Part shown: piece by piece, positions 1 through 64,000 of the stretch
Numbering within the stretch: the first letter of the stretch is position 1
Layout: every line of letters starts with the position of its first letter
Assembly (NCBI RefSeq): GCF_007197885.1
Contig: NZ_VKKG01000007.1
Location: 1 to 64,000, forward strand
Source of the DNA: Tessaracoccus rhinocerotis
GTDB taxonomy: Bacteria; Actinomycetota; Actinomycetes; Propionibacteriales; Propionibacteriaceae
Direction of reading: 5' to 3'
DNA: 64,000 nucleotides
Notes under the pieces: generated by a model
Database searches by the model: none
Told to the model about the DNA's origin: nothing
Seen by the model: the letters and a program-made list of their open reading frames with translations, nothing else
Program-made: the position numbers and the translations under genes

Positions 1-107
1 ACCTCCGCGGTTCCGCACTAGGGTTCCGGAACTTGGCCAACTACATCGCCAGATCCCTACTCGAGACCGGCGGATTCAGACCCCAGCTACACCCTCGATT
101 GTGAAGA

Positions 108-905
108 GCCGCATAAGGTGATCGAGGTCTCCCGCCCGGACGGCGGCTTCGGCGGCTGAATGGGAAGTCCGACACGCTCGATTCGGAGAACGCCGCCCGA
201 GCGGTCCTTGCCGGGTTCGCGGCCGCCGTGCCGAAGACCGGCGACGGGGTCGTGGAGATGATCCGGCAGCTGAAAGTCGCCCACGATGCCGCGGTGAAGG
301 ACCGCACCGGGGCGATGATCACGCTCAATGCGATGCTCGTCCACGCCACCGAGGACCTCCGTCGAGAGACCGCCAAGAAGACGCAGAAGATGATCGCCCG
401 TCAATGCGCCGCACTGCGTCCCCGGGGTCGGGAGACCCCTGGGGACGCGAACCGTCACGCTCTCCGGTCGATCGCGAAACGCTGGATGATCTCGAGACGC
501 AGATCGAGCAGCTCGTCCTGCCGCGCGCGCCGCATCTATTCGACGAGTTCGGCATCGGCGTCGACACTGCTGCGGAGATCCTCATTGTCGCCGGCGACAA
601 CCCCGAACGCAGCGCAGCGAAGCCGCGTTCGCGAAACTCGCCGGCATCAGCCCTGTCCCGACCGGCTCCGGCATGACCAGCGGGAAGCGCCGGATCAACC
701 ACGGCGGGCACCGCCAACTGAACGCCGCGATTTATCGGACCGTGATCGTCACCAATGAGATTCCACGAGCCGACCATCGCCTACGTCGCCCGCCGCACCT
801 CCGAGGGCAAGAGCAAACGAGACATCATCCGCTGCCTGAAACGCTACGTGATCCGCGAGGTCTACCACCTCGTCAAAACGACCCACGAACCGGCGAAATC
901 AGGAG
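108..905 (+). pseudogene. IS110-family transposase remnant, several frameshifts
   Basis: Conceptual translation in shifting frames gives an IS110-type (DEDD/RuvC-like) transposase: an N-terminal piece with GKSDTLDSENAARAVLAG around 170-227, continuing through MIRQLKVAHDAAVKDRTGAM (about 255-320). After roughly 400 the frame changes and 404-676 carries the middle region (FDEFGIGVDTAAEILIVAGDN). A third frame at about 673-750 gives MTSGKRRINHGGHRQLNAAI, and a fourth at 755-903 gives the C-terminal RRTSEGKSKRDIIRCLKRY. At least three frame changes and an in-frame stop near 160 mean it cannot make active enzyme. It abuts an IS3 remnant, so the left edge of the polysaccharide locus is an insertion-sequence graveyard. 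Family assignment is good; exact ends are uncertain. Confidence 0.75.
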
Positions 906-921
906 TTGACAACTATAGGAG

Positions 922-1187
922 CATCAACGCGATGGCCGAGGCGCTGAACTCGCTGTTCAAGGCCGAGTGCATCCGCAACCCAGCGATGCGCCCTCGCCGG
1001 CGGATGGAAGAACGTCACCGATGTCGAGATCGCAGTGGCCGAGTACATCGACTGGTACAACCACCGCCGCCTCCACGGAGAACTCGGCCACGTCCCACCG
1101 AGCGAGTTTGAGACCAACCACTGGTCCCAACACCCAACCAGCCACTACCGTGAGGACAAGGTCCTCACCCGGACCGGAACCAACTAA
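922..1187 (+). pseudogene. IS3-family transposase (OrfB) C-terminal remnant
   Basis: The first frame encodes SINAMAEALNSLFKAECI, the usual region of the IS3 OrfB integrase core holding the NxMAEsFxxxxKxE motif with the last catalytic Glu. After a frame change near 1000 the sequence reads GWKNVTDVEIAVAEYIDWYN, then HRRLHGELGHVPPSEFE, which is the standard C-terminus of IS3 OrfB, and it ends at the TAA at 1185-1187. The N-terminal two thirds of OrfB and all of OrfA are missing; the upstream flank is the IS110 remnant. Recognition of family is strong; it is a non-functional fragment. Confidence 0.75.
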
Positions 1188-1213
1188 CCGAGTCTCCACC
1201 GAACCCAGGGCGA

Positions 1214-1481
1214 TTCAGGAAGTCGAAATCGGACCTGAAGGCCAGACCGATCTACCACCACAAGCGCGAATCGATCAGTACACACCTGTCGATCGTGTTC
1301 GCCTCCCTGGCCGTCTCGCGCTGACCTCGAGGCACGCACCGGCTGGAGCATCAAGAAACTCGTCAAGAACCTGCGCCGCTACCGCACCATCGAGATCCAA
1401 GCAGGAGACACCCTCGTGACCACCGCTGACCCCTTACCCGAGGACCTCGCCGAGATCCTCGACCGCATCCACGGCCGATGA
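1214..1481 (+). pseudogene. IS1634/IS4-type transposase C-terminal remnant
   Basis: The translation begins FRKSKSDLKARPIYHHKRES and continues STHLSIVFASLAVSR; one frame slip near 1321 leads to LEARTGWSIKKLVKNLRRY and a tail ending ADPLPEDLAEILDRIHGR before a stop at 1479-1481. This is clearly related to the C-terminal end of the much more complete IS1634-family transposase at 10949-12488 (FRMSKTDLAARPIFHRTLDA, AHLTIVFTALAIARD, WSIRKIVKTLRP). It is a diverged paralogue, not a copy of that element. Only about the last 85 residues survive. Confidence 0.7.
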
Positions 1482-1591
1482 CCTGCGCACCAAATGATCA
1501 AAGTCAGGTATCGGATGGACCTTGCCCGCCACCCCCGCACGACGAACTGGCACTCGCCGGCCATCCACAAGGCCCGGCGCGGGATTCGCCC

Positions 1592-3019
1592 CTACCTCCC
1601 ACGCACCGTCCTCATCACCTTACGCCATTCGCCCACAACGATTGACCCACCGAGTGTGGCCGCACAGACCACCACGGTCTCGATAACCAACGTCCAGAAC
1701 GGGGACAGTTCATACAACAATCCGCGGACAAACCACCCAAGACCAAAGACAATTGCGGCCACACCGGCATGCCTGATAAACAGACGGAAGAAGTCAACAA
1801 CCGACGATCCGAACCCGAATTTCACCAAGATCGCGTAATCACAAATCCACTTAAAGGCGACACTGACCAACACCGCCCATGCAAGAACCGTGACCTCCCC
1901 CGACATTGCACCAACAATGGCACACCCCACAGCAATGACCCCGATCACGCTGCCACTTACAAACATTGGGCGCGTCGCACCTAGACTCTGATAAACTGGC
2001 CCCGCCGTGACCACGCACATTTGGAACCAGATGGACAGACTCAGAATCTGGAACGGTGCAACCGCTCCGAGCCACTGGTCGCCCAGAATCAAGAGAACGA
2101 TCTCTCGCCCCCCCAAGAATCCTACAGCCGAAACGAAAATCCCAAGTATAGAAAGTAACCTGACAACTCCGACATAACTATCATATACTTCCCTAGGAGA
2201 ATCCTGCTTCCGAGATAAAATTGGATGAAGAATGCCGTTCAGTACGAAGGAGGTATTGTTTACAGGGTAGTTGGTGAGGGTAAGCGCCTGATTGTAAACT
2301 CCCAACCGTGACGGCCCCATCCAAATGCCGACTAGGAACCCGTCGATATTTCGGGAGAGGTACCTAACCACACTCGAACCATAATCAAAAGATGCAAAGC
2401 CAGCAATCCTAGATACGGACTCGCGCCGCACAGGCCAACTCGGCATGACTCGCACCTCGCGCCAGTTGGAAACGAACACCACCAACGACGTGCTTAAGGC
2501 CAAGAACAAGAGCGAGTAAAGGCCCACTCCAAGAAACGCGCCCCCAATTCCAAGCGCAACCCCCGCGATTGTCCCAATCAGCTGCCTCCTCCCGACAGCG
2601 TACAACCGCCCCTTTTTTAGGACCAACCCTGCAGGAATTGCGTTCACTATGGACAAGATCAGGGTAGCACTAGCCAAGAGACCCACGCGAAAGTAGATGG
2701 CATCTTGCATATTGACCGCAATAATCCCAGCCCCCACCAGGAAGCACCCACCGCATAGGCTCGCCAAGAGAATTGAAAGGGTAAAGAGGTCGCGCACTGC
2801 TCCTTGGTCTAGATCACGAATCTGCACCACGGCAACGGTAAGACCAGCAGTGCCTAAGATACTGAAGAACCCACTCAGCATTGTACTCAAGGCAACGATG
2901 CCGAAATCGCTAGGCGACAGGACTCGCGCCAGCACCATCGTATTCATGAGCGCAAGCAGAAGCGAACCTGAACGGGCAACGATATTCCCGAACGCAGACC
3001 TCCTCATCGTCGCCTGCAT
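1592..3019 (-). CDS. polysaccharide flippase (Wzx/PST, MATE-like fold)
   Basis: A 475-residue integral membrane protein with about 12 to 14 hydrophobic segments. The N-terminus (RSAFGNIVARSGSLLLALMN, then LARVLSPSDFGIVAL) is characteristic of lipopolysaccharide-biosynthesis flippases of the PST/O-antigen family. The family moves undecaprenyl-PP-linked repeat units across the cytoplasmic membrane. It is the last gene of a minus-strand run GT2-epsG-GT4-flippase, which supports a Wzx/Wzy-type pathway. The gene is AT-richer than genes to the right and uses codons such as ATA and TTA, suggesting acquisition by transfer. An alternative ATG four codons downstream (3007) has a slightly better upstream GCAGG; the start is therefore approximate. 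Confidence 0.85.
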   Translation of the reverse strand: MQATMRRSAFGNIVARSGSLLLALMNTMVLARVLSPSDFGIVALSTMLSGFFSILGTAGLTVAVVQIRDLDQGAVRDLFTLSILLASLCGGCFLVGAGIIAVNMQDAIYFRVGLLASATLILSIVNAIPAGLVLKKGRLYAVGRRQLIGTIAGVALGIGGAFLGVGLYSLLFLALSTSLVVFVSNWREVRVMPSWPVRRESVSRIAGFASFDYGSSVVRYLSRNIDGFLVGIWMGPSRLGVYNQALTLTNYPVNNTSFVLNGILHPILSRKQDSPREVYDSYVGVVRLLSILGIFVSAVGFLGGREIVLLILGDQWLGAVAPFQILSLSIWFQMCVVTAGPVYQSLGATRPMFVSGSVIGVIAVGCAIVGAMSGEVTVLAWAVLVSVAFKWICDYAILVKFGFGSSVVDFFRLFIRHAGVAAIVFGLGWFVRGLLYELSPFWTLVIETVVVCAATLGGSIVVGEWRKVMRTVRGR

Positions 3020-3108
3020 GAGCTTGGCTGATCCGGCGGAACAAAACCTCTACCAATGTCCATCTATCTCCTCAGTGGGCAGACGCAAACTTGCAAGGAT
3101 CGCCCTAC

Positions 3109-4272
3109 TCATAAGACTCCGTCCGAGGCCAGACCTAGTGCCTTGCGTAATTGTTGTGACCAATCTAGGTGCGCCACGCTAGCGCGGATCTCCTCTGGAG
3201 AGTTGTCCAGAGAGTCATACCATTCGACGATGGGCCCAAGCTCGATTTGACCTTCGGGAACCTGATATGCAAAGGGAGTTGTGGTGAACTCGGGGTCTGT
3301 CATGCCGTAAATGAAGGGTATCCCTCGGGCTGCGAAATCGCGGTGCTTCAACGTTTGCACAGCCCGAATTCCGCGATCGCCGAGCTCCTCCAAGTTCCCT
3401 ACGCCAATGTCGGTGCGCTTCAGGGCGGCCTCGAGCTCATCTTCGAAGAGAGACCCATGGAACTCAACCCTGTCTCTAAGCCCAGGAGATGATTCCGCAA
3501 GAGCTTTTAGCTTTGACAGCTCCGGCCCTTCACCTATTACATTGAGTCTCGCAACTCTCCGCCCCCCCGCGAGCAGATAACTCTGCAGAGCATCAAAGAT
3601 GCGCTCCGTGCGATGCCAGGGTTGAAGCGACGAAACCACACTCAGTTCAATCGCCCTTCCGCGGGGGAGAGCTGGACGGAGTGGAACACTGTCAAGGTCA
3701 ACACCGTTAGCAATGCGTACAGTTTGCACCCCAAAGATCTCTGTGTCGTCCGAGAACGTCACAATTCGATGCAGGCCGAATCGTAGGAAATGCCGAGCGA
3801 GCCTATCGAGCCACTTTATCATTGCGTTTCGCTGCTCCCCATCATATGGGAATGTCGGAATCTCCATCCACACTCGAACCCGGCGCAGTCGGAAGAATAT
3901 AAACCATGCAACGGCATTCACGTCTAGGACCAGGGGCTTCCTGAGATACAGATCAGTGATTTGCCCACCCTTGGCTTCCGCCCAAATCATGTGGTATATC
4001 CTTGGGTATCGGAGTGCGATATTCATGGCTGTGTCGAGCTTGCCCCGATTCCAAACGTCGACGCTACGATTCCTGAACTCGTATCTGTCGCATTCGCCTA
4101 CCTGTCTCCCTGTCAAAATGTTAAGGTCTCGGATGTCACCTGCGTCGAGTATCTGTTGGAATGCTCTCGCTTGGGCCTTGATCTTTATACTTATCCCGCC
4201 GCGAGGCGGCCAGATGGCAGCAAACGCGAGGCGCAAGTTTCTGGACATCTCTATGGACTCCTTATTCGACAT
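3109..4272 (-). CDS. glycosyltransferase, GT4/GT1-like (GT-B fold)
   Basis: A soluble protein of about 387 residues. The C-terminal half has the GT-B donor-binding pattern: a strand-rich segment at IELSVVSSLQPWHRTERIFD, LNVIGEGPELSKLKALA, VEFHGSLFEDELEAALKRTD, then GDRGIRAVQTLKHRDFAARG where the usual nucleotide-sugar-binding Glu/Lys region lies. The N-terminus has the glycine-rich PPRGGISIKIKAQARAF expected of GT4 enzymes. It probably adds one sugar to the lipid-linked repeat unit; the sugar cannot be told from sequence. It starts 8 bases past the stop of the EpsG-like gene. ATG at 4272 is preceded directly by an in-frame GTG at 4275; AGGG upstream serves either. Low GC like its neighbours. 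Confidence 0.8.
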   Translation of the reverse strand: MSNKESIEMSRNLRLAFAAIWPPRGGISIKIKAQARAFQQILDAGDIRDLNILTGRQVGECDRYEFRNRSVDVWNRGKLDTAMNIALRYPRIYHMIWAEAKGGQITDLYLRKPLVLDVNAVAWFIFFRLRRVRVWMEIPTFPYDGEQRNAMIKWLDRLARHFLRFGLHRIVTFSDDTEIFGVQTVRIANGVDLDSVPLRPALPRGRAIELSVVSSLQPWHRTERIFDALQSYLLAGGRRVARLNVIGEGPELSKLKALAESSPGLRDRVEFHGSLFEDELEAALKRTDIGVGNLEELGDRGIRAVQTLKHRDFAARGIPFIYGMTDPEFTTTPFAYQVPEGQIELGPIVEWYDSLDNSPEEIRASVAHLDWSQQLRKALGLASDGVL

Positions 4273-4280
4273 CACGATCG

Positions 4281-5420
4281 TTACCCTGGGATGAGGGTCA
4301 GGGCTATATTATTGAACAGGACTTCCCCTCCCGGGGAATCGCCTATCGGCCACCAGATGTACGCAACCCCTCGGGCGATCGTGTAAATCAAGACTGAACG
4401 GAAAAAACCGAGTTGTCGTTCCCTCTGGCCCGATAAAGCCCGGTGACCCAAGAAGTAGGCTCCATAGTATAGAATGTGGAGATTCCGTGGAATTCGGGTG
4501 AAGTTGGACGAATAGACATACAGTGGAATAGCTATGAAACAGAGGAGGGCCGCGTTTAGCGTGAACGTAACCCACTTGTCAGCCTGTGCCTGGCTAATGC
4601 GCTCGAAAGGCGTGCTATTGACCTCCACTACGGCCTTCTTGGCGATCCACAAGTTCCAGATCGCCCAAGCGTCAAATCCTACGGGCAGCAGAAACCCTAT
4701 CCTAGCTCGGGTCGAAAGATAAATGGCCAGCCGGTCCAGATTCCCAACCCCGCTCGTGAGTTCTATCAGGAGGTTAGTGAGGCTTGGGAGGAGAACGGCT
4801 ATTAGGAGACCTACTACGCCAATGACGAGAGGCCATTTACCAAGGGCTTTGTCCAGTCGCCTTCTCAGAAGGACTAGGGGCGCATACAAGAAGGCCAGCG
4901 CATGCATACTGCCGGCCACGATAATGAGGGCTCCGAATACCAGTACAGCCTTTCTCCCTTTCATGGTGACGATGAGCCCGGTAGCATAAACAAGAAGCGC
5001 CACAACAAGGAAGTTGCGAACCTGGATCACGTCCAAGAAGAATGGGAAGAGCAAGTAGAGGGGGTAGACATAGTTGGCGGCACCCGGCATTCGAGCTAGT
5101 GTTCGATGAATCAAGAGAATGCCTATTATCGCCACGGCAGTTACAAACTGTGCATAGGTGAGGCCGAGATGGACAGCCATGAGCATTAGATTCCTGAATC
5201 CGGGCTCAAAATAGGAATCGCCCAACTGGAAGGAGTTGGCCTGCAGTTCATACTGGTACTGATAGCCAGCGTAGTCCGGGTTAGTCATGTTGCCGGCAAA
5301 GAGTAGTATCAAGATACCAATAAATAGAGCGCTGACGAACTGATCGCGACGCCCAGAAAAGGCGATGCCCAGACTGATTGCGGTGATTGAGAGAATTAGC
5401 GCGAGGAGGACTACTGTCAT
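4281..5420 (-). CDS. EpsG-family membrane protein, probable polysaccharide polymerase
   Basis: A 379-residue protein with about 10 to 11 hydrophobic segments. It has the EpsG-like N-terminal pattern: after the first two membrane spans comes NPDYAGYQYQYELQANSF, then EPGFRNLMLMAVHLGLTYAQ, resembling the D-Y-x-Y and EPGF motifs of EpsG/Wzy-like proteins. In EPS systems such proteins act as the repeat-unit polymerase. ATG at 5418-5420 overlaps the stop of the GT2 gene (ATGA), so the two are translationally coupled. With the flippase it completes a Wzx/Wzy pair; no Wzz/tyrosine-kinase chain-length regulator is visible in the window. Confidence 0.75.
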   Translation of the reverse strand: MTVVLLALILSITAISLGIAFSGRRDQFVSALFIGILILLFAGNMTNPDYAGYQYQYELQANSFQLGDSYFEPGFRNLMLMAVHLGLTYAQFVTAVAIIGILLIHRTLARMPGAANYVYPLYLLFPFFLDVIQVRNFLVVALLVYATGLIVTMKGRKAVLVFGALIIVAGSMHALAFLYAPLVLLRRRLDKALGKWPLVIGVVGLLIAVLLPSLTNLLIELTSGVGNLDRLAIYLSTRARIGFLLPVGFDAWAIWNLWIAKKAVVEVNSTPFERISQAQADKWVTFTLNAALLCFIAIPLYVYSSNFTRIPRNLHILYYGAYFLGHRALSGQRERQLGFFRSVLIYTIARGVAYIWWPIGDSPGGEVLFNNIALTLIPG

Positions 5421-6358
5421 GCCGCGCCAGATCCGTTCACGTTTCGTAGGCGCTGGCGGGAGTCGTGTATAAACTCATCGATGACGGCAATCCGCGCTTT
5501 ATGTTCGGCTGCCGCTGATTTGACTCCGCGAAGGTGAGCGAGCGCCAGCCTGACCAGTTCTCGCCGTCGCTGATTCCGTAGAAAACGGTTCAGGTTAGGT
5601 CTGGCGAACTTGTCAGAATAGTGAGCCCGTGATTGCAGCCTATGGCGAAGACCTGACAGCGATTCAGTTTGCCCACCGCCTTCGTGATGGATTATTCGCA
5701 GGCTGCGGCTGAAGTGAGTGGTGTACCCTGCTTGATGGATCCGACGAAAGAGATCTCGTTCTTCGCCGTATAGGAAGATTCGGTCGTCGAACATCCCTAC
5801 TTCTCTGAAGCTGGAAGCCCTCACAAAAAGCGCCGCCCCGGACGTGAACATGCGACTTTGCCAGTAGAGGCCAAACCGGTTGGTTAGTTTCGTCAAGGCT
5901 GCTGCAGTGAAGCCGCTCCATTCCTTCCAGTAGAAGGACAGCCTCTTACTCCCATCTGGACCAACAAGCTGGACGCCGAGGGTCCCTGCGCTCAGGTCTC
6001 GCGCGAAGTGCGTGACCGCCGGAACGAATGTCGGGGCAGTGAGTTCGGTATCTGGGTTAAGGAAAAGCAGAATGTCTCCCGTGGCAGCGCTGGCTCCAAC
6101 GTTATTTCCTTCGCCGAACCCTCTATTGTCATTCGGGATAACCCGGAGTGGGATCGGGAAGGCTGTGTCCAAGGTTCTGAGGGCCTCCGCCACAGTTGCC
6201 TGAGGGCTATTGTCAACGACGATGATCTCTACGCCCGTGCTGAGGTCGTTGTGAGCAGCGATGCTTTCCAAGCACGCGAGGACAAGGTCAGGCCGAAGAT
6301 ACGAGACGATTATGACAGAGAGGGTTGTTGGCGGTGACACCTCGTTCGTGCTTGTCAC
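5417..6358 (-). CDS. family 2 glycosyltransferase, rhamnosyltransferase-like
   Basis: A GT-A enzyme of about 313 residues starting TLSVIIVSYLRPDLVLACLE, with VVDNSPQ, the NDNRGFGEGNNVGASAATGD segment and the metal-binding FLNPDTEL (DxD equivalent), then GAALFVRASSFREVGMFDDR and FLYGEERDLFRRIHQAGY. This pattern is typical of bacterial rhamnosyl/galactofuranosyltransferases, and the adjacent rml genes make dTDP-rhamnose an attractive donor (inference). The reading frame stays open upstream to 6694, but that extension is low-complexity and unlike protein; I chose the GTG at 6358, with GGGGGC about 8 bases upstream, just before the conserved fold begins. Confidence 0.85.
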   Translation of the reverse strand: MTSTNEVSPPTTLSVIIVSYLRPDLVLACLESIAAHNDLSTGVEIIVVDNSPQATVAEALRTLDTAFPIPLRVIPNDNRGFGEGNNVGASAATGDILLFLNPDTELTAPTFVPAVTHFARDLSAGTLGVQLVGPDGSKRLSFYWKEWSGFTAAALTKLTNRFGLYWQSRMFTSGAALFVRASSFREVGMFDDRIFLYGEERDLFRRIHQAGYTTHFSRSLRIIHHEGGGQTESLSGLRHRLQSRAHYSDKFARPNLNRFLRNQRRRELVRLALAHLRGVKSAAAEHKARIAVIDEFIHDSRQRLRNVNGSGAA

Positions 6359-6718
6359 TGAATGCTGCCCCCGTTCGCTTGTGAGATCGTATCCGGTTGT
6401 CGAGCCCGGTTGGCGGCCGTCGTGGAGAGGGCCCGTACGTCCGGGAGTGGTTTCGGTACTCAGTGATGGTACATGTTGAGGACATGGATCCGCGCTGAGA
6501 TGAGGAGCATCTGCCTCTGCGGGTACGCGCGTCCTCACTGGAGTATCCCGTGTGGCCACCCGCTCAGTCTCGGTGGGCCCTTGCCAACATTTGGGCGGAC
6601 AAGGCGAGGGAGAAGGCGACCGCATAGCCTCTCCGTAACCGGTGACAGGCATGACCAGGTCCCTACACATGTGCCCTTCCCCTCGCAGTGCCAAGGGGTA
6701 GGATGCCCGGGAGCATCA
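6359..6718. other. 360-base gap between the rml genes and the GT2 gene
   Basis: No convincing gene is seen. The minus frame of the downstream GT2 gene stays open through it, but the implied peptide is rich in Pro/Thr/Arg with no family resemblance. Base composition changes here from the GC-rich rml genes to the AT-richer glycosyltransferase genes, so this is probably the join between core rml genes and an exchangeable polysaccharide cassette, and likely holds the cassette promoter. Confidence 0.4.
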
Positions 6719-8116
6719 TCAGGGGCGTGGGGTTTGGTTGACCCATTCGATGAGGCGTTGGTAGGCCGGTGCTGGGGTGTGGCCGGTGGCTTGGATCTTT
6801 GTGAGGTCGAGGGTGCTGTGTTGGGGGCGGGGTGCGATGGTCTTGTCCTTGGCCCATTGGGTGGTGGTGCAGGTGGAGATGTCGTCGGGGTTGCGGCCGC
6901 GGAGTTGGAAGACGTGTTTGGCGATGTCGGCCCAGGTTTGGGTGGGGCCGGTGTTGGTGAGGTTGTAGGTGCCGTGGGGGGCGTGGGTGGCTAAGAGGTG
7001 GTCGATGGCGCGGGCGAGGTCCTGGGTAAACGTGAGACGGCCGTGTTGGTCGTTGATGACGGTGGGGTTGGTGCCGTTGTCGGCGAGTCTGGCCATGGTG
7101 TCGACGAAGTTGTGGCCGTCGCCGATGACCCAGCTGGTGCGGATTAGGTAGTGCTGGGCGAGGGTGGCGGCGGCTTGTTCGCCGGCGGCTTTGGATTGTC
7201 CGTAGACGCCGAGCGGGGTGGGGGGTTCGTCCTCGGTGTGTTGGGTAATGGTGCCGTCGAAGACGTAGTCGGTTGAGATGTGGACCAGGGGGATGTGGGC
7301 GTTTCGGCAGGCGGATGCGAGGTGGGTGACGGCGGTGGCGTTGATCGTCCAGGCGTTGCGGCGGCCCGTGGGGGTTTCGGCGTCGTCGACGGCGGTGTGG
7401 GCGGCGGCGTTGATCAGGGCCGAGGTGTCGGTGAGGTCGAGGGCGGCGACGGCGTCGGGGTCGGTGATGTCGAGGTCGCCTTGGGTGAGGGCGAGGGCGT
7501 GGGGGAATTGTTGTTGGAGGGCTCGGCCGAGTTGACCGTCGGCGCCAGTGATGACCACGCGGCGGGGTGTCATGGGGGTGACGTCGGCGAGGTGGGGGTG
7601 GTGGCGGTCGGCCTCGGAGAGTTCGCAGCGTTCGGGTGGGATGGGCCAGTCGATGCCGAGGGCGGGGTCGAAGAGGTTGAGGTAGGTGTACTTGTCGACG
7701 GCGCTGGGGCTCCAGTGCCGGTTGACGAGGTAGGTGTAGTCGGTGTCGTTTTCGAGGGTCTGGTATGAGTTCGCGACGCCGCGGGGCACGAACACGCAGG
7801 TCCCGGGGGTGAGTTCTGTGGTGGTGGCTCGGCCGAAGCCGGGGCCGGGGCGCAGGTCGACCCAGGCGCCGAACGCGCGGCCGGAGCCGAGGCTGACGAG
7901 TTTGTCCCAGGGTTCGGCGTGGAAGCCGCGGGTGACGCCGGCGCGGTGGTTGTGGGCGAAGGAGTGTTGTACGGGTCCGAAGTCGGGCAAGCCGAGGGCG
8001 GTCATCTTGGCGCGCTGCCAGTTCTCCTTGAACCAGCCGCGGTTGTCGGAGTGGATCGGGATGGTCCCGACCAGGAGCCCGTCGATGGCGGTGGGGGCGA
8101 GGGTGTGGTGGGGCAT
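6719..8116 (-). CDS. rmlCD: bifunctional dTDP-4-dehydrorhamnose 3,5-epimerase / reductase (RmlC-RmlD fusion), copy 1
   Basis: A 465-residue fusion. Residues about 1-185 are an RmlC cupin: IHSDNRGWFKENWQRAKM, NHRAGVTRGFHAEPWDK with the catalytic His, then FVPRGVANSYQTLEND. Residues about 190-465 are an RmlD short-chain dehydrogenase: ITGADGQLGRALQQQ (NAD(P)H-binding glycine motif), NAAAHTAVDDAE, STDYVFDGT and the active-site YGQSKAAGE (YxxxK). The two domains catalyse the last two steps to dTDP-L-rhamnose. ATG at 8116 follows the rmlB stop by 4 bases. An open extension upstream to 8299 lies inside rmlB and is ignored. A paralogue with the same fused layout lies at 55354-56745. Confidence 0.93.
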   Translation of the reverse strand: MPHHTLAPTAIDGLLVGTIPIHSDNRGWFKENWQRAKMTALGLPDFGPVQHSFAHNHRAGVTRGFHAEPWDKLVSLGSGRAFGAWVDLRPGPGFGRATTTELTPGTCVFVPRGVANSYQTLENDTDYTYLVNRHWSPSAVDKYTYLNLFDPALGIDWPIPPERCELSEADRHHPHLADVTPMTPRRVVITGADGQLGRALQQQFPHALALTQGDLDITDPDAVAALDLTDTSALINAAAHTAVDDAETPTGRRNAWTINATAVTHLASACRNAHIPLVHISTDYVFDGTITQHTEDEPPTPLGVYGQSKAAGEQAAATLAQHYLIRTSWVIGDGHNFVDTMARLADNGTNPTVINDQHGRLTFTQDLARAIDHLLATHAPHGTYNLTNTGPTQTWADIAKHVFQLRGRNPDDISTCTTTQWAKDKTIAPRPQHSTLDLTKIQATGHTPAPAYQRLIEWVNQTPRP

Positions 8117-8120
8117 CGGG

Positions 8121-10113
<1,993 letters not shown>

Positions 10114-10424
10114 ACGTTTCTCAAGTGACCTTCTTCGTTGTAGTCGTGTAAGTACAGGGCTGACACCACCAGCTTGATGGCTGAGCACCTCAGTTATGAG
10201 AAGGGCTGCAGGGCGAGCGGGAGAATGCCTGCATCGGGATCTGATCGAAGTCGGTCCCGACCGAGGGTGGCCCTGTCGAGATCGACGTTTCAGGGATCGT
10301 GATGGGATGGCCGCTCGAAGCCCTCCCGCGCGGGCCGGCTCCGCGTCCCAGGGCGATCCAGTTGGGTTTGCGCTGCAGTGGCGGGTTTGGACGCAGCACC
10401 GGCGGGGAAGTGGTGGGGCCGAGG

Positions 10425-10604
10425 ATCTGGTTGATCCACGTGGAGGTCTACTGCTTCGACGGGGACAGCTTGGTGGGCATGAGGAGTACCTTCGCAGAGC
10501 AGGACGGACCGATTGAGGATGGTGCTGGAGTCACATTCTCCGTGCCACTCAGGGATGATCCGTGCGCAACGTTCGCAGCCGGGGTTGGCGGCTACTTCGT
10601 CTGA
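10425..10604 (+). pseudogene. C-terminal fragment of an unknown actinobacterial protein
   Basis: One frame encodes about 59 residues (IWLIHVEVYCFDGDSLVGMR, then GVTFSVPLRDDPCATFAAGV) ending with a TGA at 10602-10604. The pattern, with GP before an acidic turn followed by a FxVPL segment and DDPC-TF, looks like the end of a real protein rather than chance coding, but no start or upstream domain is visible. I do not recognise the family with confidence. It sits in the otherwise gene-free stretch 10114-10720 that separates rmlA from the IS1634-type element. Confidence 0.3.
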
Positions 10605-10720
10605 GTGCCACGATTCCCGGAACGCTCACCGGGCTGGTGCGTCACATGCTCAACGTGAACCGTTGCTCGCGTCTTTTGACTCTTCACACTGGGCCTGTCC
10701 CGCACCGCTGGGCGACCCTT

Positions 10721-10836
10721 GCTAGAACTCCTGTCCGGCCTCGGCCGCCGACTGCCAGTGCCCGATGGAGGAACGCGCCACGCCGAGGGCGAGGGCCGTG
10801 AACACGGCCACGAACAAGATGAGGGAAGCGTACGTC
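10721..10836. repeat. 116-bp direct repeat, left copy (flanks the IS element)
   Basis: This 116-base block matches 12504-12619 with 6 mismatches and no gaps by my hand alignment. It ends exactly where the left terminal inverted repeat of the IS begins (10837). In minus-strand sense it corresponds to the last about 38 codons and stop of the membrane-protein gene at 12505-13240. The simplest reading is an unusually long target-site duplication made when the IS inserted; the mismatches indicate an old event. Confidence 0.85.
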
Positions 10837-12503
10837 CTGAGTTTCACACCTGAGGACAGTTTTGGGAGTTCGGTCCGGCTCCGGTGCTAGTCAGAACGAT
10901 TTGGGAGTGGCTGTTGGGGCACTAAGAACCTCGGTAGAATCACCGTTCATGAGCCCGTTCCTGCGGAAAGTGAAGACCGCTTCCGGGGCCACGGCCGTGC
11001 AGATCGTGGAGAAGAAGCACGGGCAACGCAGGATCGTGGAGCACCTCGGCCCAGCTGGCGGCGCTGATGCATGCCGGCAGGGCAAAGCTGGCGGCCAACC
11101 AGCCGGAACTGGACTTCGACGCCGGGACCGGTGGCCGTCCCCGCGCCGGCGTGGCGGTGGTGGAGGGCAAGTCCTCGCAGCTGTTGGTCGACGTGATCCG
11201 CGACTCGTGGGACCGGCTCGGGTTCGGCGTCGTGAAGGACGAGGCGTTCTTCCAGCTGGTGCTAGCCGGGTTGGTGGAGCCGACCTCGAAACTGGACAGC
11301 CTGCGTGTGATCGAAGAGCTCGGGTTCTTGCCGTTGCATCACAACAGCTACTACAAAGCTCTGAAACGCTGCGCTGACAAGGACTACCGACCCTTGATCC
11401 AATCGGCCTGCTTCGACCACGTCTGGTCCGGCGCCGGTGGCGACGTGAGTCTGTTGATGTATGACGTGACCACGCTGTACTTCGAGGCCGAGAACGAGGA
11501 CGACCTCCGCAAGGTTGGCTTTTCGAAGGAACGGAGGGTCGACCCACAAATTGTTGTCGGGCTGTTGGTGGACCGCACCGGGTTCCCGTTGGAGATCGCC
11601 TGTTTCGAGGGTAACCAGCCCGAGACCCACACCATCATCCCGGTCGTGACCGCCTTCCAGGAACGCAACCAGGTCGCCGACATGGTGGTGGTCGCCGACG
11701 CCGGGATGCTCTCGAACACGAACCTGACCGCGATCGACGAGGCCGGGCTGAGGTTCATCGTCGGTTCCCGCGTGACGAAGGCACCCCACGACCTGGCCAA
11801 ACACTTCCACTGGCACGGCGACAGCTTCAACGACGGCCAAGTCATCGACACCATCACGATGCGCCGCCACAAACCCGATCCGGAACGGGCCAAGACCCGC
11901 CGAGAGCCGGTCTGGGACCCCGGCCAGCACCCCGAGTCGTGGCGGGCGATCTGGCAGTACTCGAGGAAACGCGCCGTCCGGGACGGACACACTCTGACCT
12001 TGCAGGAGAACCGCGCCCTGGACATCATCGAGGGCCACCGCCCGGCGAAGAAGGCCCGGTTCGTGAAAACCAGCGGACAGAAGACCACCCTCGATGCCGC
12101 CTCACTTGAGCGGGCAAGAGCGCTCGTCGGGCTGAAGGGCTACGTCACCAACATCACCGCCGGCACCATGCCACCGGCCGAGGTCATCGCCAGCTACCAC
12201 GACCTCTGGCACGTGGAGCAGTCCTTCAGGATGTCCAAGACCGACCTGGCGGCCAGGCCGATCTTCCACCGCACCCTCGATGCGATCGAGGCCCACCTCA
12301 CCATCGTGTTCACCGCCCTGGCGATCGCCCGTGACCTCCAAGCCCGATCAGAGTGGAGCATCCGCAAGATCGTCAAGACCCTCCGCCCGCTCCAGCACGT
12401 CACAATCAGCGTCGGCGACCAGCAACTACAAGCCGAGCCTGCGATCCCCGACGCCACCGCCCAGATGCTCCAAACTCTGGGGCACTAAAAGTGTGAAACT
12501 CAG
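10837..12503 (+). mobile_element. IS1634-family insertion sequence (IS1549-like), decayed
   Basis: An element of 1667 bases bounded by perfect 13-base terminal inverted repeats: CTGAGTTTCACAC at 10837-10849 and GTGTGAAACTCAG at 12491-12503. It holds one transposase gene that nearly fills it. It is flanked on both sides by the 116-bp direct repeats 10721-10836 and 12504-12619. Relatives such as IS1549 of Mycobacterium smegmatis (IS1634 family) are known for long, variable target duplications, which fits. The transposase reading frame is broken near its N-terminus, so this copy is probably immobile. Confidence 0.85.
10949..12488 (+). pseudogene. IS1634-family transposase with N-terminal deletion/frameshift
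   Basis: The N-terminus from ATG at 10949 reads MSPFLRKVKTASGATAVQIV and EKKHGQRRIVEHLG, the usual start of this family. At about 11052 the frame is lost: the next family segment (LAALMHAGRAKLAA) is in another frame and the expected about six residues between are missing, which implies a deletion of roughly 17 bases rather than a single-base error. From 11067 the frame is open to the stop at 12488 and carries the DDE core: LLMYDVTTLYFEAENEDDL (first Asp), MVVVADAGMLS (second Asp) and LWHVEQSFRMSKTDL (Glu). Almost full length but interrupted. Confidence 0.85.
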
Positions 12504-12619
12504 GCTAGAACTCCTGTCCGGCCTCGGCCGCCGACTGCCAGTGCCCGATGGAGGACCGCGCCACGCCGAGGGCGAGGGCCGTGAAAACGGCCACGAACAG
12601 AACGAGGGAGGCGTACGTC
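12504..12619. repeat. 116-bp direct repeat, right copy (flanks the IS element)
   Basis: Right-hand partner of 10721-10836, starting at the base after the IS right inverted repeat. This copy is continuous with the membrane-protein gene on the minus strand and includes its stop codon at 12505-12507, so it is the original locus and the left copy is the duplicate. Confidence 0.85.
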
Positions 12620-13240
12620 GCCCAGGGGGACAGGCCGCTGCCGATGAACTCCACCAGCACCCAGGCGATCATCGTGGGGCCGACCCACCGGGGCAGCATC
12701 CCACTGCGCCACACGGCAGCGCCCAGCAGGATGAACCCGATGACAGTGCCCAGTAGCCCGCAGGCGAGGAACGGGATCGCGCTCTGCTCGGTGCGTTCGA
12801 GCACGGCCGCGTGCACATCCACTGCGCCCATGTCCTGGGACATCGCCAGCATGGTGAGGTTCACGCCCCCGTACACGGTGTGCCCGAACGCCCCGAGCAG
12901 GGCCAGCGCGGAGCCGATCCCGGCGAGCACGGGGACCCGAGCGCGGACCAGGTTGGCCACGCCGAGCAGCCCGATGGCGACGAAGAGCTGCGAGGCTGTG
13001 TACCCCATGACCGAGATCGTGGCCGTCGTCCCGGCCTCGGCGATGGCCTCGAGGGAGTTCGCAGCGCTGCCGGAGAAGTCCGGCATCAGCAGGATGCTTG
13101 ACCACGGTCAGAAGGCCGCTGACGAGCAACGAGTCGGCGACGACGCCGCGGACGATGCCGGCGGTGCGCGTCCCGCGCCGTTCCGGCGCGGTCGTGAATC
13201 TGGCGGGTGCGCTGGTTCCTGCGCTGTTGGAGCTGTTCAT
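12505..13240 (-). pseudogene. DUF4386-like membrane protein, split by a one-base insertion
   Basis: Translation starts at ATG 13240 with a strong SD (GAGGGG seven bases upstream): MNSSNSAGTSAPARFTTAPE, then GIVRGVVADSLLVSGLLTVV. At 13098-13099 an extra base shifts the frame; removing it gives a smooth LLTVVSILLMPDFSGSAANS into the second frame, which runs from 13086 to the TAG at 12505. The protein would be about 245 residues with about 6 membrane segments. The order of hydrophobic segments resembles DUF4386 proteins; this family call is tentative. The gene ends at the IS insertion, which leaves the coding sequence complete. Either a recent pseudogene or a sequencing error. Confidence 0.6.
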
Positions 13241-13442
13241 GGTGGTTCCCCTCGTGTCCTGGCCCGCCGGCGGTGGGCCTGCTGCCGACACTAGGAACGC
13301 GGGCGTCGACCCCGGCAGCGCCGTCGGTCGCGTCCCGCCTGGCCGCGGGTCGCGCCGTCGATCCGCGCAGGTGGCGCCGGGTTGACGTGGGAGTCAACTC
13401 AAGGATGACGACGGGGGCGTGCGCAGGGCATAGATTGTGGCC

Positions 13443-14604
13443 GTGGAGCAGCTCAGCGGCAGGCAGCGGGCGGCCGACGTCGTCGTCGCCGTGCTCGTGG
13501 CTGCGGTGGGGCTGGCCGAGATCTGGGTACCGTTCGACTCACGCAGTGGCGACGGCTCCAACTGGGTCAGCAGCGTTGGCGTGCTGCTGTTCGCTGCGAC
13601 GGCGTTGGTGCTGCGCCGCGCCAGGCCGTGGTGGGCCCTCGCCGGGCTGCTCGTCTGGTCCCTCCTGGGGATGGCCTTCGGCGCCGGCCACATGCATCTG
13701 CTGTTCTTCGGCCAGCTGGTGCCCGTCATGATCCTCGCGTTCACCATCGCACGGCACGGCCGCGGCCGGTACCTGTGGGTGGCCTCGGCCGCGGTGGTCG
13801 CCTTCATCACGCTCGCCGACCTCTTCGTCCCCCTGCTCAGCAAGCCCAGCGAGCTGATCTTCCACTGGACCGGCATCGCCCTGGTGTGGATCACCGGGCG
13901 CGGGCTGCGCGTGGCGGCCGACCGGGCAGCCGCCGAGGCCGTCCGCGCGCACATCGCCGAGACGACGTCGCGGCAGCAGGCCCTCGCCGCGATCTCGCAG
14001 GAGCGTGCCCGGATCGCGCGCGAGCTGCACGACATCGTCGCCCACTCCGTCGGCGTCATCGTCGTCCAGGCGGGCGCCGCCGAGCAGGCGGTGGAGGACG
14101 ACCCGGAGTTCACCCGACGGGCGCTGGCCGCCATCCGCGGCACGGGGTCGGACGCGCTGAACGAGATGCGACGGCTGGTGGGCATGCTGCGCGAGGCGGA
14201 CGTCGACGGCGCTCTCGCCCCGCAGCCGGGCATCGCGTCCCTGCCGGAACTGGTGGAGTCCGTCCGCGGGTCGGGAGTCGACGTCCGCCTCGAGGTGACG
14301 GGGGAGGCACCCACCCTGCCCGCCGGGTTGGACCTGACCGTCTACCGGATCGTGCAGGAGGCCCTCACCAACATCCGCAGGCACTCCCGCTCCACCAGCG
14401 CGGAGGCGGGCCCTGGACTTCCGGGACGGCGCCCTCGAGATCTTGGTCAGCGACGACGGACCCGCCCGCAGCCCCGAACGCGATCCCGGCCACGGGCTGC
14501 TCGGAATGCGCGAGCGGGTGGCCCTCTACGGCGGAGACGTCGAGGCCGGCCCCGACGGCGACGGCTTCCGAGTCCGCGCGGTGCTGCCGCTGGAGAGGGT
14601 GTGA
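13443..14604 (+). pseudogene. NarL-type sensor histidine kinase, frameshifted before its ATPase domain
   Basis: About 4 to 5 membrane segments (residues about 10-150) precede a HisKA_3 dimerisation box, ERARIARELHDIVAHSVGV, with the phosphoacceptor His. The ATPase part begins with LDLTVYRIVQEALTNIRRHS (N box). At 14408-14410 the run GGG seems to hold one G too many; correcting it gives ALDFRDGALEILVSDDGPAR, then GHGLLGMRERVALYGGDVEA (G boxes) and a stop at 14602-14604. Uncorrected, the frame runs into the response regulator. A TAGATT at 13431-13436 lies six bases before GTG 13443, suggesting a leaderless start; GTG 13437 is the alternative. Confidence 0.8.
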
Positions 14605-14609
14605 GTCCG

Positions 14610-15278
14610 ATGGCCGAACCCGCGACGCTGACGGTGCTGATCGTCGACGACCAGGAACTGGTTCGGATCGGGTTCCGGCTGATCGTGGAGCGGGCCGGTT
14701 TCAGCGTCGTGGGTGAGGCGGGCGACGGGCTCGTCGCGGTGGAAGCTGCGCGGGAGCTGCGGCCAGAGGTCATCCTGATGGACATCCGGATGCCGCGGCT
14801 CGACGGCGTGGAGGCCACCCGCCGGGTCATGCAGTTGGCGCCGCCCGTCCCGAAGGTGCTGGTGCTGACCACCTTCGACCTGGACGAGTACGTCTACGAG
14901 GCCATCCGCGCCGGAGCGGCCGGGTTCCTCCTCAAGGACGTGCCCCCCGAGGACCTCGTCCACGCCATCCGCGTGGTGGCACGCGGGGAGGCGATGCTGG
15001 CGCCGTCGCTCATCACCCGGCTGCTGGAGCAGTACACGTCGCGGCCACGGGCCGGATCACCGCCCGCGGTGCTGTCAGGGCTGACCGATCGCGAACTGGA
15101 TGTGGTCCGCCTCGTTGCGCGTGGGATGTCCAACGCCGAGATCGGCGGGTTGTTGTTTCTGAGCGAGGCGACGGTGAAGACCTACCTCTCCCGGCTCCTC
15201 ACGAAACTCGGCCTCCGGGACCGGCTGCAGGTGGCGGTGCTGGCCTACCGGACGGGTCTGGTGCAGGCGGGCGACTGA
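14610..15278 (+). CDS. NarL/FixJ-family response regulator
   Basis: A 222-residue regulator. The receiver domain (residues about 7-125) shows VLIVDDQELVRIGF, the phosphorylated Asp in LMDIRMPRLDGVEA, then LVLTTFDLDEYVYEAIRAGA and GFLLKDVPPEDL with the conserved Lys. The C-terminal LuxR-type helix-turn-helix (about 155-215) reads LTDRELDVVRLVARGMSNAE and FLSEATVKTYLSRLLTKLGL. It begins 5 bases after the kinase stop, so they form one two-component operon. If the kinase frameshift is real this regulator has lost its own kinase. GTG at 14601 is an alternative start. Confidence 0.92.
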   Translation: MAEPATLTVLIVDDQELVRIGFRLIVERAGFSVVGEAGDGLVAVEAARELRPEVILMDIRMPRLDGVEATRRVMQLAPPVPKVLVLTTFDLDEYVYEAIRAGAAGFLLKDVPPEDLVHAIRVVARGEAMLAPSLITRLLEQYTSRPRAGSPPAVLSGLTDRELDVVRLVARGMSNAEIGGLLFLSEATVKTYLSRLLTKLGLRDRLQVAVLAYRTGLVQAGD

Positions 15279-15315
15279 GGGGAGGTCGGCGGCCCGAGTG
15301 CTCAGCGGCGACCGC

Positions 15316-15890
15316 TCACGGCAGGGCGACCGCCGCGACGGCGACGGGCGCCGACCGGAGGCCGTCGGGCACGTCGGTCCAACGGTCCACCACCGGTGTG
15401 TCCTCGCCGCCCAACCAGCTGACGCGGGTCAAGAAGCCGTGGGCCGGGACGCCCCAGCGGTCGTTGACCACGCCGTCGGGAACCTGCCGCAGGTATTCCC
15501 GGAACACGGCGGCCAGTGCGTAGTCCTCGCCGCCCTTGCCGCCGTCGGGCCACTCGATGTCGTTCCACAACACCTCGGGCTGGAAGCGCTCGATGAGCTC
15601 GTCCAGCTGGGCGGTGGAGTATCGCGAGAACTCGGCGTCGTTTCGCCGCAGCGTGAACAGGTCACGGTCTGACTGGATGGGCGGCAGGTCGGAGACGTGC
15701 CAGTCCAGGGCGCCGGAGAAGTACACGCCGAAGCGGGCCCCGGCCGCGCGGACGGCGTCGTGGATCTCGGCGATCAGGTCGTGCTTGGGACCGCGGTGGG
15801 CGGTTCTGAACCGCGTCGTGGCGGTGTCCCAGAGGCAGAAGCCGTCGTGGTGCTTGGTGGTGGGGAAGACGTAGCGGGCGCCTCGGGCTG
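15316..15890 (-). pseudogene. GH29 alpha-L-fucosidase fragment (5' truncated, internal deletion)
   Basis: The fragment begins in GH29 at GARYVFPTTKHHDGFCLWDT, the conserved KHHDGF motif, and continues through AGARFGVYFSGALDWHVSD and VLWNDIEWPDGGKGG, where the Asp in WND is the family nucleophile. After GFLTR it jumps to VSWLGGEDTPVVDRWTD, which looks like the GH29 C-terminal sandwich, so the remainder of the catalytic barrel has been deleted in frame. The first about 80-100 residues are missing: upstream sequence on this strand is the antisense of the sulfatase fragment. It cannot form an active barrel. It ends facing the response regulator. Confidence 0.75.
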
Positions 15891-15899
15891 GCGCGACGA

Positions 15900-16689
15900 C
15901 GAGGTGGACGTCCGTGTCGTGTCGGAGGCCGTGTCCTGGTTGGGCGAGGGTGACGGGCGGCCGTTCTTCGCCTACGTCGCCTCCGCCGCGCCGCACCGGC
16001 CCTGCGTGCCGCCGTCGTTCGTCCAGGGCACGTCGGCCGCCGGAGCCCGCGGTGACTCCATCCACCTCGTCGACTGGATGGTGGGGGAGTTGGTGGATGC
16101 GCTCGCTGCCGCCGGCGAGCTGGACAACACGCTGTTCCTGGTCACCAGCGACAACGGCACGCCCATGATCTTTCCCGAGGACGGCGACGTGGCGAACTTC
16201 CCGCCCAACGGTCCGTGGCGCGGGCAGAAGGCCGACGCCTACGAGGGCGGGCACCGCGTACCGCTGGTGTGCGCCGGGCCGGGGGTGCCGGCGCAGGCGT
16301 CCCGTGGTGAGGTGATCAGCCTGCTGGACCTGCTGCCGACGATCGCGGAAGTGGTCGGGGCCACGGGCGTCGCGGGAGACGGGGTCGCGTTCCCGCTCGC
16401 GCCCGAGGTGGTCGAGGCTGACCCGGAGCGCATCATCGGGGTCCAGGCCTACGATGGCCGACTGGTGTTGCGGAGCGGGGATCGGAAGGCGATCTACGGT
16501 TCCGGCTCCGGCGGGTTCAGCGAGCCGGTGGGGGAGCCGTGTGGTCCACACGATCCCGACGGTCAGGTCTACGACCTGGGCAACGACCCGGCCGAGACCC
16601 GGAACCTGTGGGGCGACGGCGAGCGGCCCGAGGTCGTGCTGCACGAGCGGTTCTCGAACACGACGGGGTACGCCTGGCCGACGCGATGA
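15900..16689 (+). pseudogene. sulfatase (arylsulfatase family) C-terminal fragment
   Basis: The frame is open to the TGA at 16687-16689 and reads like the second half of an S1-type sulfatase: DGRPFFAYVASAAPHRPCVP, DSIHLVDWMVGELVDALAAA, LFLVTSDNGTPMIF (metal-binding D-N), PWRGQKADAYEGGHRVPLVC, VISLLDLLPTIAEVVGATG, and the terminal DGQVYDLGNDPAETRNLWGD. The N-terminal half with the C/S-x-P-x-R formylglycine site is absent, so it is inactive. It is joined head to head with the GH29 fragment at about 15885-15905, both genes having lost their 5' ends at the same junction. Confidence 0.75.
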
Positions 16690-16757
16690 CCTGTGCGCGC
16701 GCGACCAGGCGGACCGCCTCCAGCTCGCGCTCCGTCAGCTCGGACAAGGATTCGAGG
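16690..16757 (-). pseudogene. possible LuxR-type HTH fragment
   Basis: Minus-strand translation gives LSELTERELEAVRLVARA, which matches the beginning of a LuxR/NarL helix-turn-helix (compare LTDRELDVVRLVARG in the response regulator at 14610). No receiver domain or second helix follows. It touches the 3' end of the sulfatase fragment. Too short to be sure. Confidence 0.3.
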
Positions 16758-16827
16758 CGGACATGCCCTTGCGGCGCAGGCTCTGCATGAGGCGACACAT
16801 CCGGGCAGCGTACTGGGGAGGTCGCGC

Positions 16828-16896
16828 CTGTCCGAATGCCTGATTGAAGGCTGTCCAAATGCCTGGTAGTAACCCGTCCAGATGTCTGGTTTGATG
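16828..16896. repeat. three tandem imperfect repeats with 23-bp period (array A)
   Basis: CTGTCCGAATGCCTG at 16828, CTGTCCAAATGCCTG at 16851 and CCGTCCAGATGTCTG at 16874 are spaced exactly 23 bases. Such tandem copies resemble the multiple terminal repeats at the ends of IS21-family elements, but no istA/istB gene lies beside them. Array B at 17157 has the same period but a different core. Confidence 0.6.
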
Positions 16897-17156
16897 GCGC
16901 CCAAAGGGGTGGGGGCGCCTCGAAGGGACAGTTGCGAGCAAGCCCTGCAGGTCTTCGGGACCCTGAACGGGCCGATCATCGAGCCGGTCGGGACAGCACG
17001 GCCTCGGGAGCCCGGTGGAGTCCCTCCAGGAGGTTTTCATGGCTGCCCCCGATCTCGCCTTGCGAAAGAGGCCAGATCGTCAGGGTGTGGAGCCTTCCCG
17101 TCAGAGTTTGTGCCATCTGGGGCAGGGCATCTTGTCGCGTCGATCGATCAAGGTAG
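16897..17156. other. gene-free stretch between two repeat arrays
   Basis: No gene with family resemblance on either strand. It contains a short inverted repeat GGCGCCC/GGGCGCC at about 16896-16919 without a T tract. It probably represents a scar of mobile-element activity. Confidence 0.4.
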
Positions 17157-17238
17157 CAAACGTGAGCGCCCTCATCATACAAATGTGATTGGGTCGGGTA
17201 GGCAAACGTGAGTGACTCCAAGGTGCATACGTGAACAA
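17157..17238. repeat. four imperfect repeats with 23-bp period (array B)
   Basis: CAAACGTGAG at 17157, CAAATGTGAT at 17180, CAAACGTGAG at 17203 and CATACGTGAA at 17226 recur at exactly 23-base steps. The consensus is close to GGTnGCAAACGTGAGTGnC. The arrangement looks like an IS21-family end or a set of regulator sites; the methyltransferase-like gene starts about 145 bases downstream. Confidence 0.6.
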
Positions 17239-17380
17239 CTCGGGGTGGGCGGCAGTCTGGTCAATTCGTGGGTAGCTCGTTGTTCAGCGTGCGGTGATCC
17301 ACGGGAAGCACGTCGATCCGATCGAAGCCGATATGTTGGGCGCGCGGGATCCGATCACACTCACAAAGGAGTCGGCCACG

Positions 17381-18091
17381 ATGAGCGCACGTTTCGAGGA
17401 GGTTGCCTGGAGTCAGACTCCCCGCGGCACGATCAGTCTGCGTCGCAGGCTGGAGCCCACCCTCAACGTGGACGTCTACGAGGTGAAGCTCGGCGACGAG
17501 TTTCTCATGTCTAGCCTGTTCACGGTCGCTGAGGCCGAACTCGCGCGGCTGGGTCTCGCGCAGGCCCAGGGCGACGAACTGGACGTCGTGGTCGGCGGGC
17601 TCGGCTTGGGGTGCACGGCGCTGACCGCGCTCGAGGACCCCAGGGTGCGCTCGATGGTCGTTGTCGACGCGATGGCCGAGGTGATCGAGTGGCACGAGCG
17701 GGAGCTGTTGCCCGGCGCGACTGGACTCGTGCACGACGAACGCACCCGGCTCGTGCTCGGTGACTTTTTTGCGATGGCCGCCTCCGAGGCCGGCTTCGAC
17801 CCCGACGCGCCCGGCCGCCGCTTCGACGCCGTCCTGCTCGACATCGACCACACACCCAAGCACCTGCTGCACCCCGACCACGCCCCCTTCTACAGCGTCG
17901 ACGGCCTGCGCCGGCTCAAGAGTCACCTGAACCCGGGCGGAGTCTTCGCCCTCTGGTCCGACGATCCGCCGGACGAAGAGTTCAATGCGTTGCTGGCCGA
18001 GACCTTCGACTCATCCGAGGCGCACGTCGTCACCTTCGCCAACTTCCTCACCGGCGGCGAGTCGAGCAACACCGTCTACGTCGCGCACTGA
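17381..18091 (+). CDS. spermidine synthase-like SAM-dependent protein
   Basis: A 236-residue Rossmann-fold protein. The glycine-rich SAM-type loop is VVVGGLGLGCTALTALED, followed by acidic strand ends VVVDAMAEVIEWHERELLPG and LVLGDFFAMA, then FDAVLLDIDHTPKHLLHPDH and YSVDGLRRLKSHLNPGGVFA. This order matches the spermine/spermidine synthase fold; actinobacterial members often lack proven polyamine synthesis, so the substrate is unknown. ATG 17381 is preceded by AAAGGAG nine bases upstream; an open extension to 17294 is ignored. It is followed 8 bases later by an alpha/beta hydrolase gene, probably one operon. Confidence 0.7.
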   Translation: MSARFEEVAWSQTPRGTISLRRRLEPTLNVDVYEVKLGDEFLMSSLFTVAEAELARLGLAQAQGDELDVVVGGLGLGCTALTALEDPRVRSMVVVDAMAEVIEWHERELLPGATGLVHDERTRLVLGDFFAMAASEAGFDPDAPGRRFDAVLLDIDHTPKHLLHPDHAPFYSVDGLRRLKSHLNPGGVFALWSDDPPDEEFNALLAETFDSSEAHVVTFANFLTGGESSNTVYVAH

Positions 18092-18098
18092 GGTGAGG

Positions 18099-18998
18099 AT
18101 GAGGAAGCTGTTGGGTGCGGCGGGTTGGTTGACGGCTGGCGTCGGGATCGGCGTCGGGGCGCTGGCGGGGTTCACCGCCTGGACGCTGAACGGCCCCAGG
18201 CGGCCATGGCCGAACTACACCTTCACCCCGTTCGAGTTGGACGTCCCCTTCGACGACGTCGCGTTCACCGCCCCCGACGGGGTCCCGCTGGCGGGCTGGT
18301 GGCTGGACCGCCCGGACTCGCCCATCGTCGTCATCTGCGCGCACGGGCACCGAGGCAACAAGTCCGACATGCTGGGGATCGGCTCCGGGCTGTGGCGGGC
18401 GGGGCACAGCGTCCTGCTGTTCGACTTCCGGGGCAACGGTGACTCCGGCGACGGCCCCCAGTCGCTGGCGCACCACGAGCAGCGCGACCTGAGTGCCGCC
18501 GTCGACCTCGTGCGCGAGCGCCGCCCGGACGCCCGGATCGCGGTGGTGTCGTTCTCGATGGGCGCCTCCACGGCAATCCTCACGGCCGCCGACGACCACC
18601 GGATCGAGGCCCTCGTCGCGGACTCGCCGTTCGCGACGCTGAGCGACGTCGTCGCCGCCGGCTACCGGCGCCATCGGCTGCCGAGCGAGCCGCTCATCCC
18701 GGTGGCCGACCTCGCGAACCGCCTGCGCTACGGCTACGCCTTCGCCGAGGTGCGTCCCCTGGACCGGATCGGCGCCATCTCACCCCGACCGCTCCTGCTG
18801 CTGCACGGAGCCGACGACCGAGTAATTCCGTACAGCCACGCGCTCCAGCTCGCGGAGGCCGCTGCCCCGGGGCCGGTGGAGTTCGTGACATTCGACGGCG
18901 TGGACCACTGCGGCGGGTACTTCGAGGACCGCGGCGGCTACATCGACCTGGTGGCCGACTTCCTGCACCGCTCGTTGGGTGCGCCGGCGGCGCCCTGA
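18099..18998 (+). CDS. membrane-anchored alpha/beta hydrolase
   Basis: A 299-residue protein. One N-terminal membrane segment (residues about 5-28, LGAAGWLTAGVGIGVGALAG) precedes an alpha/beta-hydrolase domain: VVICAHGHRGNKSD (oxyanion HG), LLFDFRGNGDSGDG, the nucleophile elbow AVVSFSMGASTAIL (SFSMG, a variant of GxSxG with Ser first), LLLLHGADDRVIPY for the acid and VTFDGVDHCGGYF for the catalytic His. Similar to BEM46-like/FrsA-like hydrolases; substrate unknown. ATG at 18099 has GAGGTGAGG directly upstream and lies 8 bases after the previous stop. Confidence 0.75.
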   Translation: MRKLLGAAGWLTAGVGIGVGALAGFTAWTLNGPRRPWPNYTFTPFELDVPFDDVAFTAPDGVPLAGWWLDRPDSPIVVICAHGHRGNKSDMLGIGSGLWRAGHSVLLFDFRGNGDSGDGPQSLAHHEQRDLSAAVDLVRERRPDARIAVVSFSMGASTAILTAADDHRIEALVADSPFATLSDVVAAGYRRHRLPSEPLIPVADLANRLRYGYAFAEVRPLDRIGAISPRPLLLLHGADDRVIPYSHALQLAEAAAPGPVEFVTFDGVDHCGGYFEDRGGYIDLVADFLHRSLGAPAAP

Positions 18999-19054
18999 CC
19001 GCGTAGGCCACCCCTGCGTGTGGTCGCTGTCCGTCATGGGCGCATGCTTGGGAA

Positions 19055-20380
19055 ATGAAGCCCGAAGAGCTGAACCCGACCCAGGAGGGGTCTGGCACAC
19101 GCCTGCCGTCGACCGGAGGTCTCGACGACGAACTCGAGCCCCTCACTGCGGTGGACGCGTCCAACCTCACCTTCGATGCCGACAACCAGGTGAACTCCTT
19201 TCTGTTCGCCGGCGTCCTCGGACATGGAGGTTTCGTGGGGGACGACGGGGAGATCCACTTGGACGTACTGCGCCGGGAGCTCGAGTTGCGCATCGCTGCT
19301 GGTGGCGGCTCGGACCTGCGCCGCCTCGCCCAACGCGTCTCCCGGCGTGGGTCGCGGTGGTTCTGGGAGCGGTGCCGACCGGACCTGGAATGGCACGTTC
19401 GGCGCGACCAACCGGTCCGCGGACTCGCCGGGCTCGGGGAGCGGTGCGCGGGGTTGGCGGTCGAGCGCCTCCCCGTCGATCGCCCCTTGTGGGAGCTGCT
19501 CTTGATGCCGCTCGAGGGCACTGCTGACGTGGCAATGGCCCTGCGGGTGCACCACGCCGTCAGCGATGGCGTGGGCGCCCTGAGTCTGGTGGACTTCCTG
19601 CTCGGCCACGGCTCTGGGACTCGGCCCGCGGCGTCCCTGAAGGACGTGGTGCACAGGCCGCGACGTCGTCGGTTCGAGTTCGCGAGGGTGTTCGCGATGG
19701 TGCGCTCCCGGGTGGAGCCCACAGTCCTGCTGGGCCCCATCGGGGACAACCACGGGGTGGCGTTCGCCGACGTGGAACTCGAGGCGCTCCGACAGGCCGC
19801 GCACGCCGTCGGAGGGACGATCAATGACGCGCTCCTGGCGGCCGTGGCGGTCAGCATCCGGACCGCCTTGGAGGGCATCGGTGAACCCGTCCCGGACCCG
19901 TTGCCCGCGAGTATCCCTGTGGCGTTGCCCGGGCGGGGAGGCGCGGGCAACGCCACAGGGGTGATGCTGGTGGACCTGCCGACAGCTGTCGCGGACCGGC
20001 GCGAGCGGGTCCGGCGCATCGCTGAGCAGACGAGCGTCGGAGTCGGCTTGGCCCGCGAGCAAGGCACCTACGAGCTGACCCGAAGCCGGACGGGGGCGCG
20101 GCTCATGCGGTGGCTGGCGCGGCGGCAACGCTTCGTCGCGGTGTTCGTCACCAACGTCCGTGGCCCCGAGCGGCCCCTCACAATCGCCGGCGCCCCCTTG
20201 CTGCGCGCCTGCCCCATGGCGCCGATACAGGGCAACGTGCGGCTCGGGGTCAGTGCCCTCTCCTACGCCGGTCGGCTGACCTGCACCATCCACACCGGGA
20301 CGGATGCCCTGTCCGCGGCTTTCGTGGCGGAGGCGCTCCAGAGCGAACTCGAGGCAATGGTCGGGACCGATCGCAGTTGA
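19055..20380 (+). CDS. wax ester synthase/diacylglycerol acyltransferase (WS/DGAT)
   Basis: A 441-residue CoA-dependent acyltransferase. The active-site motif HHxxxDG is present as VHHAVSDGVGALSLVDFLL (residues about 168-186). Other family landmarks are LTAVDASNLTFDADNQVNSF near the N-terminus, GGTINDALLAAVAVSIR, FVTNVRGPERPLTIAGAPLL and GNVRLGVSALSYAGRLTCTI. The enzyme esterifies acyl-CoA to fatty alcohol or diacylglycerol at the membrane and makes storage lipid. ATG 19055 sits about 27 residues before the conserved start; no strong SD is visible. It converges on the LacI gene with a 7-base gap. Confidence 0.85.
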   Translation: MKPEELNPTQEGSGTRLPSTGGLDDELEPLTAVDASNLTFDADNQVNSFLFAGVLGHGGFVGDDGEIHLDVLRRELELRIAAGGGSDLRRLAQRVSRRGSRWFWERCRPDLEWHVRRDQPVRGLAGLGERCAGLAVERLPVDRPLWELLLMPLEGTADVAMALRVHHAVSDGVGALSLVDFLLGHGSGTRPAASLKDVVHRPRRRRFEFARVFAMVRSRVEPTVLLGPIGDNHGVAFADVELEALRQAAHAVGGTINDALLAAVAVSIRTALEGIGEPVPDPLPASIPVALPGRGGAGNATGVMLVDLPTAVADRRERVRRIAEQTSVGVGLAREQGTYELTRSRTGARLMRWLARRQRFVAVFVTNVRGPERPLTIAGAPLLRACPMAPIQGNVRLGVSALSYAGRLTCTIHTGTDALSAAFVAEALQSELEAMVGTDRS

Positions 20381-20387
20381 GTCCTGC

Positions 20388-21413
20388 CTATGCCCGGGGC
20401 TGCGTTGTCTGCCGGACCTGGAGCGTTCCCGGAATGGTGATCCGGGCACCCGAGCGGGTGGCGTCCCGGCCCTGCGTGAGCAGCCGGACCGCTTCGGCGG
20501 CGATCAGTTCCATCGGCTGGCGGACCGTGGTGAGGCTGGGCAGCATCATGGACGCGAGCTCGATGTCGTCGAAGCCGGTCACCAGCACGTCGCCGGGAAC
20601 GGAACGGCCACCGGCCTGGAGGCCGGCCACGACGCCCAGGGCGAGGAGGTCGTCGGTGCAGACCACGGCGTCGGGGACCTCGCCCGAGCGCAGTAGCAGC
20701 TCGGCGGCGCCGTGGCCCTCGGCGATGGAGAAGGAGCCATCGATGAGGTGCTCGGGGCGCAGGGTGATCCCGAGCCGGGCGGCCTCGGCGATCACCTCCT
20801 GGGTGCGGACCGCGGCGGAGAGGCTCGACTCGGTGCTGGTGACGTGCGCGATGCTGCGCACGCCGCGTTCGTGGAGGTGGGCCATGACGTCGCGGATCCC
20901 GGAGCGGTCCTCGACCCCCACCCAGGGGATCCGCAGGCTGGGCACCTCGCGGTCCAGCTGCACGACGGGCACCTGCGCGACGGCGGCCGCCATCGCCGGC
21001 GCGCTGCGCTCCGCGTGGCAGGGGACCAGCAGGATCCCGTCGACCGTGCCGGACGACATGGAACGCAGCCGCTTCGCCTCGAGTTCGACGCTGCCGCGGG
21101 AGTCGCTGAGGAACAGGTTGAGGTCGTGGGCGCTGAGGGCGTGCTCCACCTCCTCGACGAGCTCGGTGAAGAACGGGTTTCGGATGCTGGGGACCACCAT
21201 GCCCACCGACCTGGTCAGCGAGCTCCTGAGCGCACGCGCGATCGGGTTCACCCGGTAGCCCAGCCGGGCGGCGGTCTTCTCCACCAGTTCCCTGGTGGCG
21301 GCGCTGACCTTGTGGGGGCTGCCGCCCAGCACGCGCGACACCGTCGCCGTCGAGACGCCGGCGGCCTCGGCCACGTCGGCCAAGCGTGCTGGCAATCGAT
21401 CTCCACTGCTCAT
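20388..21413 (-). CDS. LacI-family transcriptional regulator
   Basis: A 341-residue repressor. The helix-turn-helix reads RLADVAEAAGVSTATVSRVL with the hinge helix RVNPIARALRSSLTRSVG, then a periplasmic-binding-protein-like effector domain: VGMVVPSIRNPFFTELVEEV, VDGILLVPCHAERS, LVTGFDDIELASMMLPSLTT and VRQPMELIAAEAVRLLTQGR. The ligand is probably a sugar but cannot be named, because its neighbours (WS/DGAT, VOC protein) are not sugar genes. An operator-like GTAATCGTTTGC lies 56 bases upstream of its start and may be autoregulatory. Confidence 0.9.
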   Translation of the reverse strand: MSSGDRLPARLADVAEAAGVSTATVSRVLGGSPHKVSAATRELVEKTAARLGYRVNPIARALRSSLTRSVGMVVPSIRNPFFTELVEEVEHALSAHDLNLFLSDSRGSVELEAKRLRSMSSGTVDGILLVPCHAERSAPAMAAAVAQVPVVQLDREVPSLRIPWVGVEDRSGIRDVMAHLHERGVRSIAHVTSTESSLSAAVRTQEVIAEAARLGITLRPEHLIDGSFSIAEGHGAAELLLRSGEVPDAVVCTDDLLALGVVAGLQAGGRSVPGDVLVTGFDDIELASMMLPSLTTVRQPMELIAAEAVRLLTQGRDATRSGARITIPGTLQVRQTTQPRA

Positions 21414-21468
21414 GCGGCAAGTCTAGGCGCAATTGCTTCCGGATTGGGGAATGGGTACGCTCATGGAT

Positions 21469-21480
21469 GTAATCGTTTGC
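21469..21480. promoter_or_regulatory. LacI-type operator candidate
   Basis: GTAATCGTTTGC matches 11 of 12 bases of the reverse complement of the GTAAACGATTAC site at 41879. It lies in the divergent region 21414-21576 between the lacI-type gene and the VOC gene, where a LacI protein would be expected to bind. Confidence 0.45.
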
Positions 21481-21576
21481 CATCTCAGCGAAGAGCAACC
21501 CGGAACGCGCCGCCGTAGGTGAGGACCGGGACAACCGTACGGCCGCCAAGTGCGACCAGACCGAAAGGAACTGACC

Positions 21577-22017
21577 ATGGGTCTCCTCAACCACATCGGA
21601 GTCACCGTCGCCGACCTCGAGCGCTCCATCGAGTTCTACACGAAGCTCGGGATCCAACAGCCGCCCGCCGAGTGGGTGTTCCCGATCAGCGGCGAGTGGC
21701 TCAGCAAGCTCGTCCAGGAGGAGGGCGCCGAGATCCGCGTGGCGTTCCTGCCGGTGGAGGGCGACGTCGTCCTTGAGCTGCTGGAGTACCAGGCCCCCCA
21801 GGGTGCCAAGGACAACACCAAGCCCAACCGCGACGCCGGCGCCATGCACATCGCCCTCAACGTCGACGACGTGGACGAGGTCTACAACCGGCTCAAGGGC
21901 GAGATCGAGTTCAACTCCGAGCCCCAGACCGTGGAGATGGGCCCGTGGGCCGGAAATCGCGTCGTCTACCTCAACGACCCCGACGGCACCCCCGTGGAGC
22001 TCGTCCAGAACGTGTGA
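21577..22017 (+). CDS. VOC-family (glyoxalase-like) protein
   Basis: A 146-residue protein made of two beta-alpha-beta-beta-beta modules. It begins LLNHIGVTVADLERSIEFYT (metal-ligand His at HIGV), has VVLELLEYQAP, the second module AMHIALNVDDVDEVYNRLKG and the end RVVYLNDPDGTPVELVQNV, where DPDGTPVELV is the usual VOC terminus with the second Glu ligand. Substrate unknown; such proteins include methylmalonyl-CoA epimerases and glyoxalases. ATG 21577 has AAAGGA nine bases upstream. A strong terminator follows at 22034-22086. It is divergent from the LacI gene. Confidence 0.8.
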   Translation: MGLLNHIGVTVADLERSIEFYTKLGIQQPPAEWVFPISGEWLSKLVQEEGAEIRVAFLPVEGDVVLELLEYQAPQGAKDNTKPNRDAGAMHIALNVDDVDEVYNRLKGEIEFNSEPQTVEMGPWAGNRVVYLNDPDGTPVELVQNV

Positions 22018-22033
22018 CTCGTGGGGTTTGCTC

Positions 22034-22086
22034 CCCGAACGTGAAGCCGCTCCCCACACATCGGGAGCGGCTTCACTGTTCGGGAG
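22034..22086 (+). terminator. strong hairpin terminator after the VOC gene
   Basis: CCCGAAC-GTGAAGCCGCTCCC pairs with GGGAGCGGCTTCAC-T-GTTCGGG around the loop CACACATC: a stem of about 21 bp with one bulge. It starts 17 bases after the VOC stop codon. No long T tract follows. Confidence 0.8.
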
Positions 22087-22439
22087 CGAACCGACGACCG
22101 AGCCCCGGATAACGATTTGGTATCGCTGTCTGGCGGAGGTCGTGCAACCACGGCAAGATGTTGGTCAGGTTCCCGTGCGGGGGACCGACGACGCCGCGCT
22201 GAACTTCGGGGGAATGGACAGCGCGGCGTCCTGCGCCCTTGAGCCGGCTGCGCCGGGTTTGAAAGGTCCCTAATCGATCAACGGCGTTGTCAATCTCCTC
22301 TTCCCGCTGGTCATCTCACGTCTGATCAGGTATCACTGTGCCAACGTGAACCATCGATAGGGTTCAGGCGACGTCCCGCGGGGGGACTGGTTTTATCCAG
22401 CTGCAGCCAACGGCGGCCGCTGCGGGGGAGGGGCAGCTT
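22087..22439. other. intergenic stretch upstream of the LMW-PTP gene
   Basis: No gene seen. It holds a second inverted repeat, ACGCCGCGCTG at 22191-22201 with CAGCGCGGCGT at 22219-22229 (11 perfect pairs), and ends in GGGGGAGGGGCAGC, the ribosome site for the phosphatase. A promoter for that gene is probably between 22270 and 22400. Confidence 0.4.
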
Positions 22440-22967
22440 GTGTTTGTTTCGTCGTCCATCGGCGCTTTCCGGATACTGACGGTCTGCACGGCCAACATCT
22501 GCCGGTCGCCAGCAGCCGAGCGCCTGCTCGCCGACGCCCTGGGCGCCGAGGTGAGGGTCTCCAGTGCCGGCACGCACGCGCTGGTGGGTGAGCCGATCGA
22601 CCACAGCATGGCGCTGCGCCTGCGCCGTCGCGGCATCCGCGACGAGGGCTTCAGCGCCCGCCAGCTCAGGACGTTGCACACCCTTCGTGCCGACCTCGTG
22701 GTTCCCCTCACCACCTGGCACCGCGCCAACGTCCTCACCCGGGTCTCGTCGGCCCGGAACAAGACCTTCACCCTGCTCGAGCTCGCCCGCATCGTCGGCG
22801 CGCCCGAGTTCCCCGACGTGCCCGGCGACACGGTTCCCAAGCGGCTGCGAGCCATGGTGAGGCTCGCAGCCCGAAACCGGGCGATTGGCGAGTACGTCAG
22901 CGACGACGACGTCCCGGACCCCTACGGCCCGGGGCCCGAGACGGCGGAGGCGCCCCTTTCCAGCTGA
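22440..22967 (+). CDS. low-molecular-weight protein-tyrosine phosphatase
   Basis: A 175-residue enzyme. The P-loop CX5R(S) is LTVCTANICRSPAAERLLAD with nucleophile Cys16 and Arg22. The general-acid loop is present near the C-terminus as DDVPDPYGPG. Between them are RVSSAGTHALVGEPIDHSMA and LRRRGIRDEGFSARQL, as in LMW-PTP/Wzb-type proteins. Such phosphatases often control capsule export kinases, but no BY-kinase or chain-length gene is in this window, so the target is unknown. GTG 22440 is the start, with GGGGAGGGG about 6 bases upstream. A bidirectional hairpin at 23040 follows. Confidence 0.85.
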   Translation: MFVSSSIGAFRILTVCTANICRSPAAERLLADALGAEVRVSSAGTHALVGEPIDHSMALRLRRRGIRDEGFSARQLRTLHTLRADLVVPLTTWHRANVLTRVSSARNKTFTLLELARIVGAPEFPDVPGDTVPKRLRAMVRLAARNRAIGEYVSDDDVPDPYGPGPETAEAPLSS

Positions 22968-23039
22968 TGGAGAGTGCCGTCCAGACGATCAGCCGGGTCG
23001 CGCGCGGCTGAGGCGGCAGCGAACCGGCCCACGCAACGA

Positions 23040-23083
23040 CCGACGCCGCGTCGGCCATCCGGGGATGGCCGACGCGGCGTCGG
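23040..23083. terminator. bidirectional hairpin between LMW-PTP and dps
   Basis: CCGACGCCGCGTCGGCCATCC pairs perfectly with its complement across a two-base GG loop (21 bp). It lies 72 bases after the phosphatase stop and 20 bases beyond the end of dps, so it can serve both convergent genes. Confidence 0.8.
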
Positions 23084-23103
23084 TTGTTCAATTCGTGCGG
23101 AGG

Positions 23104-23625
23104 TCAGGCGTTGCGCGGGATGCTGCTGTTGGCGACCCGGTTCTCGGCGTCGATCATCCAGGCCAGCTGCTCGATGCGCTCGAGGATGGTGTGCAGGATG
23201 TCCGCGGTGGTCGGGTCCTCCTCGTCGACCTCGTCGTGGATGCGACGAGCGGTGCCGGCCGTGGCGTAGAGCGAGGCGACGATGGCGTCGACGGTGTCGG
23301 CCGTGTCGATCTCGTCAGCCGACGGCTGGGGCAGGCTGGTCTGCTCCGCGACTGTCTTGATGCGGGCGTCCGGCGTCGCGTAGACGGCGCGCATGCGCTC
23401 GGCGACGACGTCGGTGAACTCGCGGGCTGCGGCCACGACCTCGTCCAGGACCAGGTGGGTGTCGCGGAAGTTCTTGCCCACCACGTTCCAGTGGAGCTGC
23501 TTGCCCTGGATGTGGAGGTCGGTGAGGTCCACCAGCATCTGCTGCAGGTGACCGGCGAGCTTCTCCGAGGCCTGGAAGGCCGGGTGGGCGGTGTGCGTGT
23601 CCTTGCGGTTGAGTGTCTGGGTCAT
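23104..23625 (-). CDS. dps: Dps-family DNA-protecting ferritin
   Basis: A 173-residue four-helix-bundle protein. The Dps ferroxidase ligands are visible in LTDLHIQGKQLHWNVVGKNF (His), RDTHLVLDEVVAAAREFTDV (Asp and Glu), and the helical DTVDAIVASLYATAGTARRI and HTILERIEQLAWMIDAENR follow. Dps forms a 12-mer that oxidises and stores iron and shields DNA under starvation or oxidative stress. ATG 23625 is preceded by GGGAGAA about nine bases upstream; the frame extends further to 23688 but lacks a better start. Confidence 0.9.
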   Translation of the reverse strand: MTQTLNRKDTHTAHPAFQASEKLAGHLQQMLVDLTDLHIQGKQLHWNVVGKNFRDTHLVLDEVVAAAREFTDVVAERMRAVYATPDARIKTVAEQTSLPQPSADEIDTADTVDAIVASLYATAGTARRIHDEVDEEDPTTADILHTILERIEQLAWMIDAENRVANSSIPRNA

Positions 23626-23832
23626 GATGTGTTTCTCCCGTCTCTCTGTTGTGTGACCCATTCTTCTACGTTTTCTTGAATGATTCAAGGAAAGGGAGGC
23701 TGCCCTAAGTTAGCCGAGGGAGCTGGTCACGGGGAGCGGGAGGCCCCTGAGTCCAACCGGGAGGCCGCGCCGCCGGACGACTGGCGGGTTGTACAGTTTC
23801 GCGTGCGAGAAGATGGTGCGGGAGGTGTGCGG

Positions 23833-24765
23833 ATGCTCGAGGTGCTGGCCGTCGTCCTGCCGCTCTACGTGCTCATCCTGCTCGGGCTCATGGCCGGTGG
23901 TGCCAAGGCGTTCAAGGGCGCCGACGCCAGCCTGAACGCCTTCGTCTACTGGTTCGCACTGCCCGCCTTCCTGTTCGACGCCATCGTCGAGGCGCCCTCG
24001 GGGGCAGGGCTGCCGCTGTCGTTCTTCGTCGTGACGTTCCTCGTCACGTTCGGGTTCTCCACACTGGTGTGGGTGGGCGCCCGGCTGGCGGGCCTGCGCA
24101 ACATCGCCGCCAAGCTGACGCTCTCGGCCGGCTACGGCAACGTCGGCTACTTCGCCTTCCCGCTCATCCTCAGCCTCCTCGGACCAGCGGCCGCCCTGCC
24201 GATGGCGCTGGGATCCATGGTCCACAACCTCATCTTCATGGTGGGCTACCCCGCGCTCGCATCCGCCGGGCACACCGAGCCGGGTCGGCTGCGCAAGGCA
24301 CTGCTCAAGGCAGGCCCGTACAACCCGGCGGTCATCGCCGTCGCGTTCGCCGTGTTGGTGCGCGCCCTGGAGTTGCCCGTTCCGGAGGTGGTGGCCGAGC
24401 CCATCGGACTGCTGGCGCAGGCGGTGATCCCGGTGGCGCTGTTCGCCATCGGCCTCGCGCTGCGGCCGGCCATCAAGGCGCTGCGCACGGGCGGGGCGTC
24501 GCTGCTGGCGATCCTGTCGGTGTCCCTGCTGAAGATCATCGCGCTGCCGCTGCTGACCTGGGTGGCGGCGCACTTCCTGATCCCCGACCCCACCGGCGTC
24601 CTCACCGCTACCCTCGTCCTGCTGGCCTGCATGCCCACCAGTGCCACGTCGTTCACCCTCTCGCAGGAGTTCGACGGCGACGGGCACCTCGTGGCCGCCG
24701 TCGTCGCCGTGTCCACGGTGCTCGCGCTGTTGACGGTGTCGGTGTTCAGCGCGCTGCTGGTCTGA
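23833..24765 (+). CDS. AEC-family (auxin efflux carrier-type) transporter
   Basis: A 310-residue protein with about 10 membrane segments in two five-helix halves. The start MLEVLAVVLPLYVLILLGLM, ASLNAFVYWFALPAFLFDAI and the conserved LSAGYGNVGYFAFPLILSLL (the N-G-x-x-P-like turn) fit the AEC family (TC 2.A.69), as do PYNPAVIAVAFAVLVRALEL and CMPTSATSFTLSQEFDGD near the end. AEC proteins export or import organic acids or amino-acid derivatives; substrate unknown. ATG 23833 follows GGGAGGTG. The open extension upstream to 23680 is ignored. Confidence 0.85.
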   Translation: MLEVLAVVLPLYVLILLGLMAGGAKAFKGADASLNAFVYWFALPAFLFDAIVEAPSGAGLPLSFFVVTFLVTFGFSTLVWVGARLAGLRNIAAKLTLSAGYGNVGYFAFPLILSLLGPAAALPMALGSMVHNLIFMVGYPALASAGHTEPGRLRKALLKAGPYNPAVIAVAFAVLVRALELPVPEVVAEPIGLLAQAVIPVALFAIGLALRPAIKALRTGGASLLAILSVSLLKIIALPLLTWVAAHFLIPDPTGVLTATLVLLACMPTSATSFTLSQEFDGDGHLVAAVVAVSTVLALLTVSVFSALLV

Positions 24766-24829
24766 TCCTTCTGGGGGCGACTGGGGCCTTCGAGGCTCTG
24801 GGCAACTGGGTTTCCCGCACGTCAGGGGA

Positions 24830-25765
24830 TCAGAGCTGCGCGAGGCCGGGGCGCAGCAGGTGAAGGCCCAACCCGCCGGAGAGCAGTTCGAGGGCGCGGA
24901 TGCCTCGGACCGAGCTGCCGTGCTGGTCGAGTCTGGGGGAGTAGGCGGCGATCCCGCAGGTGCCCGGCACGGCCGCGATGATGCCACCGGAGATGCCGCT
25001 CTTGCCGGGGAGGCCGACGGCGGTCACCCACTCGCCCGCGTCGTCGTACATTCCGCAGGTCATCATCACCGACAGGACCTGGCGGGCGGCCCGGGACGTG
25101 AGCGAGCGTTCATCGGTGCCGGGCACGACGCCGTCGTGGGCGAGCGTGGCGGCCATCCTGGCGAAGTCGACGGTGGTGGCCTCGATGGCGCACTGGCGGG
25201 TGTAGCCCTCGACGACGTCGTGCGGGTCCGCGTCCAGGACTCCGAGGGCCTTGAGGAGGTGGGCGATGCCGAGGTTGCGGTCCGCGGATGCGAGCTCCTC
25301 CTCGAACAACTCCTCGTTGACGGACAACTCACGCCCGGCCATGTGGGACAACAGTTCGTGGACGGCCTGGAACCTCTCCGTGCAGTTCCCTCCCGGCAGT
25401 AGCGCGTGGACCGTCAGCGCCCCGGCATTGATCATGGGATTGTCCGGACGGTCGCCCTCGGCGAGTGAGATCCGGTTGAAGGCGTCGCCGGACGGTTCGA
25501 CGTCGACGTGGCGGAACACCTCGTCCAGGCCGACCGTGTCGATCGCCAGCCCGTAGGCGAATGCCTTCGACATGGACTGGATTGGGAACGCGAAATCCGC
25601 GTCGCCCGCGCTGACCTGCTCGCCCCCGACATCCACCAGGGCCAGCGCGGTCAGTTCCGGGTCAACACCACGATTGACCTCGATTGGGTGGCGATCACCA
25701 TCGTCGAGCTCCCTGACCTGCTTCACGATGCGGTCCAGGCGTTGGCCGAGGGCGTGGGAATCCAT
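24830..25765 (-). CDS. glsA: glutaminase A
   Basis: A 311-residue serine-dependent beta-lactamase-fold glutaminase that converts L-glutamine to glutamate and ammonia. Landmarks are DADFAFPIQSMSKAFAYGLA with the nucleophile Ser-x-x-Lys, EPSGDAFNRISLAEG, RPDNPMINAGALTVHALLPG, YTRQCAIEATTVDFARMAAT with the conserved Tyr, MTCGMYDDAGEWVTAVGLPG and KSGISGGIIAAVPG. All the usual active-site positions are present and length matches the single-domain bacterial enzyme. ATG 25765 is used because the frame upstream to 25816 crosses into a terminator. Confidence 0.92.
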   Translation of the reverse strand: MDSHALGQRLDRIVKQVRELDDGDRHPIEVNRGVDPELTALALVDVGGEQVSAGDADFAFPIQSMSKAFAYGLAIDTVGLDEVFRHVDVEPSGDAFNRISLAEGDRPDNPMINAGALTVHALLPGGNCTERFQAVHELLSHMAGRELSVNEELFEEELASADRNLGIAHLLKALGVLDADPHDVVEGYTRQCAIEATTVDFARMAATLAHDGVVPGTDERSLTSRAARQVLSVMMTCGMYDDAGEWVTAVGLPGKSGISGGIIAAVPGTCGIAAYSPRLDQHGSSVRGIRALELLSGGLGLHLLRPGLAQL

Positions 25766-25799
25766 GCCGTTCACTCTAAGGCCGCAGAGCAACTGAAAA

Positions 25800-25834
25800 T
25801 GGGGCGCCGGACTCACAATGAGCCCGGCGCCCCA
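25800..25834 (-). terminator. rho-independent terminator of the DEAD-box helicase gene
   Basis: On the minus strand TGGGGCGCCGG pairs with CCGGCGCCCCA across a 13-base loop and is followed by ATTTTC. It begins 14 bases after the helicase stop. Confidence 0.8.
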
Positions 25835-25848
25835 CCCAGTTGAGCTTG

Positions 25849-27345
25849 TCAGCGGGAGCGGAAGCTCCTGGAGAAGTCAGCGGCGCTGCGGCTGCTGCCC
25901 GCGGGGGCCGCGCCACGGGACGAACCCGCGGACGCACCGGCAGGTGCACCGCCGCGGCCACGGCGGCGCGAACCACCGTTGCCGGCCGGACGCTGGCCGC
26001 CCGAGTGCTGGCCGCCGTCGCCGGGGTGGCCGTTCTGGGTGCGGCTGCCGCTCTGGCCGCCGCGGCGAGCACCGCCCCCGCCACCGCCGCCGGAGCGACG
26101 ACGACCGCCGCCGGCGCCCTGCGGCTGCGCGGGCTGGGTGTTCACGCCTGCGAGCTTGGCCGCCTCGTCGGCGGTCAGGTAGGTGCGGGCGCCCGGTGCG
26201 AGGGTGCTGAGGATCTCGTGGCCAGGGGTGGCGGAGGTGAAGGTCGGGTTGATCTTCGCCAGGCGCAGCAGCGAGCGAACGTCGTTGCGCTGGCTCGGCA
26301 GCTCCAGCGTCACGACGGTCCCGGCGTTGCCCGCACGTGCCGTGCGACCGGAGCGGTGCAGGTAGGCCTTGTGCTCGGTGGGCGGGTCGGCGTGCACGAC
26401 GAGGCCGACGTCGTCGACGTGGATGCCGCGGGCGGCGATGTCGGTGGCGACGAGGGTCTGGACGCGGCCGGAGTGGAACGCGTCCATGTTGCGGGTGCGG
26501 GCGTTCTGCGACAGGTTGCCGTGCAGGTCGACCGTCGGGATGCCCATGCCGATGAGCTGCTTGGCCAGCTTCTTCGCGCCGTGCTTGGTGCGGGTGAAGA
26601 TGATCGTGTTGCCCGGGGCGGCGGCGAGCTCGGCCAGCACCTGGGTGCGCGAGTCGTTGTCGATGCGCAGGACGTGGTGGTCCATGGCGGTCACGGGGGA
26701 GAGCTCGGAATCGGCCTCGTGCGTGATGGGGTTGTGCAGGAACTGCTTGACCAGCGTGTTCACGCCCGCGTCCAGGGTGGCCGAGAACAGCATCCGCTGG
26801 CCGTTGTTCGGGGTGGCCTGGAGGATGCGGCGGACGCCGGGCAGGAAGCCCATGTCGGCCATGTGGTCGGCCTCGTCGATGACGGTGATCTCGATCGCGG
26901 ACAGGTCGGCGAGGCCCTGGCCCATCAGGTCCAGCAAGCGGCCGGGGCAGGCGATCAGGACGTCGACGCCGCGCTGCAGCGCCTTGGCCTGCGGGTTCTG
27001 GCCGACGCCGCCGAACACGACGGTGGACGTCAGCCCGGCGGGCTTCTCCAGCGTGACGAGCGACTCGTGCAGCTGGGTGGCCAGCTCACGGGTGGGGGCG
27101 AGGATGAGCGAGCGCGGCTTCCTGGCCTGCTTCGGCTTGTTCGACTCGACCAGCCGCGCCACGAGGGGCAGCAGGAACGCGAACGACTTGCCGGAGCCGG
27201 TACGGCCACGGCCCAGGACGTCGCGCCCGGACAGGGAGTCCGGCAGCGTCGCGGCCTGGATGGGGGTGGGGATGGTGATGCCACGTCCCGCAAGAGCGGT
27301 AACGAGGTTGGCGGGCACGCCGAGGCGTGCGAAATCTGAAGACAA
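25849..27345 (-). CDS. DEAD-box RNA helicase with Arg/Gly-rich tail (RhlE/DeaD-like)
   Basis: About 498 residues. Core motifs are present in order: Q motif (GITIPTPIQAATLPDSLSGR), Walker A GRGRTGSGKSFAF, APTRELATQLHES, VIDEADHMADMGF (DEAD), MLFSATLDAG (SAT), TIIFTRTKHGAKKLAKQL, TLVATDIAARGIHVDDVGLV and HRSGRTARAG. The last about 110 residues are rich in Gly, Arg and Ser, a common RNA-binding tail. It unwinds short RNA duplexes, typically in ribosome assembly or cold response. The start is uncertain: TTG at 27345 has AGGT seven bases upstream; GTG 27372 or a TTG at 27450 would add 9 or 35 residues. Confidence 0.88.
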   Translation of the reverse strand: MSSDFARLGVPANLVTALAGRGITIPTPIQAATLPDSLSGRDVLGRGRTGSGKSFAFLLPLVARLVESNKPKQARKPRSLILAPTRELATQLHESLVTLEKPAGLTSTVVFGGVGQNPQAKALQRGVDVLIACPGRLLDLMGQGLADLSAIEITVIDEADHMADMGFLPGVRRILQATPNNGQRMLFSATLDAGVNTLVKQFLHNPITHEADSELSPVTAMDHHVLRIDNDSRTQVLAELAAAPGNTIIFTRTKHGAKKLAKQLIGMGIPTVDLHGNLSQNARTRNMDAFHSGRVQTLVATDIAARGIHVDDVGLVVHADPPTEHKAYLHRSGRTARAGNAGTVVTLELPSQRNDVRSLLRLAKINPTFTSATPGHEILSTLAPGARTYLTADEAAKLAGVNTQPAQPQGAGGGRRRSGGGGGGGARRGGQSGSRTQNGHPGDGGQHSGGQRPAGNGGSRRRGRGGAPAGASAGSSRGAAPAGSSRSAADFSRSFRSR

Positions 27346-27742
27346 GTGGGTACCTATCGGGAGCTGTCTCACCGGGGTGCAAGTGCTGTGAAGCGAAGAG
27401 CGGCGTCCAGCAGGATTTGGATTGACCTGCGCGCCAGCGGCCCGAGGCAAGACTGAGCGGACCGACCCCCGAAGATTACCAGCCTCTGGACGTCCGCGAC
27501 GAATCGGTCACCGGCGCGGCCGCGTCGCGGCGAACCGAAGTCCGCGCAGTGGGGAAAGTTGCGGATTCAAACGCACCCTCAAGTTTGGGACTCCTCAGGG
27601 TGCAAGACTTTCCAAACTTTCCGAATATCGGCCCGTTTGAGTTGCCAGTCGGGATGCGGATGCGTAGCGTCCGGATTGCTCGCCCGTGAGGCAGTTCCAG
27701 TGTGGAACGAACCGGGGAGCTTCTATCCGGGGGGACAGAGAC
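27346..27742. other. divergent upstream region of the helicase and GT2 genes
   Basis: About 400 bases with no gene I can support. It is somewhat AT-richer around 27540-27690, contains the near-repeat AAGACTTTCCAAACTTTCC, and probably holds promoters for both genes and a long 5' leader of the helicase, as is common for DEAD-box genes. The end carries the GGGGGGA ribosome site of the GT2 gene. Confidence 0.4.
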
Positions 27743-28864
27743 ATGATGGTGGGCACTGGTGTTGCGTGCGCCCAAAACCGGGGTGCGCGCGACGGCCTGA
27801 GGCTGGTGGTGCTGGTGCCGGCGTACAACGAGGCGGACTCCATCGGCGCGACGCTGGCCGCGGTCCTGGACCAGACCCGACCGGCTGACCTGGTGGTCGC
27901 CATCCCCAACGGTTGCACCGACGACACCGCCGCCGTGGCACGGAGCTACGGGGTGGAGGTGATGGAACTCCCACGCCTCGAGCACAAGAAGTCCGAGGCC
28001 CTCAACCTGGCCTGGGACGCCTACGCCCGCGACGCCGACGTGGTGATCTGCCTCGACGCGGACACCGCCCTGCCGAGCAACGCCCTGGCCGACTGGGTCC
28101 GTGAACTCGACGGTGACCCGACGCTGGGCGGATCCTCCAGCAAGTTCACGATGCGCGGCCGGGACTACCTGACCCGGCTGCAGCGCGCTGAGTTCGCGGC
28201 CTGGACCGACACCGCGCTGCGCCGCGGCTACACGACCGTCCTGGCCGGCACCGGCTGTGCCATCAGCGGCAAGGCCCTTCGCGACGTCGTCGCCCGGACC
28301 GGGCAGCCCGGCCCGTGGAGCTACGCCAGCCTCACCGAGGACTGGCTCCTCACCTACGAGATCCGGCGCCTCGGCTACCGGTGCCACGTCTCACCGACGG
28401 TGCGTGCCTACACCGACTCGATGCGCACCCACCGCGCCCTGCTCGGCCAGCGGATGAAGTGGCAGGTGGGCACCGTCGAGGACTTGTTGCGCGTCGGCGT
28501 CAACCGCTACACCGCCCTCGACTGGTGGCAGCAGTTCGCGGGGCTCGCGATGGCCGCGCTACGGATCGCGTGGGCGCTGCTGGTGGTGGCGCTGCTGCTC
28601 ACGGGCACGTTCACGCCGTCGCTGCTGTGGTGGGTGGCGGTTCCAGCCATCTTCGCGCTCGGCCAGGGCCTGCTCACGTTGCGGATCCCGCATCGCGACT
28701 GGATGGACGTCGTCCTCGGCTTCGCAATCCTGCCCGCGGAGCACTTCGCCTGGCTGCGCGCCTACTGGTTCCTGCGCGGCTGGGGCAAGGCCCTGCGTTC
28801 ACACTTCACCGGCAAGCAAGAAGATCTCTGGGCTGCACAGTCAGTCGCCGAGATCGCCAACTGA
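27743..28864 (+). CDS. membrane family 2 glycosyltransferase (chitin/hyaluronan-synthase-like)
   Basis: A 373-residue enzyme. The GT-A domain shows LRLVVLVPAYNEADSIGATL, VVAIPNGCTDDTAAVA, the substrate-binding ADVVICLDADTALPSNALAD (DxD) and SLTEDWLLTYEIRRLGYRCH (TED catalytic base), then GQRMKWQVGTVEDLLRVGVN, a QxxRW-like motif with Lys in place of Arg. Three or four C-terminal membrane segments follow (about residues 268-345). This is the layout of processive synthases that polymerise and extrude a beta-glycan, though it could be a non-processive enzyme. ATG 27743 follows GGGGGGACAGAGAC. A 57-residue membrane protein gene follows 11 bases downstream. Confidence 0.82.
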   Translation: MMVGTGVACAQNRGARDGLRLVVLVPAYNEADSIGATLAAVLDQTRPADLVVAIPNGCTDDTAAVARSYGVEVMELPRLEHKKSEALNLAWDAYARDADVVICLDADTALPSNALADWVRELDGDPTLGGSSSKFTMRGRDYLTRLQRAEFAAWTDTALRRGYTTVLAGTGCAISGKALRDVVARTGQPGPWSYASLTEDWLLTYEIRRLGYRCHVSPTVRAYTDSMRTHRALLGQRMKWQVGTVEDLLRVGVNRYTALDWWQQFAGLAMAALRIAWALLVVALLLTGTFTPSLLWWVAVPAIFALGQGLLTLRIPHRDWMDVVLGFAILPAEHFAWLRAYWFLRGWGKALRSHFTGKQEDLWAAQSVAEIAN

Positions 28865-28875
28865 AAGGAAACAAC

Positions 28876-29049
28876 ATGTACGGATCAATGGGTCTCCCGG
28901 CTCCCGCAATCGCCGGCGGAGGGCTGCTCTTCGGTGCCATCCACGTCTCATCCCTGATGCTCGCAGCAGTCGCGTTCCTGATGCTGCTGGCGATGGTCTA
29001 CCTCGTGGTGCGCACCATGTCCCGCCGGGCGGCCGACCAGCGTCCCTGA
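28876..29049 (+). CDS. 57-residue membrane protein coupled to the GT2 gene
   Basis: MYGSMGLPAPAIAGGGLLFG leads into a hydrophobic stretch (about residues 14-46, possibly one long or two short membrane spans, LMLAAVAFLMLLAMVYLVV) and a basic tail TMSRRAADQRP. It has an excellent ribosome site (GAAAGGAAAC) and begins 11 bases after the GT2 stop, so it is surely co-transcribed. I do not recognise a family. Position and size suggest a small partner or activator subunit of the membrane glycosyltransferase (inference). Confidence 0.7.
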   Translation: MYGSMGLPAPAIAGGGLLFGAIHVSSLMLAAVAFLMLLAMVYLVVRTMSRRAADQRP

Positions 29050-29179
29050 ACCGACCCACCGCACGCAGGGTTGGGTCTCTGTGGTCAACCCCGGAGCGGG
29101 CACGCGGGAGCTGGTGCTCGACCTGCTTCGCTGGGCCCACGAGGCCGCCCGCCGACGCGCGGAGCGCCGCGGCTGAGCC

Positions 29180-29791
29180 TCACCCGAGCAGGGAGCCCAG
29201 CCACTCCCCGACCGCCGCGCGGATGGTGGCGTGGTCCTTCTTCAGGGAGTGGTCGCCCGCGACGACGACCAGCCGGCCGGCCGATGGGGGAGTCGGCCTG
29301 CCGAACGGGTCGGAGGCGCCCTGGACGATGAGCGCGGGCACGGCGACGGCGTCGAGTTCCGGCTGTCGGGTCTTCTCCGGCTTGCCCGGCGGGTGCGTCG
29401 GGAACGCGAGGCAGACGACGCCGCTGCTTCGGGTCTCGGACCAGGTCCGGCACGCCACCCGCGCGCCGAACGAGCGGCCGCCGGTGACCAGCGGGATCCC
29501 CGCGAACTCACCCTTTCCCAGGTGGGCCGCCACCGCGATCCACGCGACGCCCGCCTGCGCTATCGGCGCTGGGGCACGGCGGCCGGCAACCCGGTAGGGC
29601 TGCTCCACCAGTGCGACGGCGCAACCGACGGCCAGCGCCGATGCCGTGGCCGCCTGCAGGTCGGGGGCGGTGATCCCGCCGCCGGCGCCGTGGCCGAGCA
29701 TGAGCATGCCCGCGGGCGCGCCGTCGGGGTGGTGGAGGTGCACCCGCGCCGGGCCGTGTGGCGTCGGCGCCTCCGAGATCTCCGGATCCAT
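29180..29791 (-). CDS. small alpha/beta hydrolase (KANL3/Tex30-like, dienelactone-hydrolase clan)
   Basis: A 203-residue hydrolase. It starts with strands PARVHLHHPDGAPAGMLMLG, HGAGGGITAPDLQAATASAL (oxyanion HGAG), the nucleophile elbow VTGGRSFGARVAC (GxSxG as GRSFG), VVCLAFPTHPPGKPEKTR with the typical FPxHPPG segment, ALIVQGASDPFGRP (Asp) and LVVVAGDHSLKKDH (His). This set of motifs matches the Tex30/KANL3 hydrolase-like family; the substrate is unknown. ATG at 29791. It stands alone, convergent with the GT2/small-protein pair. Confidence 0.8.
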   Translation of the reverse strand: MDPEISEAPTPHGPARVHLHHPDGAPAGMLMLGHGAGGGITAPDLQAATASALAVGCAVALVEQPYRVAGRRAPAPIAQAGVAWIAVAAHLGKGEFAGIPLVTGGRSFGARVACRTWSETRSSGVVCLAFPTHPPGKPEKTRQPELDAVAVPALIVQGASDPFGRPTPPSAGRLVVVAGDHSLKKDHATIRAAVGEWLGSLLG

Positions 29792-29952
29792 GCCGCAAGC
29801 CTAGGAGCGCCGAGCTCACGTGAGGGAATCCTGCTATTGGACGCGCTTCTGTTCTACTGGTTCCGGATCGCAGGCGTTAGTGTCGGGCAATCCGTTGACG
29901 CAGGAAGATCTGGTTGCGGACACGAGTTCATTCAAAGGAGTGTGGACGCACG

Positions 29953-31488
29953 ATGGCAAGAACCAAGAAGCTCACCGCGAGCGAGATCGACGGCGTCGAC
30001 TACAGGCGGGCGAAGACCTGGCGGATCGCCCTGTCCCAGGCCAACAACGGCTCGGCGATGATCTTCTACGTCCTGGTCGGGCTGATGAGCTACCTGCAGA
30101 ACGCGGGGTACGGGATCGCCGTGGCCGTGGCCGGCATCATCCTGACCGTCACCCGCGTCCTCGACGGAATCATCGACCCCGTGCTGGCGATCGTGATGGA
30201 CAAGGTCAACTTCCGTCACGGGAAGCTGCGGTTCTTCATGCTCGTGGGCTGGGCGATCCGTTCGTTCGCCGTCCTGCTGTTGTTCGTGTGGGGCTCGGAC
30301 AAGGGACTCGGTCCCGTGTTCTTCATCGCGGTGTACGTGGTCTACATCATCGGCTCGTCCACCAACGACATCGCGGGCAACATGATCCCACCCGTCATGA
30401 CCAACGACCCGAAGCAGCGGCCCACCATCCAGGTGTGGGCCACCATCTACGCCTACCTGGTGCCGATGTTGTTCACCATCGTCTCGACGGTGGCGATCCT
30501 GCCCAGGCACGGCAACGAGTACACCGTCGGGATGCTGCAGGAGACCGCACTGGTCTTCATCGCCTCCTCCCTGTTCTTCCAGATCCTGGCCTGCGTCGGC
30601 GTCTCGGAGGCCGACAAGCCCGAGAACTTCGCCCACATCACCGCCAAGGAGGAGGAGAGCGGCGTCTCGCTCAAGGACATGTGGAGCGTGCTCGCCCACA
30701 ACGGACCCTTCCAGCGCTTCCTGATCTCCGCCGCCTCGGACAAGCTGGCGCAGCAGGTGGGCGCGCAGGCCGTCGTCACCACGATGCTGTTCGGGATCAT
30801 GCTGGGCAACATCCAACTCGGCACCATCATGGGTCTGATCACGATGCTGCCCTCCATCGTCTTCGCGATCATCGGCGCACGCCACTCCGGCAAGCACGGC
30901 GCGCGGCGCTCGGTCGTGACCTGGACGTGGGCGTGCCTTGCGGCGGCAGTCGCCCTGGTCGTCTTCTGCCTGGCCGTCGACACGCGCGCCATCCTGACGA
31001 GCATTCCCCTGATGATCGGCTTCTTCGGCCTGTACCTGCTGCTCAACGGCGCCAAGATGTGCGTCACCACGGCGTCCGGTGCAATGCGCGCCGACATCGT
31101 CGACCACGAGCTGGACCGCTCCGGCAAGTACCTGCCGGCCGTGGTCACGGCCACCTACAACTTCATCGACCAGATCGTGTCCTCCCTGGGCGCCGCCATC
31201 GCGCTGGGCTCCGTCGCGCTCATCGGCTTCAGGACGGTCATGCCGCAGCCCAACGACGGGCTGACCACGTCGATCCTGTTCGTGACACTGGCGCTGTTCC
31301 TGGGCCTGCCGGTCCTGGGCTGGGTCTGCACGCTGGTCGCGATGCGCGGCTACACGCTCACCCGTGAGGAGATGATCGAGGTCCAGCGACGCGTCAGCGA
31401 CAAGAAGGCCGCCGTCCTGACGGGGGCTCCCGAGGCAGAGGCCGTCCCGCAGTCGGTCGGGCTGGACGGCCCCGAGACCTTGGGCTGA
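29953..31488 (+). CDS. GPH-family sugar:cation symporter (MelB-like MFS)
   Basis: A 511-residue transporter with about 12 membrane segments. The N-terminal WRIALSQANNGSAMIFYVLV and AGIILTVTRVLDGIIDPVLA, with IVMDKVNFRHGKLRFFMLVG, are the melibiose-carrier-type motif with the Arg-x-x-Asp pair in helix 2 (RVLDGIIDP). Family members import glycosides with H+ or Na+. Located beside the AraC regulator and the GH2-GH1-GH78 operon, it is the likely uptake route for their substrate. ATG 29953 has AAAGGAG 11 bases upstream. It converges on the AraC gene (5-base gap). Confidence 0.85.
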   Translation: MARTKKLTASEIDGVDYRRAKTWRIALSQANNGSAMIFYVLVGLMSYLQNAGYGIAVAVAGIILTVTRVLDGIIDPVLAIVMDKVNFRHGKLRFFMLVGWAIRSFAVLLLFVWGSDKGLGPVFFIAVYVVYIIGSSTNDIAGNMIPPVMTNDPKQRPTIQVWATIYAYLVPMLFTIVSTVAILPRHGNEYTVGMLQETALVFIASSLFFQILACVGVSEADKPENFAHITAKEEESGVSLKDMWSVLAHNGPFQRFLISAASDKLAQQVGAQAVVTTMLFGIMLGNIQLGTIMGLITMLPSIVFAIIGARHSGKHGARRSVVTWTWACLAAAVALVVFCLAVDTRAILTSIPLMIGFFGLYLLLNGAKMCVTTASGAMRADIVDHELDRSGKYLPAVVTATYNFIDQIVSSLGAAIALGSVALIGFRTVMPQPNDGLTTSILFVTLALFLGLPVLGWVCTLVAMRGYTLTREEMIEVQRRVSDKKAAVLTGAPEAEAVPQSVGLDGPETLG

Positions 31489-31493
31489 GCCGT

Positions 31494-32693
31494 TCAGCCC
31501 TCGGTGTGCTGGCGCCGGTACGCGGTGGGCGTCAGTTGGTGGACGGACTTGAAGACCTTCACGAAGTAGTTCGCGTCCTCGTAGCCGACGTAGGCGGCGA
31601 TGCCGCTCACCGGCTGGGCCGTGGTGACCAGCAGGTGGGCGGCGCGCGCCACCCGCTCCTGTGCGACGTGCTCGGAGATGGTGTGGCCGGTCTCGGCCTT
31701 GAACCGCCGGGCAAGGTGCGACTCCGAGACGTGCAGCCGGGCCGCGATCTGCCTCGAGGACACGTTGTGGCTCAGGTGCAGCGAGATCTCGTCCATCACC
31801 TGCCGCACCAGTCGTGAGTACGGGCGGCGACGGTGCCGCTGCACGTGCCTGCAGAACTCGCTGACCATCGACGAGATCGCCTGACTCGTCCGGTTCACGT
31901 CTGCCGCGGGCCCGGCTCGGTGCAGTCGTTGCGCGTGGGTCTGGGAGATGGCGTCGATGGTGACCGGCGGCAACCCGCCCTGCTGCGCCGCCACCCTGGC
32001 CATGATGCGCAGGATCGTGGCACCGAGCAGCGGCGTGTTCAGATAGCTCGGCGGCTGGGGGATGCCGCTCATGCCCTGCAGCGCTGCGAAGGCGCGCTCC
32101 TCGTCGCCCTCCGAAACGGCGTTCATGAACTCCTGTTCCACCGCGTAGCGCTCGTTGATCACCTCGAACGACGCCGAGTGCGGGGGCTCCCCGGCGCCGG
32201 GCGTGATCGGGCCGGTGGTGCCGCTCACCCGCTGCATCCCCACCACGCTCTGTCCGTGTCCCGCCAGCTCGGCCAACGCCATCGCGCCGCGCCGGACGTA
32301 CTCGGTGTCCACGATCGGGAACCGGGCCCGGTAGAGCTTGTAGGCCTGCAGGTGCGCACTGGGGATCCGCAGCTGGCCCAGCAGTGCCTCGGCGTCGCCC
32401 GGATGGAGGCCCTGCCCGGTGTACGGCCCCACCACCACCAGTTCCCCGCCCAGCCAGAACACCGTGACCGCCATTCCGAGCGGCTCCTGGATCTCGTGCA
32501 CCACCGACTTGTCCATGTGGGTCACGAAGTCGACGAGGTAGGCCTGGGTCAGCACCGGCTGCAGCCCGATGTCGAAGCAGTTGGCCTCCTGGAAGGTGGC
32601 AAGGAACTCCCGCGGCGCGTCGGTCAGCGCGACCGAGCAGCCGAGGATCGACTCCAGGAAGCGACGGTGGTCCTCGAGTTCTGCTGCTGTCAT
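31494..32693 (-). CDS. AraC-family transcriptional regulator
   Basis: A 399-residue protein. The C-terminal about 100 residues are the double helix-turn-helix: VMDEISLHLSHNVSSRQIAA, RLHVSESHLARRFKAETGHT, ISEHVAQERVARAAHLLVTT and VSGIAAYVGYEDANYFVKVF (the AraC signature GYxDxxYF), ending in TPTAYRRQ. The N-terminal about 170 residues are probably a sensory domain (PocR-like is possible from CFDIGLQPVLTQAYLVDF but not secure), with a helical linker after it. It is divergent from the GH2 gene (128-base gap), so it most likely activates the GH2-GH1-GH78 operon and perhaps the symporter. Confidence 0.85.
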   Translation of the reverse strand: MTAAELEDHRRFLESILGCSVALTDAPREFLATFQEANCFDIGLQPVLTQAYLVDFVTHMDKSVVHEIQEPLGMAVTVFWLGGELVVVGPYTGQGLHPGDAEALLGQLRIPSAHLQAYKLYRARFPIVDTEYVRRGAMALAELAGHGQSVVGMQRVSGTTGPITPGAGEPPHSASFEVINERYAVEQEFMNAVSEGDEERAFAALQGMSGIPQPPSYLNTPLLGATILRIMARVAAQQGGLPPVTIDAISQTHAQRLHRAGPAADVNRTSQAISSMVSEFCRHVQRHRRRPYSRLVRQVMDEISLHLSHNVSSRQIAARLHVSESHLARRFKAETGHTISEHVAQERVARAAHLLVTTAQPVSGIAAYVGYEDANYFVKVFKSVHQLTPTAYRRQHTEG

Positions 32694-32821
32694 CTCCGCC
32701 TGCCTTCCGAGGAGTGCGGGAATCGTTCTGTTCGTGCTGCCCAGTTTCTATCACACTGCGGTGGGGGTTGTTAGCGTGTGGTCAGCGCGGAAACCGTCGC
32801 GCCGGGTCGAAGGGGACATGG

Positions 32822-35047
32822 ATGAGTCGAATGGGCAGGGACGTCGAGTTGGTCAACGACGATTGGGCGTTCGCCGCCGCGGAGCTGCCAGTGAACTCGT
32901 CCTGGGACGACGTCCGGGAGGCCGGCGCAACGATCAGCCTGCCGCACACCTGGAACGCGATCGACGGGCAGGACGGCGGCAACGACTACCGCCGCGGCCG
33001 CAGCACCTACGCCCGGAGATTGCCTGCGCAACCCGCCGACGGCGAGACCTGGCTGGAGTTCCGCGGCGTCAACTCCGCGGCCGAGGTCCACGTCAACGGC
33101 GTCCACGTCGGAAGCCACCAGGGCGGGTACTCCACGTTCAGGGTTGACATCACCGACGCACTCGGCCCCGAGAACGTCGTGCTGGTAATCGTCGACAACT
33201 CGCGCAACACCTTCGCCTATCCCCAGCGCGCGGACTTCACCTTCTACGGCGGCATCTACCGCGACGTCCACCTGATCCGCGTGGCCCGCACCCACTTCGC
33301 CCTGGACCACGACGGCGGCCCCGGTGTCACTGCCACCCCCGAGCTCCTCGGGACGGACGCGCACGTCCGGTTGCAGGCAGACCTGACCGGCGGTGACGAG
33401 GTGCGCTTCAGCATCGACGGCGTCGCCTCCCGGACCGTGCCCGTGCGGGACGCCGTCGCGGAGGCCTCCATCACCATCCCCGACGTCCGCCGCTGGCACG
33501 GCCTGCGGGACCCCCACCTCTACGAACTCGCCGCAGAACTGCTCCTCGACGGCGACGTCGTCGACCGGGTCGAGCTGCGGTTCGGCTGCCGGGAGTTCGA
33601 GGTGGACCCGGCGCGCGGCTTCATCCTCAACGGCGAGGAGTACCCCCTGCGCGGCGTCTCGCGGCACCAGGACTGGGAGGGCGTCGGGAACGCCATCACA
33701 CCGGAGATGATGGAAACCGACATGGCGCTCCTGAGGGAATTGGGCGCCACCACGGTCAGGCTGGCGCACTACCAGCACGACCAGCACTTCTACGATCTCT
33801 GCGACGAGGCCGGCATCGTCGTGTGGGCCGAGATCCCGCAGATCACCGAGTTCCTGCCGGAAGGCAAGGCCGACGCGACCAGCCAACTCACCGAGCTGAT
33901 CGTGCAGAACCGCCACCACGCCAGCATCGTGTGCTGGGGGCTGTCCAACGAGATCACAGTCACGGGCAACGGCCCGGAGGTGCTCGCGGCCCACCGGGAG
34001 CTGGACGAGCTGGCGCACCGCCTGGACCCGACGCGCCTGACCACGATGGCTCACCTGTTCCTGCTCGAGACCGACGATCCACTGGTGGGCGTGCCAGACG
34101 TGATGTCCTACAACCTCTACTTCGGCTGGTACGTCGGCGAGGTGGCCGACAACGACACCTGGCTCGACGACTTCCACGCCGCCCACCCGGGCACCGCCAT
34201 CGGCCTGGCCGAGTACGGGGCCGACGCCAACCTGCGGCTCCAGGCGGCCGAACCCGTGCGCGGCGACTACTCCGAGCAGTACCAGGCCGGCTACCACGAG
34301 CACATGCTCGAGATGATCGAGGCCCGCCCCTGGCTGTGGGCCACGCACGTGTGGAACCTCGCCGACTTCGGCTCCGACGGCCGCGACGAGGGGGGAGTGG
34401 CGGGCCGCAACCTGAAGGGCCTGGTCAGCTTCGACCGCACCCAGCGCAAGGACGCCTTCCACCTCTACAAGGCCGCCTGGAGCAACGAGCCCTTCGTGCA
34501 CGTCTGCGGACGGCGCCGCGTGGATCGGGCCGAGGCGGTGACGGAGGTGACGGTCTACTCGAACCAGCCCGAGGTGTCGCTGCTGTGCGACGGCGAGCCC
34601 GTGGCCACGACCGCCGGACGCCTGGTGTTCCACTTCGAGGTCCCCCTCAGCGACGAGCACGAGATCCGCGCCGTCGCGGGGGAGCAGTCCGACTCCATCC
34701 GCGTGAGGCGCGTCGCCGAACCGGACCCGGACCAGAGCCTCCAGGCCGCGCAGGTCGTCAACTGGTTCGACGCCGAAGAGTTGCCCAGCCCCGAGGGCTA
34801 CTTCTCCGTGCGGGACAGGCTCTCCGACATCAAGGCCTCGGAGCAGGGCGCGGCCATAATCGACCGGCTGATGCGGGCCGCGGCCGCCAGCCGAGGCGAC
34901 GTCGCCCAGAACGTCGAGATCCCGGCGGCGATGCAGGCCATCGTCGACCGCATGACCGTCGAGACGTTGCTGCGCCAGGCCGGGGCCGCGCTCCCGGCCG
35001 AGCAGATCGCGCAACTCAACGCCAGCCTCAACCAGATCGCCAAGTAG
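32822..35047 (+). CDS. GH2 glycoside hydrolase (beta-galactosidase/glucuronidase type)
   Basis: A 741-residue enzyme with no signal peptide, so cytoplasmic. Sugar-binding domain (about 1-160, ISLPHTWNAIDGQDGGNDYR and TWLEFRGVNSAAEVHVNGVH), immunoglobulin-like domain (about 165-270), then the TIM barrel: FILNGEEYPLRGVSRHQDWE, acid/base Glu377 in CWGLSNEITVTG and nucleophile Glu464 in IGLAEYGADAN. It is shorter than LacZ and closer to compact GH2 enzymes; galactoside or glucuronide specificity cannot be assigned. A C-terminal extension after 620 ends in helices. ATG 32822 follows AAGGGGA. First gene of GH2-GH1-GH78. Confidence 0.87.
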   Translation: MSRMGRDVELVNDDWAFAAAELPVNSSWDDVREAGATISLPHTWNAIDGQDGGNDYRRGRSTYARRLPAQPADGETWLEFRGVNSAAEVHVNGVHVGSHQGGYSTFRVDITDALGPENVVLVIVDNSRNTFAYPQRADFTFYGGIYRDVHLIRVARTHFALDHDGGPGVTATPELLGTDAHVRLQADLTGGDEVRFSIDGVASRTVPVRDAVAEASITIPDVRRWHGLRDPHLYELAAELLLDGDVVDRVELRFGCREFEVDPARGFILNGEEYPLRGVSRHQDWEGVGNAITPEMMETDMALLRELGATTVRLAHYQHDQHFYDLCDEAGIVVWAEIPQITEFLPEGKADATSQLTELIVQNRHHASIVCWGLSNEITVTGNGPEVLAAHRELDELAHRLDPTRLTTMAHLFLLETDDPLVGVPDVMSYNLYFGWYVGEVADNDTWLDDFHAAHPGTAIGLAEYGADANLRLQAAEPVRGDYSEQYQAGYHEHMLEMIEARPWLWATHVWNLADFGSDGRDEGGVAGRNLKGLVSFDRTQRKDAFHLYKAAWSNEPFVHVCGRRRVDRAEAVTEVTVYSNQPEVSLLCDGEPVATTAGRLVFHFEVPLSDEHEIRAVAGEQSDSIRVRRVAEPDPDQSLQAAQVVNWFDAEELPSPEGYFSVRDRLSDIKASEQGAAIIDRLMRAAAASRGDVAQNVEIPAAMQAIVDRMTVETLLRQAGAALPAEQIAQLNASLNQIAK

Positions 35048-35067
35048 CACCGAAAGAAGGACCAACG

Positions 35068-36264
35068 ATGATGCAGTTCCCCGACGGCTTCCTCTGGGGC
35101 GCCGCCACCGCTCCCCACCAGATCGAGGGCAACAACACCAACTCCGACTTCTGGGCAAACGAGGGACGCGTGCCCGGCATGGAGCGCAGCGGCGACGCCT
35201 GTGACTCCTACCACCGCTACCCCGAGGACATCCGGCTGATGGCTGACGCTGGCCTCAACACCTACCGTTTCGGGATCGAGTGGGCACGGGTGGAACCCGC
35301 CGAAGGGATCATCTCGAATGCCTCCCTCGCGCACTACCGCAGGATGATCGACGCCGTGCTCGAGGCCGGCATGAAGCCGTTCGTCACCCTCCACCACTTC
35401 ACCAACCCGCGCTGGTTCGCCGAGGCCGGCGGCTGGCTGGACGACGGCGCCGTCGCCCGCTTCGAGAACTACCTGCGTGCCGTCACCGGCATCCTCGACG
35501 GTGTCGAGTGGGTGGTCACCATGAACGAGCCCAACATGCTCTCGATGATGACCGCGATGGAGCGCGCGATGCGCACCGGCCAGCAGGACGGCCAGTGGCA
35601 CAGCCCCACCACCGACGACGGCCCCCGCCCGGTGCTGCCCGCGCCCGACGAGGAGATCGGCAAGCGGTTCATCGACGTCCACCACGTCGCCCGCGCCATC
35701 GTCCGCGAGAACACGGACGCCAAGGTGGGCTGGAGCGTCGCCAACCGCGCCTTCGTCGCCCGGCCCGGCGGCGAGGACCGGATGGCGCAGCTGCGGTGGA
35801 CCTGGGAGGACCTGTACCTCTCCGGCTCGGAGGGGGACGATTTCGTCGGGGTGCAGTCGTACTCGAGCCAGTGGGTGGATGCCGACGGGATCGAGCCGTA
35901 CCCGCCGCACCCGGACAACACCCTCGTGGGGACCGCATACCGCCCGGACGCGCTCGGGATGGCCGTCCGCCACACGCATGAGGTGACGGGGTTGCCGATC
36001 GTGGTGACCGAGAACGGCATCGCCACCGACGACGACGCCCGCCGCATCGCTTACACCACCGGAGCGCTCGAGGGCCTGGCCGCAGCAGTCGACGCCGGCG
36101 CGGACGTGCTCGGCTACCTGCACTGGAGCCTGCTCGACAACTACGAGTGGGGACACTGGCGCCCGACCTTCGGGCTGGTTGCAGTGGACCGGACCACCTT
36201 CGAGCGCACGCCCAAACCGAGCCTCGCCTGGCTCGGGAACGTCGCCCGCAACAACGGATTGTGA
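35068..36264 (+). CDS. GH1 beta-glucosidase
   Basis: A 398-residue cytoplasmic TIM-barrel hydrolase. Signature FPDGFLWGAATAPHQIEGNN at the N-terminus, NTYRFGIEWARVEPAEGIIS, FVTLHHFTNPRWFAEAGGWL, acid/base Glu154 in VVTMNEPNM, nucleophile Glu315 in IVVTENGIATDDD and the substrate-binding Trp cluster LHWSLLDNYEWGHW. Slightly shorter than typical GH1 enzymes (about 440-480). It probably removes beta-glucosyl residues from aglycones or oligosaccharides. Start at 35068 after GAAAGAAGGACC, 20 bases after the GH2 stop; ATG 35071 is equivalent. Confidence 0.92.
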   Translation: MMQFPDGFLWGAATAPHQIEGNNTNSDFWANEGRVPGMERSGDACDSYHRYPEDIRLMADAGLNTYRFGIEWARVEPAEGIISNASLAHYRRMIDAVLEAGMKPFVTLHHFTNPRWFAEAGGWLDDGAVARFENYLRAVTGILDGVEWVVTMNEPNMLSMMTAMERAMRTGQQDGQWHSPTTDDGPRPVLPAPDEEIGKRFIDVHHVARAIVRENTDAKVGWSVANRAFVARPGGEDRMAQLRWTWEDLYLSGSEGDDFVGVQSYSSQWVDADGIEPYPPHPDNTLVGTAYRPDALGMAVRHTHEVTGLPIVVTENGIATDDDARRIAYTTGALEGLAAAVDAGADVLGYLHWSLLDNYEWGHWRPTFGLVAVDRTTFERTPKPSLAWLGNVARNNGL

Positions 36265-36271
36265 TGCAGCA

Positions 36272-38947
36272 GTGACCCAGCCGATGACCGTCGTCCCCAC
36301 CGCCCCCACCCGCCTGCGGACCGACGGCGGCGGAGACGCGTTCCCCGTAACCGGAGCCGCGCCCAGGTTCTCGTGGTGGCCGCCCGCCGAAGTCGGACGC
36401 GTGCTCGGCGCCGAGCTCGAGGCGCGCGTCGAGGGCCGGGCGCTGCAGCCGGTGGCGGTCGACGCCGGGCAGCAGTTCGTGGCATGGCCCTGGCCGGAGC
36501 TGCGCAGCAGGCAGCGCGTCGAGTGGCGGGTGCGCGTCGCGGGGGAGCGCGGCCGCAGTGAGTGGTCGGCGTGGGCGTCGTTCGAGGTCGGACTGCTGGA
36601 GGGGGACTGGGAGGCCCGCTGGATCTCCCCGCACGAGGCTGAGGACGCCGGGCACGGGAACCGGCCCGCACACCGTCTCTCAGTGACCTTCGACGTGGGT
36701 GACGACGTGGCGCGGGCCAGGCTCTACAGCACGGCGCTGGGGCTCTACGAGGCTTTCGTCAACGGGTCGCGCGCCGGAACCGCCGAACTCCTGCCGGGCA
36801 GCACCTCCTACGCCGAGACCCTGTACGCCCAGGCGTTCGACGTGACCGGAGCGGTCCGGGCCGGCTCGAACCGGCTCGAGCTCCTGCTCAGCGACGGCTG
36901 GTACCGGGGGCAGGTGGGTGCCTTCCGCATCCCGTCCGGCTGGGGCGACACCCTGGCGGCCAGGGTGGAACTCCACCTGGAACTCGCCGACGGATCAAGG
37001 CGCGTGGTGCGCAGCGACGGGAACTGGACGAGCGCACCGTCGCAGATCGTCCGGGCTGACCTGATGGCAGGCCAGAGCACCGACTTCACCGCCGTCCCCG
37101 GCCCCGCGGCACCCGTGGTGGTGGACGCGGTCCGGGGACCGCGGATCGACTGGTCCCCCGCGCCGCCGGTGCGAGTGGTGGAGACGCGTCGACCGGTCTC
37201 GGTCCGACGTGTCTCGGAGACCGTGGTGGTGGCCGACTTCGGGCAGAACGCGTCGGGCTGGGTGCGCCTCAGCGACCTCGGTCCCGCGGGCACCCGGACG
37301 GTGATCGACCACGGGGAGTTCGTCGGCCCCGACGGTGACCTCGACACCCGGCACCTCGACTCGACCCACCGCGAGGGCGGCCGGACGGAGTTCGTGCAAC
37401 GCGACGAGGTGGTCTCCGACGGCGTCGCGACCGTCTTCGAGCCCCGGCACACGGTCCACGGCTTCCAGTACGCGCGCCTGGAGCGCCACGGCGCACCCCT
37501 CGACCCGGCAGCCGTCGAGATGCGGATCGTCCACACCGACCTGCGACCGACCGGCACCTTCGCCTGCAGCGACCCCGACCTCAACCGACTGCACGAGATC
37601 GCCGATTGGAGCTTCCGCGGCAACGCCGTCGACGTGCCCACCGACTGCCCCACCCGTGAGCGGCTCGCCTGGACCGGCGACTACCAGGTGTTCGCCCCCG
37701 TGGCCACGCGCCTGTACGACGTGCTGGGCTTCAGCCGCAAGTGGCTGCGCTCGGTCCGCGACGACCAACTCGACGACGGCCGCATCCCCAACTTCGCGCC
37801 CGACGGGCGGCGCATCAAGCACAACCTGGACGACCAGCTGGCGATGATGACGGGCTCGGCCGGCTGGGGCGACGCGATCGTCGCCGTCCCGTGGGAACTC
37901 CACCGGTCCTACGGGGACACCGAGGTGTTGTCGGAGAACTGGAACGCGATGGTCCGCTGGGTGGAGTGGGCGCTGGGCAACGCCCGCACGGCCCGCCACC
38001 ACTCACGGGTGGAACGATCGCCCGAACCGCTGCCGCACGAGCAGTACCTGTGGGACGGCTCGTTCCACTGGGGCGAGTGGACCGAGCCGCGGGCCAGGGC
38101 CGCCGACGGTTCGCGCATCGACCCCGTCCAGGACAATCCCATGGCCTGGTTCATGGCGGACAAGGGCGAGATCGGCACCGCCTACCTCTACCGATCCACG
38201 CTCACCCTGGCGCGGGTGGCCGGAGTGCTCGGACGCACCGACGACGCGGCGCGCTACGCGCAGGTGGCCGAACACGTCCGCGATGCGTGGCGCACCGAGT
38301 TCCTGAGGGCAGACGGCCGCACCGCGGCCGACACCCAGGCGAACTACGTCCGCGCGTTGGCCTTCGACCTGATCCCCGAGCCGCTGCGAGCGGCCGCGGC
38401 CGATCGCCTGGTGCAACTCATCCGCGAGGCCGACACCCACCTCAGCACCGGATTCCTCGCCACCGGGGAACTGCTCCCCGTGCTCGCCGACACCGGCCAC
38501 GCCGACGTCGCCCACCAACTGCTGTTCCGGCGCACGCCGCCGTCCTGGCTGTACATGGTGGACAAGGGCGCCACCACCATCTGGGAGGACTGGGAGGGCA
38601 TCGACGAGAACGGCGAGGCGCACGAGTCGCTCAACCACTACAGCAAGGGAGCCGTGGTCCGCTTCCTCCACACCCACACCGTGGGACTGCGCCAGGACGC
38701 CGGTTCGGTCGCGTGGCGGGCGTTCACCGTCGCCCCCGTACCGCCGCCGGCCGTCGACTGGGCGGAGGGGACGCACGAGAGCCCGAGCGGCACCATCCGG
38801 GTGCGGTGGGAGATCGTCGACGGCGTGCTGGAGTTGTCCGTGACCGTCCCTACCGGCTCGAGCGCCACCCTGCGGCTGCCCGACGGAACCACCGAGGTGG
38901 TTGAAGGACCGGCCCGGGTGGATCGCCGCAGCGCGATCTCGGCCTGA
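36272..38947 (+). CDS. GH78 alpha-L-rhamnosidase
   Basis: About 891 residues, no signal peptide. An N-terminal fibronectin-like domain (PRFSWWPPAEVGRVLGAELE) is followed by Bac_rhamnosid_N (RLYSTALGLYEAFVNGSRAG, SDGWYRGQVGAFRIPSGW), a concanavalin-like domain (VVVADFGQNASGWVRL) and the six-hairpin catalytic domain. Asp458, Glu463 and Asp470 in DCPTRERLAWTGD align with the Asp-Glu-Asp triad of GH78, and Glu772 in TTIWEDWEGID with the distal catalytic Glu. It releases terminal alpha-L-rhamnose. GTG 36272 lies 7 bases after the GH1 stop; ATG 36284 is the alternative. It ends 4 bases from the convergent YbaK-like gene. Confidence 0.92.
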   Translation: MTQPMTVVPTAPTRLRTDGGGDAFPVTGAAPRFSWWPPAEVGRVLGAELEARVEGRALQPVAVDAGQQFVAWPWPELRSRQRVEWRVRVAGERGRSEWSAWASFEVGLLEGDWEARWISPHEAEDAGHGNRPAHRLSVTFDVGDDVARARLYSTALGLYEAFVNGSRAGTAELLPGSTSYAETLYAQAFDVTGAVRAGSNRLELLLSDGWYRGQVGAFRIPSGWGDTLAARVELHLELADGSRRVVRSDGNWTSAPSQIVRADLMAGQSTDFTAVPGPAAPVVVDAVRGPRIDWSPAPPVRVVETRRPVSVRRVSETVVVADFGQNASGWVRLSDLGPAGTRTVIDHGEFVGPDGDLDTRHLDSTHREGGRTEFVQRDEVVSDGVATVFEPRHTVHGFQYARLERHGAPLDPAAVEMRIVHTDLRPTGTFACSDPDLNRLHEIADWSFRGNAVDVPTDCPTRERLAWTGDYQVFAPVATRLYDVLGFSRKWLRSVRDDQLDDGRIPNFAPDGRRIKHNLDDQLAMMTGSAGWGDAIVAVPWELHRSYGDTEVLSENWNAMVRWVEWALGNARTARHHSRVERSPEPLPHEQYLWDGSFHWGEWTEPRARAADGSRIDPVQDNPMAWFMADKGEIGTAYLYRSTLTLARVAGVLGRTDDAARYAQVAEHVRDAWRTEFLRADGRTAADTQANYVRALAFDLIPEPLRAAAADRLVQLIREADTHLSTGFLATGELLPVLADTGHADVAHQLLFRRTPPSWLYMVDKGATTIWEDWEGIDENGEAHESLNHYSKGAVVRFLHTHTVGLRQDAGSVAWRAFTVAPVPPPAVDWAEGTHESPSGTIRVRWEIVDGVLELSVTVPTGSSATLRLPDGTTEVVEGPARVDRRSAISA

Positions 38948-38951
38948 CCGA

Positions 38952-39506
38952 TCAGTCGGCCACGGGCGGGGCAGGGATGGTCAGCGCCATCACCTCGACG
39001 CCGGGCAGCTTGGCCAGGTCGGTGCCGCGGATGGCCACCTTGCTGCCCCTGATGCCCGAGCCGATTACGAGCCAGCCCGCGGCCGCGACCGCGTCGTCGA
39101 CGAGGATCGGCCAGTCCGCGGGGAGGCCGATCGGCGTGATGCCGCCGTACTCCATGCCGCTCATCGACGTGGCCGTCTCCATCGCCGCGAACGAGATCTT
39201 GCGGACGTCGAGGTGCTTCTTGATGGCCTTGTTGACGTCGGCCCTGTCCGTGGCCAGCACCATCACCGCCGCGCGGGTGGTGCGCTCGCCACGTCGACCT
39301 TCCACCACCACACAGTTCGACGACTCCGCCATGGTGACGTCGTAGGCCTCGCAGAAGGCGGCCGTGTCGGCCAGGTCCGGGTCTATGGGGGCGACCCACG
39401 CGTCGAGTCCCGTGATGGCTGCGGCCGTGGCCGGGGCGAGGAGGTCGATTGCCTGTGCTGCCGGCTTCCAGTCCAGGTTGCCGGGGAGGTCCGTGGGGTT
39501 TGTCAT
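38952..39506 (-). CDS. YbaK/EbsC-family aminoacyl-tRNA deacylase-like protein
   Basis: A 184-residue protein with the YbaK/ProX fold: CEAYDVTMAESSNCVVVEGR, TRAAVMVLATDRADVNKAIK, KHLDVRKISFAAMETATSMS and the conserved GGITPIGLPADWPILVDDA. The Lys in the DVNKAIKKHL helix is where YbaK places its key Lys. Family members hydrolyse mischarged tRNA such as Cys-tRNA(Pro); specificity here is unknown. ATG at 39506 is preceded by the short segment GCTGGAGGCC. No functional link with the glycosidases is apparent. Confidence 0.82.
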   Translation of the reverse strand: MTNPTDLPGNLDWKPAAQAIDLLAPATAAAITGLDAWVAPIDPDLADTAAFCEAYDVTMAESSNCVVVEGRRGERTTRAAVMVLATDRADVNKAIKKHLDVRKISFAAMETATSMSGMEYGGITPIGLPADWPILVDDAVAAAGWLVIGSGIRGSKVAIRGTDLAKLPGVEVMALTIPAPPVAD

Positions 39507-39615
39507 GGCCTCCAGCGTAGTCAGCGACTGTGTTGCGGAAGGCGCGGCAGACGGCGCCCAGCGCGACAGTGTTGCGGTGGCGTCGGCGCGGAGGTGGGCG
39601 CCCGCGGCACGCGAG

Positions 39616-39653
39616 AGGTCCGGACCGGCCCCGATCGGGGGCGGCCCGGACCT
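39616..39653 (-). terminator. hairpin terminator of the secreted GH183 gene
   Basis: AGGTCCGG-A-CCGGCCCC pairs with GGGGGCGG-C-CCGGACCT across a four-base GATC loop. It begins 11 bases beyond the stop codon of the gene at 39665-41710. Confidence 0.7.
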
Positions 39654-39664
39654 GGGCGGATTCG

Positions 39665-41710
39665 TCAGCTGAAGCGGACGATGTTGTTGAAGACCATCTT
39701 GGTCACCACGCGGTAGGCGTTGCCGACCCGCTCGATGACCTGTGCCTCGGCGTAGCTGCGGCAACCGTTGCCACCGGTGGAGGGCGTGTTGCACTCGGTG
39801 CGCCAGCGGCGGCCGTCGGTACCGGTGAACTCACCCGGCGTCGCCAGCGGGTTGCCCACCCACAGTGACTTCGGCGAGGGCGTGTAGGTGAGGTTGTTGA
39901 ACGCCCAGCCGTTGACCTGGTGGAAGTGGCCGTCGAGCTGCTTGATCTGGGTGGCCCAGATGTAGGTCCAGCAGCGATCGGTCTGCGAGTACGGCTCGCA
40001 CACCGTCATCCAACGGCGCCCGTTCACGTCGTGGAACCCCGGCGTGATGTAGAGGTCCTCAGTCGGCGGGTCCGTCGGTTCCTGCGTCGGTTCCTCGGTG
40101 GGTTCCTGCGTCGGCTCCTCGGTCGGCTCCTCCGTCGGCTCCTCGGTGGGAGGCGTGCCGGGATCGCTGATGGCCACCAGGTTGATGTTGTCGCCCTGCA
40201 CCCAGCGGTCGGCGGTCATCGTCGAGCCGGCGAACACGTCCACGAGGGTGTGTGCCCCGCTGTTGAACTCGACGGTGAACTTCGTGTACTCGGCGAGGTC
40301 GCCGAAGGTCTCCTGCGCGACGACGACGCCGCCCGGTCCGCTCTGCCGCACGCCGAGGAAGCCCTCGCCGGCGCCGCCGCCGGCCGAGTCGCCAGTGGTG
40401 AACCAGCCGGTCAGCCGGTAGTCGGTGTACGGGGTGAGCGTCACCTGCTGGGTCACCTGCTGCGTGCCCGCGTTCATCCGCACCCAGAACTGCCGGAAGC
40501 CGACCTTCGCCCAGGCGGAGTTGGTGTCGATGCCGCCGGCGCCCTGCAGGGTCCAGCCGCCCTCGACGTTGATCGCGTCGCTCATCTCGAACGAGGCGTC
40601 TCGCAGCAGGTTGGGTCGGATGACCTGGCCCGCGTCGTCGAGGCTTGCGTGCATCAGCGCCACGTTGTAGCCGTTCCAGATGGACAGCGCGAAGTACAGC
40701 TCGTCGGGCTCGGACCACGGGTGGATGTAGCCGCCGTAGAGCCCGGGGTACTCGGCCTGCGTGGCCAGGATCTGCTCATCGCCCCAGGAGGTGGGGGAGT
40801 CGCCGACCCGCAGCACCAGGTCCGCGTTGGTGTTCAGGTAGACCATGTGCCACTGCTCGGTCTCGGGGACGTAGCGCACTGACAGCTCGGCGACGGCGGG
40901 GTCGATGATGGACTGGACGGCCGAGTAGTCGCTGTTCCAGGCGGTGCCGTCCCAGTACTCGTAGGCCTCCTTGTCCAGCATCTGGTCCTCGGCGACGCGC
41001 CCCACCGACGCCGCCCCCAGGCGGCCGTTCGGCGTGCCGAACATGTAGACGTAGCCGTCGGCCCGGGTGTAGGCGAGCATCTGGAACGGGTCGTCGTCAG
41101 CCTCCGTGTTCTCCCACCTCGGGGCACCCTCGATGGACCAGGTCTGGCCACCGTCGTCGGAATAGGCGAGCTGGCTGAAGTTGGTCCACCACTCACCGGG
41201 CGGGCCCCACTCGCGCACGGACATGTAGGCCATGTACTGCCGGCCGTCGACCTCGATGCCGGCGGTCGGGATGGTGGTGTGCTCCTCGCCGGGCACCTTC
41301 TGCGAGCCGATGATCTCGACCGCCTGGCCGGACTCGTCGGTCAGTGCCCAGTCGAAAGCCATGCCGTCGGACAGGTCGGTGTCCGAGGAGCGCAGCAGCA
41401 CGTTGCTGCGCCAGTTCCCGGTGCCGGCGCCGGAGCCGCCCGGCACGGCGAACGTGTCGCCGAAGGCGGTCAGCACGTTGCCGGTGCCGTCGTCCCACAT
41501 GATGCCCAGGTCGGTGGCGCCGATGTCCCAGACCTCGGCGGTGTCGGTGGTGGCCCCCGCGCCGGTGATCTCGTCGATCAGGGTGGCGGGGGAGATCGGC
41601 GGAAGGTCGCCCTCCGCGGCGACGGCGTCACCGAGCGTCGCCCCGGTGGCGGCCAGCGCCCCCGTGGTTAGCGTGACGATAAAACGATTACTTAGTTTTC
41701 TACGCGTCAT
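39665..41710 (-). CDS. secreted GH183 (DUF4185) endo-D-arabinanase, multidomain
   Basis: A 681-residue exported protein. Signal peptide about 1-32 (RFIVTLTTGALAATGATLGD, cleavage near AVAA-E). The DUF4185 beta-propeller catalytic domain (about 35-370) has the paired Asp67 (GATDLG) and Asp85 (TAFGDTFA); GH183 enzymes use such a pair. A jelly-roll CBM-like domain follows (about 375-535), then a Pro-Thr-Glu repeat linker (PTEEPTEEPTEEPTQEPTEE), then a Cys-containing repeat domain (GRRWMTVCEPYSQ and GRRWRTECNTPS). DUF4185 proteins are endo-D-arabinanases of mycobacterial cell-wall arabinan. ATG 41710 is preceded by GGAGGAAACACG. Divergent from the GH172 gene. Confidence 0.88.
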   Translation of the reverse strand: MTRRKLSNRFIVTLTTGALAATGATLGDAVAAEGDLPPISPATLIDEITGAGATTDTAEVWDIGATDLGIMWDDGTGNVLTAFGDTFAVPGGSGAGTGNWRSNVLLRSSDTDLSDGMAFDWALTDESGQAVEIIGSQKVPGEEHTTIPTAGIEVDGRQYMAYMSVREWGPPGEWWTNFSQLAYSDDGGQTWSIEGAPRWENTEADDDPFQMLAYTRADGYVYMFGTPNGRLGAASVGRVAEDQMLDKEAYEYWDGTAWNSDYSAVQSIIDPAVAELSVRYVPETEQWHMVYLNTNADLVLRVGDSPTSWGDEQILATQAEYPGLYGGYIHPWSEPDELYFALSIWNGYNVALMHASLDDAGQVIRPNLLRDASFEMSDAINVEGGWTLQGAGGIDTNSAWAKVGFRQFWVRMNAGTQQVTQQVTLTPYTDYRLTGWFTTGDSAGGGAGEGFLGVRQSGPGGVVVAQETFGDLAEYTKFTVEFNSGAHTLVDVFAGSTMTADRWVQGDNINLVAISDPGTPPTEEPTEEPTEEPTQEPTEEPTQEPTDPPTEDLYITPGFHDVNGRRWMTVCEPYSQTDRCWTYIWATQIKQLDGHFHQVNGWAFNNLTYTPSPKSLWVGNPLATPGEFTGTDGRRWRTECNTPSTGGNGCRSYAEAQVIERVGNAYRVVTKMVFNNIVRFS
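41680..41691. promoter_or_regulatory. LacI-type operator candidate inside the GH183 leader codons
   Basis: TAAAACGATTAC resembles the intergenic site GTAAACGATTAC. It overlaps codons 7-11 of the GH183 gene, where AGT-AAT-CGT-TTT replace the GC-rich codons used elsewhere, so the DNA itself may be under constraint. Confidence 0.4.
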
Positions 41711-41878
41711 CGTGTTTCCTCCGGTAGCTGCGCGTTCGGCCGCCACAACGACGTGGGGCCTGGTGATCCGGACTGTAACCCGGGGCCGCTACGGAAGTAC
41801 AGGGAAAGCCGGGAACGAGAAACAGTTTCTCGATGGCGCCCTCCCGGTTGACAGGCAAACGGTCGAGCCATACGCTGA

Positions 41879-41890
41879 GTAAACGATTAC
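41879..41890. promoter_or_regulatory. LacI-type operator in the GH183/GH172 divergent region
   Basis: GTAAACGATTAC is a near-palindrome centred on CG (GTAA-ACGA-TTAC), the typical form of LacI/GalR-family operators. It lies 56 bases upstream of the GH172 start and 169 bases upstream of the secreted GH183 start, in the only divergent promoter region of the locus. The LacI protein at 50295 is the natural candidate to bind it. Confidence 0.6.
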
Positions 41891-41945
41891 ACGTGATTAC
41901 CCGGTGGCGACGCAGCCTCCGGGTGCTGAAGAAGGGTAGTCATCG

Positions 41946-43025
41946 ATGACTTCATACGGGGACCACGGATCCAGCCTCCGTGACCTGCCACGCCTCAGGA
42001 GCTCCCGCCGACGGCGCGTTTCCTCCTACGACCGCTCCGGCGGCAACGAGGACCGCCTCACCGTCCGCCCCGGCGAGACCGTGGAGCTCGCGAACATCGC
42101 CGGCGCGGGGGACATCAACCACATCTGGATGACGGTTGCCCCGATGGCGCCGCCGGATCCCAACACCCCGGACAAGGCGTTCATGCGCAAGCTCGTGCTG
42201 CGCGTCTACTGGGACGGCAACGAGCACCCCAGCGTGCTGGTGCCGCTCGGGGACTTCTTCGGCGTCGGCCACGCGAAGACCACCAACTTCGCCTCGCTGC
42301 CGCTCCAGATGAGCCCCCAGGACGGCAAGTCGCTGAACTCGTTCTTCCACATGCCCTTCGCCGACGGCGCCCGCTTCGAACTCGTCAACGAGTGCACGGA
42401 CCTGACCGTCTGGTTCTACTACTACATCGACTACGAGGCCTTCGACGAGCTGGAGGACGGCATCGGTCGGTTCCACGCGTCGTGGCACCGCGAGGACCCC
42501 ACCGACGGCATCGAGCAGGGCGAGCTGACCAACGCCCAGTACCTCTTCGAGGGTGACAACACCACCGGCGACGGGAACTACACGATCCTGGAGACCAAGG
42601 GCCGCGGCCACTACGTCGGGTGCACCTTCAACGTCACCAACCTGCGCCACACCGAGGACTGGAACTGGTACGGCGAGGGCGACGACATGATCTTCATCGA
42701 CGGTGAGGAGTGGCCGCCGGACATCCACGGCACCGGCACCGAGGACTACTTCAACACCGCCTGGTGCCCCGCCGAGCCATACCAGAGCATGTACCACGGC
42801 ATCACGATGCCGGGCGGCGACAACTGGTCGGGACAGATCTCGATGTACCGGTTCCACGTGGAGGACCCGATCACCTTCTCCGAGTCCATCCGCGTCACCA
42901 TCGAGCACGGCCACAACAACCAGCGCAGCGACGACATCTCGTCCGTGGCGTACTGGTACCTGGACCGGGTCGACGAGACGCTGACGCTGCCGCCCGTCGA
43001 GGAACGCCTCCCGAGGCTCGGGTGA
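41946..43025 (+). CDS. GH172 (DUF2961) probable exo-alpha-D-arabinofuranosidase
   Basis: A 359-residue protein of the DUF2961 double jelly-roll family: SSYDRSGGNEDRLTVRPGET, IAGAGDINHIWMTV, LVLRVYWDGNEHPSVLVPLG, DFFGVGHAKTTNFASLPLQM and GEEWPPDIHGTGTEDYFNTA (conserved Glu in GTGTEDYF), with WYGEGDDMIFIDGE before it. GH172 members include exo-alpha-D-arabinofuranosidases and alpha-D-fructofuranosidases. No signal peptide, so cytoplasmic, acting on imported oligosaccharides (inference). ATG 41946 follows AAGAAGGG. The next gene, a second GH183, begins one base after its stop. Confidence 0.9.
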   Translation: MTSYGDHGSSLRDLPRLRSSRRRRVSSYDRSGGNEDRLTVRPGETVELANIAGAGDINHIWMTVAPMAPPDPNTPDKAFMRKLVLRVYWDGNEHPSVLVPLGDFFGVGHAKTTNFASLPLQMSPQDGKSLNSFFHMPFADGARFELVNECTDLTVWFYYYIDYEAFDELEDGIGRFHASWHREDPTDGIEQGELTNAQYLFEGDNTTGDGNYTILETKGRGHYVGCTFNVTNLRHTEDWNWYGEGDDMIFIDGEEWPPDIHGTGTEDYFNTAWCPAEPYQSMYHGITMPGGDNWSGQISMYRFHVEDPITFSESIRVTIEHGHNNQRSDDISSVAYWYLDRVDETLTLPPVEERLPRLG

Positions 43026-43026
43026 C

Positions 43027-44157
43027 ATGGTGTCGCGTCGAATGCTCCTCACCGCCGGGGCCGCTGTGCCCCTGCTCGTGGCCTGCGGCGGCGAGAGCCT
43101 CCCCAGGGCCGTGACGCAGGGCGGCGACTTCCGGCTGCAGCGCGTCGACGCCGTCACCCGGATCGCCCAGCTCACCGGCGCCGGTGCCATCAACGACACC
43201 GAGCAGTACCTCCTCGAGGGCACCGACCTGGGCCACATGACCACGGTCGGGGACCGGACCTACTTCACCTTCGGCGACAGCTTCGGCCTCCGCGCACCGG
43301 GGACCGTCGGCGCCGGGGGCGAGGTCTGGAAGTCCAACTGCATCGCCTGGACCACCGACGACGACCCCTCCGACGGCATCACCTTCGACGGCTGGGTGCT
43401 AGACGAGTTCGAGCAGGTCAAGGAGGTCATCCCCGGCGAGCACAAGCCGAACGACCAGGTTGGGGAGGTCACGAAGATCCCCACCCAGATGTGGGCCGTC
43501 GACGACGAGCTGTTCATGGCCTACATGTCCGTCCACCACTGGGGAGACCCCGGCGTGTGGACGGCCGACCACGCAGGACTGGCCCGCTCCGTCGACCAGG
43601 CGCAGAACTGGGAGATCCTCGAGGGCGTCGACTGGGCCGGTGACGGCAACTTCGTCCAGCTGGCGCACGCGCACGTCGTCGAAGACGGCGACACGTACGT
43701 CTACCTGTGGGGGATTCCTGCGGGCAGGTTCGGCGGCGTCAAGCTGATGCGGGTGCCCGCCAGCGCGGACGCCGTGGCCGCCGGCCGGTTCGAGTACTTC
43801 ACGGGACTCGAGGGGGACGAGCCCACCTGGGGGCCCTCCGAGGACGGCGCGGCCACCGTGCTGGACGGCTTCGTCGGGGAACTGTCGGTGCTGTGGTCGG
43901 AGCACCTCGAGCGCTGGCTGCTCACCACGATGGTGGACAACGGCTCTGCAGTGGTCTTCGAGGGGCTCGCGCCCTGGGGGCCGTGGAGCGAACCGCACAC
44001 CATCACCACACAGGCCGAGACCCCGGGTCTCTACGCCCCCTACACAAACCCGCGCTACGTGTCCGCCGAAGGCAGGCGCATCTACTTCACAATGTCCATC
44101 TGGGAGCCCTACCAGGTCTTCTGGTACTCGATGGACCTCGTCGGCACCGACGGCTGA
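43027..44157 (+). CDS. GH183 (DUF4185) lipoprotein, second endo-D-arabinanase
   Basis: A 376-residue protein. It has a double-Arg signal (MVSRRMLLTAGAAVPLLVAC) with lipobox Cys20, so it is anchored on the outer face of the membrane. The DUF4185 propeller carries the Asp pair at Asp67 (EGTDLG) and Asp84 (FTFGDSF), and shares MWAVDDELFMAYMSVHHWGD, ETPGLYAPYTNPRYVS and IYFTMSIWEPYQVFWYSMD with the other GH183 protein. It has no CBM or C-terminal repeats, so it is a single-domain enzyme, perhaps for shorter oligomers. Start ATG 43027, one base after the GH172 stop. Followed by an ABC-transporter binding protein. Confidence 0.88.
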   Translation: MVSRRMLLTAGAAVPLLVACGGESLPRAVTQGGDFRLQRVDAVTRIAQLTGAGAINDTEQYLLEGTDLGHMTTVGDRTYFTFGDSFGLRAPGTVGAGGEVWKSNCIAWTTDDDPSDGITFDGWVLDEFEQVKEVIPGEHKPNDQVGEVTKIPTQMWAVDDELFMAYMSVHHWGDPGVWTADHAGLARSVDQAQNWEILEGVDWAGDGNFVQLAHAHVVEDGDTYVYLWGIPAGRFGGVKLMRVPASADAVAAGRFEYFTGLEGDEPTWGPSEDGAATVLDGFVGELSVLWSEHLERWLLTTMVDNGSAVVFEGLAPWGPWSEPHTITTQAETPGLYAPYTNPRYVSAEGRRIYFTMSIWEPYQVFWYSMDLVGTDG

Positions 44158-44250
44158 GGCCGTCGACGCAACACAACCGAAAAATCAAGCCCGTTCAGGG
44201 CGGACCCAAGACCTCCTGCACCGCCGCAGGAACTACCGAAGGAGACAACA

Positions 44251-45642
44251 ATGGGGTTCAACGTTTCGAGGCGTCACTTCCTCGGCGCAGGTACCGGACT
44301 GGCCGCAGCTGCCGTCCTGACCGCCTGCGGATCAGGCACACCGGGCGAGCCGGCACCGGAGGAGACCACCGGTACGGGCGGCGAGACCAGCGGCGGCGAG
44401 AGCGCTGCCGCCGCCGTCACCATCCAGTTCTGGCACCGCACCTTCACCCCGGTGGAGAACGAGTGGTACGCCAACATCGTCAAGCAGTTCAACGAGTCGC
44501 AGTCCGAGGTCAAGGTCGTCGGGACCGAGGTCCCCGCGGACGCCTGGGACCAGAAGATGAAGTCGGCGCAGGCGGCCGGCAAGGCACCCGACGTCTACAC
44601 CCACCCCGGGGCCATCCAGGACGGCGTCAACGCCGGCCAGCTGCGCGAACTCAACGACATCGTCCCGCAGGAGGCACTCGACGAGATCATCGACGCCGCC
44701 CTGCCAGTCTCGGCCGTGGGCGACAAGTACTACGCGTACCCGCTGCTGCTGGAGCCCCAGACGGTCCTGTTCTGGAACAAGACCATGCTCGAGGCTGCCG
44801 GACTCGACCCCGAGGTCGGGCCCGAGACCTGGGACGAACTGCTCGAGATGTGCGCCGCCATCAAGCCCACCCTCGGCGAGGGCCAGTACTGCATCCAGCC
44901 CGCGGCCGACGCGCCCACGTTCGCGTGGTCCACCGTCGGGCAGCAGTACAACTTCGCCGGGCACACCGCCCTCACCGACGACTGGACCGCACCCAACGTC
45001 GAGAACCCGGAGTACGCCGCCCTGATCGAGGGCTACAAGGCGCTGTGGGACAACGACTACATGCCGAAGCAGGCGCTCGCGGCCTACGTCGCGGGCAACG
45101 ACTACGGCGAGGAGAAGGTGGCCTTCAAGGTCTCCGGCTCCTGGATGATGTCCGAGATCGGCTCCGACTTCCCGGACCTGCTGGGCCGCACCGGCGTCGG
45201 CAGGTTCCCGACGGCAGCGGGCTCGGACCGCACCACCACCACGCTCGGCAACTTCAAGTGGGTCGTCGACGCCAAGACCGCCAACGCCGAGGCCGCGGGC
45301 AAGTTCCTGGCCTGGTCCATCGCGGGCGACCCCGCCAACCTGGTGCCGTTCTTCGTCAACACGCAGTTCACGAAGGTCTCGGTCCGCCAGTCCGTGCAGG
45401 ACGCCGTCGCCGACGACGCCGCCGCGGCCGACGCGCCGTGGTCCGACATCGTCACCAACGAGATCGCGCCCGACGCGATCTCCGAGCCGATGTACCCGTG
45501 GGACGTCTCGCTCGCAGTGGGCACCGCCATGGAGGCCGGCATGAAGGGCGCCCAGCCCATCGACGTCGCCCTCAAGACGGCCGCCGACACGATCGCCCAG
45601 GTGATCGAGCGCGACGGACTCGCGGAGAAGGCGCCGAACTGA
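44251..45642 (+). CDS. CUT1 sugar ABC transporter substrate-binding lipoprotein
   Basis: A 463-residue extracytoplasmic solute-binding protein. Twin-Arg-like leader FNVSRRHFLGAGTGLAAAAV and lipobox LTAC with Cys26, then a Gly/Thr/Glu-rich linker. The type-2 fold begins VTIQFWHRTFTPVENEWYAN, with TVLFWNKTMLEAAGLDPEVG and PETWDELLEMCAAIKPTLGE, as in UgpB/MalE-like proteins. Placed between GH183 and two permease genes, it probably binds arabino-oligosaccharides (inference). ATG 44251 has GAAGGAG upstream. A stable hairpin separates it from the permeases. Confidence 0.9.
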   Translation: MGFNVSRRHFLGAGTGLAAAAVLTACGSGTPGEPAPEETTGTGGETSGGESAAAAVTIQFWHRTFTPVENEWYANIVKQFNESQSEVKVVGTEVPADAWDQKMKSAQAAGKAPDVYTHPGAIQDGVNAGQLRELNDIVPQEALDEIIDAALPVSAVGDKYYAYPLLLEPQTVLFWNKTMLEAAGLDPEVGPETWDELLEMCAAIKPTLGEGQYCIQPAADAPTFAWSTVGQQYNFAGHTALTDDWTAPNVENPEYAALIEGYKALWDNDYMPKQALAAYVAGNDYGEEKVAFKVSGSWMMSEIGSDFPDLLGRTGVGRFPTAAGSDRTTTTLGNFKWVVDAKTANAEAAGKFLAWSIAGDPANLVPFFVNTQFTKVSVRQSVQDAVADDAAAADAPWSDIVTNEIAPDAISEPMYPWDVSLAVGTAMEAGMKGAQPIDVALKTAADTIAQVIERDGLAEKAPN

Positions 45643-45657
45643 CGCCTGCCGACCAAC

Positions 45658-45729
45658 GCTCGACACCTGCGTTGTCCCGGGACACCTGCACCACAAGGCA
45701 GGTGTCCACGCACAGCGCAGGTGTCGAGC
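45658..45729 (+). promoter_or_regulatory. nested hairpin between binding protein and permease genes
   Basis: An outer stem GCTCGACACCTGCG (45658-45671) pairs with CGCAGGTGTCGAGC (45716-45729), and an inner stem GGACACCTGC (45680-45689) pairs with GCAGGTGTCC (45698-45707). Both stems contain the same GACACCTGC unit. It likely protects the binding-protein mRNA end or causes partial termination so that binding protein exceeds permease. Confidence 0.7.
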
Positions 45730-45769
45730 CTGCAGGGCACGGCGGTTGAGACTAGAAGGCGAGGATGAG

Positions 45770-46696
45770 ATGTCGACGACGACAGAGCTGATCTCCAAGG
45801 CGGAGGTCAAACGGCTGAACAAGAGCAAGTACCGCGACACCAGGTTGGCGTTCCTGATGCTGGCGCCGGTGACGATCATGCTGGGGATCTTCGTGATCTA
45901 CCCGGCGTTCCAGGCCGTGTACCTGTCCTTCCAGGACTGGAGCTTCTACAAGCCGCCGGAGTTCGTGGGGTGGCGCAACTTCACGAACGTCCTCAGCGAC
46001 CCGCTGTTCTTCGCCGCCATCCGGCGCGGCTTCGTGTTCGTGCTGATGACGGTGCCAATCATGCTGGTGCTGGCGTTCCTGTTCGCCAGCCTGGTGGTCT
46101 CCGTCGGCAAGAAGTTCGCCACGACCCTGAAGGTCAGCATCTACATCCCGACGATCATCTCCGGCGTCATCGCCTCGATCATCTTCGTGCTGATCTACGA
46201 CTACTCGGGTGGACTCCTGAACGCGACGCTGGCCAACTTCGACGTGGCTCCGATCGCCTGGATCGGCGACCCGAAGTGGGCGCTGTTCGCGATCGCGATC
46301 CCCGCCATCTGGCTGGGCATGGGGTTGACGTCGCTGATCATGGTGGCCGCGATGGTGGACATCCCCGAGGAGTTCTACGAGGCCGCCGCGATGGAGGGCG
46401 CCAACTGGTGGCAGAAGACGCTCTACATCACCATCCCGCAGATGAAGAACGTCATCCTCTACCTGCTGATCACGGGCTTCGTCGCCTCCATCCAGCAGTT
46501 CGAACTGCCCCTGGTCATGACCGGCGGCGGCCCGCTGGACTCGACGAACCTGCCCAACCTGTTCATCTTCAACCACTTCCGCAACGACATCACCGTCGGC
46601 TACTCGATCGCGGCGGCGCTGCTGCTGTTCGTGGTGCTGGGCACGGTGTCCGCGCTCATCTTCAAGGTACTGAACTCCGAAAAGTTGGTGGACTGA
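45770..46696 (+). CDS. CUT1 sugar ABC transporter permease (MalF/UgpA-like)
   Basis: A 308-residue permease with six membrane segments. It starts STTTELISKAEVKRLNKSKY before the first span LAFLMLAPVTIMLGIFVIYP. The cytoplasmic EAA loop is EEFYEAAAMEGANWWQKTLY (EAAxxxGA), which contacts the ATPase. It is one half of the channel with the next gene. ATG 45770 is chosen over an upstream in-frame start at 45746 because GAGG lies 6 bases before it and the family N-terminus starts there. One base separates it from the next permease. Confidence 0.9.
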   Translation: MSTTTELISKAEVKRLNKSKYRDTRLAFLMLAPVTIMLGIFVIYPAFQAVYLSFQDWSFYKPPEFVGWRNFTNVLSDPLFFAAIRRGFVFVLMTVPIMLVLAFLFASLVVSVGKKFATTLKVSIYIPTIISGVIASIIFVLIYDYSGGLLNATLANFDVAPIAWIGDPKWALFAIAIPAIWLGMGLTSLIMVAAMVDIPEEFYEAAAMEGANWWQKTLYITIPQMKNVILYLLITGFVASIQQFELPLVMTGGGPLDSTNLPNLFIFNHFRNDITVGYSIAAALLLFVVLGTVSALIFKVLNSEKLVD

Positions 46697-46697
46697 C

Positions 46698-47618
46698 ATG
46701 ACTGTGACATCCACGACCTCCGCACCCGTCTCTCGAGGCATCGTCGCGGCCGCCGGCACCGAGGACCAGCCGCTGAAGCACCGTCGCAAGATCCGCTCCA
46801 CCGGCTGGTGGGTCGGGGCGGTGCTGAAGGCGATCGTCGGCCTGCTGTTCCTGCTGGCGGCCCTGTTCCCGCTGGCCTGGATGGTGATCGCCGGGTTCAA
46901 GGCCAAGACCGAGGTCATCTCCACCCCGTTCCAGTTCTTCCCCGAGGTCTGGCTGGTGGAGAACTACATCCAGATCGCCTCCGACCCGACCTTCCTGCGA
47001 ACCATGGGCTGGACCTTCATGGGCGCCATCCTGTTCACGCTGCTGCACCTGTTCCTGAACTCGTTCGCCGCCTACGCCTTCGCCCGGCTGGACTTCCGGT
47101 TCAAGAAGACGATGTGGGTGATCATCATCACCACGATGTTCATCCCGGGCATGACCATCCTGCTCACGAGCTTCATCGTCGTGACCAACCTGTTCATGCT
47201 GGACACCCTCGCCGTGCTGGTGCTGCCCGGCGCCGCCAGCGCGGCCAGCGTGTTCTTCATCCGGCAGTTCTACCTGAACATCCCCGCCAGCCTGGAGGAG
47301 GCGGCGATGATCGACGGCGCGGGCAAGTTCCAGATCTACCTGCGCCTGTTCCTGCCCCTGTCCAAGCCGCCCTTCGTGGTGATGGGCATCACGGCGTTCC
47401 TCGCCTACTGGAACTCCTACGTCTGGCCGATCATGACCATCACCACTCCCGAGAAGTTCGTGGTGCAGCAGTACCTGACCACGTTCCGCTCCGAGCGCTC
47501 CACCGAGCTGGGCATGCTGATGGCCGGCTCCACCCTGGCCGCGGCGCCCGTGGTGATCCTGTTCCTGATCTTCCAGCGCCAGATCATCGGCAACATCAAG
47601 ATGGCGGGGCTCAAGTGA
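46698..47618 (+). CDS. CUT1 sugar ABC transporter permease (MalG/UgpE-like)
   Basis: A 306-residue permease with six membrane segments. After a cytoplasmic arm come AIVGLLFLLAALFPLAWMVI, the span IIITTMFIPGMTILLTSFIV and the EAA loop PASLEEAAMIDGAGKFQIYL (EEAAxxDGA). The C-terminal LGMLMAGSTLAAAPVVILFL and FQRQIIGNIKMAGLK are typical of MalG-type proteins. Its stop overlaps the GTG of the GH116 gene by four bases. No ATPase gene accompanies the transporter here, so a shared MsmK/MalK-type ATPase from elsewhere is expected. Confidence 0.92.
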   Translation: MTVTSTTSAPVSRGIVAAAGTEDQPLKHRRKIRSTGWWVGAVLKAIVGLLFLLAALFPLAWMVIAGFKAKTEVISTPFQFFPEVWLVENYIQIASDPTFLRTMGWTFMGAILFTLLHLFLNSFAAYAFARLDFRFKKTMWVIIITTMFIPGMTILLTSFIVVTNLFMLDTLAVLVLPGAASAASVFFIRQFYLNIPASLEEAAMIDGAGKFQIYLRLFLPLSKPPFVVMGITAFLAYWNSYVWPIMTITTPEKFVVQQYLTTFRSERSTELGMLMAGSTLAAAPVVILFLIFQRQIIGNIKMAGLK

Positions 47619-50293
47619 CCTGGAACCCGCAGGAGCACCCGGCCGTCGCGATGCCGATCGGCGGCATCGGGACGGGCTCCATGGCGATCGGCTCCGACGG
47701 CGGGTGGCGGCAGGTCCAGCTCGCCGGGGTGGGCAACCACCGCGGCGACCTGCCGGGCACGTTCATGGCGCTGCGCACCTCCCAGCACGAGCCGATCCAC
47801 GACCAGACGGTGGTGCTGCAGGCGGCGCGCACCGATGCCGGGTCGCAGGGCCGCCCTGCAACCCCGATGTTCAACGACGACCTGGTGCCCGCCTGGCAGC
47901 GGGACCTGGTCGCCGAGTTCGGCGGCACCGCCACCACCATGTCCGGCACCTACCCGGTTGCCTCCGTGGTGCACGACACCGGCGGGCCCGTCAGCGTCGA
48001 GATGCGCGCCACCTCGCCGATGGTCCCCACCGACGCCGACGCCTCCGGCTACCCGGCCGTGATGCTCGAGGTCACCCTCACCAACCACACCGACACCACC
48101 ACCCAGGCCTGGCTGGCCCACAGCGTGCACAACGCCGTGGGACTCGACCCCCACCTGAGCCCCGAAGGCGTCCGCGCCGCCGGCTACGGCGGCAACGTCA
48201 ACACGATGCGCCGGCGAGGTCGCTTGGTCGTGGGGGGTGCCGGGAATCCCGCTGATAACGCTACTCGGAACTCAAATGAAACGGTTCAAATGGGTTTCGG
48301 TACGGTTCCGGGTCGAACGAGCAGCGGGGAGCAACGGGTGGACCTGGTCATGGACAACCCGTCGGTGGCTCCCGACTCGCCGTGGGCCGGGCAGATGGTG
48401 CTCGGCTGCGTGGCGGACGACGTGGTGGCGCTGCCCTCCTACTCGAACCCGGCGGAGCTGTTTGACTTTCTCCGCCTGCTCGCCCCGTGGGGCGACCACT
48501 CCCGGCGCGACGCCGCCCCAGGAGTGCAGGCTCCGCAGAACTCAGCTCCGACGCCGAGGTTCGGGCCCTCGCCGCAGGGCCAGACCTGGCTCGGCGCGCT
48601 GGTGGCCCACGCGGAACTGCAGCCGCGGGCCTCGCGCACGGTGCGCTTCGTGCTGGCCTGGCACTTCCCCAACCGCATGGTGGACTTCGTCCAGTTCGGA
48701 CCCGACCGACCGGAGCTCGGCAACACCAGGTTCTGGCTCGGCAACCACTACGCCTCGCGCTGGGCCGACGCCGCCGACGTCGCGGACGAGGTGCTCGCCC
48801 GCTGGGAGCCGCTGTGGCACGCCACCACGGCCTGGACCGACGTCGTCGACGGACTCGACCTGCCCCAGCAGTGGCGCACCCACCTGGCCACCCAACCCGT
48901 CCCGCTGCGCACACCCACGAGCTTCCGCACCCACGACGGCGCCTTCTACGGTTTCGAGGGCGTGCTCGGCGCGTCCACGGGGATGTGGTCGGGTGACGTG
49001 GGTGGCTCCTGCCCGCTGAACTGCACCCACGTGTGGAACTACGCGATGGCAGCCTCTGCGCTGTTCCCGTCGCTGGAGCGCTCGATGCGCGAGACCGAGT
49101 TCGACGTCATGCAGGCCCGCTCCGGCGCCCTGCCGCACCGCGTGTTCATGCCGCCCTACCTCGAGCAGTTCGGCGACGGGCCCATCGGCGGCCCGATCGA
49201 GGCCGCCCTCGACGGGATGTGCGGCGCGGTGCTCAAGACCTACCGCGAACTGCTGCGCGGCGCCCTCGACACCGGCTGGGTGTGGGAGCGCTGGCGCAAC
49301 ATCTGCGCGCTGATGGACCACGTCGTCGCCCAGTGGGACCCGAAGGGCACCGGCCTGCTCGCCGGGATCCAGCCCAGCACCCACGACATCGGGCTGCACG
49401 GCACCAACACCTACATGGGCACCTACTGGCTGGCCGCGCTGCGGGCGGCGGAGGAACTGGCGAAGGTGGTGGGCGACGACGAGCGGGCCGCGTCCTGGCG
49501 GGAGCGCTTCGAGACGTCCTCGCGCCGCTACGACGAGGAGTGCTTCGACGGCGAACACTACGTGCAGCGCCCCGACCCGTCGCTCCCCGAGGAGCACCAG
49601 TGGGGGATCGGCTGCCTGTCCGACCAGCTGATCGGCCAGTGGTGGGCCCACACCCTCGGGCTGGGCCACCTGCTGCCGGAGGACCACGTCCGCACGGCGC
49701 TGCGCAGCGTGGTCCGCTGGAACCTGCGGGAGGTCACGGTCCCCGTCGCCGAGTTCGCGCAGCGACCGTACGCCGTCGAGGGCGAGAACGGCCTCGTGAT
49801 GTGCTCCTGGCCCAACGGCGGCCGGCCCGAGGTGCCCACCCTCTACTGCGACGAGGTCTGGACCGGCGTCGAGTACCAGGTGGCGGCGCACTGCATCATG
49901 GAGGGACTGCACGACGAGGCGGTCGCGATCCTCGAGGCGATGTGGGCGCGGCACGACGGGCGCCGTCGCAACCCGTTCAACGAGGCGGAGTGCGGCGACC
50001 ACTACGCTCGTGCCATGGCAGGTTGGAGCGTCCTCGAGGCGGAACTGGGGCTGGCGTGGAACGCGCTCGACGGCACCTTCCGCGTCGGCGGGCCCGGGAC
50101 GGTGCCGCTGTTGACGGGATCCGGCTGGGCCGAGGTCCAGGTCGACGACGACGGCGTGCGCGTCCTGTGCCACCGCGGCCGGATCCCGCTGCGGCGCGTG
50201 GTCGCACCCGGCGGGGACTGGGTCCTCGACGGCAACGAGCTGACACCCCTCGACGGCTGGACGCGGCTGAGTCGATCCGGAGAGGCGGGCTGA
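47615..50293 (+). CDS. GH116 glycoside hydrolase, probable exo-beta-D-arabinofuranosidase
   Basis: About 892 residues, no signal peptide. The N-terminal beta-sandwich opens VAMPIGGIGTGSMAIGSDGG; the (alpha/alpha)6 barrel from about residue 450 has LNCTHVWNYAMAASALFPSL, STHDIGLHGTNTYMGTYWLA, CLSDQLIGQWWAHTLGLGHL and YCDEVWTGVEYQVAAHCIME, which line up with the GBA2/GH116 core. Asp670 in SDQLIGQWW corresponds to the GH116 acid/base. The nucleophile Glu is less clear. GH116 enzymes hydrolyse beta-glucosides, beta-xylosides and, in one D-arabinan degrader, beta-D-arabinofuranosides. GTG 47615 overlaps the permease stop (GTGA). Bases 48224-48345 are less GC-rich than the rest. Confidence 0.85.
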   Translation: MTWNPQEHPAVAMPIGGIGTGSMAIGSDGGWRQVQLAGVGNHRGDLPGTFMALRTSQHEPIHDQTVVLQAARTDAGSQGRPATPMFNDDLVPAWQRDLVAEFGGTATTMSGTYPVASVVHDTGGPVSVEMRATSPMVPTDADASGYPAVMLEVTLTNHTDTTTQAWLAHSVHNAVGLDPHLSPEGVRAAGYGGNVNTMRRRGRLVVGGAGNPADNATRNSNETVQMGFGTVPGRTSSGEQRVDLVMDNPSVAPDSPWAGQMVLGCVADDVVALPSYSNPAELFDFLRLLAPWGDHSRRDAAPGVQAPQNSAPTPRFGPSPQGQTWLGALVAHAELQPRASRTVRFVLAWHFPNRMVDFVQFGPDRPELGNTRFWLGNHYASRWADAADVADEVLARWEPLWHATTAWTDVVDGLDLPQQWRTHLATQPVPLRTPTSFRTHDGAFYGFEGVLGASTGMWSGDVGGSCPLNCTHVWNYAMAASALFPSLERSMRETEFDVMQARSGALPHRVFMPPYLEQFGDGPIGGPIEAALDGMCGAVLKTYRELLRGALDTGWVWERWRNICALMDHVVAQWDPKGTGLLAGIQPSTHDIGLHGTNTYMGTYWLAALRAAEELAKVVGDDERAASWRERFETSSRRYDEECFDGEHYVQRPDPSLPEEHQWGIGCLSDQLIGQWWAHTLGLGHLLPEDHVRTALRSVVRWNLREVTVPVAEFAQRPYAVEGENGLVMCSWPNGGRPEVPTLYCDEVWTGVEYQVAAHCIMEGLHDEAVAILEAMWARHDGRRRNPFNEAECGDHYARAMAGWSVLEAELGLAWNALDGTFRVGGPGTVPLLTGSGWAEVQVDDDGVRVLCHRGRIPLRRVVAPGGDWVLDGNELTPLDGWTRLSRSGEAG

Positions 50294-50294
50294 G

Positions 50295-51314
50295 ATGAAA
50301 CCACCAGTGAACTCCCACAAGGCGGCGACGATCGCCGACGTCGCGCGCGCGTCGAACGTGTCCGTGGCGACGGTCTCCCGGGTCCTGAACGGGAACCCGA
50401 AGGTCGCGCCCGAGCTGGCCAAGCGCGTCGAGGCGGCCGTCAGCGAGGTCAACTACCGGCCCAACGGCGCGGGGCGGGCGCTGCGGCGCCAGAAGTCCGA
50501 CCTGTGGGCCGCCATCGTCCCCGACATCCAGAACCCGTTCTTCGTGAAGGTGGTCGACGCCTTCGAGCGGGTGGCCAACGCGGAGGGTTTCTCCGTGGTG
50601 CTGTGCAACACGCAGGAGGACCTGGCGAGGGAGAAGGCGTCGATCGAGACCGTGATCGCACACCAGGTCTCCGGGGTGCTGGTCGCGGCCGCGTCCCCGC
50701 AGACGAAGCTGCGCATGTTCGAGCGCTACGGCATCCCCGTGGTGACCATCGACCGTCGCGTCAACGACTTCTCCGGCGACGCCGTAACGGTGGACAACGC
50801 ATTGATCGGCCGGATGGCGGCCGAACACCTGCTCGAGCAGGGACGCGAGCGGGCCCTGATCCTGAGCCACACCGTCGAGCTGTCCCCGATGCGGGACCGG
50901 GAACTCGGGTTCCGGCAGCGCATGGCCGAGGCCGGGCACGCCGTCGGCGAGCGGTGGGTGGCGCACCTGGCGTTCCAGGACGGGAGGCAGGCCATCATCC
51001 GCGACCTGCTGCGCAAGCGCTCCGGCGTCGACGCCGTGTTCTGCACCACCAACACCCTCACGGCCGAGGCGTTCGTCGCGCTGCAGTCGCTGGGGATGGA
51101 GATCGGGCCGCAGGTCGGGCTCGTCGGCGTCGACGACCACCGCTGGAACACCATGGTGCAGCCGCAGGTCACGGTGGTGGAGCAGCCGGCCGAGCAGCTC
51201 GGGACGTGGGCCGGCCAGTTGCTGGCCACGCGCTCGCGCGGGCAGACGATGAACCACGGCCGGATCACGCTGGACCCGGTGCTGCAGATCAGGGCGAGCT
51301 CGCTGCGGGGGTAG
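50295..51314 (+). CDS. LacI-family regulator of the D-arabinan locus
   Basis: A 339-residue regulator. HTH: AATIADVARASNVSVATVSR, hinge YRPNGAGRALRRQKSDLWAA, effector domain IVPDIQNPFFVKVVDAFERV, GVLVAAASPQTKLRMFERYG, VVTIDRRVNDFSGDAVTVDN, LGMEIGPQVGLVGVDDHRWN and VTVVEQPAEQLGTWAGQLLA. Its ATG lies one base after the GH116 stop, so it is expressed with the operon it presumably controls, giving feedback. The candidate operator at 41879-41890 is in the divergent promoter of the locus. Probably relieved by an arabinan-derived oligosaccharide (inference). Confidence 0.9.
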   Translation: MKPPVNSHKAATIADVARASNVSVATVSRVLNGNPKVAPELAKRVEAAVSEVNYRPNGAGRALRRQKSDLWAAIVPDIQNPFFVKVVDAFERVANAEGFSVVLCNTQEDLAREKASIETVIAHQVSGVLVAAASPQTKLRMFERYGIPVVTIDRRVNDFSGDAVTVDNALIGRMAAEHLLEQGRERALILSHTVELSPMRDRELGFRQRMAEAGHAVGERWVAHLAFQDGRQAIIRDLLRKRSGVDAVFCTTNTLTAEAFVALQSLGMEIGPQVGLVGVDDHRWNTMVQPQVTVVEQPAEQLGTWAGQLLATRSRGQTMNHGRITLDPVLQIRASSLRG

Positions 51315-51377
51315 GGGAGCCGGCGTCGGGGCAACCGGGCTGTGACAGCCAGCAACCGGCTCTCGGCTCGTGCGGCG

Positions 51378-51989
51378 TCAGTGCTGCGCGTAGGCGAACT
51401 CGACGTCGAGTTCCGGGTCGATGCTGGAGACGATCCCCGTGTAGAACGCCTCGGCCTGGGAGGTGAGGATGTCGTCGTTGTCCTCGACGTGCTGGTCCTT
51501 GGCGTCGTCGTTGAGGATCTCGTTGATCATGGTGATCGGGTCGATCTCGGGGGTCACGAAGCTCGTGACGCCGTTGTCCTCGGTGACCAGCCGGAACTCC
51601 TCGTCGCTGTGGCCGATGAACTCGAACTCGGGGATGGTGATCAGGAGCCCGTCCTCGCCGGTCTGCTCGATGACCACGTCCTCGCCGTTGAGGCCGAGCT
51701 TGGCGTTGAAGGAGTACTGCAGGAACATGGTGCGCGTGCTGCCGGGCACCGCGACGCCGAAGATCTCACTGTTCGCGCTCTGCTCGGCGATGCCCTGGAT
51801 GCCGAGGCTCACCAGCACCACCTGGTCCAGGCGCTCGATCGACCGCACGATCTGTTCGTTGCGTACCTGCTCGCTCGTCCCGAACAGTTCAGGAAGCATT
51901 CGAGGCGCGCCGACGCCGACGGCCAAGCCGAGTGCCAGTGCAGTGACCCCGACGCCTGCCGTGAGCAGTGCGTTCACCTTCGATGCCAT
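51378..51989 (-). CDS. DUF4230-like membrane-anchored protein
   Basis: A 203-residue protein with one N-terminal membrane segment (LLTAGVGVTALALGLAVGVG) and the rest extracytoplasmic: RSIERLDQVVLVSLGIQGIA, then GSTRTMFLQYSFNAKLGLNG, ITIPEFEFIGHSDEEFRLVT and a helical C-terminus. The strand order and the LxYxxxxKxGL-type segment resemble DUF4230 proteins, whose function is unknown. ATG 51989 is used; an in-frame start 30 bases upstream has no SD. It converges on the LacI gene and has no clear link to the arabinan locus. Confidence 0.6.
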   Translation of the reverse strand: MASKVNALLTAGVGVTALALGLAVGVGAPRMLPELFGTSEQVRNEQIVRSIERLDQVVLVSLGIQGIAEQSANSEIFGVAVPGSTRTMFLQYSFNAKLGLNGEDVVIEQTGEDGLLITIPEFEFIGHSDEEFRLVTEDNGVTSFVTPEIDPITMINEILNDDAKDQHVEDNDDILTSQAEAFYTGIVSSIDPELDVEFAYAQH

Positions 51990-52095
51990 GTTCGAACCAG
52001 ACCTTCCCCACGCCGGCAACGTCGCCGACGTGAGTCATTCAACCACAGGGCAATCGGGCGGGGAGGGCCGGCCCGGCCAGTTCCAGGAGAAGCAG

Positions 52096-52123
52096 AACGC
52101 CCCTCGCGTGCACGAGGGGCGTT
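52096..52123 (-). terminator. hairpin terminator after tRNA-Ser
   Basis: AACGCCCCTCG and CGAGGGGCGTT form an 11-bp perfect stem around a six-base loop, 6 bases downstream of the tRNA 3' end on the minus strand, followed by CTGCTTCTCC. Confidence 0.8.
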
Positions 52124-52128
52124 GCCAG

Positions 52129-52213
52129 CGGAGGATACGAGATTCGAACTCGTGAGGGCGTGAACCCAACCCGGTTTCCAACCGAGCGCCATAGGCCTCT
52201 AGGCGAATCCTCC
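52129..52213 (-). tRNA. tRNA-Ser(GGA)
   Basis: An 85-base class II tRNA. Acceptor stem GGAGGAT pairs with ATCCTCC; D arm around CCTAGAGGCCTATGGC; anticodon loop TTGGAAA gives anticodon GGA (reads UCC/UCU); a long variable arm (GGGTTCACGCCC region) and T arm CACGAGTTCGAATCTCGT with GTTCGAATC. The discriminator is G, as in serine tRNAs, and CCA is not encoded. Confidence 0.95.
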
Positions 52214-52266
52214 GCGGAGAACCTTACCCGAGCCGATCCCGGCCGGGCAAAACGGGGGAGAACAGC

Positions 52267-53226
52267 TCAACTGAGCACCTCGCGACGGAACTGGCCCGTG
52301 GCCACGAGGATGACGACCACCACCGCGAGCACCGCCCAGGACACCAGGCCCAGCGGCCCGACGACGCCCATGTCGGGCGTCGGACCGGCAGCGACGAACA
52401 GCATGACCATGCCCCCGGCCGCGTTCAGCGCGCCGTGCCCGAACACCGCCGGCCACACTGAGCCGGTGCGCAACCTGGCCCAGCCGAACAGCACTCCCCA
52501 CGCGATGCAGGCGCCCGTCATCAGCGCCACGCCCCACACGTCGGTGCGGCCGAAGTTGTAGCCGAGCAGGATCAGGGGTGCATGCCACAGCCCCCACACC
52601 GCGCCGGAGAGGACCAGCGCGGGCCACACCCCCAGCGGACGCAGCGCCGGGAGCATCCAGCCGCGCCAGCCGACCTCCTCGCCGAAGGCCGCGACGCTGT
52701 TGATCAGCGCCCCGACGGGGATCATCGCCAGCTGCGAGACGACGAGCACCTCGATCGGGACCTCGGACGGGTCGACGCCGGCCTCGGCCAGCGCTGGGAG
52801 GATGGTCTCGCGGAACCCGGAGAAGCCCACCAGATCCAGCTGCACCAGGCCCAGCGCGGCCGAGAGGAAGGCTGCCGCAGCCACCAGCAGCGGCGGCACG
52901 AGGATCGCGGCGACGGTGAACCACACGGTCCGCGCCACCGGGCGCAGCGGCCACAACCCGAGGAACCGAGCCCGGTCCGTCGGCGGCGTGCGCAGCGCGA
53001 ACACGACCACCAGCACCGCCAGCAAGGGTGTGAACATCATCACGAGCCCGACGAGCGTCAGCGGCAACTCGAGGCCGACGTCGGCCCACAGCGGGATCGC
53101 CACCAGCCAGGCCAGCGCCATCGCCGTCGCGACGAAGACCCCCACCGCCAGCCAGGGCACCCGCTCCAACGGTGGCGCGGGCAGCGTCTTGCGGGTCGCG
53201 CTCCCGATCCCGGTTCCAGTGGTCAT
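52267..53226 (-). CDS. CPBP-family intramembrane metalloprotease
   Basis: A 319-residue protein with about 8 membrane segments. The CPBP (CAAX protease and bacteriocin-processing) motifs are present: motif 1 VAAFGEEVGWRGWMLPAL (EExxxR), motif 2 AVWGLWHAPLILLGYNFG (conserved His), and the last motif VWPAVFGHGALNAAGGMVML (HxxxN). Family members process prenylated or other membrane peptides. Its start overlaps the stop of the DUF1648 gene (ATGA), so it is the third gene of an operon ytrA-like, DUF1648, CPBP. Confidence 0.87.
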   Translation of the reverse strand: MTTGTGIGSATRKTLPAPPLERVPWLAVGVFVATAMALAWLVAIPLWADVGLELPLTLVGLVMMFTPLLAVLVVVFALRTPPTDRARFLGLWPLRPVARTVWFTVAAILVPPLLVAAAAFLSAALGLVQLDLVGFSGFRETILPALAEAGVDPSEVPIEVLVVSQLAMIPVGALINSVAAFGEEVGWRGWMLPALRPLGVWPALVLSGAVWGLWHAPLILLGYNFGRTDVWGVALMTGACIAWGVLFGWARLRTGSVWPAVFGHGALNAAGGMVMLFVAAGPTPDMGVVGPLGLVSWAVLAVVVVILVATGQFRREVLS

Positions 53227-54236
53227 GCCCTGCTCCTGTCCTTCAGGCCGCGCAGCAGCGCGGCGGCCGTGGCGGCGTCGTCGACCGTCACCGTCAGTTT
53301 CTTGCCGTTGGTGCGGGTCACGCGCAGCGCCTCGCCCGTGCGCATGACGATGCCCTGCCCGTAGCCGGGGTTGAACCGCCAGCCCCAGCCACCGAAGTCG
53401 CCCAGCGGGTTCACGTGCACCACCTCGACCGTCGCGATCTCGTCGATGGGGACGTGGACGCGTGGCCAGCCGACGGCGGAGCGAACGGAGAGTCCACTGC
53501 CGTCGACCCGGACGCGGAAGACCGTCATCACCGTGACGAGGACGCCCAGCAGCAGCGTGCTGCCCCCGATGACCCAGGCCTCCGGGGACGCCGCCGCGGC
53601 GACGAGGGAGAAGGCGAGGAACGCGAAGCTGGACACGACCGCCACCAGGATCAGCCCAACAGCCAGCGGCGACATCGCGGCCGTCTTCAGCCAGACTGCG
53701 TGCTCACCCGGGCGGAGGGCCACGGCGTCGGGGGTGCTGGCGGTTGGGCCGGCGGCCTCGATGCGCGGCGTCAGGAACCAGCCCAGCGCGCCCATCAGGA
53801 TCCCCAGCGCGAGGCTCGGCAGGATCATCCAGAACGGCACGGCGACTGCGGAGGCGTCGTCGAGGTCCAGTTGCAGGACCACCAGCAGCAGCGTCAGCGA
53901 CCCCAGGAAGCCGACCAGCCACAGGTTCATCGCCGAGACGAACCGCAGGTCGAGCGGGCCGCCGCTGCGCTTCCGGCCGGCCCGGGAAGCGACCCCCGTG
54001 AGCACGACGATGCCGCCACCCACCAGAGCGGTCAGGAGCGGGAAGCTCCACGCCGGGCCCCAGCCGTCGACCTTGCCGCCCGGGCCCCAGTGCACGGCGG
54101 CGGGGTCCGGCATGCGGGGCAGCAGTATGACTTGGGCCACCACCACGACCGCCAGCAGCACCAGCGGCAGCCACAACCCCAGCAGACCTGCGCGTGCGAG
54201 CACCCTGTCGTGGTCGGGGGTTCGGTCAACGGACAA
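53223..54236 (-). CDS. DUF1648-domain membrane protein
   Basis: A 337-residue protein with about 7 membrane spans. The DUF1648 motif is LLPRMPDPAAVHWGPGGKVD near the N-terminus, following the first span. Later spans are LWLVGFLGSLTLLLVVLQLD and VIGGSTLLLGVLVTVMTVFR, and a cytoplasmic PH-like domain follows (VPIDEIATVEVVHVNPLGDF, YGQGIVMRTGEALRVTRTNG). The function is unknown; DUF1648 proteins are often paired with YtrA-type GntR regulators, as here. TTG 54236 is chosen because AAGGAG lies 6 bases upstream; its first 11 bases overlap the regulator gene. Confidence 0.75.
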   Translation of the reverse strand: MSVDRTPDHDRVLARAGLLGLWLPLVLLAVVVVAQVILLPRMPDPAAVHWGPGGKVDGWGPAWSFPLLTALVGGGIVVLTGVASRAGRKRSGGPLDLRFVSAMNLWLVGFLGSLTLLLVVLQLDLDDASAVAVPFWMILPSLALGILMGALGWFLTPRIEAAGPTASTPDAVALRPGEHAVWLKTAAMSPLAVGLILVAVVSSFAFLAFSLVAAAASPEAWVIGGSTLLLGVLVTVMTVFRVRVDGSGLSVRSAVGWPRVHVPIDEIATVEVVHVNPLGDFGGWGWRFNPGYGQGIVMRTGEALRVTRTNGKKLTVTVDDAATAAALLRGLKDRSRA

Positions 54237-54597
54237 CGTCTTCTCCTTCGGTGTTGACGTCGCGGACGAGTCCGGCGACGGTGGCCCGCGAGATCCCCAG
54301 CGCCGCAGCACGCTGGACCAGCGCCCGGACCTCGTCGTGCAGTTCAGTGGCGGCGACGGCGGCCTCCGTCACGACGGCGCCCCGGCCCCGCCTGATGTCG
54401 ATCAGACCCTCGTCCCGGAGTTCCTGGTAGGCGCGCAGGACCGTGTGCAGGTTCACGTCCAGCGAACCCGCCACCTCCTTCGCGGACGGGAGCTTCTCGC
54501 CCACCGCCAGTCGGCCCAGCGCTATCTCGGTACGGATGGATCCCGCGAGCTGCGCGAAGACCGGTTCCTCGCTGCTGGTGTCGATGCGGATTAGCAT
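54226..54597 (-). CDS. YtrA-subfamily GntR regulator
   Basis: A 123-residue repressor with only the winged helix-turn-helix and a short tail: RIDTSSEEPVFAQLAGSIRT, LPSAKEVAGSLDVNLHTVLR, AYQELRDEGLIDIRRGRGAV and a helical end. Lack of a ligand domain is typical for the YtrA subfamily, which regulates adjacent membrane-protein operons. It is the first gene of the operon with DUF1648 and CPBP genes. ATG at 54597; the sequence just upstream, ATTCTAGTGGAACTAGAAC, is an inverted repeat (TTCTAGTGGAACTAGAA) typical of an autoregulatory operator. Confidence 0.85.
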   Translation of the reverse strand: MLIRIDTSSEEPVFAQLAGSIRTEIALGRLAVGEKLPSAKEVAGSLDVNLHTVLRAYQELRDEGLIDIRRGRGAVVTEAAVAATELHDEVRALVQRAAALGISRATVAGLVRDVNTEGEDVVR

Positions 54598-54624
54598 GGA
54601 GTAATTCTAGTGGAACTAGAACAA
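54598..54624. promoter_or_regulatory. inverted-repeat operator upstream of the YtrA-type gene
   Basis: TTCTAGTGGAACTAGAA (54605-54621) has arms TTCTAGT and ACTAGAA around a three-base centre, immediately upstream of the ATG at 54597. It is a probable autoregulatory site of the GntR protein and may overlap the promoter. Confidence 0.6.
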
Positions 54625-54663
54625 GTTGCCAAGGGGTCTCGACACCGGCCAGCGCGGGTGCAT

Positions 54664-54836
54664 GGGATCTCGACACGCGTCGCTCGTTCCTCGCGGCGCT
54701 ACTCGATCAACGGTGGGGGAGGGGATCTCGACACGCGTCGCTCGTTCCTCGCGGCGCTACTCGATCAACGGTGGTGGAGGGGGATCTCGACACGCGCCGC
54801 TCGTTCCTCGCGGCGCTGCTCGATCAGCGGTTGGGG
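54664..54836. repeat. three tandem copies of a 58-bp intergenic repeat
   Basis: The unit GGGATCTCGACACGCGTCGC, continuing TCGTTCCTCGCGGCGCTACT and CGATCAACGG, begins at 54664, 54722 and 54781. The first two copies are nearly identical and the third has several changes. A degenerate copy may begin near 54636. The third copy overlaps the last codons of the phosphoesterase gene at 54824. Confidence 0.85.
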
Positions 54837-55345
54837 CGGGTGGGGGAGCGGGGCGGGAGGCGGTGCAGCTCCAGGTCGCGGATGGCGCCGTCGGCCACGG
54901 TGCACGTCATGAAGGTGCAGTGCGGCTGGCGACGTCGATCCGTGGGGGAGCCCGGGTTCAGGAGTCGGAGGCCGGCGTGCTCGGTGTCCCAGGGGATGTG
55001 GCTGTGGCCGAAGACCAGGACGTCGAGGTCCGGGTACTCGTGCCGCATCCGATCCTCCCGCCGGGTGCGGGCGCCGGTCTCGTGGACCACGCCCCAGCGC
55101 ATCCCCTCGAACTCGGCGTGGGCCACCTCGGGCAGCCTGGCGCGCAGGTCCGGGCCGTCGTTGTTGCCGAACACCGCCACCAGCCGCCTCGAGCGCTCCC
55201 CGAGTTCGTCGAGCAGCGCCGCTGTCACCCAGTCGCCGGCGTGGATGACGACGTCGGCCTCCTCCACCGCCGACCACACCTGCTCGGGCAGCCCGCGCGC
55301 CCGGGCCGGTACGTGGGTGTCGGCCAGCAGGGTGAGTCGGAGCAT
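54824..55345 (-). CDS. YfcE/MJ0936-type metallophosphoesterase
   Basis: A 173-residue calcineurin-like phosphoesterase. Metal-binding motifs in order: LTLLADTHVPARA (DxH), VVIHAGDWVTAALLDEL (GD), VAVFGNNDGPDLRARL (GNND in place of GNHD), GVVHETGARTRRED (H), VLVFGHSHIPWDTEHAG (GHSH) and LLNPGSPTDRRR (NPGS). This is the small YfcE-like phosphodiesterase family. Its last residues RSPTRPNR come from sequence adjoining the 58-bp repeat, suggesting the 3' end was altered by the repeat. ATG at 55345. Confidence 0.87.
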   Translation of the reverse strand: MLRLTLLADTHVPARARGLPEQVWSAVEEADVVIHAGDWVTAALLDELGERSRRLVAVFGNNDGPDLRARLPEVAHAEFEGMRWGVVHETGARTRREDRMRHEYPDLDVLVFGHSHIPWDTEHAGLRLLNPGSPTDRRRQPHCTFMTCTVADGAIRDLELHRLPPRSPTRPNR

Positions 55346-55353
55346 CGCGCGGC

Positions 55354-56744
55354 TCAGTCGAGTTCGGCGACGTAGGCGGTGAGGCGTTCGTCGGCGGGGG
55401 TGGGTTCGTGGCCGGTGGCGCGGATCTTGTCGAGGCGCAGGGTGCTGTGGCGGGGGCGTGGGGAGACGGTCTTGCCCTTGGCCCAGTCGTCGGTGGTGGT
55501 GGTGGCGACGTCGCCGGGGTCGCGGCCGCGGAGTTCGAAGACGCGTTTGGCGATGTCGGCCCAGGTCTGGGTGGGGCCGGAGTTGGTGAGGTTGTAGGTG
55601 CCGGCGGGGGCGTTGCTGGCCAGGAGGTGGGCGATGGCGGAGGCGAGGTCGGTGGTGAAGGTGAGGCGGCCGTGCTGGTCGTCGACGACGGTTGGGCGGG
55701 CGCCCTCGTCGGCGAGGCGGGCCATGGTGGCGACGAAGTTCTTGCCCTGTCCGACCACCCAGCTGGTGCGCACGATGTAGTGCTGCTCGACGGTGGCTGC
55801 GGCTTGTTCGCCGGCGGCCTTGGACTGGCCGTAGACGCCCAGCGGGCTGAGGGGTTCGTCCTCGAGGTGTTGTTCCTGGGTGCCGTCGAACACGTAGTCG
55901 GTGGAGACGTGGACCAGCGGGATGCGGGCGCGGTTGGCGGCGGCGGCGAGGAAGCTGACGGCGGTGGCGTTGACGGCCCAGGCGTCGCGTCGTCCCTGCG
56001 GGGTCTCGGCGGCGTCGACGGCGGTGTGGGCGGCGGCGTTGACGATGGCGCTGGTCTCGCTGAGGTCGAGGGCGGCCACTGCGGTGGGGTCGGTGATGTC
56101 GAGGTCGCTGCGCAGCAGTCCGACGGCGCCCGGGAGCGCTGCCATGAGTGCGGTGCCGAGTTGTCCGCCGGCGCCGATCACGAGTGGGCGGCGCGGGGGC
56201 ATGGGGACGACGTCGGCGAGCAGGGGGTGGTCGCGGTCGGCGTCGGAGAGTTCGCAGTCGGCTCGTGGGATGGGCCAGGGGATGTCGAGGGTGGGGTCGA
56301 AGAGGTTGACGTAGGTGTACTTGCTGACTGCCTCGGCGCTCCAGTGCTGGTTGACCAGGTAGGTGTAGTCGGTGTCGTCGGCGAGGGTTTGGTAGGAGTT
56401 GCCGACGCCGCGTGGGACGAACACCGCCACGCCGGGGGTGAGTTCGACGGTGGCGGTGCGGCCGAAGCCGTCGCCGGGGCGAAGGTCCACCCAGGCGCCG
56501 AAGGCGCGGCCGGAGCCGAGGCTGACGAGCTTGTCCCAGGGTTCGGCGTGGAAGCCGCGGGTGGTGCCGGCGCGGTGGTTGTGGGCGTAGCTGTGCTGGA
56601 CGGGGCCGAAGTCGGGCAGGCCGAGGGCGGTCATCTTGGCGCGCTGCCAGTTCTCCTTGAACCAGCCGCGGTTGTCCGAGTGGATCGGGATGCGCAGCAC
56701 CAGGAGGCCGTCGATGGCGGTGGTCTCGAGGGTGTGTTCTGCCA

Positions 56745-56745
<1 letters not shown>
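55354..56745 (-). CDS. rmlCD: bifunctional RmlC-RmlD fusion, copy 2
   Basis: A 463-residue fusion with the same layout as the protein at 6719-8116. RmlC part: IPIHSDNRGWFKENWQRAKM, NHRAGTTRGFHAEPWDK, VFVPRGVGNSYQTLADDTDY. RmlD part: VIGAGGQLGTALMAALPGAV, NAAAHTAVDAAE, VHVSTDYVFDGT and VYGQSKAAGEQAAA with the active-site Tyr/Lys. One notable change is the nucleotide-binding loop GAGGQLG against GADGQLG in copy 1. ATG 56745 overlaps the rmlB stop (TGATG). It catalyses 3,5-epimerisation and reduction to dTDP-L-rhamnose. Confidence 0.93.
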
Positions 56746-57752
<1,007 letters not shown>

Positions 57753-58013
57753 TGGAGGCGCGCACCGTGGTGGGGCGGGTTCCGGGGAGTGGTGCCCGAG
57801 GCGAGGTGTGACCACAGTGCGTGAGAAAGCGGTTTCGGTGCCCTGCAGGGCACGATCCTCGGCGTGTCGCGAGCGCTGGTCACCACCCCGTCCGGGCCGC
57901 CGCCGCGCTGACTACGCGAAACCCGTGCCCGGGGGCGTCGACTCGCCTAGCATTGGGTCCACCGATGGGGGAGGGGCGCCAAGGCCGCTCCCCGACGACT
58001 ACGGGGGTAGGTC
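57753..58013. other. divergent region between rmlB and rmlA copy 2
   Basis: About 260 bases with no gene. Promoters for both directions are expected; TAGCAT at 57948-57953 is a possible -10 for rmlA, and GGGGGTAGGTC just before 58014 is its ribosome site. The copy 1 counterpart (9117-9246) is half as long and not visibly similar. Confidence 0.4.
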
Positions 58014-58883
58014 ATGCGGGGAATCATTCTGGCCGGCGGCACGGGCTCCAGGCTCCATCCGATCACGCTCGGAACCAGCAAGCAGCTGGTGCCGGTCTAC
58101 GACAAGCCGATGATCTACTACCCGCTGTCCACCCTGATGTTCGCCGGCATCCGCGACATCCTGGTGATCACCACCCCGCACGAGGCCGACGTGTTCCGCC
58201 ACCTGCTGGGCGACGGCTCCCAGTTCGGCGTGAACATCTCTTGGGCCACCCAGCCCAGCCCCGACGGCCTGGCGCAGGCGTTCACGATCGGCGCCGACTT
58301 CATCGGCGACGAGAAGGTCTGCCTGGTGCTCGGCGACAACATCTTCTTCGGCCCTGGCCTTGGCACCCAGCTGGCCACCCTCAACGACATCGACGGCGCC
58401 TCCATCTTCGGCTACTGGGTGGCCGACCCAACCGCCTATGGCGTGGTGGAGGTCGACAACGCGGGCATGGCCCTGTCCATCGAGGAGAAGCCGGCCCAGC
58501 CCCGCTCCCACTTCGCGGTCCCCGGGCTGTACTTCTACGACAACTCGGTGGTGGAGATCGCGCGCAACCTCGAGCCGTCAGCGCGCGGGGAACTCGAGAT
58601 CACCGACGTCAACCGCACCTACATGGATCGCGGCGAGCTCAACGTCTCCATCCTGCCGCGCGGCACCGCCTGGCTCGACACCGGCACGTTCGACTCCCTC
58701 AACGACGCCACCAACTTCGTGCGCACCATCCAGGCCCGGCAGGGACTGCTGGTGGGCTGCCCCGAGGAGGCCGCCTGGCGGCAGGGGTTCATCACCGACG
58801 CCAAACTCCTCGAACTCGCCGACCGCTACGCAAAGTCCGGCTACGGCGAGTACCTGCGCCAGCTGCTCAACGGCCTCGGCTGA
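58014..58883 (+). CDS. rmlA: glucose-1-phosphate thymidylyltransferase, copy 2
   Basis: A 289-residue paralogue of the protein at 9247. Motifs: [100 protein letters not shown] and [20 protein letters not shown]. All residues of the dTTP- and glucose-1-phosphate-binding loops are kept, so both copies should be active. The 5' 55 bases differ from copy 1 at only a few positions, more alike than later parts. It ends one base before the convergent gene at 58885. Confidence 0.94.
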
Positions 58884-58884
58884 G

Positions 58885-59463
58885 TCAGGCCGTCCAGCGC
58901 GGGTCGCGCCCGATGAACGCGATGAACCTGTCCTGCAGGTCCGCGTCCTCGGGCACCGGCTGCTCCTGCCCGTAGTGGCCCGACGCGCGGATGGTCGCGG
59001 CGCTGCGGCGCATCCCGGCGTCGAGGGCGGCGAGGAAGTCGGGGTCCATGCGGCCGTCCTGGCCGCTGGAGCGCGCGAGGTCCCAGGTGTGCATGAACAC
59101 GTCGGTGGTGAAGTACTGGTCCACCACCTGCTCCACCGGCTTGGAGCCCGTGTTCGGGTCGGTGTGGGTGGTGGCGGCCAGGTCGCGATCCGTCAGCAGC
59201 ACCCGCACCTCCCGGTCCAGGTCCTCCCACGCGCCGACGGGGTTCCGCCGCACCCTGCGGCCGGGGGCCAGCCGGATCGACGTCCCAGCGCCCAGCATCG
59301 CCGGGAACCAGGTGGCGAGGTGGTCGACGACGTCGCGGGCCCGCCACTCCTTCACCGGGGTGGGCGCATCCCAGTCGCGGACGCCGGCCACGACCTCGCC
59401 GAACCGGTCCGCGATCCTCAGATAGCGGTCCAGGGCGTTGGTCCTCGTCAGTGGTGTGGTCAC
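58885..59463 (-). CDS. TIGR03086-type metal-binding protein (DinB/MDMPI-like)
   Basis: A 192-residue helical-bundle protein. LDRYLRIADRFGEVVAGVRD, the family core PTPVKEWRARDVVDHLATWF with a metal-ligand His, then VVDQYFTTDVFMHTWDLARS with the second His (FMHTWDLA) match actinobacterial TIGR03086/maleylpyruvate-isomerase N-terminal proteins, which are often mycothiol-linked. The reaction is unknown. ATG at 59463. It converges with rmlA copy 2 across a one-base gap and is divergent from the DUF488 gene. Confidence 0.78.
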   Translation of the reverse strand: MTTPLTRTNALDRYLRIADRFGEVVAGVRDWDAPTPVKEWRARDVVDHLATWFPAMLGAGTSIRLAPGRRVRRNPVGAWEDLDREVRVLLTDRDLAATTHTDPNTGSKPVEQVVDQYFTTDVFMHTWDLARSSGQDGRMDPDFLAALDAGMRRSAATIRASGHYGQEQPVPEDADLQDRFIAFIGRDPRWTA

Positions 59464-59543
59464 CGCTCCAAAATACCTGCCGCCGGGGGTAACGATTTGG
59501 TTGAGACGGCCCGAGCCGCGGCGAACCGGTGTTCACTGACCCC

Positions 59544-59888
59544 ATGTCCGTACAGATCAAGCGTGTCTATGAGGAGCCGTCTGACGACGACGGCTTCCGC
59601 GTGCTGGTGGACCGGCTCTGGCCGAGGGGAGTGTCCAAGGAGAACGCCGCCGTCGACCTGTGGAGCAAGGAGGTGGCACCCTCGCCGTCGCTGCGCAAGG
59701 CCTACCACCACGAGGGCATGGGCTGGGAGTCGTTCAGGGCCCGCTACGAGGTGGAGCTGGACGGCAACGACGCCGTCGGAGAGCTGCGCGAGCGGCTCAA
59801 GGACCACGACGTCGTCACCCTCCTCTACGCCACCGACGACGAGGAGCACAACCATGCAGTCCTGCTGAGGCAGCGGCTGACCGACTGA
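59544..59888 (+). CDS. DUF488-family protein
   Basis: A 114-residue protein with the full DUF488 pattern: IKRVYEEPSDDDGFRVLVDR, LWPRGVSKENAAVDLWSKEV, APSPSLRKAYHHEGMGWESF, RARYEVELDGN and DVVTLLYATDDEEHNHAVLL. Length and motifs are those of the single-domain YeaO-like members. The function is unknown; the conserved RVLVDRLWPRG suggests nucleotide or phosphate binding. ATG 59544 is used over an upstream start at 59529. Its stop abuts the 3' end of the convergent DUF4097 gene. Confidence 0.87.
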   Translation: MSVQIKRVYEEPSDDDGFRVLVDRLWPRGVSKENAAVDLWSKEVAPSPSLRKAYHHEGMGWESFRARYEVELDGNDAVGELRERLKDHDVVTLLYATDDEEHNHAVLLRQRLTD

Positions 59889-60731
59889 CTACGTCGCCGC
59901 CGCCAGGTCCGCGCCCAGGTGGGCGATGGCGATGTCGCCCGAGATCGTCCGCAGCCGCAGCTCGACGAAGGGTGCACCGTCGTCCGGCTTGCCCAGCTGG
60001 GCGAGGTGGGACGTGATCTCGCCGGTGAGGGTGGTGACGTCGGTCCAGACCGGCACCCCGGCTGTGACGCCGACGACGATGTCACCCGAGGCCGTGCGGG
60101 CCTCGAGCGATCCGCCGTCTAGCTCCCTGACCAGGATGTCGCCGCTGGCGGTGCTGATCTCGGCCCCGCCCAGCGGGCCGGCCACGCGGACGTCGCCGGA
60201 CCCGTTCTTGGCGGTCAGGACGCCTCGCACGGCGGTGACCACGAGCTCGCCGGAGCCTAGGTTGGCCAGCAGGTCCTCGGTGACCTCACGGAGGTGGAGG
60301 TCGCCGGAGCCGGCGCGGACCGAGCCCCTGCCCGTCACGCCGTTGACGTGCAGGCCGCCGGAGCCGGTGACCACCTGGAGGCTCGCGACGTCCTCCAGCG
60401 TGATGTCCCCGGAGCCGCAGTTCAGCGCGACGTCGCCGAGCGTGCCGGTGGCGACGAGGTTGGTGTCGCCGAGCAGGCCGCGCAGGCTGCTGCCTCCGGG
60501 GGCGCTGATCCCGACGCGGAGCGGCTGGCCGGTGCGGGTGACTCCCCGGCGACGCGGTCCGGTGATGACGATGGTGCCGTCCCGCTGTTCGACGGTGGTC
60601 TCCCCGGCGCCGTCGCCGTCGACCGTCACGAGGGTCTGGCCGTCCAGCTCGCCGGTGACCAGTTCGATGTCACCCGAGCCCACCTCGACCACGATCGTGG
60701 GCAGGGCGGGGGTGGTGAAGATGTGTTCCAT
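59889..60731 (-). CDS. DUF4097-family beta-helix protein
   Basis: A 280-residue protein made of regular short beta-strand repeats with GSGDI/ASGDI turns: VVEVGSGDIELVTGELD, LNCGSGDITLEDVASLQV, VRAGSGDLHLREVTEDLLA, NLGSGELVVTAVRG, AKNGSGDVRVAGPLGGAEI, STASGDILVRELDG, RTASGDIVVGVTAGVPVW and LRTISGDIAIAHLG. This is the DUF4097 adhesin-like beta-helix. No signal peptide or membrane segment is seen, so it is probably cytoplasmic. It lies 26 bases downstream of a HicB-like gene, a pairing that suggests a common unit. Function unknown. Confidence 0.85.
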   Translation of the reverse strand: MEHIFTTPALPTIVVEVGSGDIELVTGELDGQTLVTVDGDGAGETTVEQRDGTIVITGPRRRGVTRTGQPLRVGISAPGGSSLRGLLGDTNLVATGTLGDVALNCGSGDITLEDVASLQVVTGSGGLHVNGVTGRGSVRAGSGDLHLREVTEDLLANLGSGELVVTAVRGVLTAKNGSGDVRVAGPLGGAEISTASGDILVRELDGGSLEARTASGDIVVGVTAGVPVWTDVTTLTGEITSHLAQLGKPDDGAPFVELRLRTISGDIAIAHLGADLAAAT

Positions 60732-60757
60732 GGTGCTTCCTCGATCCTGTTGGATGA

Positions 60758-61288
60758 TCAGGCCCAGCCGGTCATGCGCCGACCGGGGTGCGGCGGGCGC
60801 GGGGGCTTGGGTGGGTAGTTGAAGTTGAAGCCCTGGCCGCGCAGGTTGATGCGCACGCCGGTGGTGGTGGCATCGCGCACCGCGTCGACCAGCCAGCTGT
60901 TCAGCGACTGGCCGGCCTCTTCGGCGAGCTCCTCGGCGCGGGTCTTGAGGCCCTCCGGGAGGCGCAGGGTGATGCGGATCTGGTCCCCGCCCTCGTCGAC
61001 CGGTTCGGGCTGGTCGGGGTAGCTGGGCTCCGGTTCCTCGTGGGGGGCGATGCCGTCGAGGACGAACTCGACGGAGCGGCCGCGCAGGCGGGCGTCGATG
61101 CTGCCCGACGGGAGTTCGGTGGTGATCTCCGCGGCGGCGTCCGTGAGCGCCTCGAGCAGTACGAGCCTGACCGCCGGGTCCACCGCCGCGAGCACCCGCT
61201 GGGCTGCCGCCACGATCTCGGGCCCGCCCAACTCAGTGGCTGCCGACACCTCGGCCCGCAGCCTTTCGACATATGTGGTGAGTTCCAT
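60758..61288 (-). CDS. HicB-like protein with C-terminal ribbon-helix-helix domain
   Basis: A 176-residue protein. The C-terminal ITLRLPEGLKTRAEELAEEA plus GQSLNSWLVDAVRDA is an Arc/CopG-type ribbon-helix-helix that resembles HicB antitoxin DNA-binding domains. The N-terminal 80 residues (ELTTYVERLRAEVSAATELG, AAVDPAVRLVLLEALTDAA) are helical and unlike HicB pseudo-nuclease domains. A basic, Pro-rich tail (NFNYPPKPPRPPHPGRR) ends it. No HicA gene is adjacent; the partner is the DUF4097 gene. ATG 61288 lies inside an operator-like repeat; no SD is seen. Confidence 0.75.
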   Translation of the reverse strand: MELTTYVERLRAEVSAATELGGPEIVAAAQRVLAAVDPAVRLVLLEALTDAAAEITTELPSGSIDARLRGRSVEFVLDGIAPHEEPEPSYPDQPEPVDEGGDQIRITLRLPEGLKTRAEELAEEAGQSLNSWLVDAVRDATTTGVRINLRGQGFNFNYPPKPPRPPHPGRRMTGWA

Positions 61289-61317
61289 GACACCAGCATG
61301 ACACCATAATGGTGTCA
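61288..61317. promoter_or_regulatory. RHH operator: TGACACCA direct and inverted copies
   Basis: TGACACCA occurs at 61288 and 61299 and inverted (TGGTGTCA) at 61310, at 11-base steps. The last two form the perfect 19-base palindrome TGACACCATAATGGTGTCA. It overlaps the start of the HicB-like gene, as expected for autorepression by a ribbon-helix-helix protein. Confidence 0.65.
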
Positions 61318-61356
61318 ACGCAAGGGCTTTGTGACGTCATGCTGACGCCTCGGCGT

Positions 61357-61391
61357 CTTGTCCGACAAGTTGCGTTGACTTGCCGAACAAG
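61357..61391. promoter_or_regulatory. paired GntR operators upstream of the FadR-type gene
   Basis: CTTGTCCGACAAG (61357-61369) is a perfect 13-base palindrome and CTTGCCGAACAAG (61379-61391) a related imperfect one, 22 bases apart (about two helical turns). They lie 63 to 97 bases upstream of the regulator start and match the size and symmetry of FadR/GntR sites. Confidence 0.6.
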
Positions 61392-61453
61392 ACCCCTCCA
61401 GAATTGCGGCATCGAGCGGTAAGGCTCACTCAGTGCTGAGGTGGAGGTGCGAC

Positions 61454-62173
61454 ATGTATGACAAGTTGGGTCACGACAAACTCGTGATGCAGCTGGTTGA
61501 CCATCTCCGTTCCCTGAACATCCGGGACGGCATGGCGCTCCCGAGCGAAGCCAGCCTCATGTCGGACCTCGGGCTCGGCAGGCAGCAGCTCCGCGAGGCG
61601 CTTCGCGTCCTGGAGGGGTTCGGGGCCATCGAGGCGAGGCAGGGCGCGCGGCGTCGCTGGCGTGGCGTCCACCTGGGTGAGCTCGTCTCGTTGTCGGCCC
61701 AGCTGATCGGCTCGCCGCACCAGACCCTCGCGGAGCTCCTGGCCGTGCGCCAGGCGCTCGAGACGTCGATGCTCGCCAAGGTGATCCAGCTGCACACCCG
61801 CAGCAGCCTGGACGAACTGCTCCGCATCGGCCACGCCATGGAGGAGCGCGCCCACGAGGGCAAGTCGTTCGCCGACCTCGACGAGCAGTTCCACCTCGGA
61901 CTCTTCGCGCCGTTGGGGAACGACACCCTGGAGGGCATCGTCGGCGCCTTCTGGACCCTGCTCGACGTCGTCGAGCACGAGAACCCGAGCGTGGCCGTGG
62001 ACCCCGTGGTGGCGGAGATGCACACCGCCATCGTCGAGGCCATCGTCGAGGGCGACTACGACCTAGCCGTCCACGAACTGGACACACATTTCTACGGGGT
62101 GCGTCGTCGGGTCTCCCGGCGCAGCACCACCGCACCAAGCGCAGCGCCCGCGCATCGCAGCACCGTGCGCTGA
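61454..62173 (+). CDS. FadR-subfamily GntR transcriptional regulator
   Basis: A 239-residue regulator. The winged HTH (about 5-70) shows DKLVMQLVDHLRSLNIRDGM, ALPSEASLMSDLGLGRQQLR and EALRVLEGFGAIEARQGARR. The C-terminal FCD all-helical domain has LLAVRQALETSMLAKVIQLH, DLDEQFHLGLFAPLGNDTLE (metal-ligand Asp/His) and EMHTAIVEAIVEGDYDLAVH. It stands 34 bases upstream of an ABC binding-protein gene in the same direction, so it probably regulates that sugar operon and itself via the paired palindromes at 61357-61391. ATG 61454 has GGAGGTG upstream. Confidence 0.87.
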   Translation: MYDKLGHDKLVMQLVDHLRSLNIRDGMALPSEASLMSDLGLGRQQLREALRVLEGFGAIEARQGARRRWRGVHLGELVSLSAQLIGSPHQTLAELLAVRQALETSMLAKVIQLHTRSSLDELLRIGHAMEERAHEGKSFADLDEQFHLGLFAPLGNDTLEGIVGAFWTLLDVVEHENPSVAVDPVVAEMHTAIVEAIVEGDYDLAVHELDTHFYGVRRRVSRRSTTAPSAAPAHRSTVR

Positions 62174-62207
62174 CCCATCACCAACCCATCAAGAGGAGTA
62201 GACCATC

Positions 62208-63488
62208 ATGAAGCGACGCTCATTCCTGGCCGGAGCCCTCGGCGGCACCGCCGGCCTTGCACTGACAGCCTGCGGCAACGGCGAGGCCGTCGACGGCGAC
62301 GGCGACGGACCGGGCGACTCGGCCGGCGGCCCGGTCGAGATCACCTACTGGCTGTGGCAGGACGACGCCACCGACTCCACCTGGACCGACCTCGCGGAGA
62401 GCTTCAACTCGGCGCAGTCCGACGTGAAGGTGACGCTCGAGACCATCCCGCTGGACCAGTACCAGAACAAGATCACCACGGCCGCGATGAACAACACCGG
62501 CCCCGACGCTGCCCGCTGCAAGGACTGGTGGATCGGCCAGTTCGCACCCGCCGGTGCCACCGCCGACCTGACGCCGTTCGTCGACGGCTGGGAGGCCAGG
62601 GACGACGTCGTCGAGGGCCTGTGGAAGACCGGCCGGCTCCCCGGTGAGGAGAGCATCTACATGCTCCCGCACCAGTACACGACCCTTTACATGTACTACC
62701 GCAAGGACTACTTCGCGGAGGTGGGGCTCGAGGCGCCGAAGACGCAGGACGAGTTCCTCGCCGCCGCGGAAGCCCTCACCGGCACGGACCGCTACGGCTT
62801 CGACGTCCGCGGTGGCGGCGGTGGACAGGACCAGTGGCTGGCCTGGATGTACGCGGGCGGCGCCAACCTCGTCGACGACGCCGGCGAGATCGTCCTCAAC
62901 GACGCCACCGGCGTCGAGGTCAACGAGAAGTACCTGAGCATCGTCACCGACCTGGAGGCCGCCCCGCCCGGCTCCATCACCGCCGCGTTCGCCGACGTCA
63001 AGACCAACTTCGCCAGTGGCCTGACCGCCATGATGATCCACCACCCGGGCTCGCTGGCCGAGATGACCGAGGTCTACGGCGACGACCTGGGCGTCATCCC
63101 CATCCCCGGCACCGGCTCGGGACCCTCGCGCACCCTGGGCGCCATGAGCGGCAACATCATCATGGCCCAGTCCGAGAAGCAGGAGGCCGCGTGGAAGTGG
63201 ATCTCCTGGCTCTCGGAGACCGAGCAGATGGCCACCATGTCCACCTCTCCCCAGGGGCAGCTCCCGGTCCTGAGCTCCGTCATGGAGATGGACGAGTTCA
63301 CCTCCGACCCGAACCTCAAGGTGGCCGTCGACGCCATCCCCGACGCCGTCACCTGGCCCGGACTGCCCGGCGTCGCGACCCTCGCGGGCAAGGAGTGGAA
63401 CCCCACCATCCAGCAGGGCTTCCAGGGTGAACTCACCAGCCAGGAGGTCGTGGACAAGATGGCCGCCGTGCTGGCGAGCGACGCCTGA
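62208..63488 (+). CDS. CUT1 sugar ABC transporter substrate-binding lipoprotein
   Basis: A 426-residue solute-binding protein. Leader MKRRSFLAGALGGTAGLALT with lipobox Cys22, an acidic Gly/Asp linker, then VEITYWLWQDDATDSTWTDL, AESFNSAQSDVKVTLETIPL, MYYRKDYFAEVGLEAPKTQD and the end EWNPTIQQGFQGELTSQEVV. It is distinct from the binding protein at 44251. The ligand is unknown but probably an oligosaccharide. Start ATG 62208 has AAGAGGAG upstream. The permease start overlaps its stop by one base. Confidence 0.9.
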   Translation: MKRRSFLAGALGGTAGLALTACGNGEAVDGDGDGPGDSAGGPVEITYWLWQDDATDSTWTDLAESFNSAQSDVKVTLETIPLDQYQNKITTAAMNNTGPDAARCKDWWIGQFAPAGATADLTPFVDGWEARDDVVEGLWKTGRLPGEESIYMLPHQYTTLYMYYRKDYFAEVGLEAPKTQDEFLAAAEALTGTDRYGFDVRGGGGGQDQWLAWMYAGGANLVDDAGEIVLNDATGVEVNEKYLSIVTDLEAAPPGSITAAFADVKTNFASGLTAMMIHHPGSLAEMTEVYGDDLGVIPIPGTGSGPSRTLGAMSGNIIMAQSEKQEAAWKWISWLSETEQMATMSTSPQGQLPVLSSVMEMDEFTSDPNLKVAVDAIPDAVTWPGLPGVATLAGKEWNPTIQQGFQGELTSQEVVDKMAAVLASDA

Positions 63489-64000
63489 TGCTGGCCGGGA
63501 AGCAGCCGACGCGCGCCCGCAAGAAGATGGGCAGGCGCGGCTACGAACCCTACGTGCTGCTGGCCCCGGCGATCATCCTGATCCTGGTCTTCGCCGGGTA
63601 CCCGCTGGTCAGGTCCATCTGGATGGCGTTCAACAAGGTGTCCGCCTTCACCGGCGAGATGGCCTTCGTCGGGTTCGACAACTTCGTCGCGATCACGCAG
63701 GCGCCTGACTTCTGGGGCAACCTCGGCCGAACCGGGATGTGGGTCGGAGGGGCAGTGTCCCTCCAACTGCTCGGTGGGTTGGTCCTGGCGCTGCTGATCA
63801 ACACGAAGTTCCCGCTGCGCGGCGTGTACCGCGGCCTCGTGATGGTGCCGTGGGCCACGCCGAGCGTGCTCGTCGCGCTGATGTGGAAGTGGCTGCTGGA
63901 CCCCAACAACGGGATCATCAGCAAGGCCCTGCGCGGCGTCGGCCTGGCCGACCGCCCCGTCGAGTTCCTGTCGGATCCGGCCATGGCGCTGCCCACCCTG
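63488..64000 (+). CDS. CUT1 sugar ABC transporter permease (partial, runs off window)
   Basis: The first 171 codons of a MalF/UgpA-like permease. After the basic start MLAGKQPTRARKKMGRRGYE comes the span VLLAPAIILILVFAGYPLVR, then MAFVGFDNFVAITQAPDFWG, the spans VGGAVSLQLLGGLVLALLIN and VMVPWATPSVLVALMWKWLL. The EAA loop lies beyond the window. The frame is open at the last base, so the gene is cut by the window edge and not truncated. ATG 63488 overlaps the binding-protein stop (TGATG). Confidence 0.9.
   Translation, partial: MLAGKQPTRARKKMGRRGYEPYVLLAPAIILILVFAGYPLVRSIWMAFNKVSAFTGEMAFVGFDNFVAITQAPDFWGNLGRTGMWVGGAVSLQLLGGLVLALLINTKFPLRGVYRGLVMVPWATPSVLVALMWKWLLDPNNGIISKALRGVGLADRPVEFLSDPAMALPTL

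Follow-up and report, generated by a model that had tools for sequence, protein, structure and literature searches.

A predicted D-arabinan utilisation cluster in Tessaracoccus rhinocerotis and an abundant C-terminal module on one of its GH183 proteins

The window analysed here is a stretch of 64,000 nucleotides from Tessaracoccus rhinocerotis (assembly GCF_007197885.1, contig NZ_VKKG01000007.1, positions 1 to 64,000). It contains two GH183 genes of different architecture, together with GH172 and GH116 genes and a sugar importer, which raises the question of how these proteins would share the degradation of D-arabinan and what the two additional domains of the first GH183 protein contribute. 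A preliminary description of this DNA had proposed free and tethered endo cleavage outside the cell, import, and exo cleavage inside, and had regarded both additional domains as candidates for new modules that bind cell-wall arabinan. Our analysis leads us to consider it fairly likely that the locus is a D-arabinan cluster and that the first GH183 protein, here called A, carries a generic surface-retention module.

Enzymes, importer and probable regulator of the cluster

The features of the locus are as follows.

39665..41710, minus strand: GH183 protein A, predicted secreted endo-D-arabinanase of EndoMA1 type, 681 aa from the ATG at 41710
41615..41710, minus strand: signal peptide of A, residues 1 to about 32, cleavage near AVAA/EG, read from the sequence
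40649..41551, minus strand: five-bladed catalytic propeller of A, residues about 54-354, with Asp67, Asp85 and Glu275
40163..40624, minus strand: beta-sandwich CBM-like domain of A, residues 363-516, by homology to 8hhv
40058..40162, minus strand: PTEEPT linker of A, residues 517-551 (PF04886 PT repeat, E 5e-5, just below the cut-off; pLDDT <50)
39668..40057, minus strand: C-terminal module of A, residues 552-681, with Cys571, Cys580, Cys640 and Cys650
41881..41890, plus strand: candidate operator AAACGATTAC (within GTAAACGATTAC), in the divergent intergenic region
41946..43025, plus strand: GH172 (DUF2961) protein without signal peptide (PF11175, E 8.6e-87; PDB matches)
43027..44157, plus strand: GH183 protein B, predicted endo-D-arabinanase, bare propeller with lipobox at Cys20, 376 aa (PF13810, E 8.1e-76)
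44251..45642, plus strand: ABC sugar-binding lipoprotein (SBP_bac_1) with Tat-type signal
45746..46696, plus strand: ABC permease 1 (PF00528), open reading frame as listed, start not fixed
46698..47618, plus strand: ABC permease 2 (PF00528)
47615..50293, plus strand: GH116 protein without signal peptide, its GTG start overlapping the permease stop
50295..51314, plus strand: LacI-family regulator (PF00356, PF13377)

Protein A matched PF13810 (DUF4185, the GH183 family) with E 2.4e-107 and 359 bits, and protein B with 256 bits, against a curated cut-off of 39.5; A and B were the only DUF4185 genes in the whole genome. Compared with PDB entry 8hhv, protein A aligned with E 2.3e-124 over residues 40-513 (numbered from an upstream GTG, +12), which span the propeller and the CBM-like domain, and protein B with E 3.7e-37. 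The essential residues of EndoMA1 are the nucleophile Asp33, the acid/base Asp51 and a third residue, Glu243 (PMC10509167). In the alignment these corresponded to Asp67, Asp85 and Glu275 of A, and in B the first two corresponded to Asp67 and Asp84, with the third Glu aligned too. Since the homology to solved enzymes is full-length, the matches in the window are not due to chance. The DUF4185 propeller and the catalytic residues place both proteins in GH183, and a retaining endo-D-arabinanase activity is predicted for them.

The architectures given in the preliminary description were all found in the sequence, namely a signal peptide, propeller, jelly-roll, Pro-Thr-Glu linker and Cys-bearing repeat domain in A, and a bare propeller with a lipobox at Cys20 in B; the Asp pairs it had pointed out are those that align with the catalytic pair of EndoMA1. 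The N-terminus of B, MVSRRMLLTAGAAVPLLVAC, combines the lipobox cysteine with a twin-arginine motif and reads as that of a lipoprotein, with an n-region, a hydrophobic core and a lipobox of the form [LVI][ASTVI][GAS]C. Likewise, no signal peptide could be read at the N-termini of the GH172 and GH116 proteins, as had been stated earlier.

The GH172 gene sits between the two GH183 genes (39665-44157). GH116 aligned over its full length with 8ic6 (E 5.7e-96), and its closest solved relative is the exo-beta-D-arabinofuranosidase ExoMA2. GH183, GH172, GH116 and an ABC sugar importer are clustered here, the combination by which an actinobacterial D-arabinan PUL is recognised; genes for D-arabinose isomerase or kinase were not seen among the neighbouring open reading frames tested, which covered part of the surroundings. 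The LacI-family protein is the probable regulator of the cluster. The candidate operator has a second copy at 41682-41691, and three exact copies were counted in the window against none expected.

Such an enzyme set and pathway are already known. In Microbacterium arabinogalactanolyticum, signal-bearing GH183 enzymes, signal-less GH172 and GH116 and an ABC importer make up a proposed stepwise route (PMC10509167, Fig. 10), and passages of PMC10115798 propose for M. amalyticus that a GH183 lipoprotein at the surface works together with a GH172 that is not secreted, import being part of the proposal. From its sequences we therefore read the locus as a probable cluster for D-arabinan utilisation like that of M. 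arabinogalactanolyticum. The alignment of protein A with EndoMA1 takes in both the propeller and the CBM-like domain, and the same route is proposed. The cluster differs from the M. arabinogalactanolyticum PUL (EndoMA1/EndoMA2, ExoMA1, ExoMA2) in having two GH183 genes instead of four, and in the linker and C-terminal module, which A has and the PDB sequence of EndoMA1 lacks. Furthermore, in the PDB comparison the GH172 protein was nearer to 4KQ7, to 8AH3 (Dysgonomonas gadei) and to alphaFFase1/DgGH172c than to ExoMA1, which makes its substrate less certain. The D. gadei and M. amalyticus systems resemble the present one in GH183 and GH172, and M. amalyticus also in the lipoprotein GH183 and non-secreted GH172, whereas they belong to other phyla with another lifestyle, and the EndoMA1-type CBM and the C-terminal module do not occur in those passages of PMC10115798.

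From these homologies and architectures we infer the following route. Protein A would cut the D-arabinan of arabinogalactan or lipoarabinomannan outside the cell, its CBM-like domain holding the substrate and its C-terminal domain of 130 residues retaining the protein at the envelope of the bacterium itself, and protein B would be a lipoprotein with endo-D-arabinanase activity, anchored in the membrane. The fragments would then enter through the ABC importer, and cytoplasmic GH172 and GH116 would complete their breakdown. The stepwise scheme proposed earlier thus agrees with two predicted extracellular GH183 proteins, signal-less GH172 and GH116 and an importer between them, but as a scheme it had already been published.

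The CBM-like domain of protein A

Residues 363-516 of A were homologous to residues 331-478 of 8HHV (E 3.5e-17), the putative CBM of EndoMA1 (8HHV/8IC1). A D-arabino-tetrasaccharide is bound to this domain in 8IC1; a packing artefact was not excluded by the authors, and D-arabinan binding in solution was also unproven there (PMC10509167). At the tetrasaccharide site protein A has D395, W409, R411, N413, D501, W503 and Q505. Among ten aligned homologues, the EndoMA1 contacts D365, R381, D466, W468 and Q470 were invariant, position 379 was Phe or Trp in all ten and N383 was kept in nine, while N361 and Y382 varied and are absent from protein A. Mean conservation was 0.83 at the nine contact positions and 0.63 over the domain (permutation p 0.007); this p is indicative only because the ten homologues, drawn from several families, are related sequences.

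Residues 363-681 gave a weak AlphaFold model (pLDDT 58.6, three sequences), from which we used the CBM part alone, as this part is backed by the sequence homology. In this low-confidence model the sandwich matched 8HHV best (Z 14.8, 2.9 Å, 125 residues), followed by CBM4-type and other modules, and the predicted structure of the beta-sandwich thus showed a carbohydrate-binding fold. The conserved contact residues support D-arabinan binding by the CBM-like domain. Regarding the earlier proposal of a new arabinan-binding module, the conserved tetrasaccharide site speaks for its binding part, but the domain is not new, since EndoMA1 has a homologue of it in its putative CBM; it is of a known, unproven kind that is now better supported. 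The invariant sugar contacts in ten homologues also provide independent evidence for the disputed EndoMA1 site and name residues for mutation.

Copies, fold and distribution of the C-terminal module

When residues 552-681 of A were searched against the organism's own genome, at least 66 copies were found. The module is an undescribed, abundant domain of 130 residues, carried by over 60 secreted proteins in this Tessaracoccus genome, and our literature search found no published account of it. The copy in the window matched no Pfam or NCBIfam family above the curated cut-off, and scattered weak Pfam matches appeared in one or two of 78 copies. As a rule there is one copy per protein. In 63 further module proteins it stood at the C-terminal end in 44, directly after the signal peptide in 17 and elsewhere in two; one of the last two looks frameshifted. 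A Pro/Thr/Ser/Glu-rich linker preceded the module in 29 of the 44 C-terminal cases, and 52 of the 63 proteins satisfied a crude signal-peptide rule. The Pfam partners comprised glycosidases (GH10, GH20, GH35, five GH43, GH53, GH59, GH101, GH127 and pullulanase), subtilase, 5'-nucleotidase, nuclease and CAP proteins. The copies on L,D-transpeptidases, NlpC/P60, RlpA-type DPBB, M14, M15 and M23 proteins and glucose/sorbosone dehydrogenases were mostly N-terminal, and L,D-transpeptidase, NlpC/P60, RlpA-type DPBB, M23 and M15 among them are enzymes of the own wall.

The module consists of two tandem homologous halves of the form GR-x-W-x-T-x-C...C...FNN (hhalign 98.4%, 31% identity), in which G-R-x-W-x-T-x-C ... 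C ... N-N is invariant and conserved Trp, Arg and Asn are abundant. AlphaFold (AF2) on 78 sequences gave an all-beta fold with pLDDT 94.8. Against the PDB, the best Foldseek match had E 0.06 and the best VIA-align match Z 3.5, which by itself proves no new fold. The Foldseek hit at E 0.06, to SSB/PriB, had an rmsd near 14 Å and does not count as a match, and neither does the VIA-align hit at 3.5.

In a first search, which covered 36 of the 39 genomes of the genus (the organism's own included), the module was present in 14, with 11-66 copies in thirteen and one in G019, and it was not found in 22; these counts are lower bounds, as 71 candidates per genome were scored. The named genomes with the module, among the matches listed, were only Tessaracoccus and other Propionibacteriaceae. 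A class-wide sample gave a match in 6 of 296 genomes, the own one included. In four of these six, distant homologues of the module (E about 1e-12 to 1e-22), which occur in another family of bacteria, sit on three neighbouring secreted proteins: an N-acetylmuramoyl-alanine amidase, a SpoIID protein and a third without Pfam match. A lysS tree of 32 genomes required 7 changes in module presence (bootstraps, 6-7), of which well supported branches forced three or more, and the sister genomes G020 and G028 had 35 copies versus none; this is a single-gene tree, not a species tree, in which gain is indistinguishable from loss.

The ends of orthologous proteins showed that the module is swapped. Among the 5'-nucleotidase orthologues, the module formed the end of the protein in G029, in G662 and in every one of the nine listed genomes that have at least 29 copies. 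In 13 of 15 zero-copy genomes, and also in G015, G022, G661 and G663, the orthologue closed with [LP]PxTG and one to four further residues. The GH183-CBM orthologues of G025 and G026 retained linker and module, that of zero-copy G001 continued into a GH20-like region and ended in RPGLPRTGF, and most of those from other families stopped after the CBM. The terminal LPxTG motif is without a membrane helix, and it is therefore unproven as an anchor.

Sortases were found in all 39 genomes with no relation to module copy number, and a sortase dependence of the module was rejected on this ground. LPxTG proteins detected by PF00746 were few (0-5) in every genome. In 400-kb samples, zero-copy G028 and G001 yielded 0-1 credible terminal LPxTG motifs and high-copy G020 about 3, contradicting a general substitution by terminal LPxTG in zero-copy genomes; a DNA-pattern search for LPxTG gave counts equal to the control and was uninformative.

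Possible roles of the module

Judged from sequence comparison, the module is most likely a generic surface-retention module for secreted proteins, which probably binds non-covalently to a polymer of the producer's wall or surface. Surface retention was favoured over substrate binding because the module swaps with a sortase-type end, has partners that act on the own wall, and has distant homologues on wall enzymes. A point against surface retention was the large number of partners that act on external polysaccharides, as would also be expected of a module that binds substrates or biofilm.

A module that binds external polysaccharides, D-arabinan included, and brings enzymes to their substrates would agree with the many glycoside hydrolases with CBMs among the partners and with a compact beta domain rich in conserved Trp, Arg and Asn. 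We regard it as unlikely, as L,D-transpeptidases, NlpC/P60 and RlpA-type proteins, nuclease and 5'-nucleotidase have no common external polysaccharide, the module is exchanged for an LPxTG-type end, and GH183 protein A already has a conserved arabinan site of its own. The narrower proposal of the preliminary description, in which the module binds cell-wall arabinan and is peculiar to the GH183 enzyme, draws on the fusion to GH183 in three Tessaracoccus genomes; it was abandoned as very improbable, since unrelated proteins without link to arabinan bear at least 65 further copies and GH183-CBM orthologues of other families lack the module.

The single copy on each of tens of proteins per genome, and the jump between 0-1 and 11-66 copies with about 7 state changes on the lysS tree, recall known sorting systems and might point to a dockerin-like docking module or a secretion or sorting tag for a dedicated scaffold or machine. 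This too seems improbable: unlike a C-terminal sorting tag, the module folds into a domain with four Cys and takes an N-terminal position in 17 proteins, sortases occur at any copy number, and no scaffold was found. A short C-terminal tag of PEP-CTERM or LPxTG type, with TM helix and basic tail, was rejected in particular for an all-beta domain of 130 residues in such positions. As in the LPxTG/sortase, PEP-CTERM, SLH and CWB2 systems, one module is spread over tens of functionally unrelated secreted proteins and is patchy between relatives; it differs from them as a two-repeat beta domain with four Cys at either terminus, without a transmembrane helix and without a Pfam or NCBIfam match.

If the module is a generic means of surface retention, protein A, which had been described as free, is probably held at the surface too. 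The earlier distinction between a free and a tethered GH183 enzyme is thus weakened. Tentatively, the module may belong to an undescribed Tessaracoccus surface-display system, in which one polymer or receptor collects more than 60 enzymes and gain or loss of this receptor would explain why close relatives have tens of copies or almost none. The close relatives with 0-1 and 11-66 copies are natural pairs for finding the postulated receptor. The module tags a large part of the secretome, yet it has no family entry, and it could be developed into a tag for protein display in Actinobacteria. Its presence leads one to expect most glycosidases of these species to work at the surface of the cell, so that the producer would keep the sugars that they release.

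Candidate operator of the arabinan cluster

As listed below, AAACGATTAC has three exact copies in the window versus 0 expected, and two of the three lie at the divergent starts of GH183 A, the secreted endo-D-arabinanase, and GH172.

41682-41691 (+), exact match
41881-41890 (+), exact match
21469-21478 (-), exact match

At these starts, GTAAACGATTAC forms a GTAA/TTAC inverted repeat. The AAACGATTAC sites are a candidate operator of the LacI-family regulator encoded at 50295. The cluster is adjoined by GH2, GH1-like and alpha-L-rhamnosidase (GH78-type) genes (32714-38947).

Secreted proteins

In genome G000 (contig C47), one secreted protein (locus L197, 18392-19912, -) carries two copies of the four-Cys module after its signal peptide, and an L,D-transpeptidase-like region C-terminal to both. 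Secreted 5'-nucleotidase orthologues (L277-L306; one gene, in 17 genomes) and a GH183-GH20-like protein (L239, 282-4760) terminate in PGLP(S/R/K)TGx, and their reading frames stop 1-4 residues past the motif. This end resembles LPxTG but lacks the membrane helix and basic tail.

Second GH183 and GH172

In G026, the nearest relative having the same arabinan cluster, the second GH183 (L211, C4:66064-67080) contains an in-frame TGA, so the gene may be a pseudogene, or else the TGA may be an assembly error. The window GH172 (41946-43025) is nearer to 4KQ7, 8AH3 and alphaFFase1 than to ExoMA1 of the Microbacterium arabinogalactanolyticum D-arabinan PUL, and alpha-D-fructofuranoside activity is therefore possible for this enzyme.

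Follow-up and report, generated by a model that had tools for sequence, protein, structure and literature searches.

A predicted autorepressed ribbon-helix-helix/Toastrack gene pair with a conserved operator array in Tessaracoccus rhinocerotis and other actinobacteria

We analysed a 64,000-nt stretch of the Tessaracoccus rhinocerotis genome (contig NZ_VKKG01000007.1), referred to here as the window. An initial annotation had noticed in it a HicB-like ribbon-helix-helix (RHH) protein paired with a DUF4097 protein, and ORF analysis, Pfam searches and the operator array described below agreed with this observation. The two genes are in tandem on the minus strand, with the DUF4097 gene 26 nt downstream of the RHH gene (Table 1). 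The next gene after DUF4097 is a convergent DUF488 gene (59544-59885) located directly behind the unit; its best Pfam match was the 'inactive' N3i subclade. No ABC ATPase or permease gene was present at that place, and an ABC operon, considered as a candidate, was absent from the window. The window unit is a bare two-gene core with no exporter cargo.

Table 1. Genes, protein segments and predicted regulatory elements of the RHH-DUF4097 locus (positions in the window)
Feature	Position	Strand	Basis or remark
RHH (HicB/Arc-like) repressor gene, predicted	61288..60758	-	176 aa; ORF, Pfam HicB/Arc; ATG start, without Shine-Dalgarno sequence
Ribbon-helix-helix domain, residues 105-140, strand R-I-T-L-R	60869..60976	-	Pfam match 106-140
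Conserved C-terminal tail RRMTGWA, preceded by a variable Pro-rich linker	60761..60781	-	Tail comparison
Shine-Dalgarno-like GAGGAAG of the DUF4097 gene	60736..60742	-	From sequence
DUF4097 (Toastrack) beta-helix gene	60731..59889	-	280 aa; Pfam 54.7 bits
Predicted transcription start, A of ATG, leaderless	61288	-	Inferred from promoter geometry and no Shine-Dalgarno sequence in 122/122 loci
Predicted operator half-site 3, TGACACCA	61288..61295	+	Overlaps A of start codon; position kept in relatives
Predicted -10 element CATGCT	61295..61300	-	Straddles half-sites 2 and 3; CANNNT in 92/92 scored loci
Predicted operator half-site 2, TGACACCA, one palindrome arm	61299..61306	+	Exact match, kept in relatives
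Predicted operator half-site 1, TGACACCA, other palindrome arm	61310..61317	-	Exact match, kept in relatives
Predicted -35 element TTGCGT, 17-base spacer	61318..61323	-	TTG in 117/122 loci
Further predicted half-site TGACGTCA	61332..61339		22 bases upstream, in register
Further predicted half-site TGACGCCT, 7/8	61343..61350		In 11-base register

The RHH protein matched the Pfam families HicB (PF05534; 22.6 bits, cut-off 21) and Arc (21.6 bits), both barely above the cut-off. PF05534 was also matched by 27 of 30 relatives at E ≤ 0.01, and the window protein has the C-terminal RHH domain of HicB. Residues R105, R109, P111, K115, S128, N130 and W132 were invariant in 30 aligned RHH sequences. The N-terminal domain of about 80 residues is conserved, with R41 invariant and R67 near-invariant, and it matched no Pfam family. 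The structure model of the protein was poor (pLDDT 43.9) and insufficient to account for this domain.

The DUF4097 protein scored 54.7 bits against its Pfam family (cut-off 22.9). It contains a run of about nine [GAI]SG[DGE][ILV] repeats, in line with the 'about eight GSGDI repeats' counted originally. Its structure model was confident (pLDDT 89.1, pTM 0.84), and Foldseek with this model gave 4opw as the best match (E = 2.8e-6); the Toastrack structures 3ljy and 3pet, and 4qrk, were also matched. The window protein thus has the beta-helix of the Toastrack fold. It scored 34.1 bits against LiaG (NCBIfam NF049997), for which the cut-off is 285. It is the only DUF4097 protein in the whole genome.

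Five predicted half-sites at 11-base steps form an array at the start of the RHH gene. One register is skipped, and the skipped register holds the predicted -35 element. The 11-base steps were as first annotated; however, the array had been placed over the start codon and ended at 61317, whereas it overlaps only the A of the ATG and extends to about 61350. The perfect 19-base palindrome reported earlier was recovered at 61299-61317 (9+1+9). It was the sole match in the window even at 3 mismatches (mean for shuffles, 0.25) and the sole exact match in the 3.55-Mb genome. The array accounts for three of the four exact copies of TGACACCA in the 64 kb. Two adjacent degenerate half-sites (TGRYRYCA-N3-TGRYRYCA) were found nowhere else in the genome (control, 0), and the three-site form had no second place in the genome up to 3 mismatches (reversed control, 3). 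The -10 element runs from the end of half-site 2 into the start of half-site 3, and the -35 element lies just before half-site 1; therefore, the transcript should begin at the ATG. We infer a leaderless promoter covered by the predicted sites of its own repressor.

RHH relatives were found in 45 of 147 family genomes, 139 of 394 class genomes and 32 of 246 genomes of a phylum sample. When 44 loci were aligned on the ATG, positions -7 to -1 were almost fixed (T in 44, G in 43, R in 43, one free position, G in 44, T in 40 and C in 44), with two further half-sites at -18 and -29 and a TTG at about -35. This footprint backs the start codon of the RHH gene. Together with 78 class loci, the set comprised 122 loci; in scoring them, we let the three sites move as a block by at most 2 bases relative to the ATG. 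A consensus score of at least 20 out of 26 was reached in 106 of the 122 loci. Among 24,400 positions drawn at random from these loci, 24 reached it; such positions could fall on the operator itself and in some cases did. Without the shift, one lineage with an array one base off scored low; most low-scoring loci had a 10- or 12-base step between sites, and the motif was not missing. A half-site 21 or 22 bases upstream was present in 26 and 39 of the 122 loci, respectively. TTG was found near -35 in 117 loci, a Shine-Dalgarno sequence in 0 of 122, and the hexamer at -12 to -7 was CANNNT in every one of the 92 loci of standard register.

Operator and RHH gene also occurred together. The DNA pattern alone matched 26 of 196 genomes order-wide (reversed pattern, 0 of 196). 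Three loci picked in this way (L215, L216 and L219) all had the RHH-DUF4097 pair, and the pattern sites of L217 and L218 are away from any RHH gene. Among the class genomes, the operator was found in 104 of 139 with the RHH gene versus 7 of 255 without it; the reversed control in this search matched 12 of 394 genomes (counted from the listing). The operator is less widespread than the gene pair, as 7 of the 20 loci from outside the class showed no visible array in the 62 bases printed. In one relative (L173), the operator has decayed.

The intergenic space also contains elements on its far side. A TTGTCCGACAA-type palindrome, which we take to be of GntR type, is present in two imperfect copies at 61352-61396 (19-nt arms, 84% complementary). 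The copies precede a divergent FCD/GntR regulator gene (61454-62170) and its sugar-ABC genes, and this side is probably a second autoregulated unit in the common intergenic space. A perfect 10-base inverted repeat, GTCAACGCAA/TTGCGTTGAC (61314-61323 and 61370-61379), links both divergent promoter regions.

In 138 of the 146 loci examined across the phylum, the window included, DUF4097 was directly downstream of the RHH gene and in the same orientation. These comprised 38 of 43 first-set relatives, 75 of the 78 class loci, all 20 loci from outside the class and all 4 plasmid records. The class loci were selected from the listed places and do not represent all 139 positive genomes; L215, L216 and L219 entered through the search with the DNA pattern. 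The co-occurrence survey proposed with the initial annotation thus found conserved linkage. This phylum-wide linkage, the near-invariant operator on the unit's own promoter and the co-occurrence of operator and RHH gene support the ideas, also raised there, of an autoregulated two-gene unit and a sensor pair.

DUF4097 was lacking in eight loci (L048, L057, L062, L074, L076, L173, L200 and L203); in L048, counted as 'no DUF4097' among the 122, the RHH gene is at a contig end. L200 and L203 (f5 genomes) have an RHH gene with a recognisable operator and neither DUF4097 nor the G-W tail described below. Their RHH genes are perhaps solo descendants of the unit.

G-W or G-Y plus 0-3 residues formed the C-terminal end in 112 of the 122 RHH proteins of the family and class, behind a variable linker that is often Pro/Gly-rich. 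Of the 122 loci, 111 had both the tail and DUF4097 and 7 had neither (one of them at a contig end); 3 had DUF4097 but no tail (L007, L205 and L206), and 1 had the tail but no DUF4097 (L173). In proteins from outside the class, the tail is variable and at times missing despite the presence of DUF4097. On a tree of 145 rows, with G-F ends scored as tail and L048 left out, DUF4097 presence changed 4 times and the tail 5 times, and seven RHH proteins retained DUF4097 without the tail. Because only two independent co-changes were seen (p about 0.5) despite the striking raw counts, docking of Toastrack by the C-terminal RHH tail is put forward as a suggestion, a lead only.

The genes accompanying the pair were compared among relatives. 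In 30 of the 122 units, the pair is followed directly by a gene for a DrrA-type ABC ATPase, which is absent from that place in the other 92; one such ATPase was scanned and scored 320 bits with TIGR01188, above the NCBIfam drrA cut-off. P450 genes come after the ABC genes in L193 and L210; in L183 and L212, they lie a short way downstream of the pair. A Tap-like MFS transporter gene overlaps the DUF4097 gene by 4 bases in one family unit (L040), a Streptomyces lunaelactis record has the order RHH-DUF4097-P450-ferredoxin, and three Streptomyces plasmids have the order 'HicB antitoxin'-DUF4097-ABC-ABC. Second operators away from the RHH gene directly precede an ABC exporter (G107, L218), an MFS exporter (G156, L250) and a P450 (G413, L259). 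Because drug exporters are often beside the unit in relatives, the unit probably senses stress or xenobiotics rather than acting as a toxin-antitoxin system. The window unit has neither an exporter nor a second operator, so the xenobiotic role rests on the relatives.

Other operator matches were set aside as targets owing to weak sites or no clear target gene (L252-L255, the second site of L256, L257, L260 and L261), and the operator of L251 (G166) precedes a truncated RHH start. In L217 (5002-5030, G074), a perfect three-site operator has TTGACT in front and no convincing gene behind; that genome also carries an RHH-DUF4097 unit. In L258 (3879-4001, G500), an operator is followed by a 41-aa remnant that by eye is like the C-terminus of an ABC permease, and then by a P450 gene. 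This is apparently a decayed RHH-DUF4097-ABC-P450 operon with its promoter kept.

The window RHH protein clustered with Ornithinimicrobium (85% identity; SH-aLRT 100) rather than with 39 RHH proteins of its own family, and the RHH gene was found in only 1 of 13 other genomes of the genus. The window copy was likely gained horizontally. The genes that flank it in the window were not recovered next to the copies in Ornithinimicrobium. In an empty-site comparison within the genus, DUF488 was present in 9 of 21 genomes, and the other window flanks were found at the window's own locus only.

Comparison among loci established the array, the promoter-like geometry and the operon order, and the RHH gene has a conserved half-site array on its own promoter, as expected of an RHH autorepressor. 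The RHH-Toastrack unit appears to be an old actinobacterial switch that shuts off its own promoter. RHH dimers would bind the 11-base-spaced TGRYRYCA half-sites, one per DNA turn, presumably in a cooperative manner with one dimer per half-site on one face of the DNA. The predicted array would cover the -35/-10 spacer, the -10 element and the start of the leaderless promoter, and by covering it RHH would repress its own gene and the co-transcribed Toastrack gene. Toastrack, as a putative cytosolic beta-helix platform, would most likely sense or relay an envelope or xenobiotic insult and engage RHH, perhaps via the C-terminal GW tail, to relieve repression. In many relatives, the same promoter would drive drug exporters and P450s, or a second operator copy precedes them. 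Judging from sequence comparisons, we favour, at a probability of about 0.6, a switch that represses itself and responds to xenobiotics or envelope stress, in which Toastrack is the sensing or anti-repressor partner. The full version, a phylum-wide one-operon stress switch in which a soluble Toastrack beta-helix, in place of a kinase or a ligand-binding domain, captures the conserved RHH G-W tail and frees a leaderless promoter with its core elements embedded between half-sites, with exporters and P450s as interchangeable cargo, is speculative and, taken as a whole, rather unlikely.

Other arrangements of the same parts were considered. RHH may be activating, or Toastrack may be a corepressor. 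RHH could also be a one-component sensor, whose N-terminal domain binds a small hydrophobic ligand and releases the DNA, leaving Toastrack as an induced effector of membrane-proximal protection with no contact to the repressor. The conserved N-terminal domain and its arginines are consistent with this idea, and six loci (L057, L062, L074, L076, L200 and L203) have RHH and operator without DUF4097; however, the association of Toastrack with RHH is tighter than that of any transporter, and the tail is missing in 6 of the 7 loci truly without DUF4097. We consider it possible but unlikely, and in our judgement the N-terminal domain is about half as likely to be the sensor as Toastrack is to be the sensor or anti-repressor. 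A PSP-like envelope-stress module, in which induced Toastrack assembles a sub-membrane complex and the exporters of relatives are incidental, would agree with the recurrent ties of Toastrack to PspC/Lia systems given in the Toastrack section of PMC11237479 and with the fact that most units, including that of the window, have no neighbouring transporter. Yet a hydropathy scan found no membrane segment in the window DUF4097 protein, no PspA or PspC relative was among the six window proteins scanned near the unit, and exporters or P450s recur both as passengers and as targets of extra operators. We consider such a module unlikely as well.

The remaining proposal was a non-classical toxin-antitoxin system, with RHH as the antitoxin and DUF4097 as the toxin. 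The unit is small, apparently autoregulated and composed of two genes, its presence is patchy with a window copy likely gained horizontally, and public records annotate the RHH protein as 'toxin-antitoxin system HicB family antitoxin'. However, the lack of a HicA partner noted initially extends to the whole genome, in which no HicA (PF07927) was found at E ≤ 0.001 (a control search matched 7 of 14 named genomes), and the PADLOC-DB 2.0.0 defence models gave 0 families for the RHH and DUF4097 proteins. In addition, Toastrack is a scaffold fold, and no enzyme family was found for this partner; RHH genes persist without DUF4097, and RHH-DUF4097 operons of relatives carry exporters and P450s as passengers. 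We therefore dropped this proposal as very improbable. The 'HicB family antitoxin' label in public records steers readers to the wrong biology.

If the favoured switch with Toastrack as sensing or anti-repressor partner is correct, the Toastrack fold gains a tractable minimal two-gene regulatory system whose own operator is a ready reporter, and its proposed docking role becomes directly testable. It would also link Toastrack to the drug export and P450 genes of antibiotic-producing actinobacteria.

Ravi et al. 2024 defined Toastrack and proposed it as a docking platform for signalling; one sentence in the Toastrack section mentions an actinobacterial transport operon with RHH, Toastrack and ABC genes (PMC11237479). 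The window unit shares RHH and Toastrack with that operon, and many of its relatives share the ABC ATPase and permease; unlike the operon, the window unit is the two-gene core only, without ABC genes. In the Toastrack section of that paper, nothing is said of an operator array or a leaderless promoter, nor of an RHH tail or a core shared across the phylum. Within the open-access literature searched (subscription papers aside), no paper joined DUF4097 and HicB, and Toastrack together with ribbon-helix-helix appeared only in PMC11237479. In the same body of papers, that section included, we came across no account of the operator code or the leaderless promoter, nor of the two-gene core across the phylum or the tail of the RHH protein; the RHH and Toastrack operon itself is already mentioned there.

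Lun1-Lun2 of the lunaemycin cluster of Streptomyces lunaelactis are listed with unknown function in a table of PMC9866976. Lun1 is related to the RHH protein of the window, Lun2 belongs to the DUF4097 proteins, and the two are again in tandem; unlike in the window, a P450 and a ferredoxin follow Lun2, inside a biosynthetic cluster. Table 3 of PMC13101518 lists a single-gene 'HicB family antitoxin' of Rhodococcus opacus 1CP as up on styrene, which we did not count as evidence. Compared with HicAB, the DNA-binding domain of the window RHH protein matches Pfam HicB, but its partner is Toastrack and its N-terminal domain matches no Pfam family; membership was rejected because no HicA toxin gene is adjacent. 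RHH repressors of the MetJ/Arc type bind as multi-dimer arrays, and the MetJ box AGACGTCT is repeated at 8-base steps. The window operator is likewise a predicted multi-dimer array, and its half-site TGACGTCA resembles the MetJ box; it differs in its 11-base steps, and the window protein has a different N-terminal domain and a Toastrack partner.
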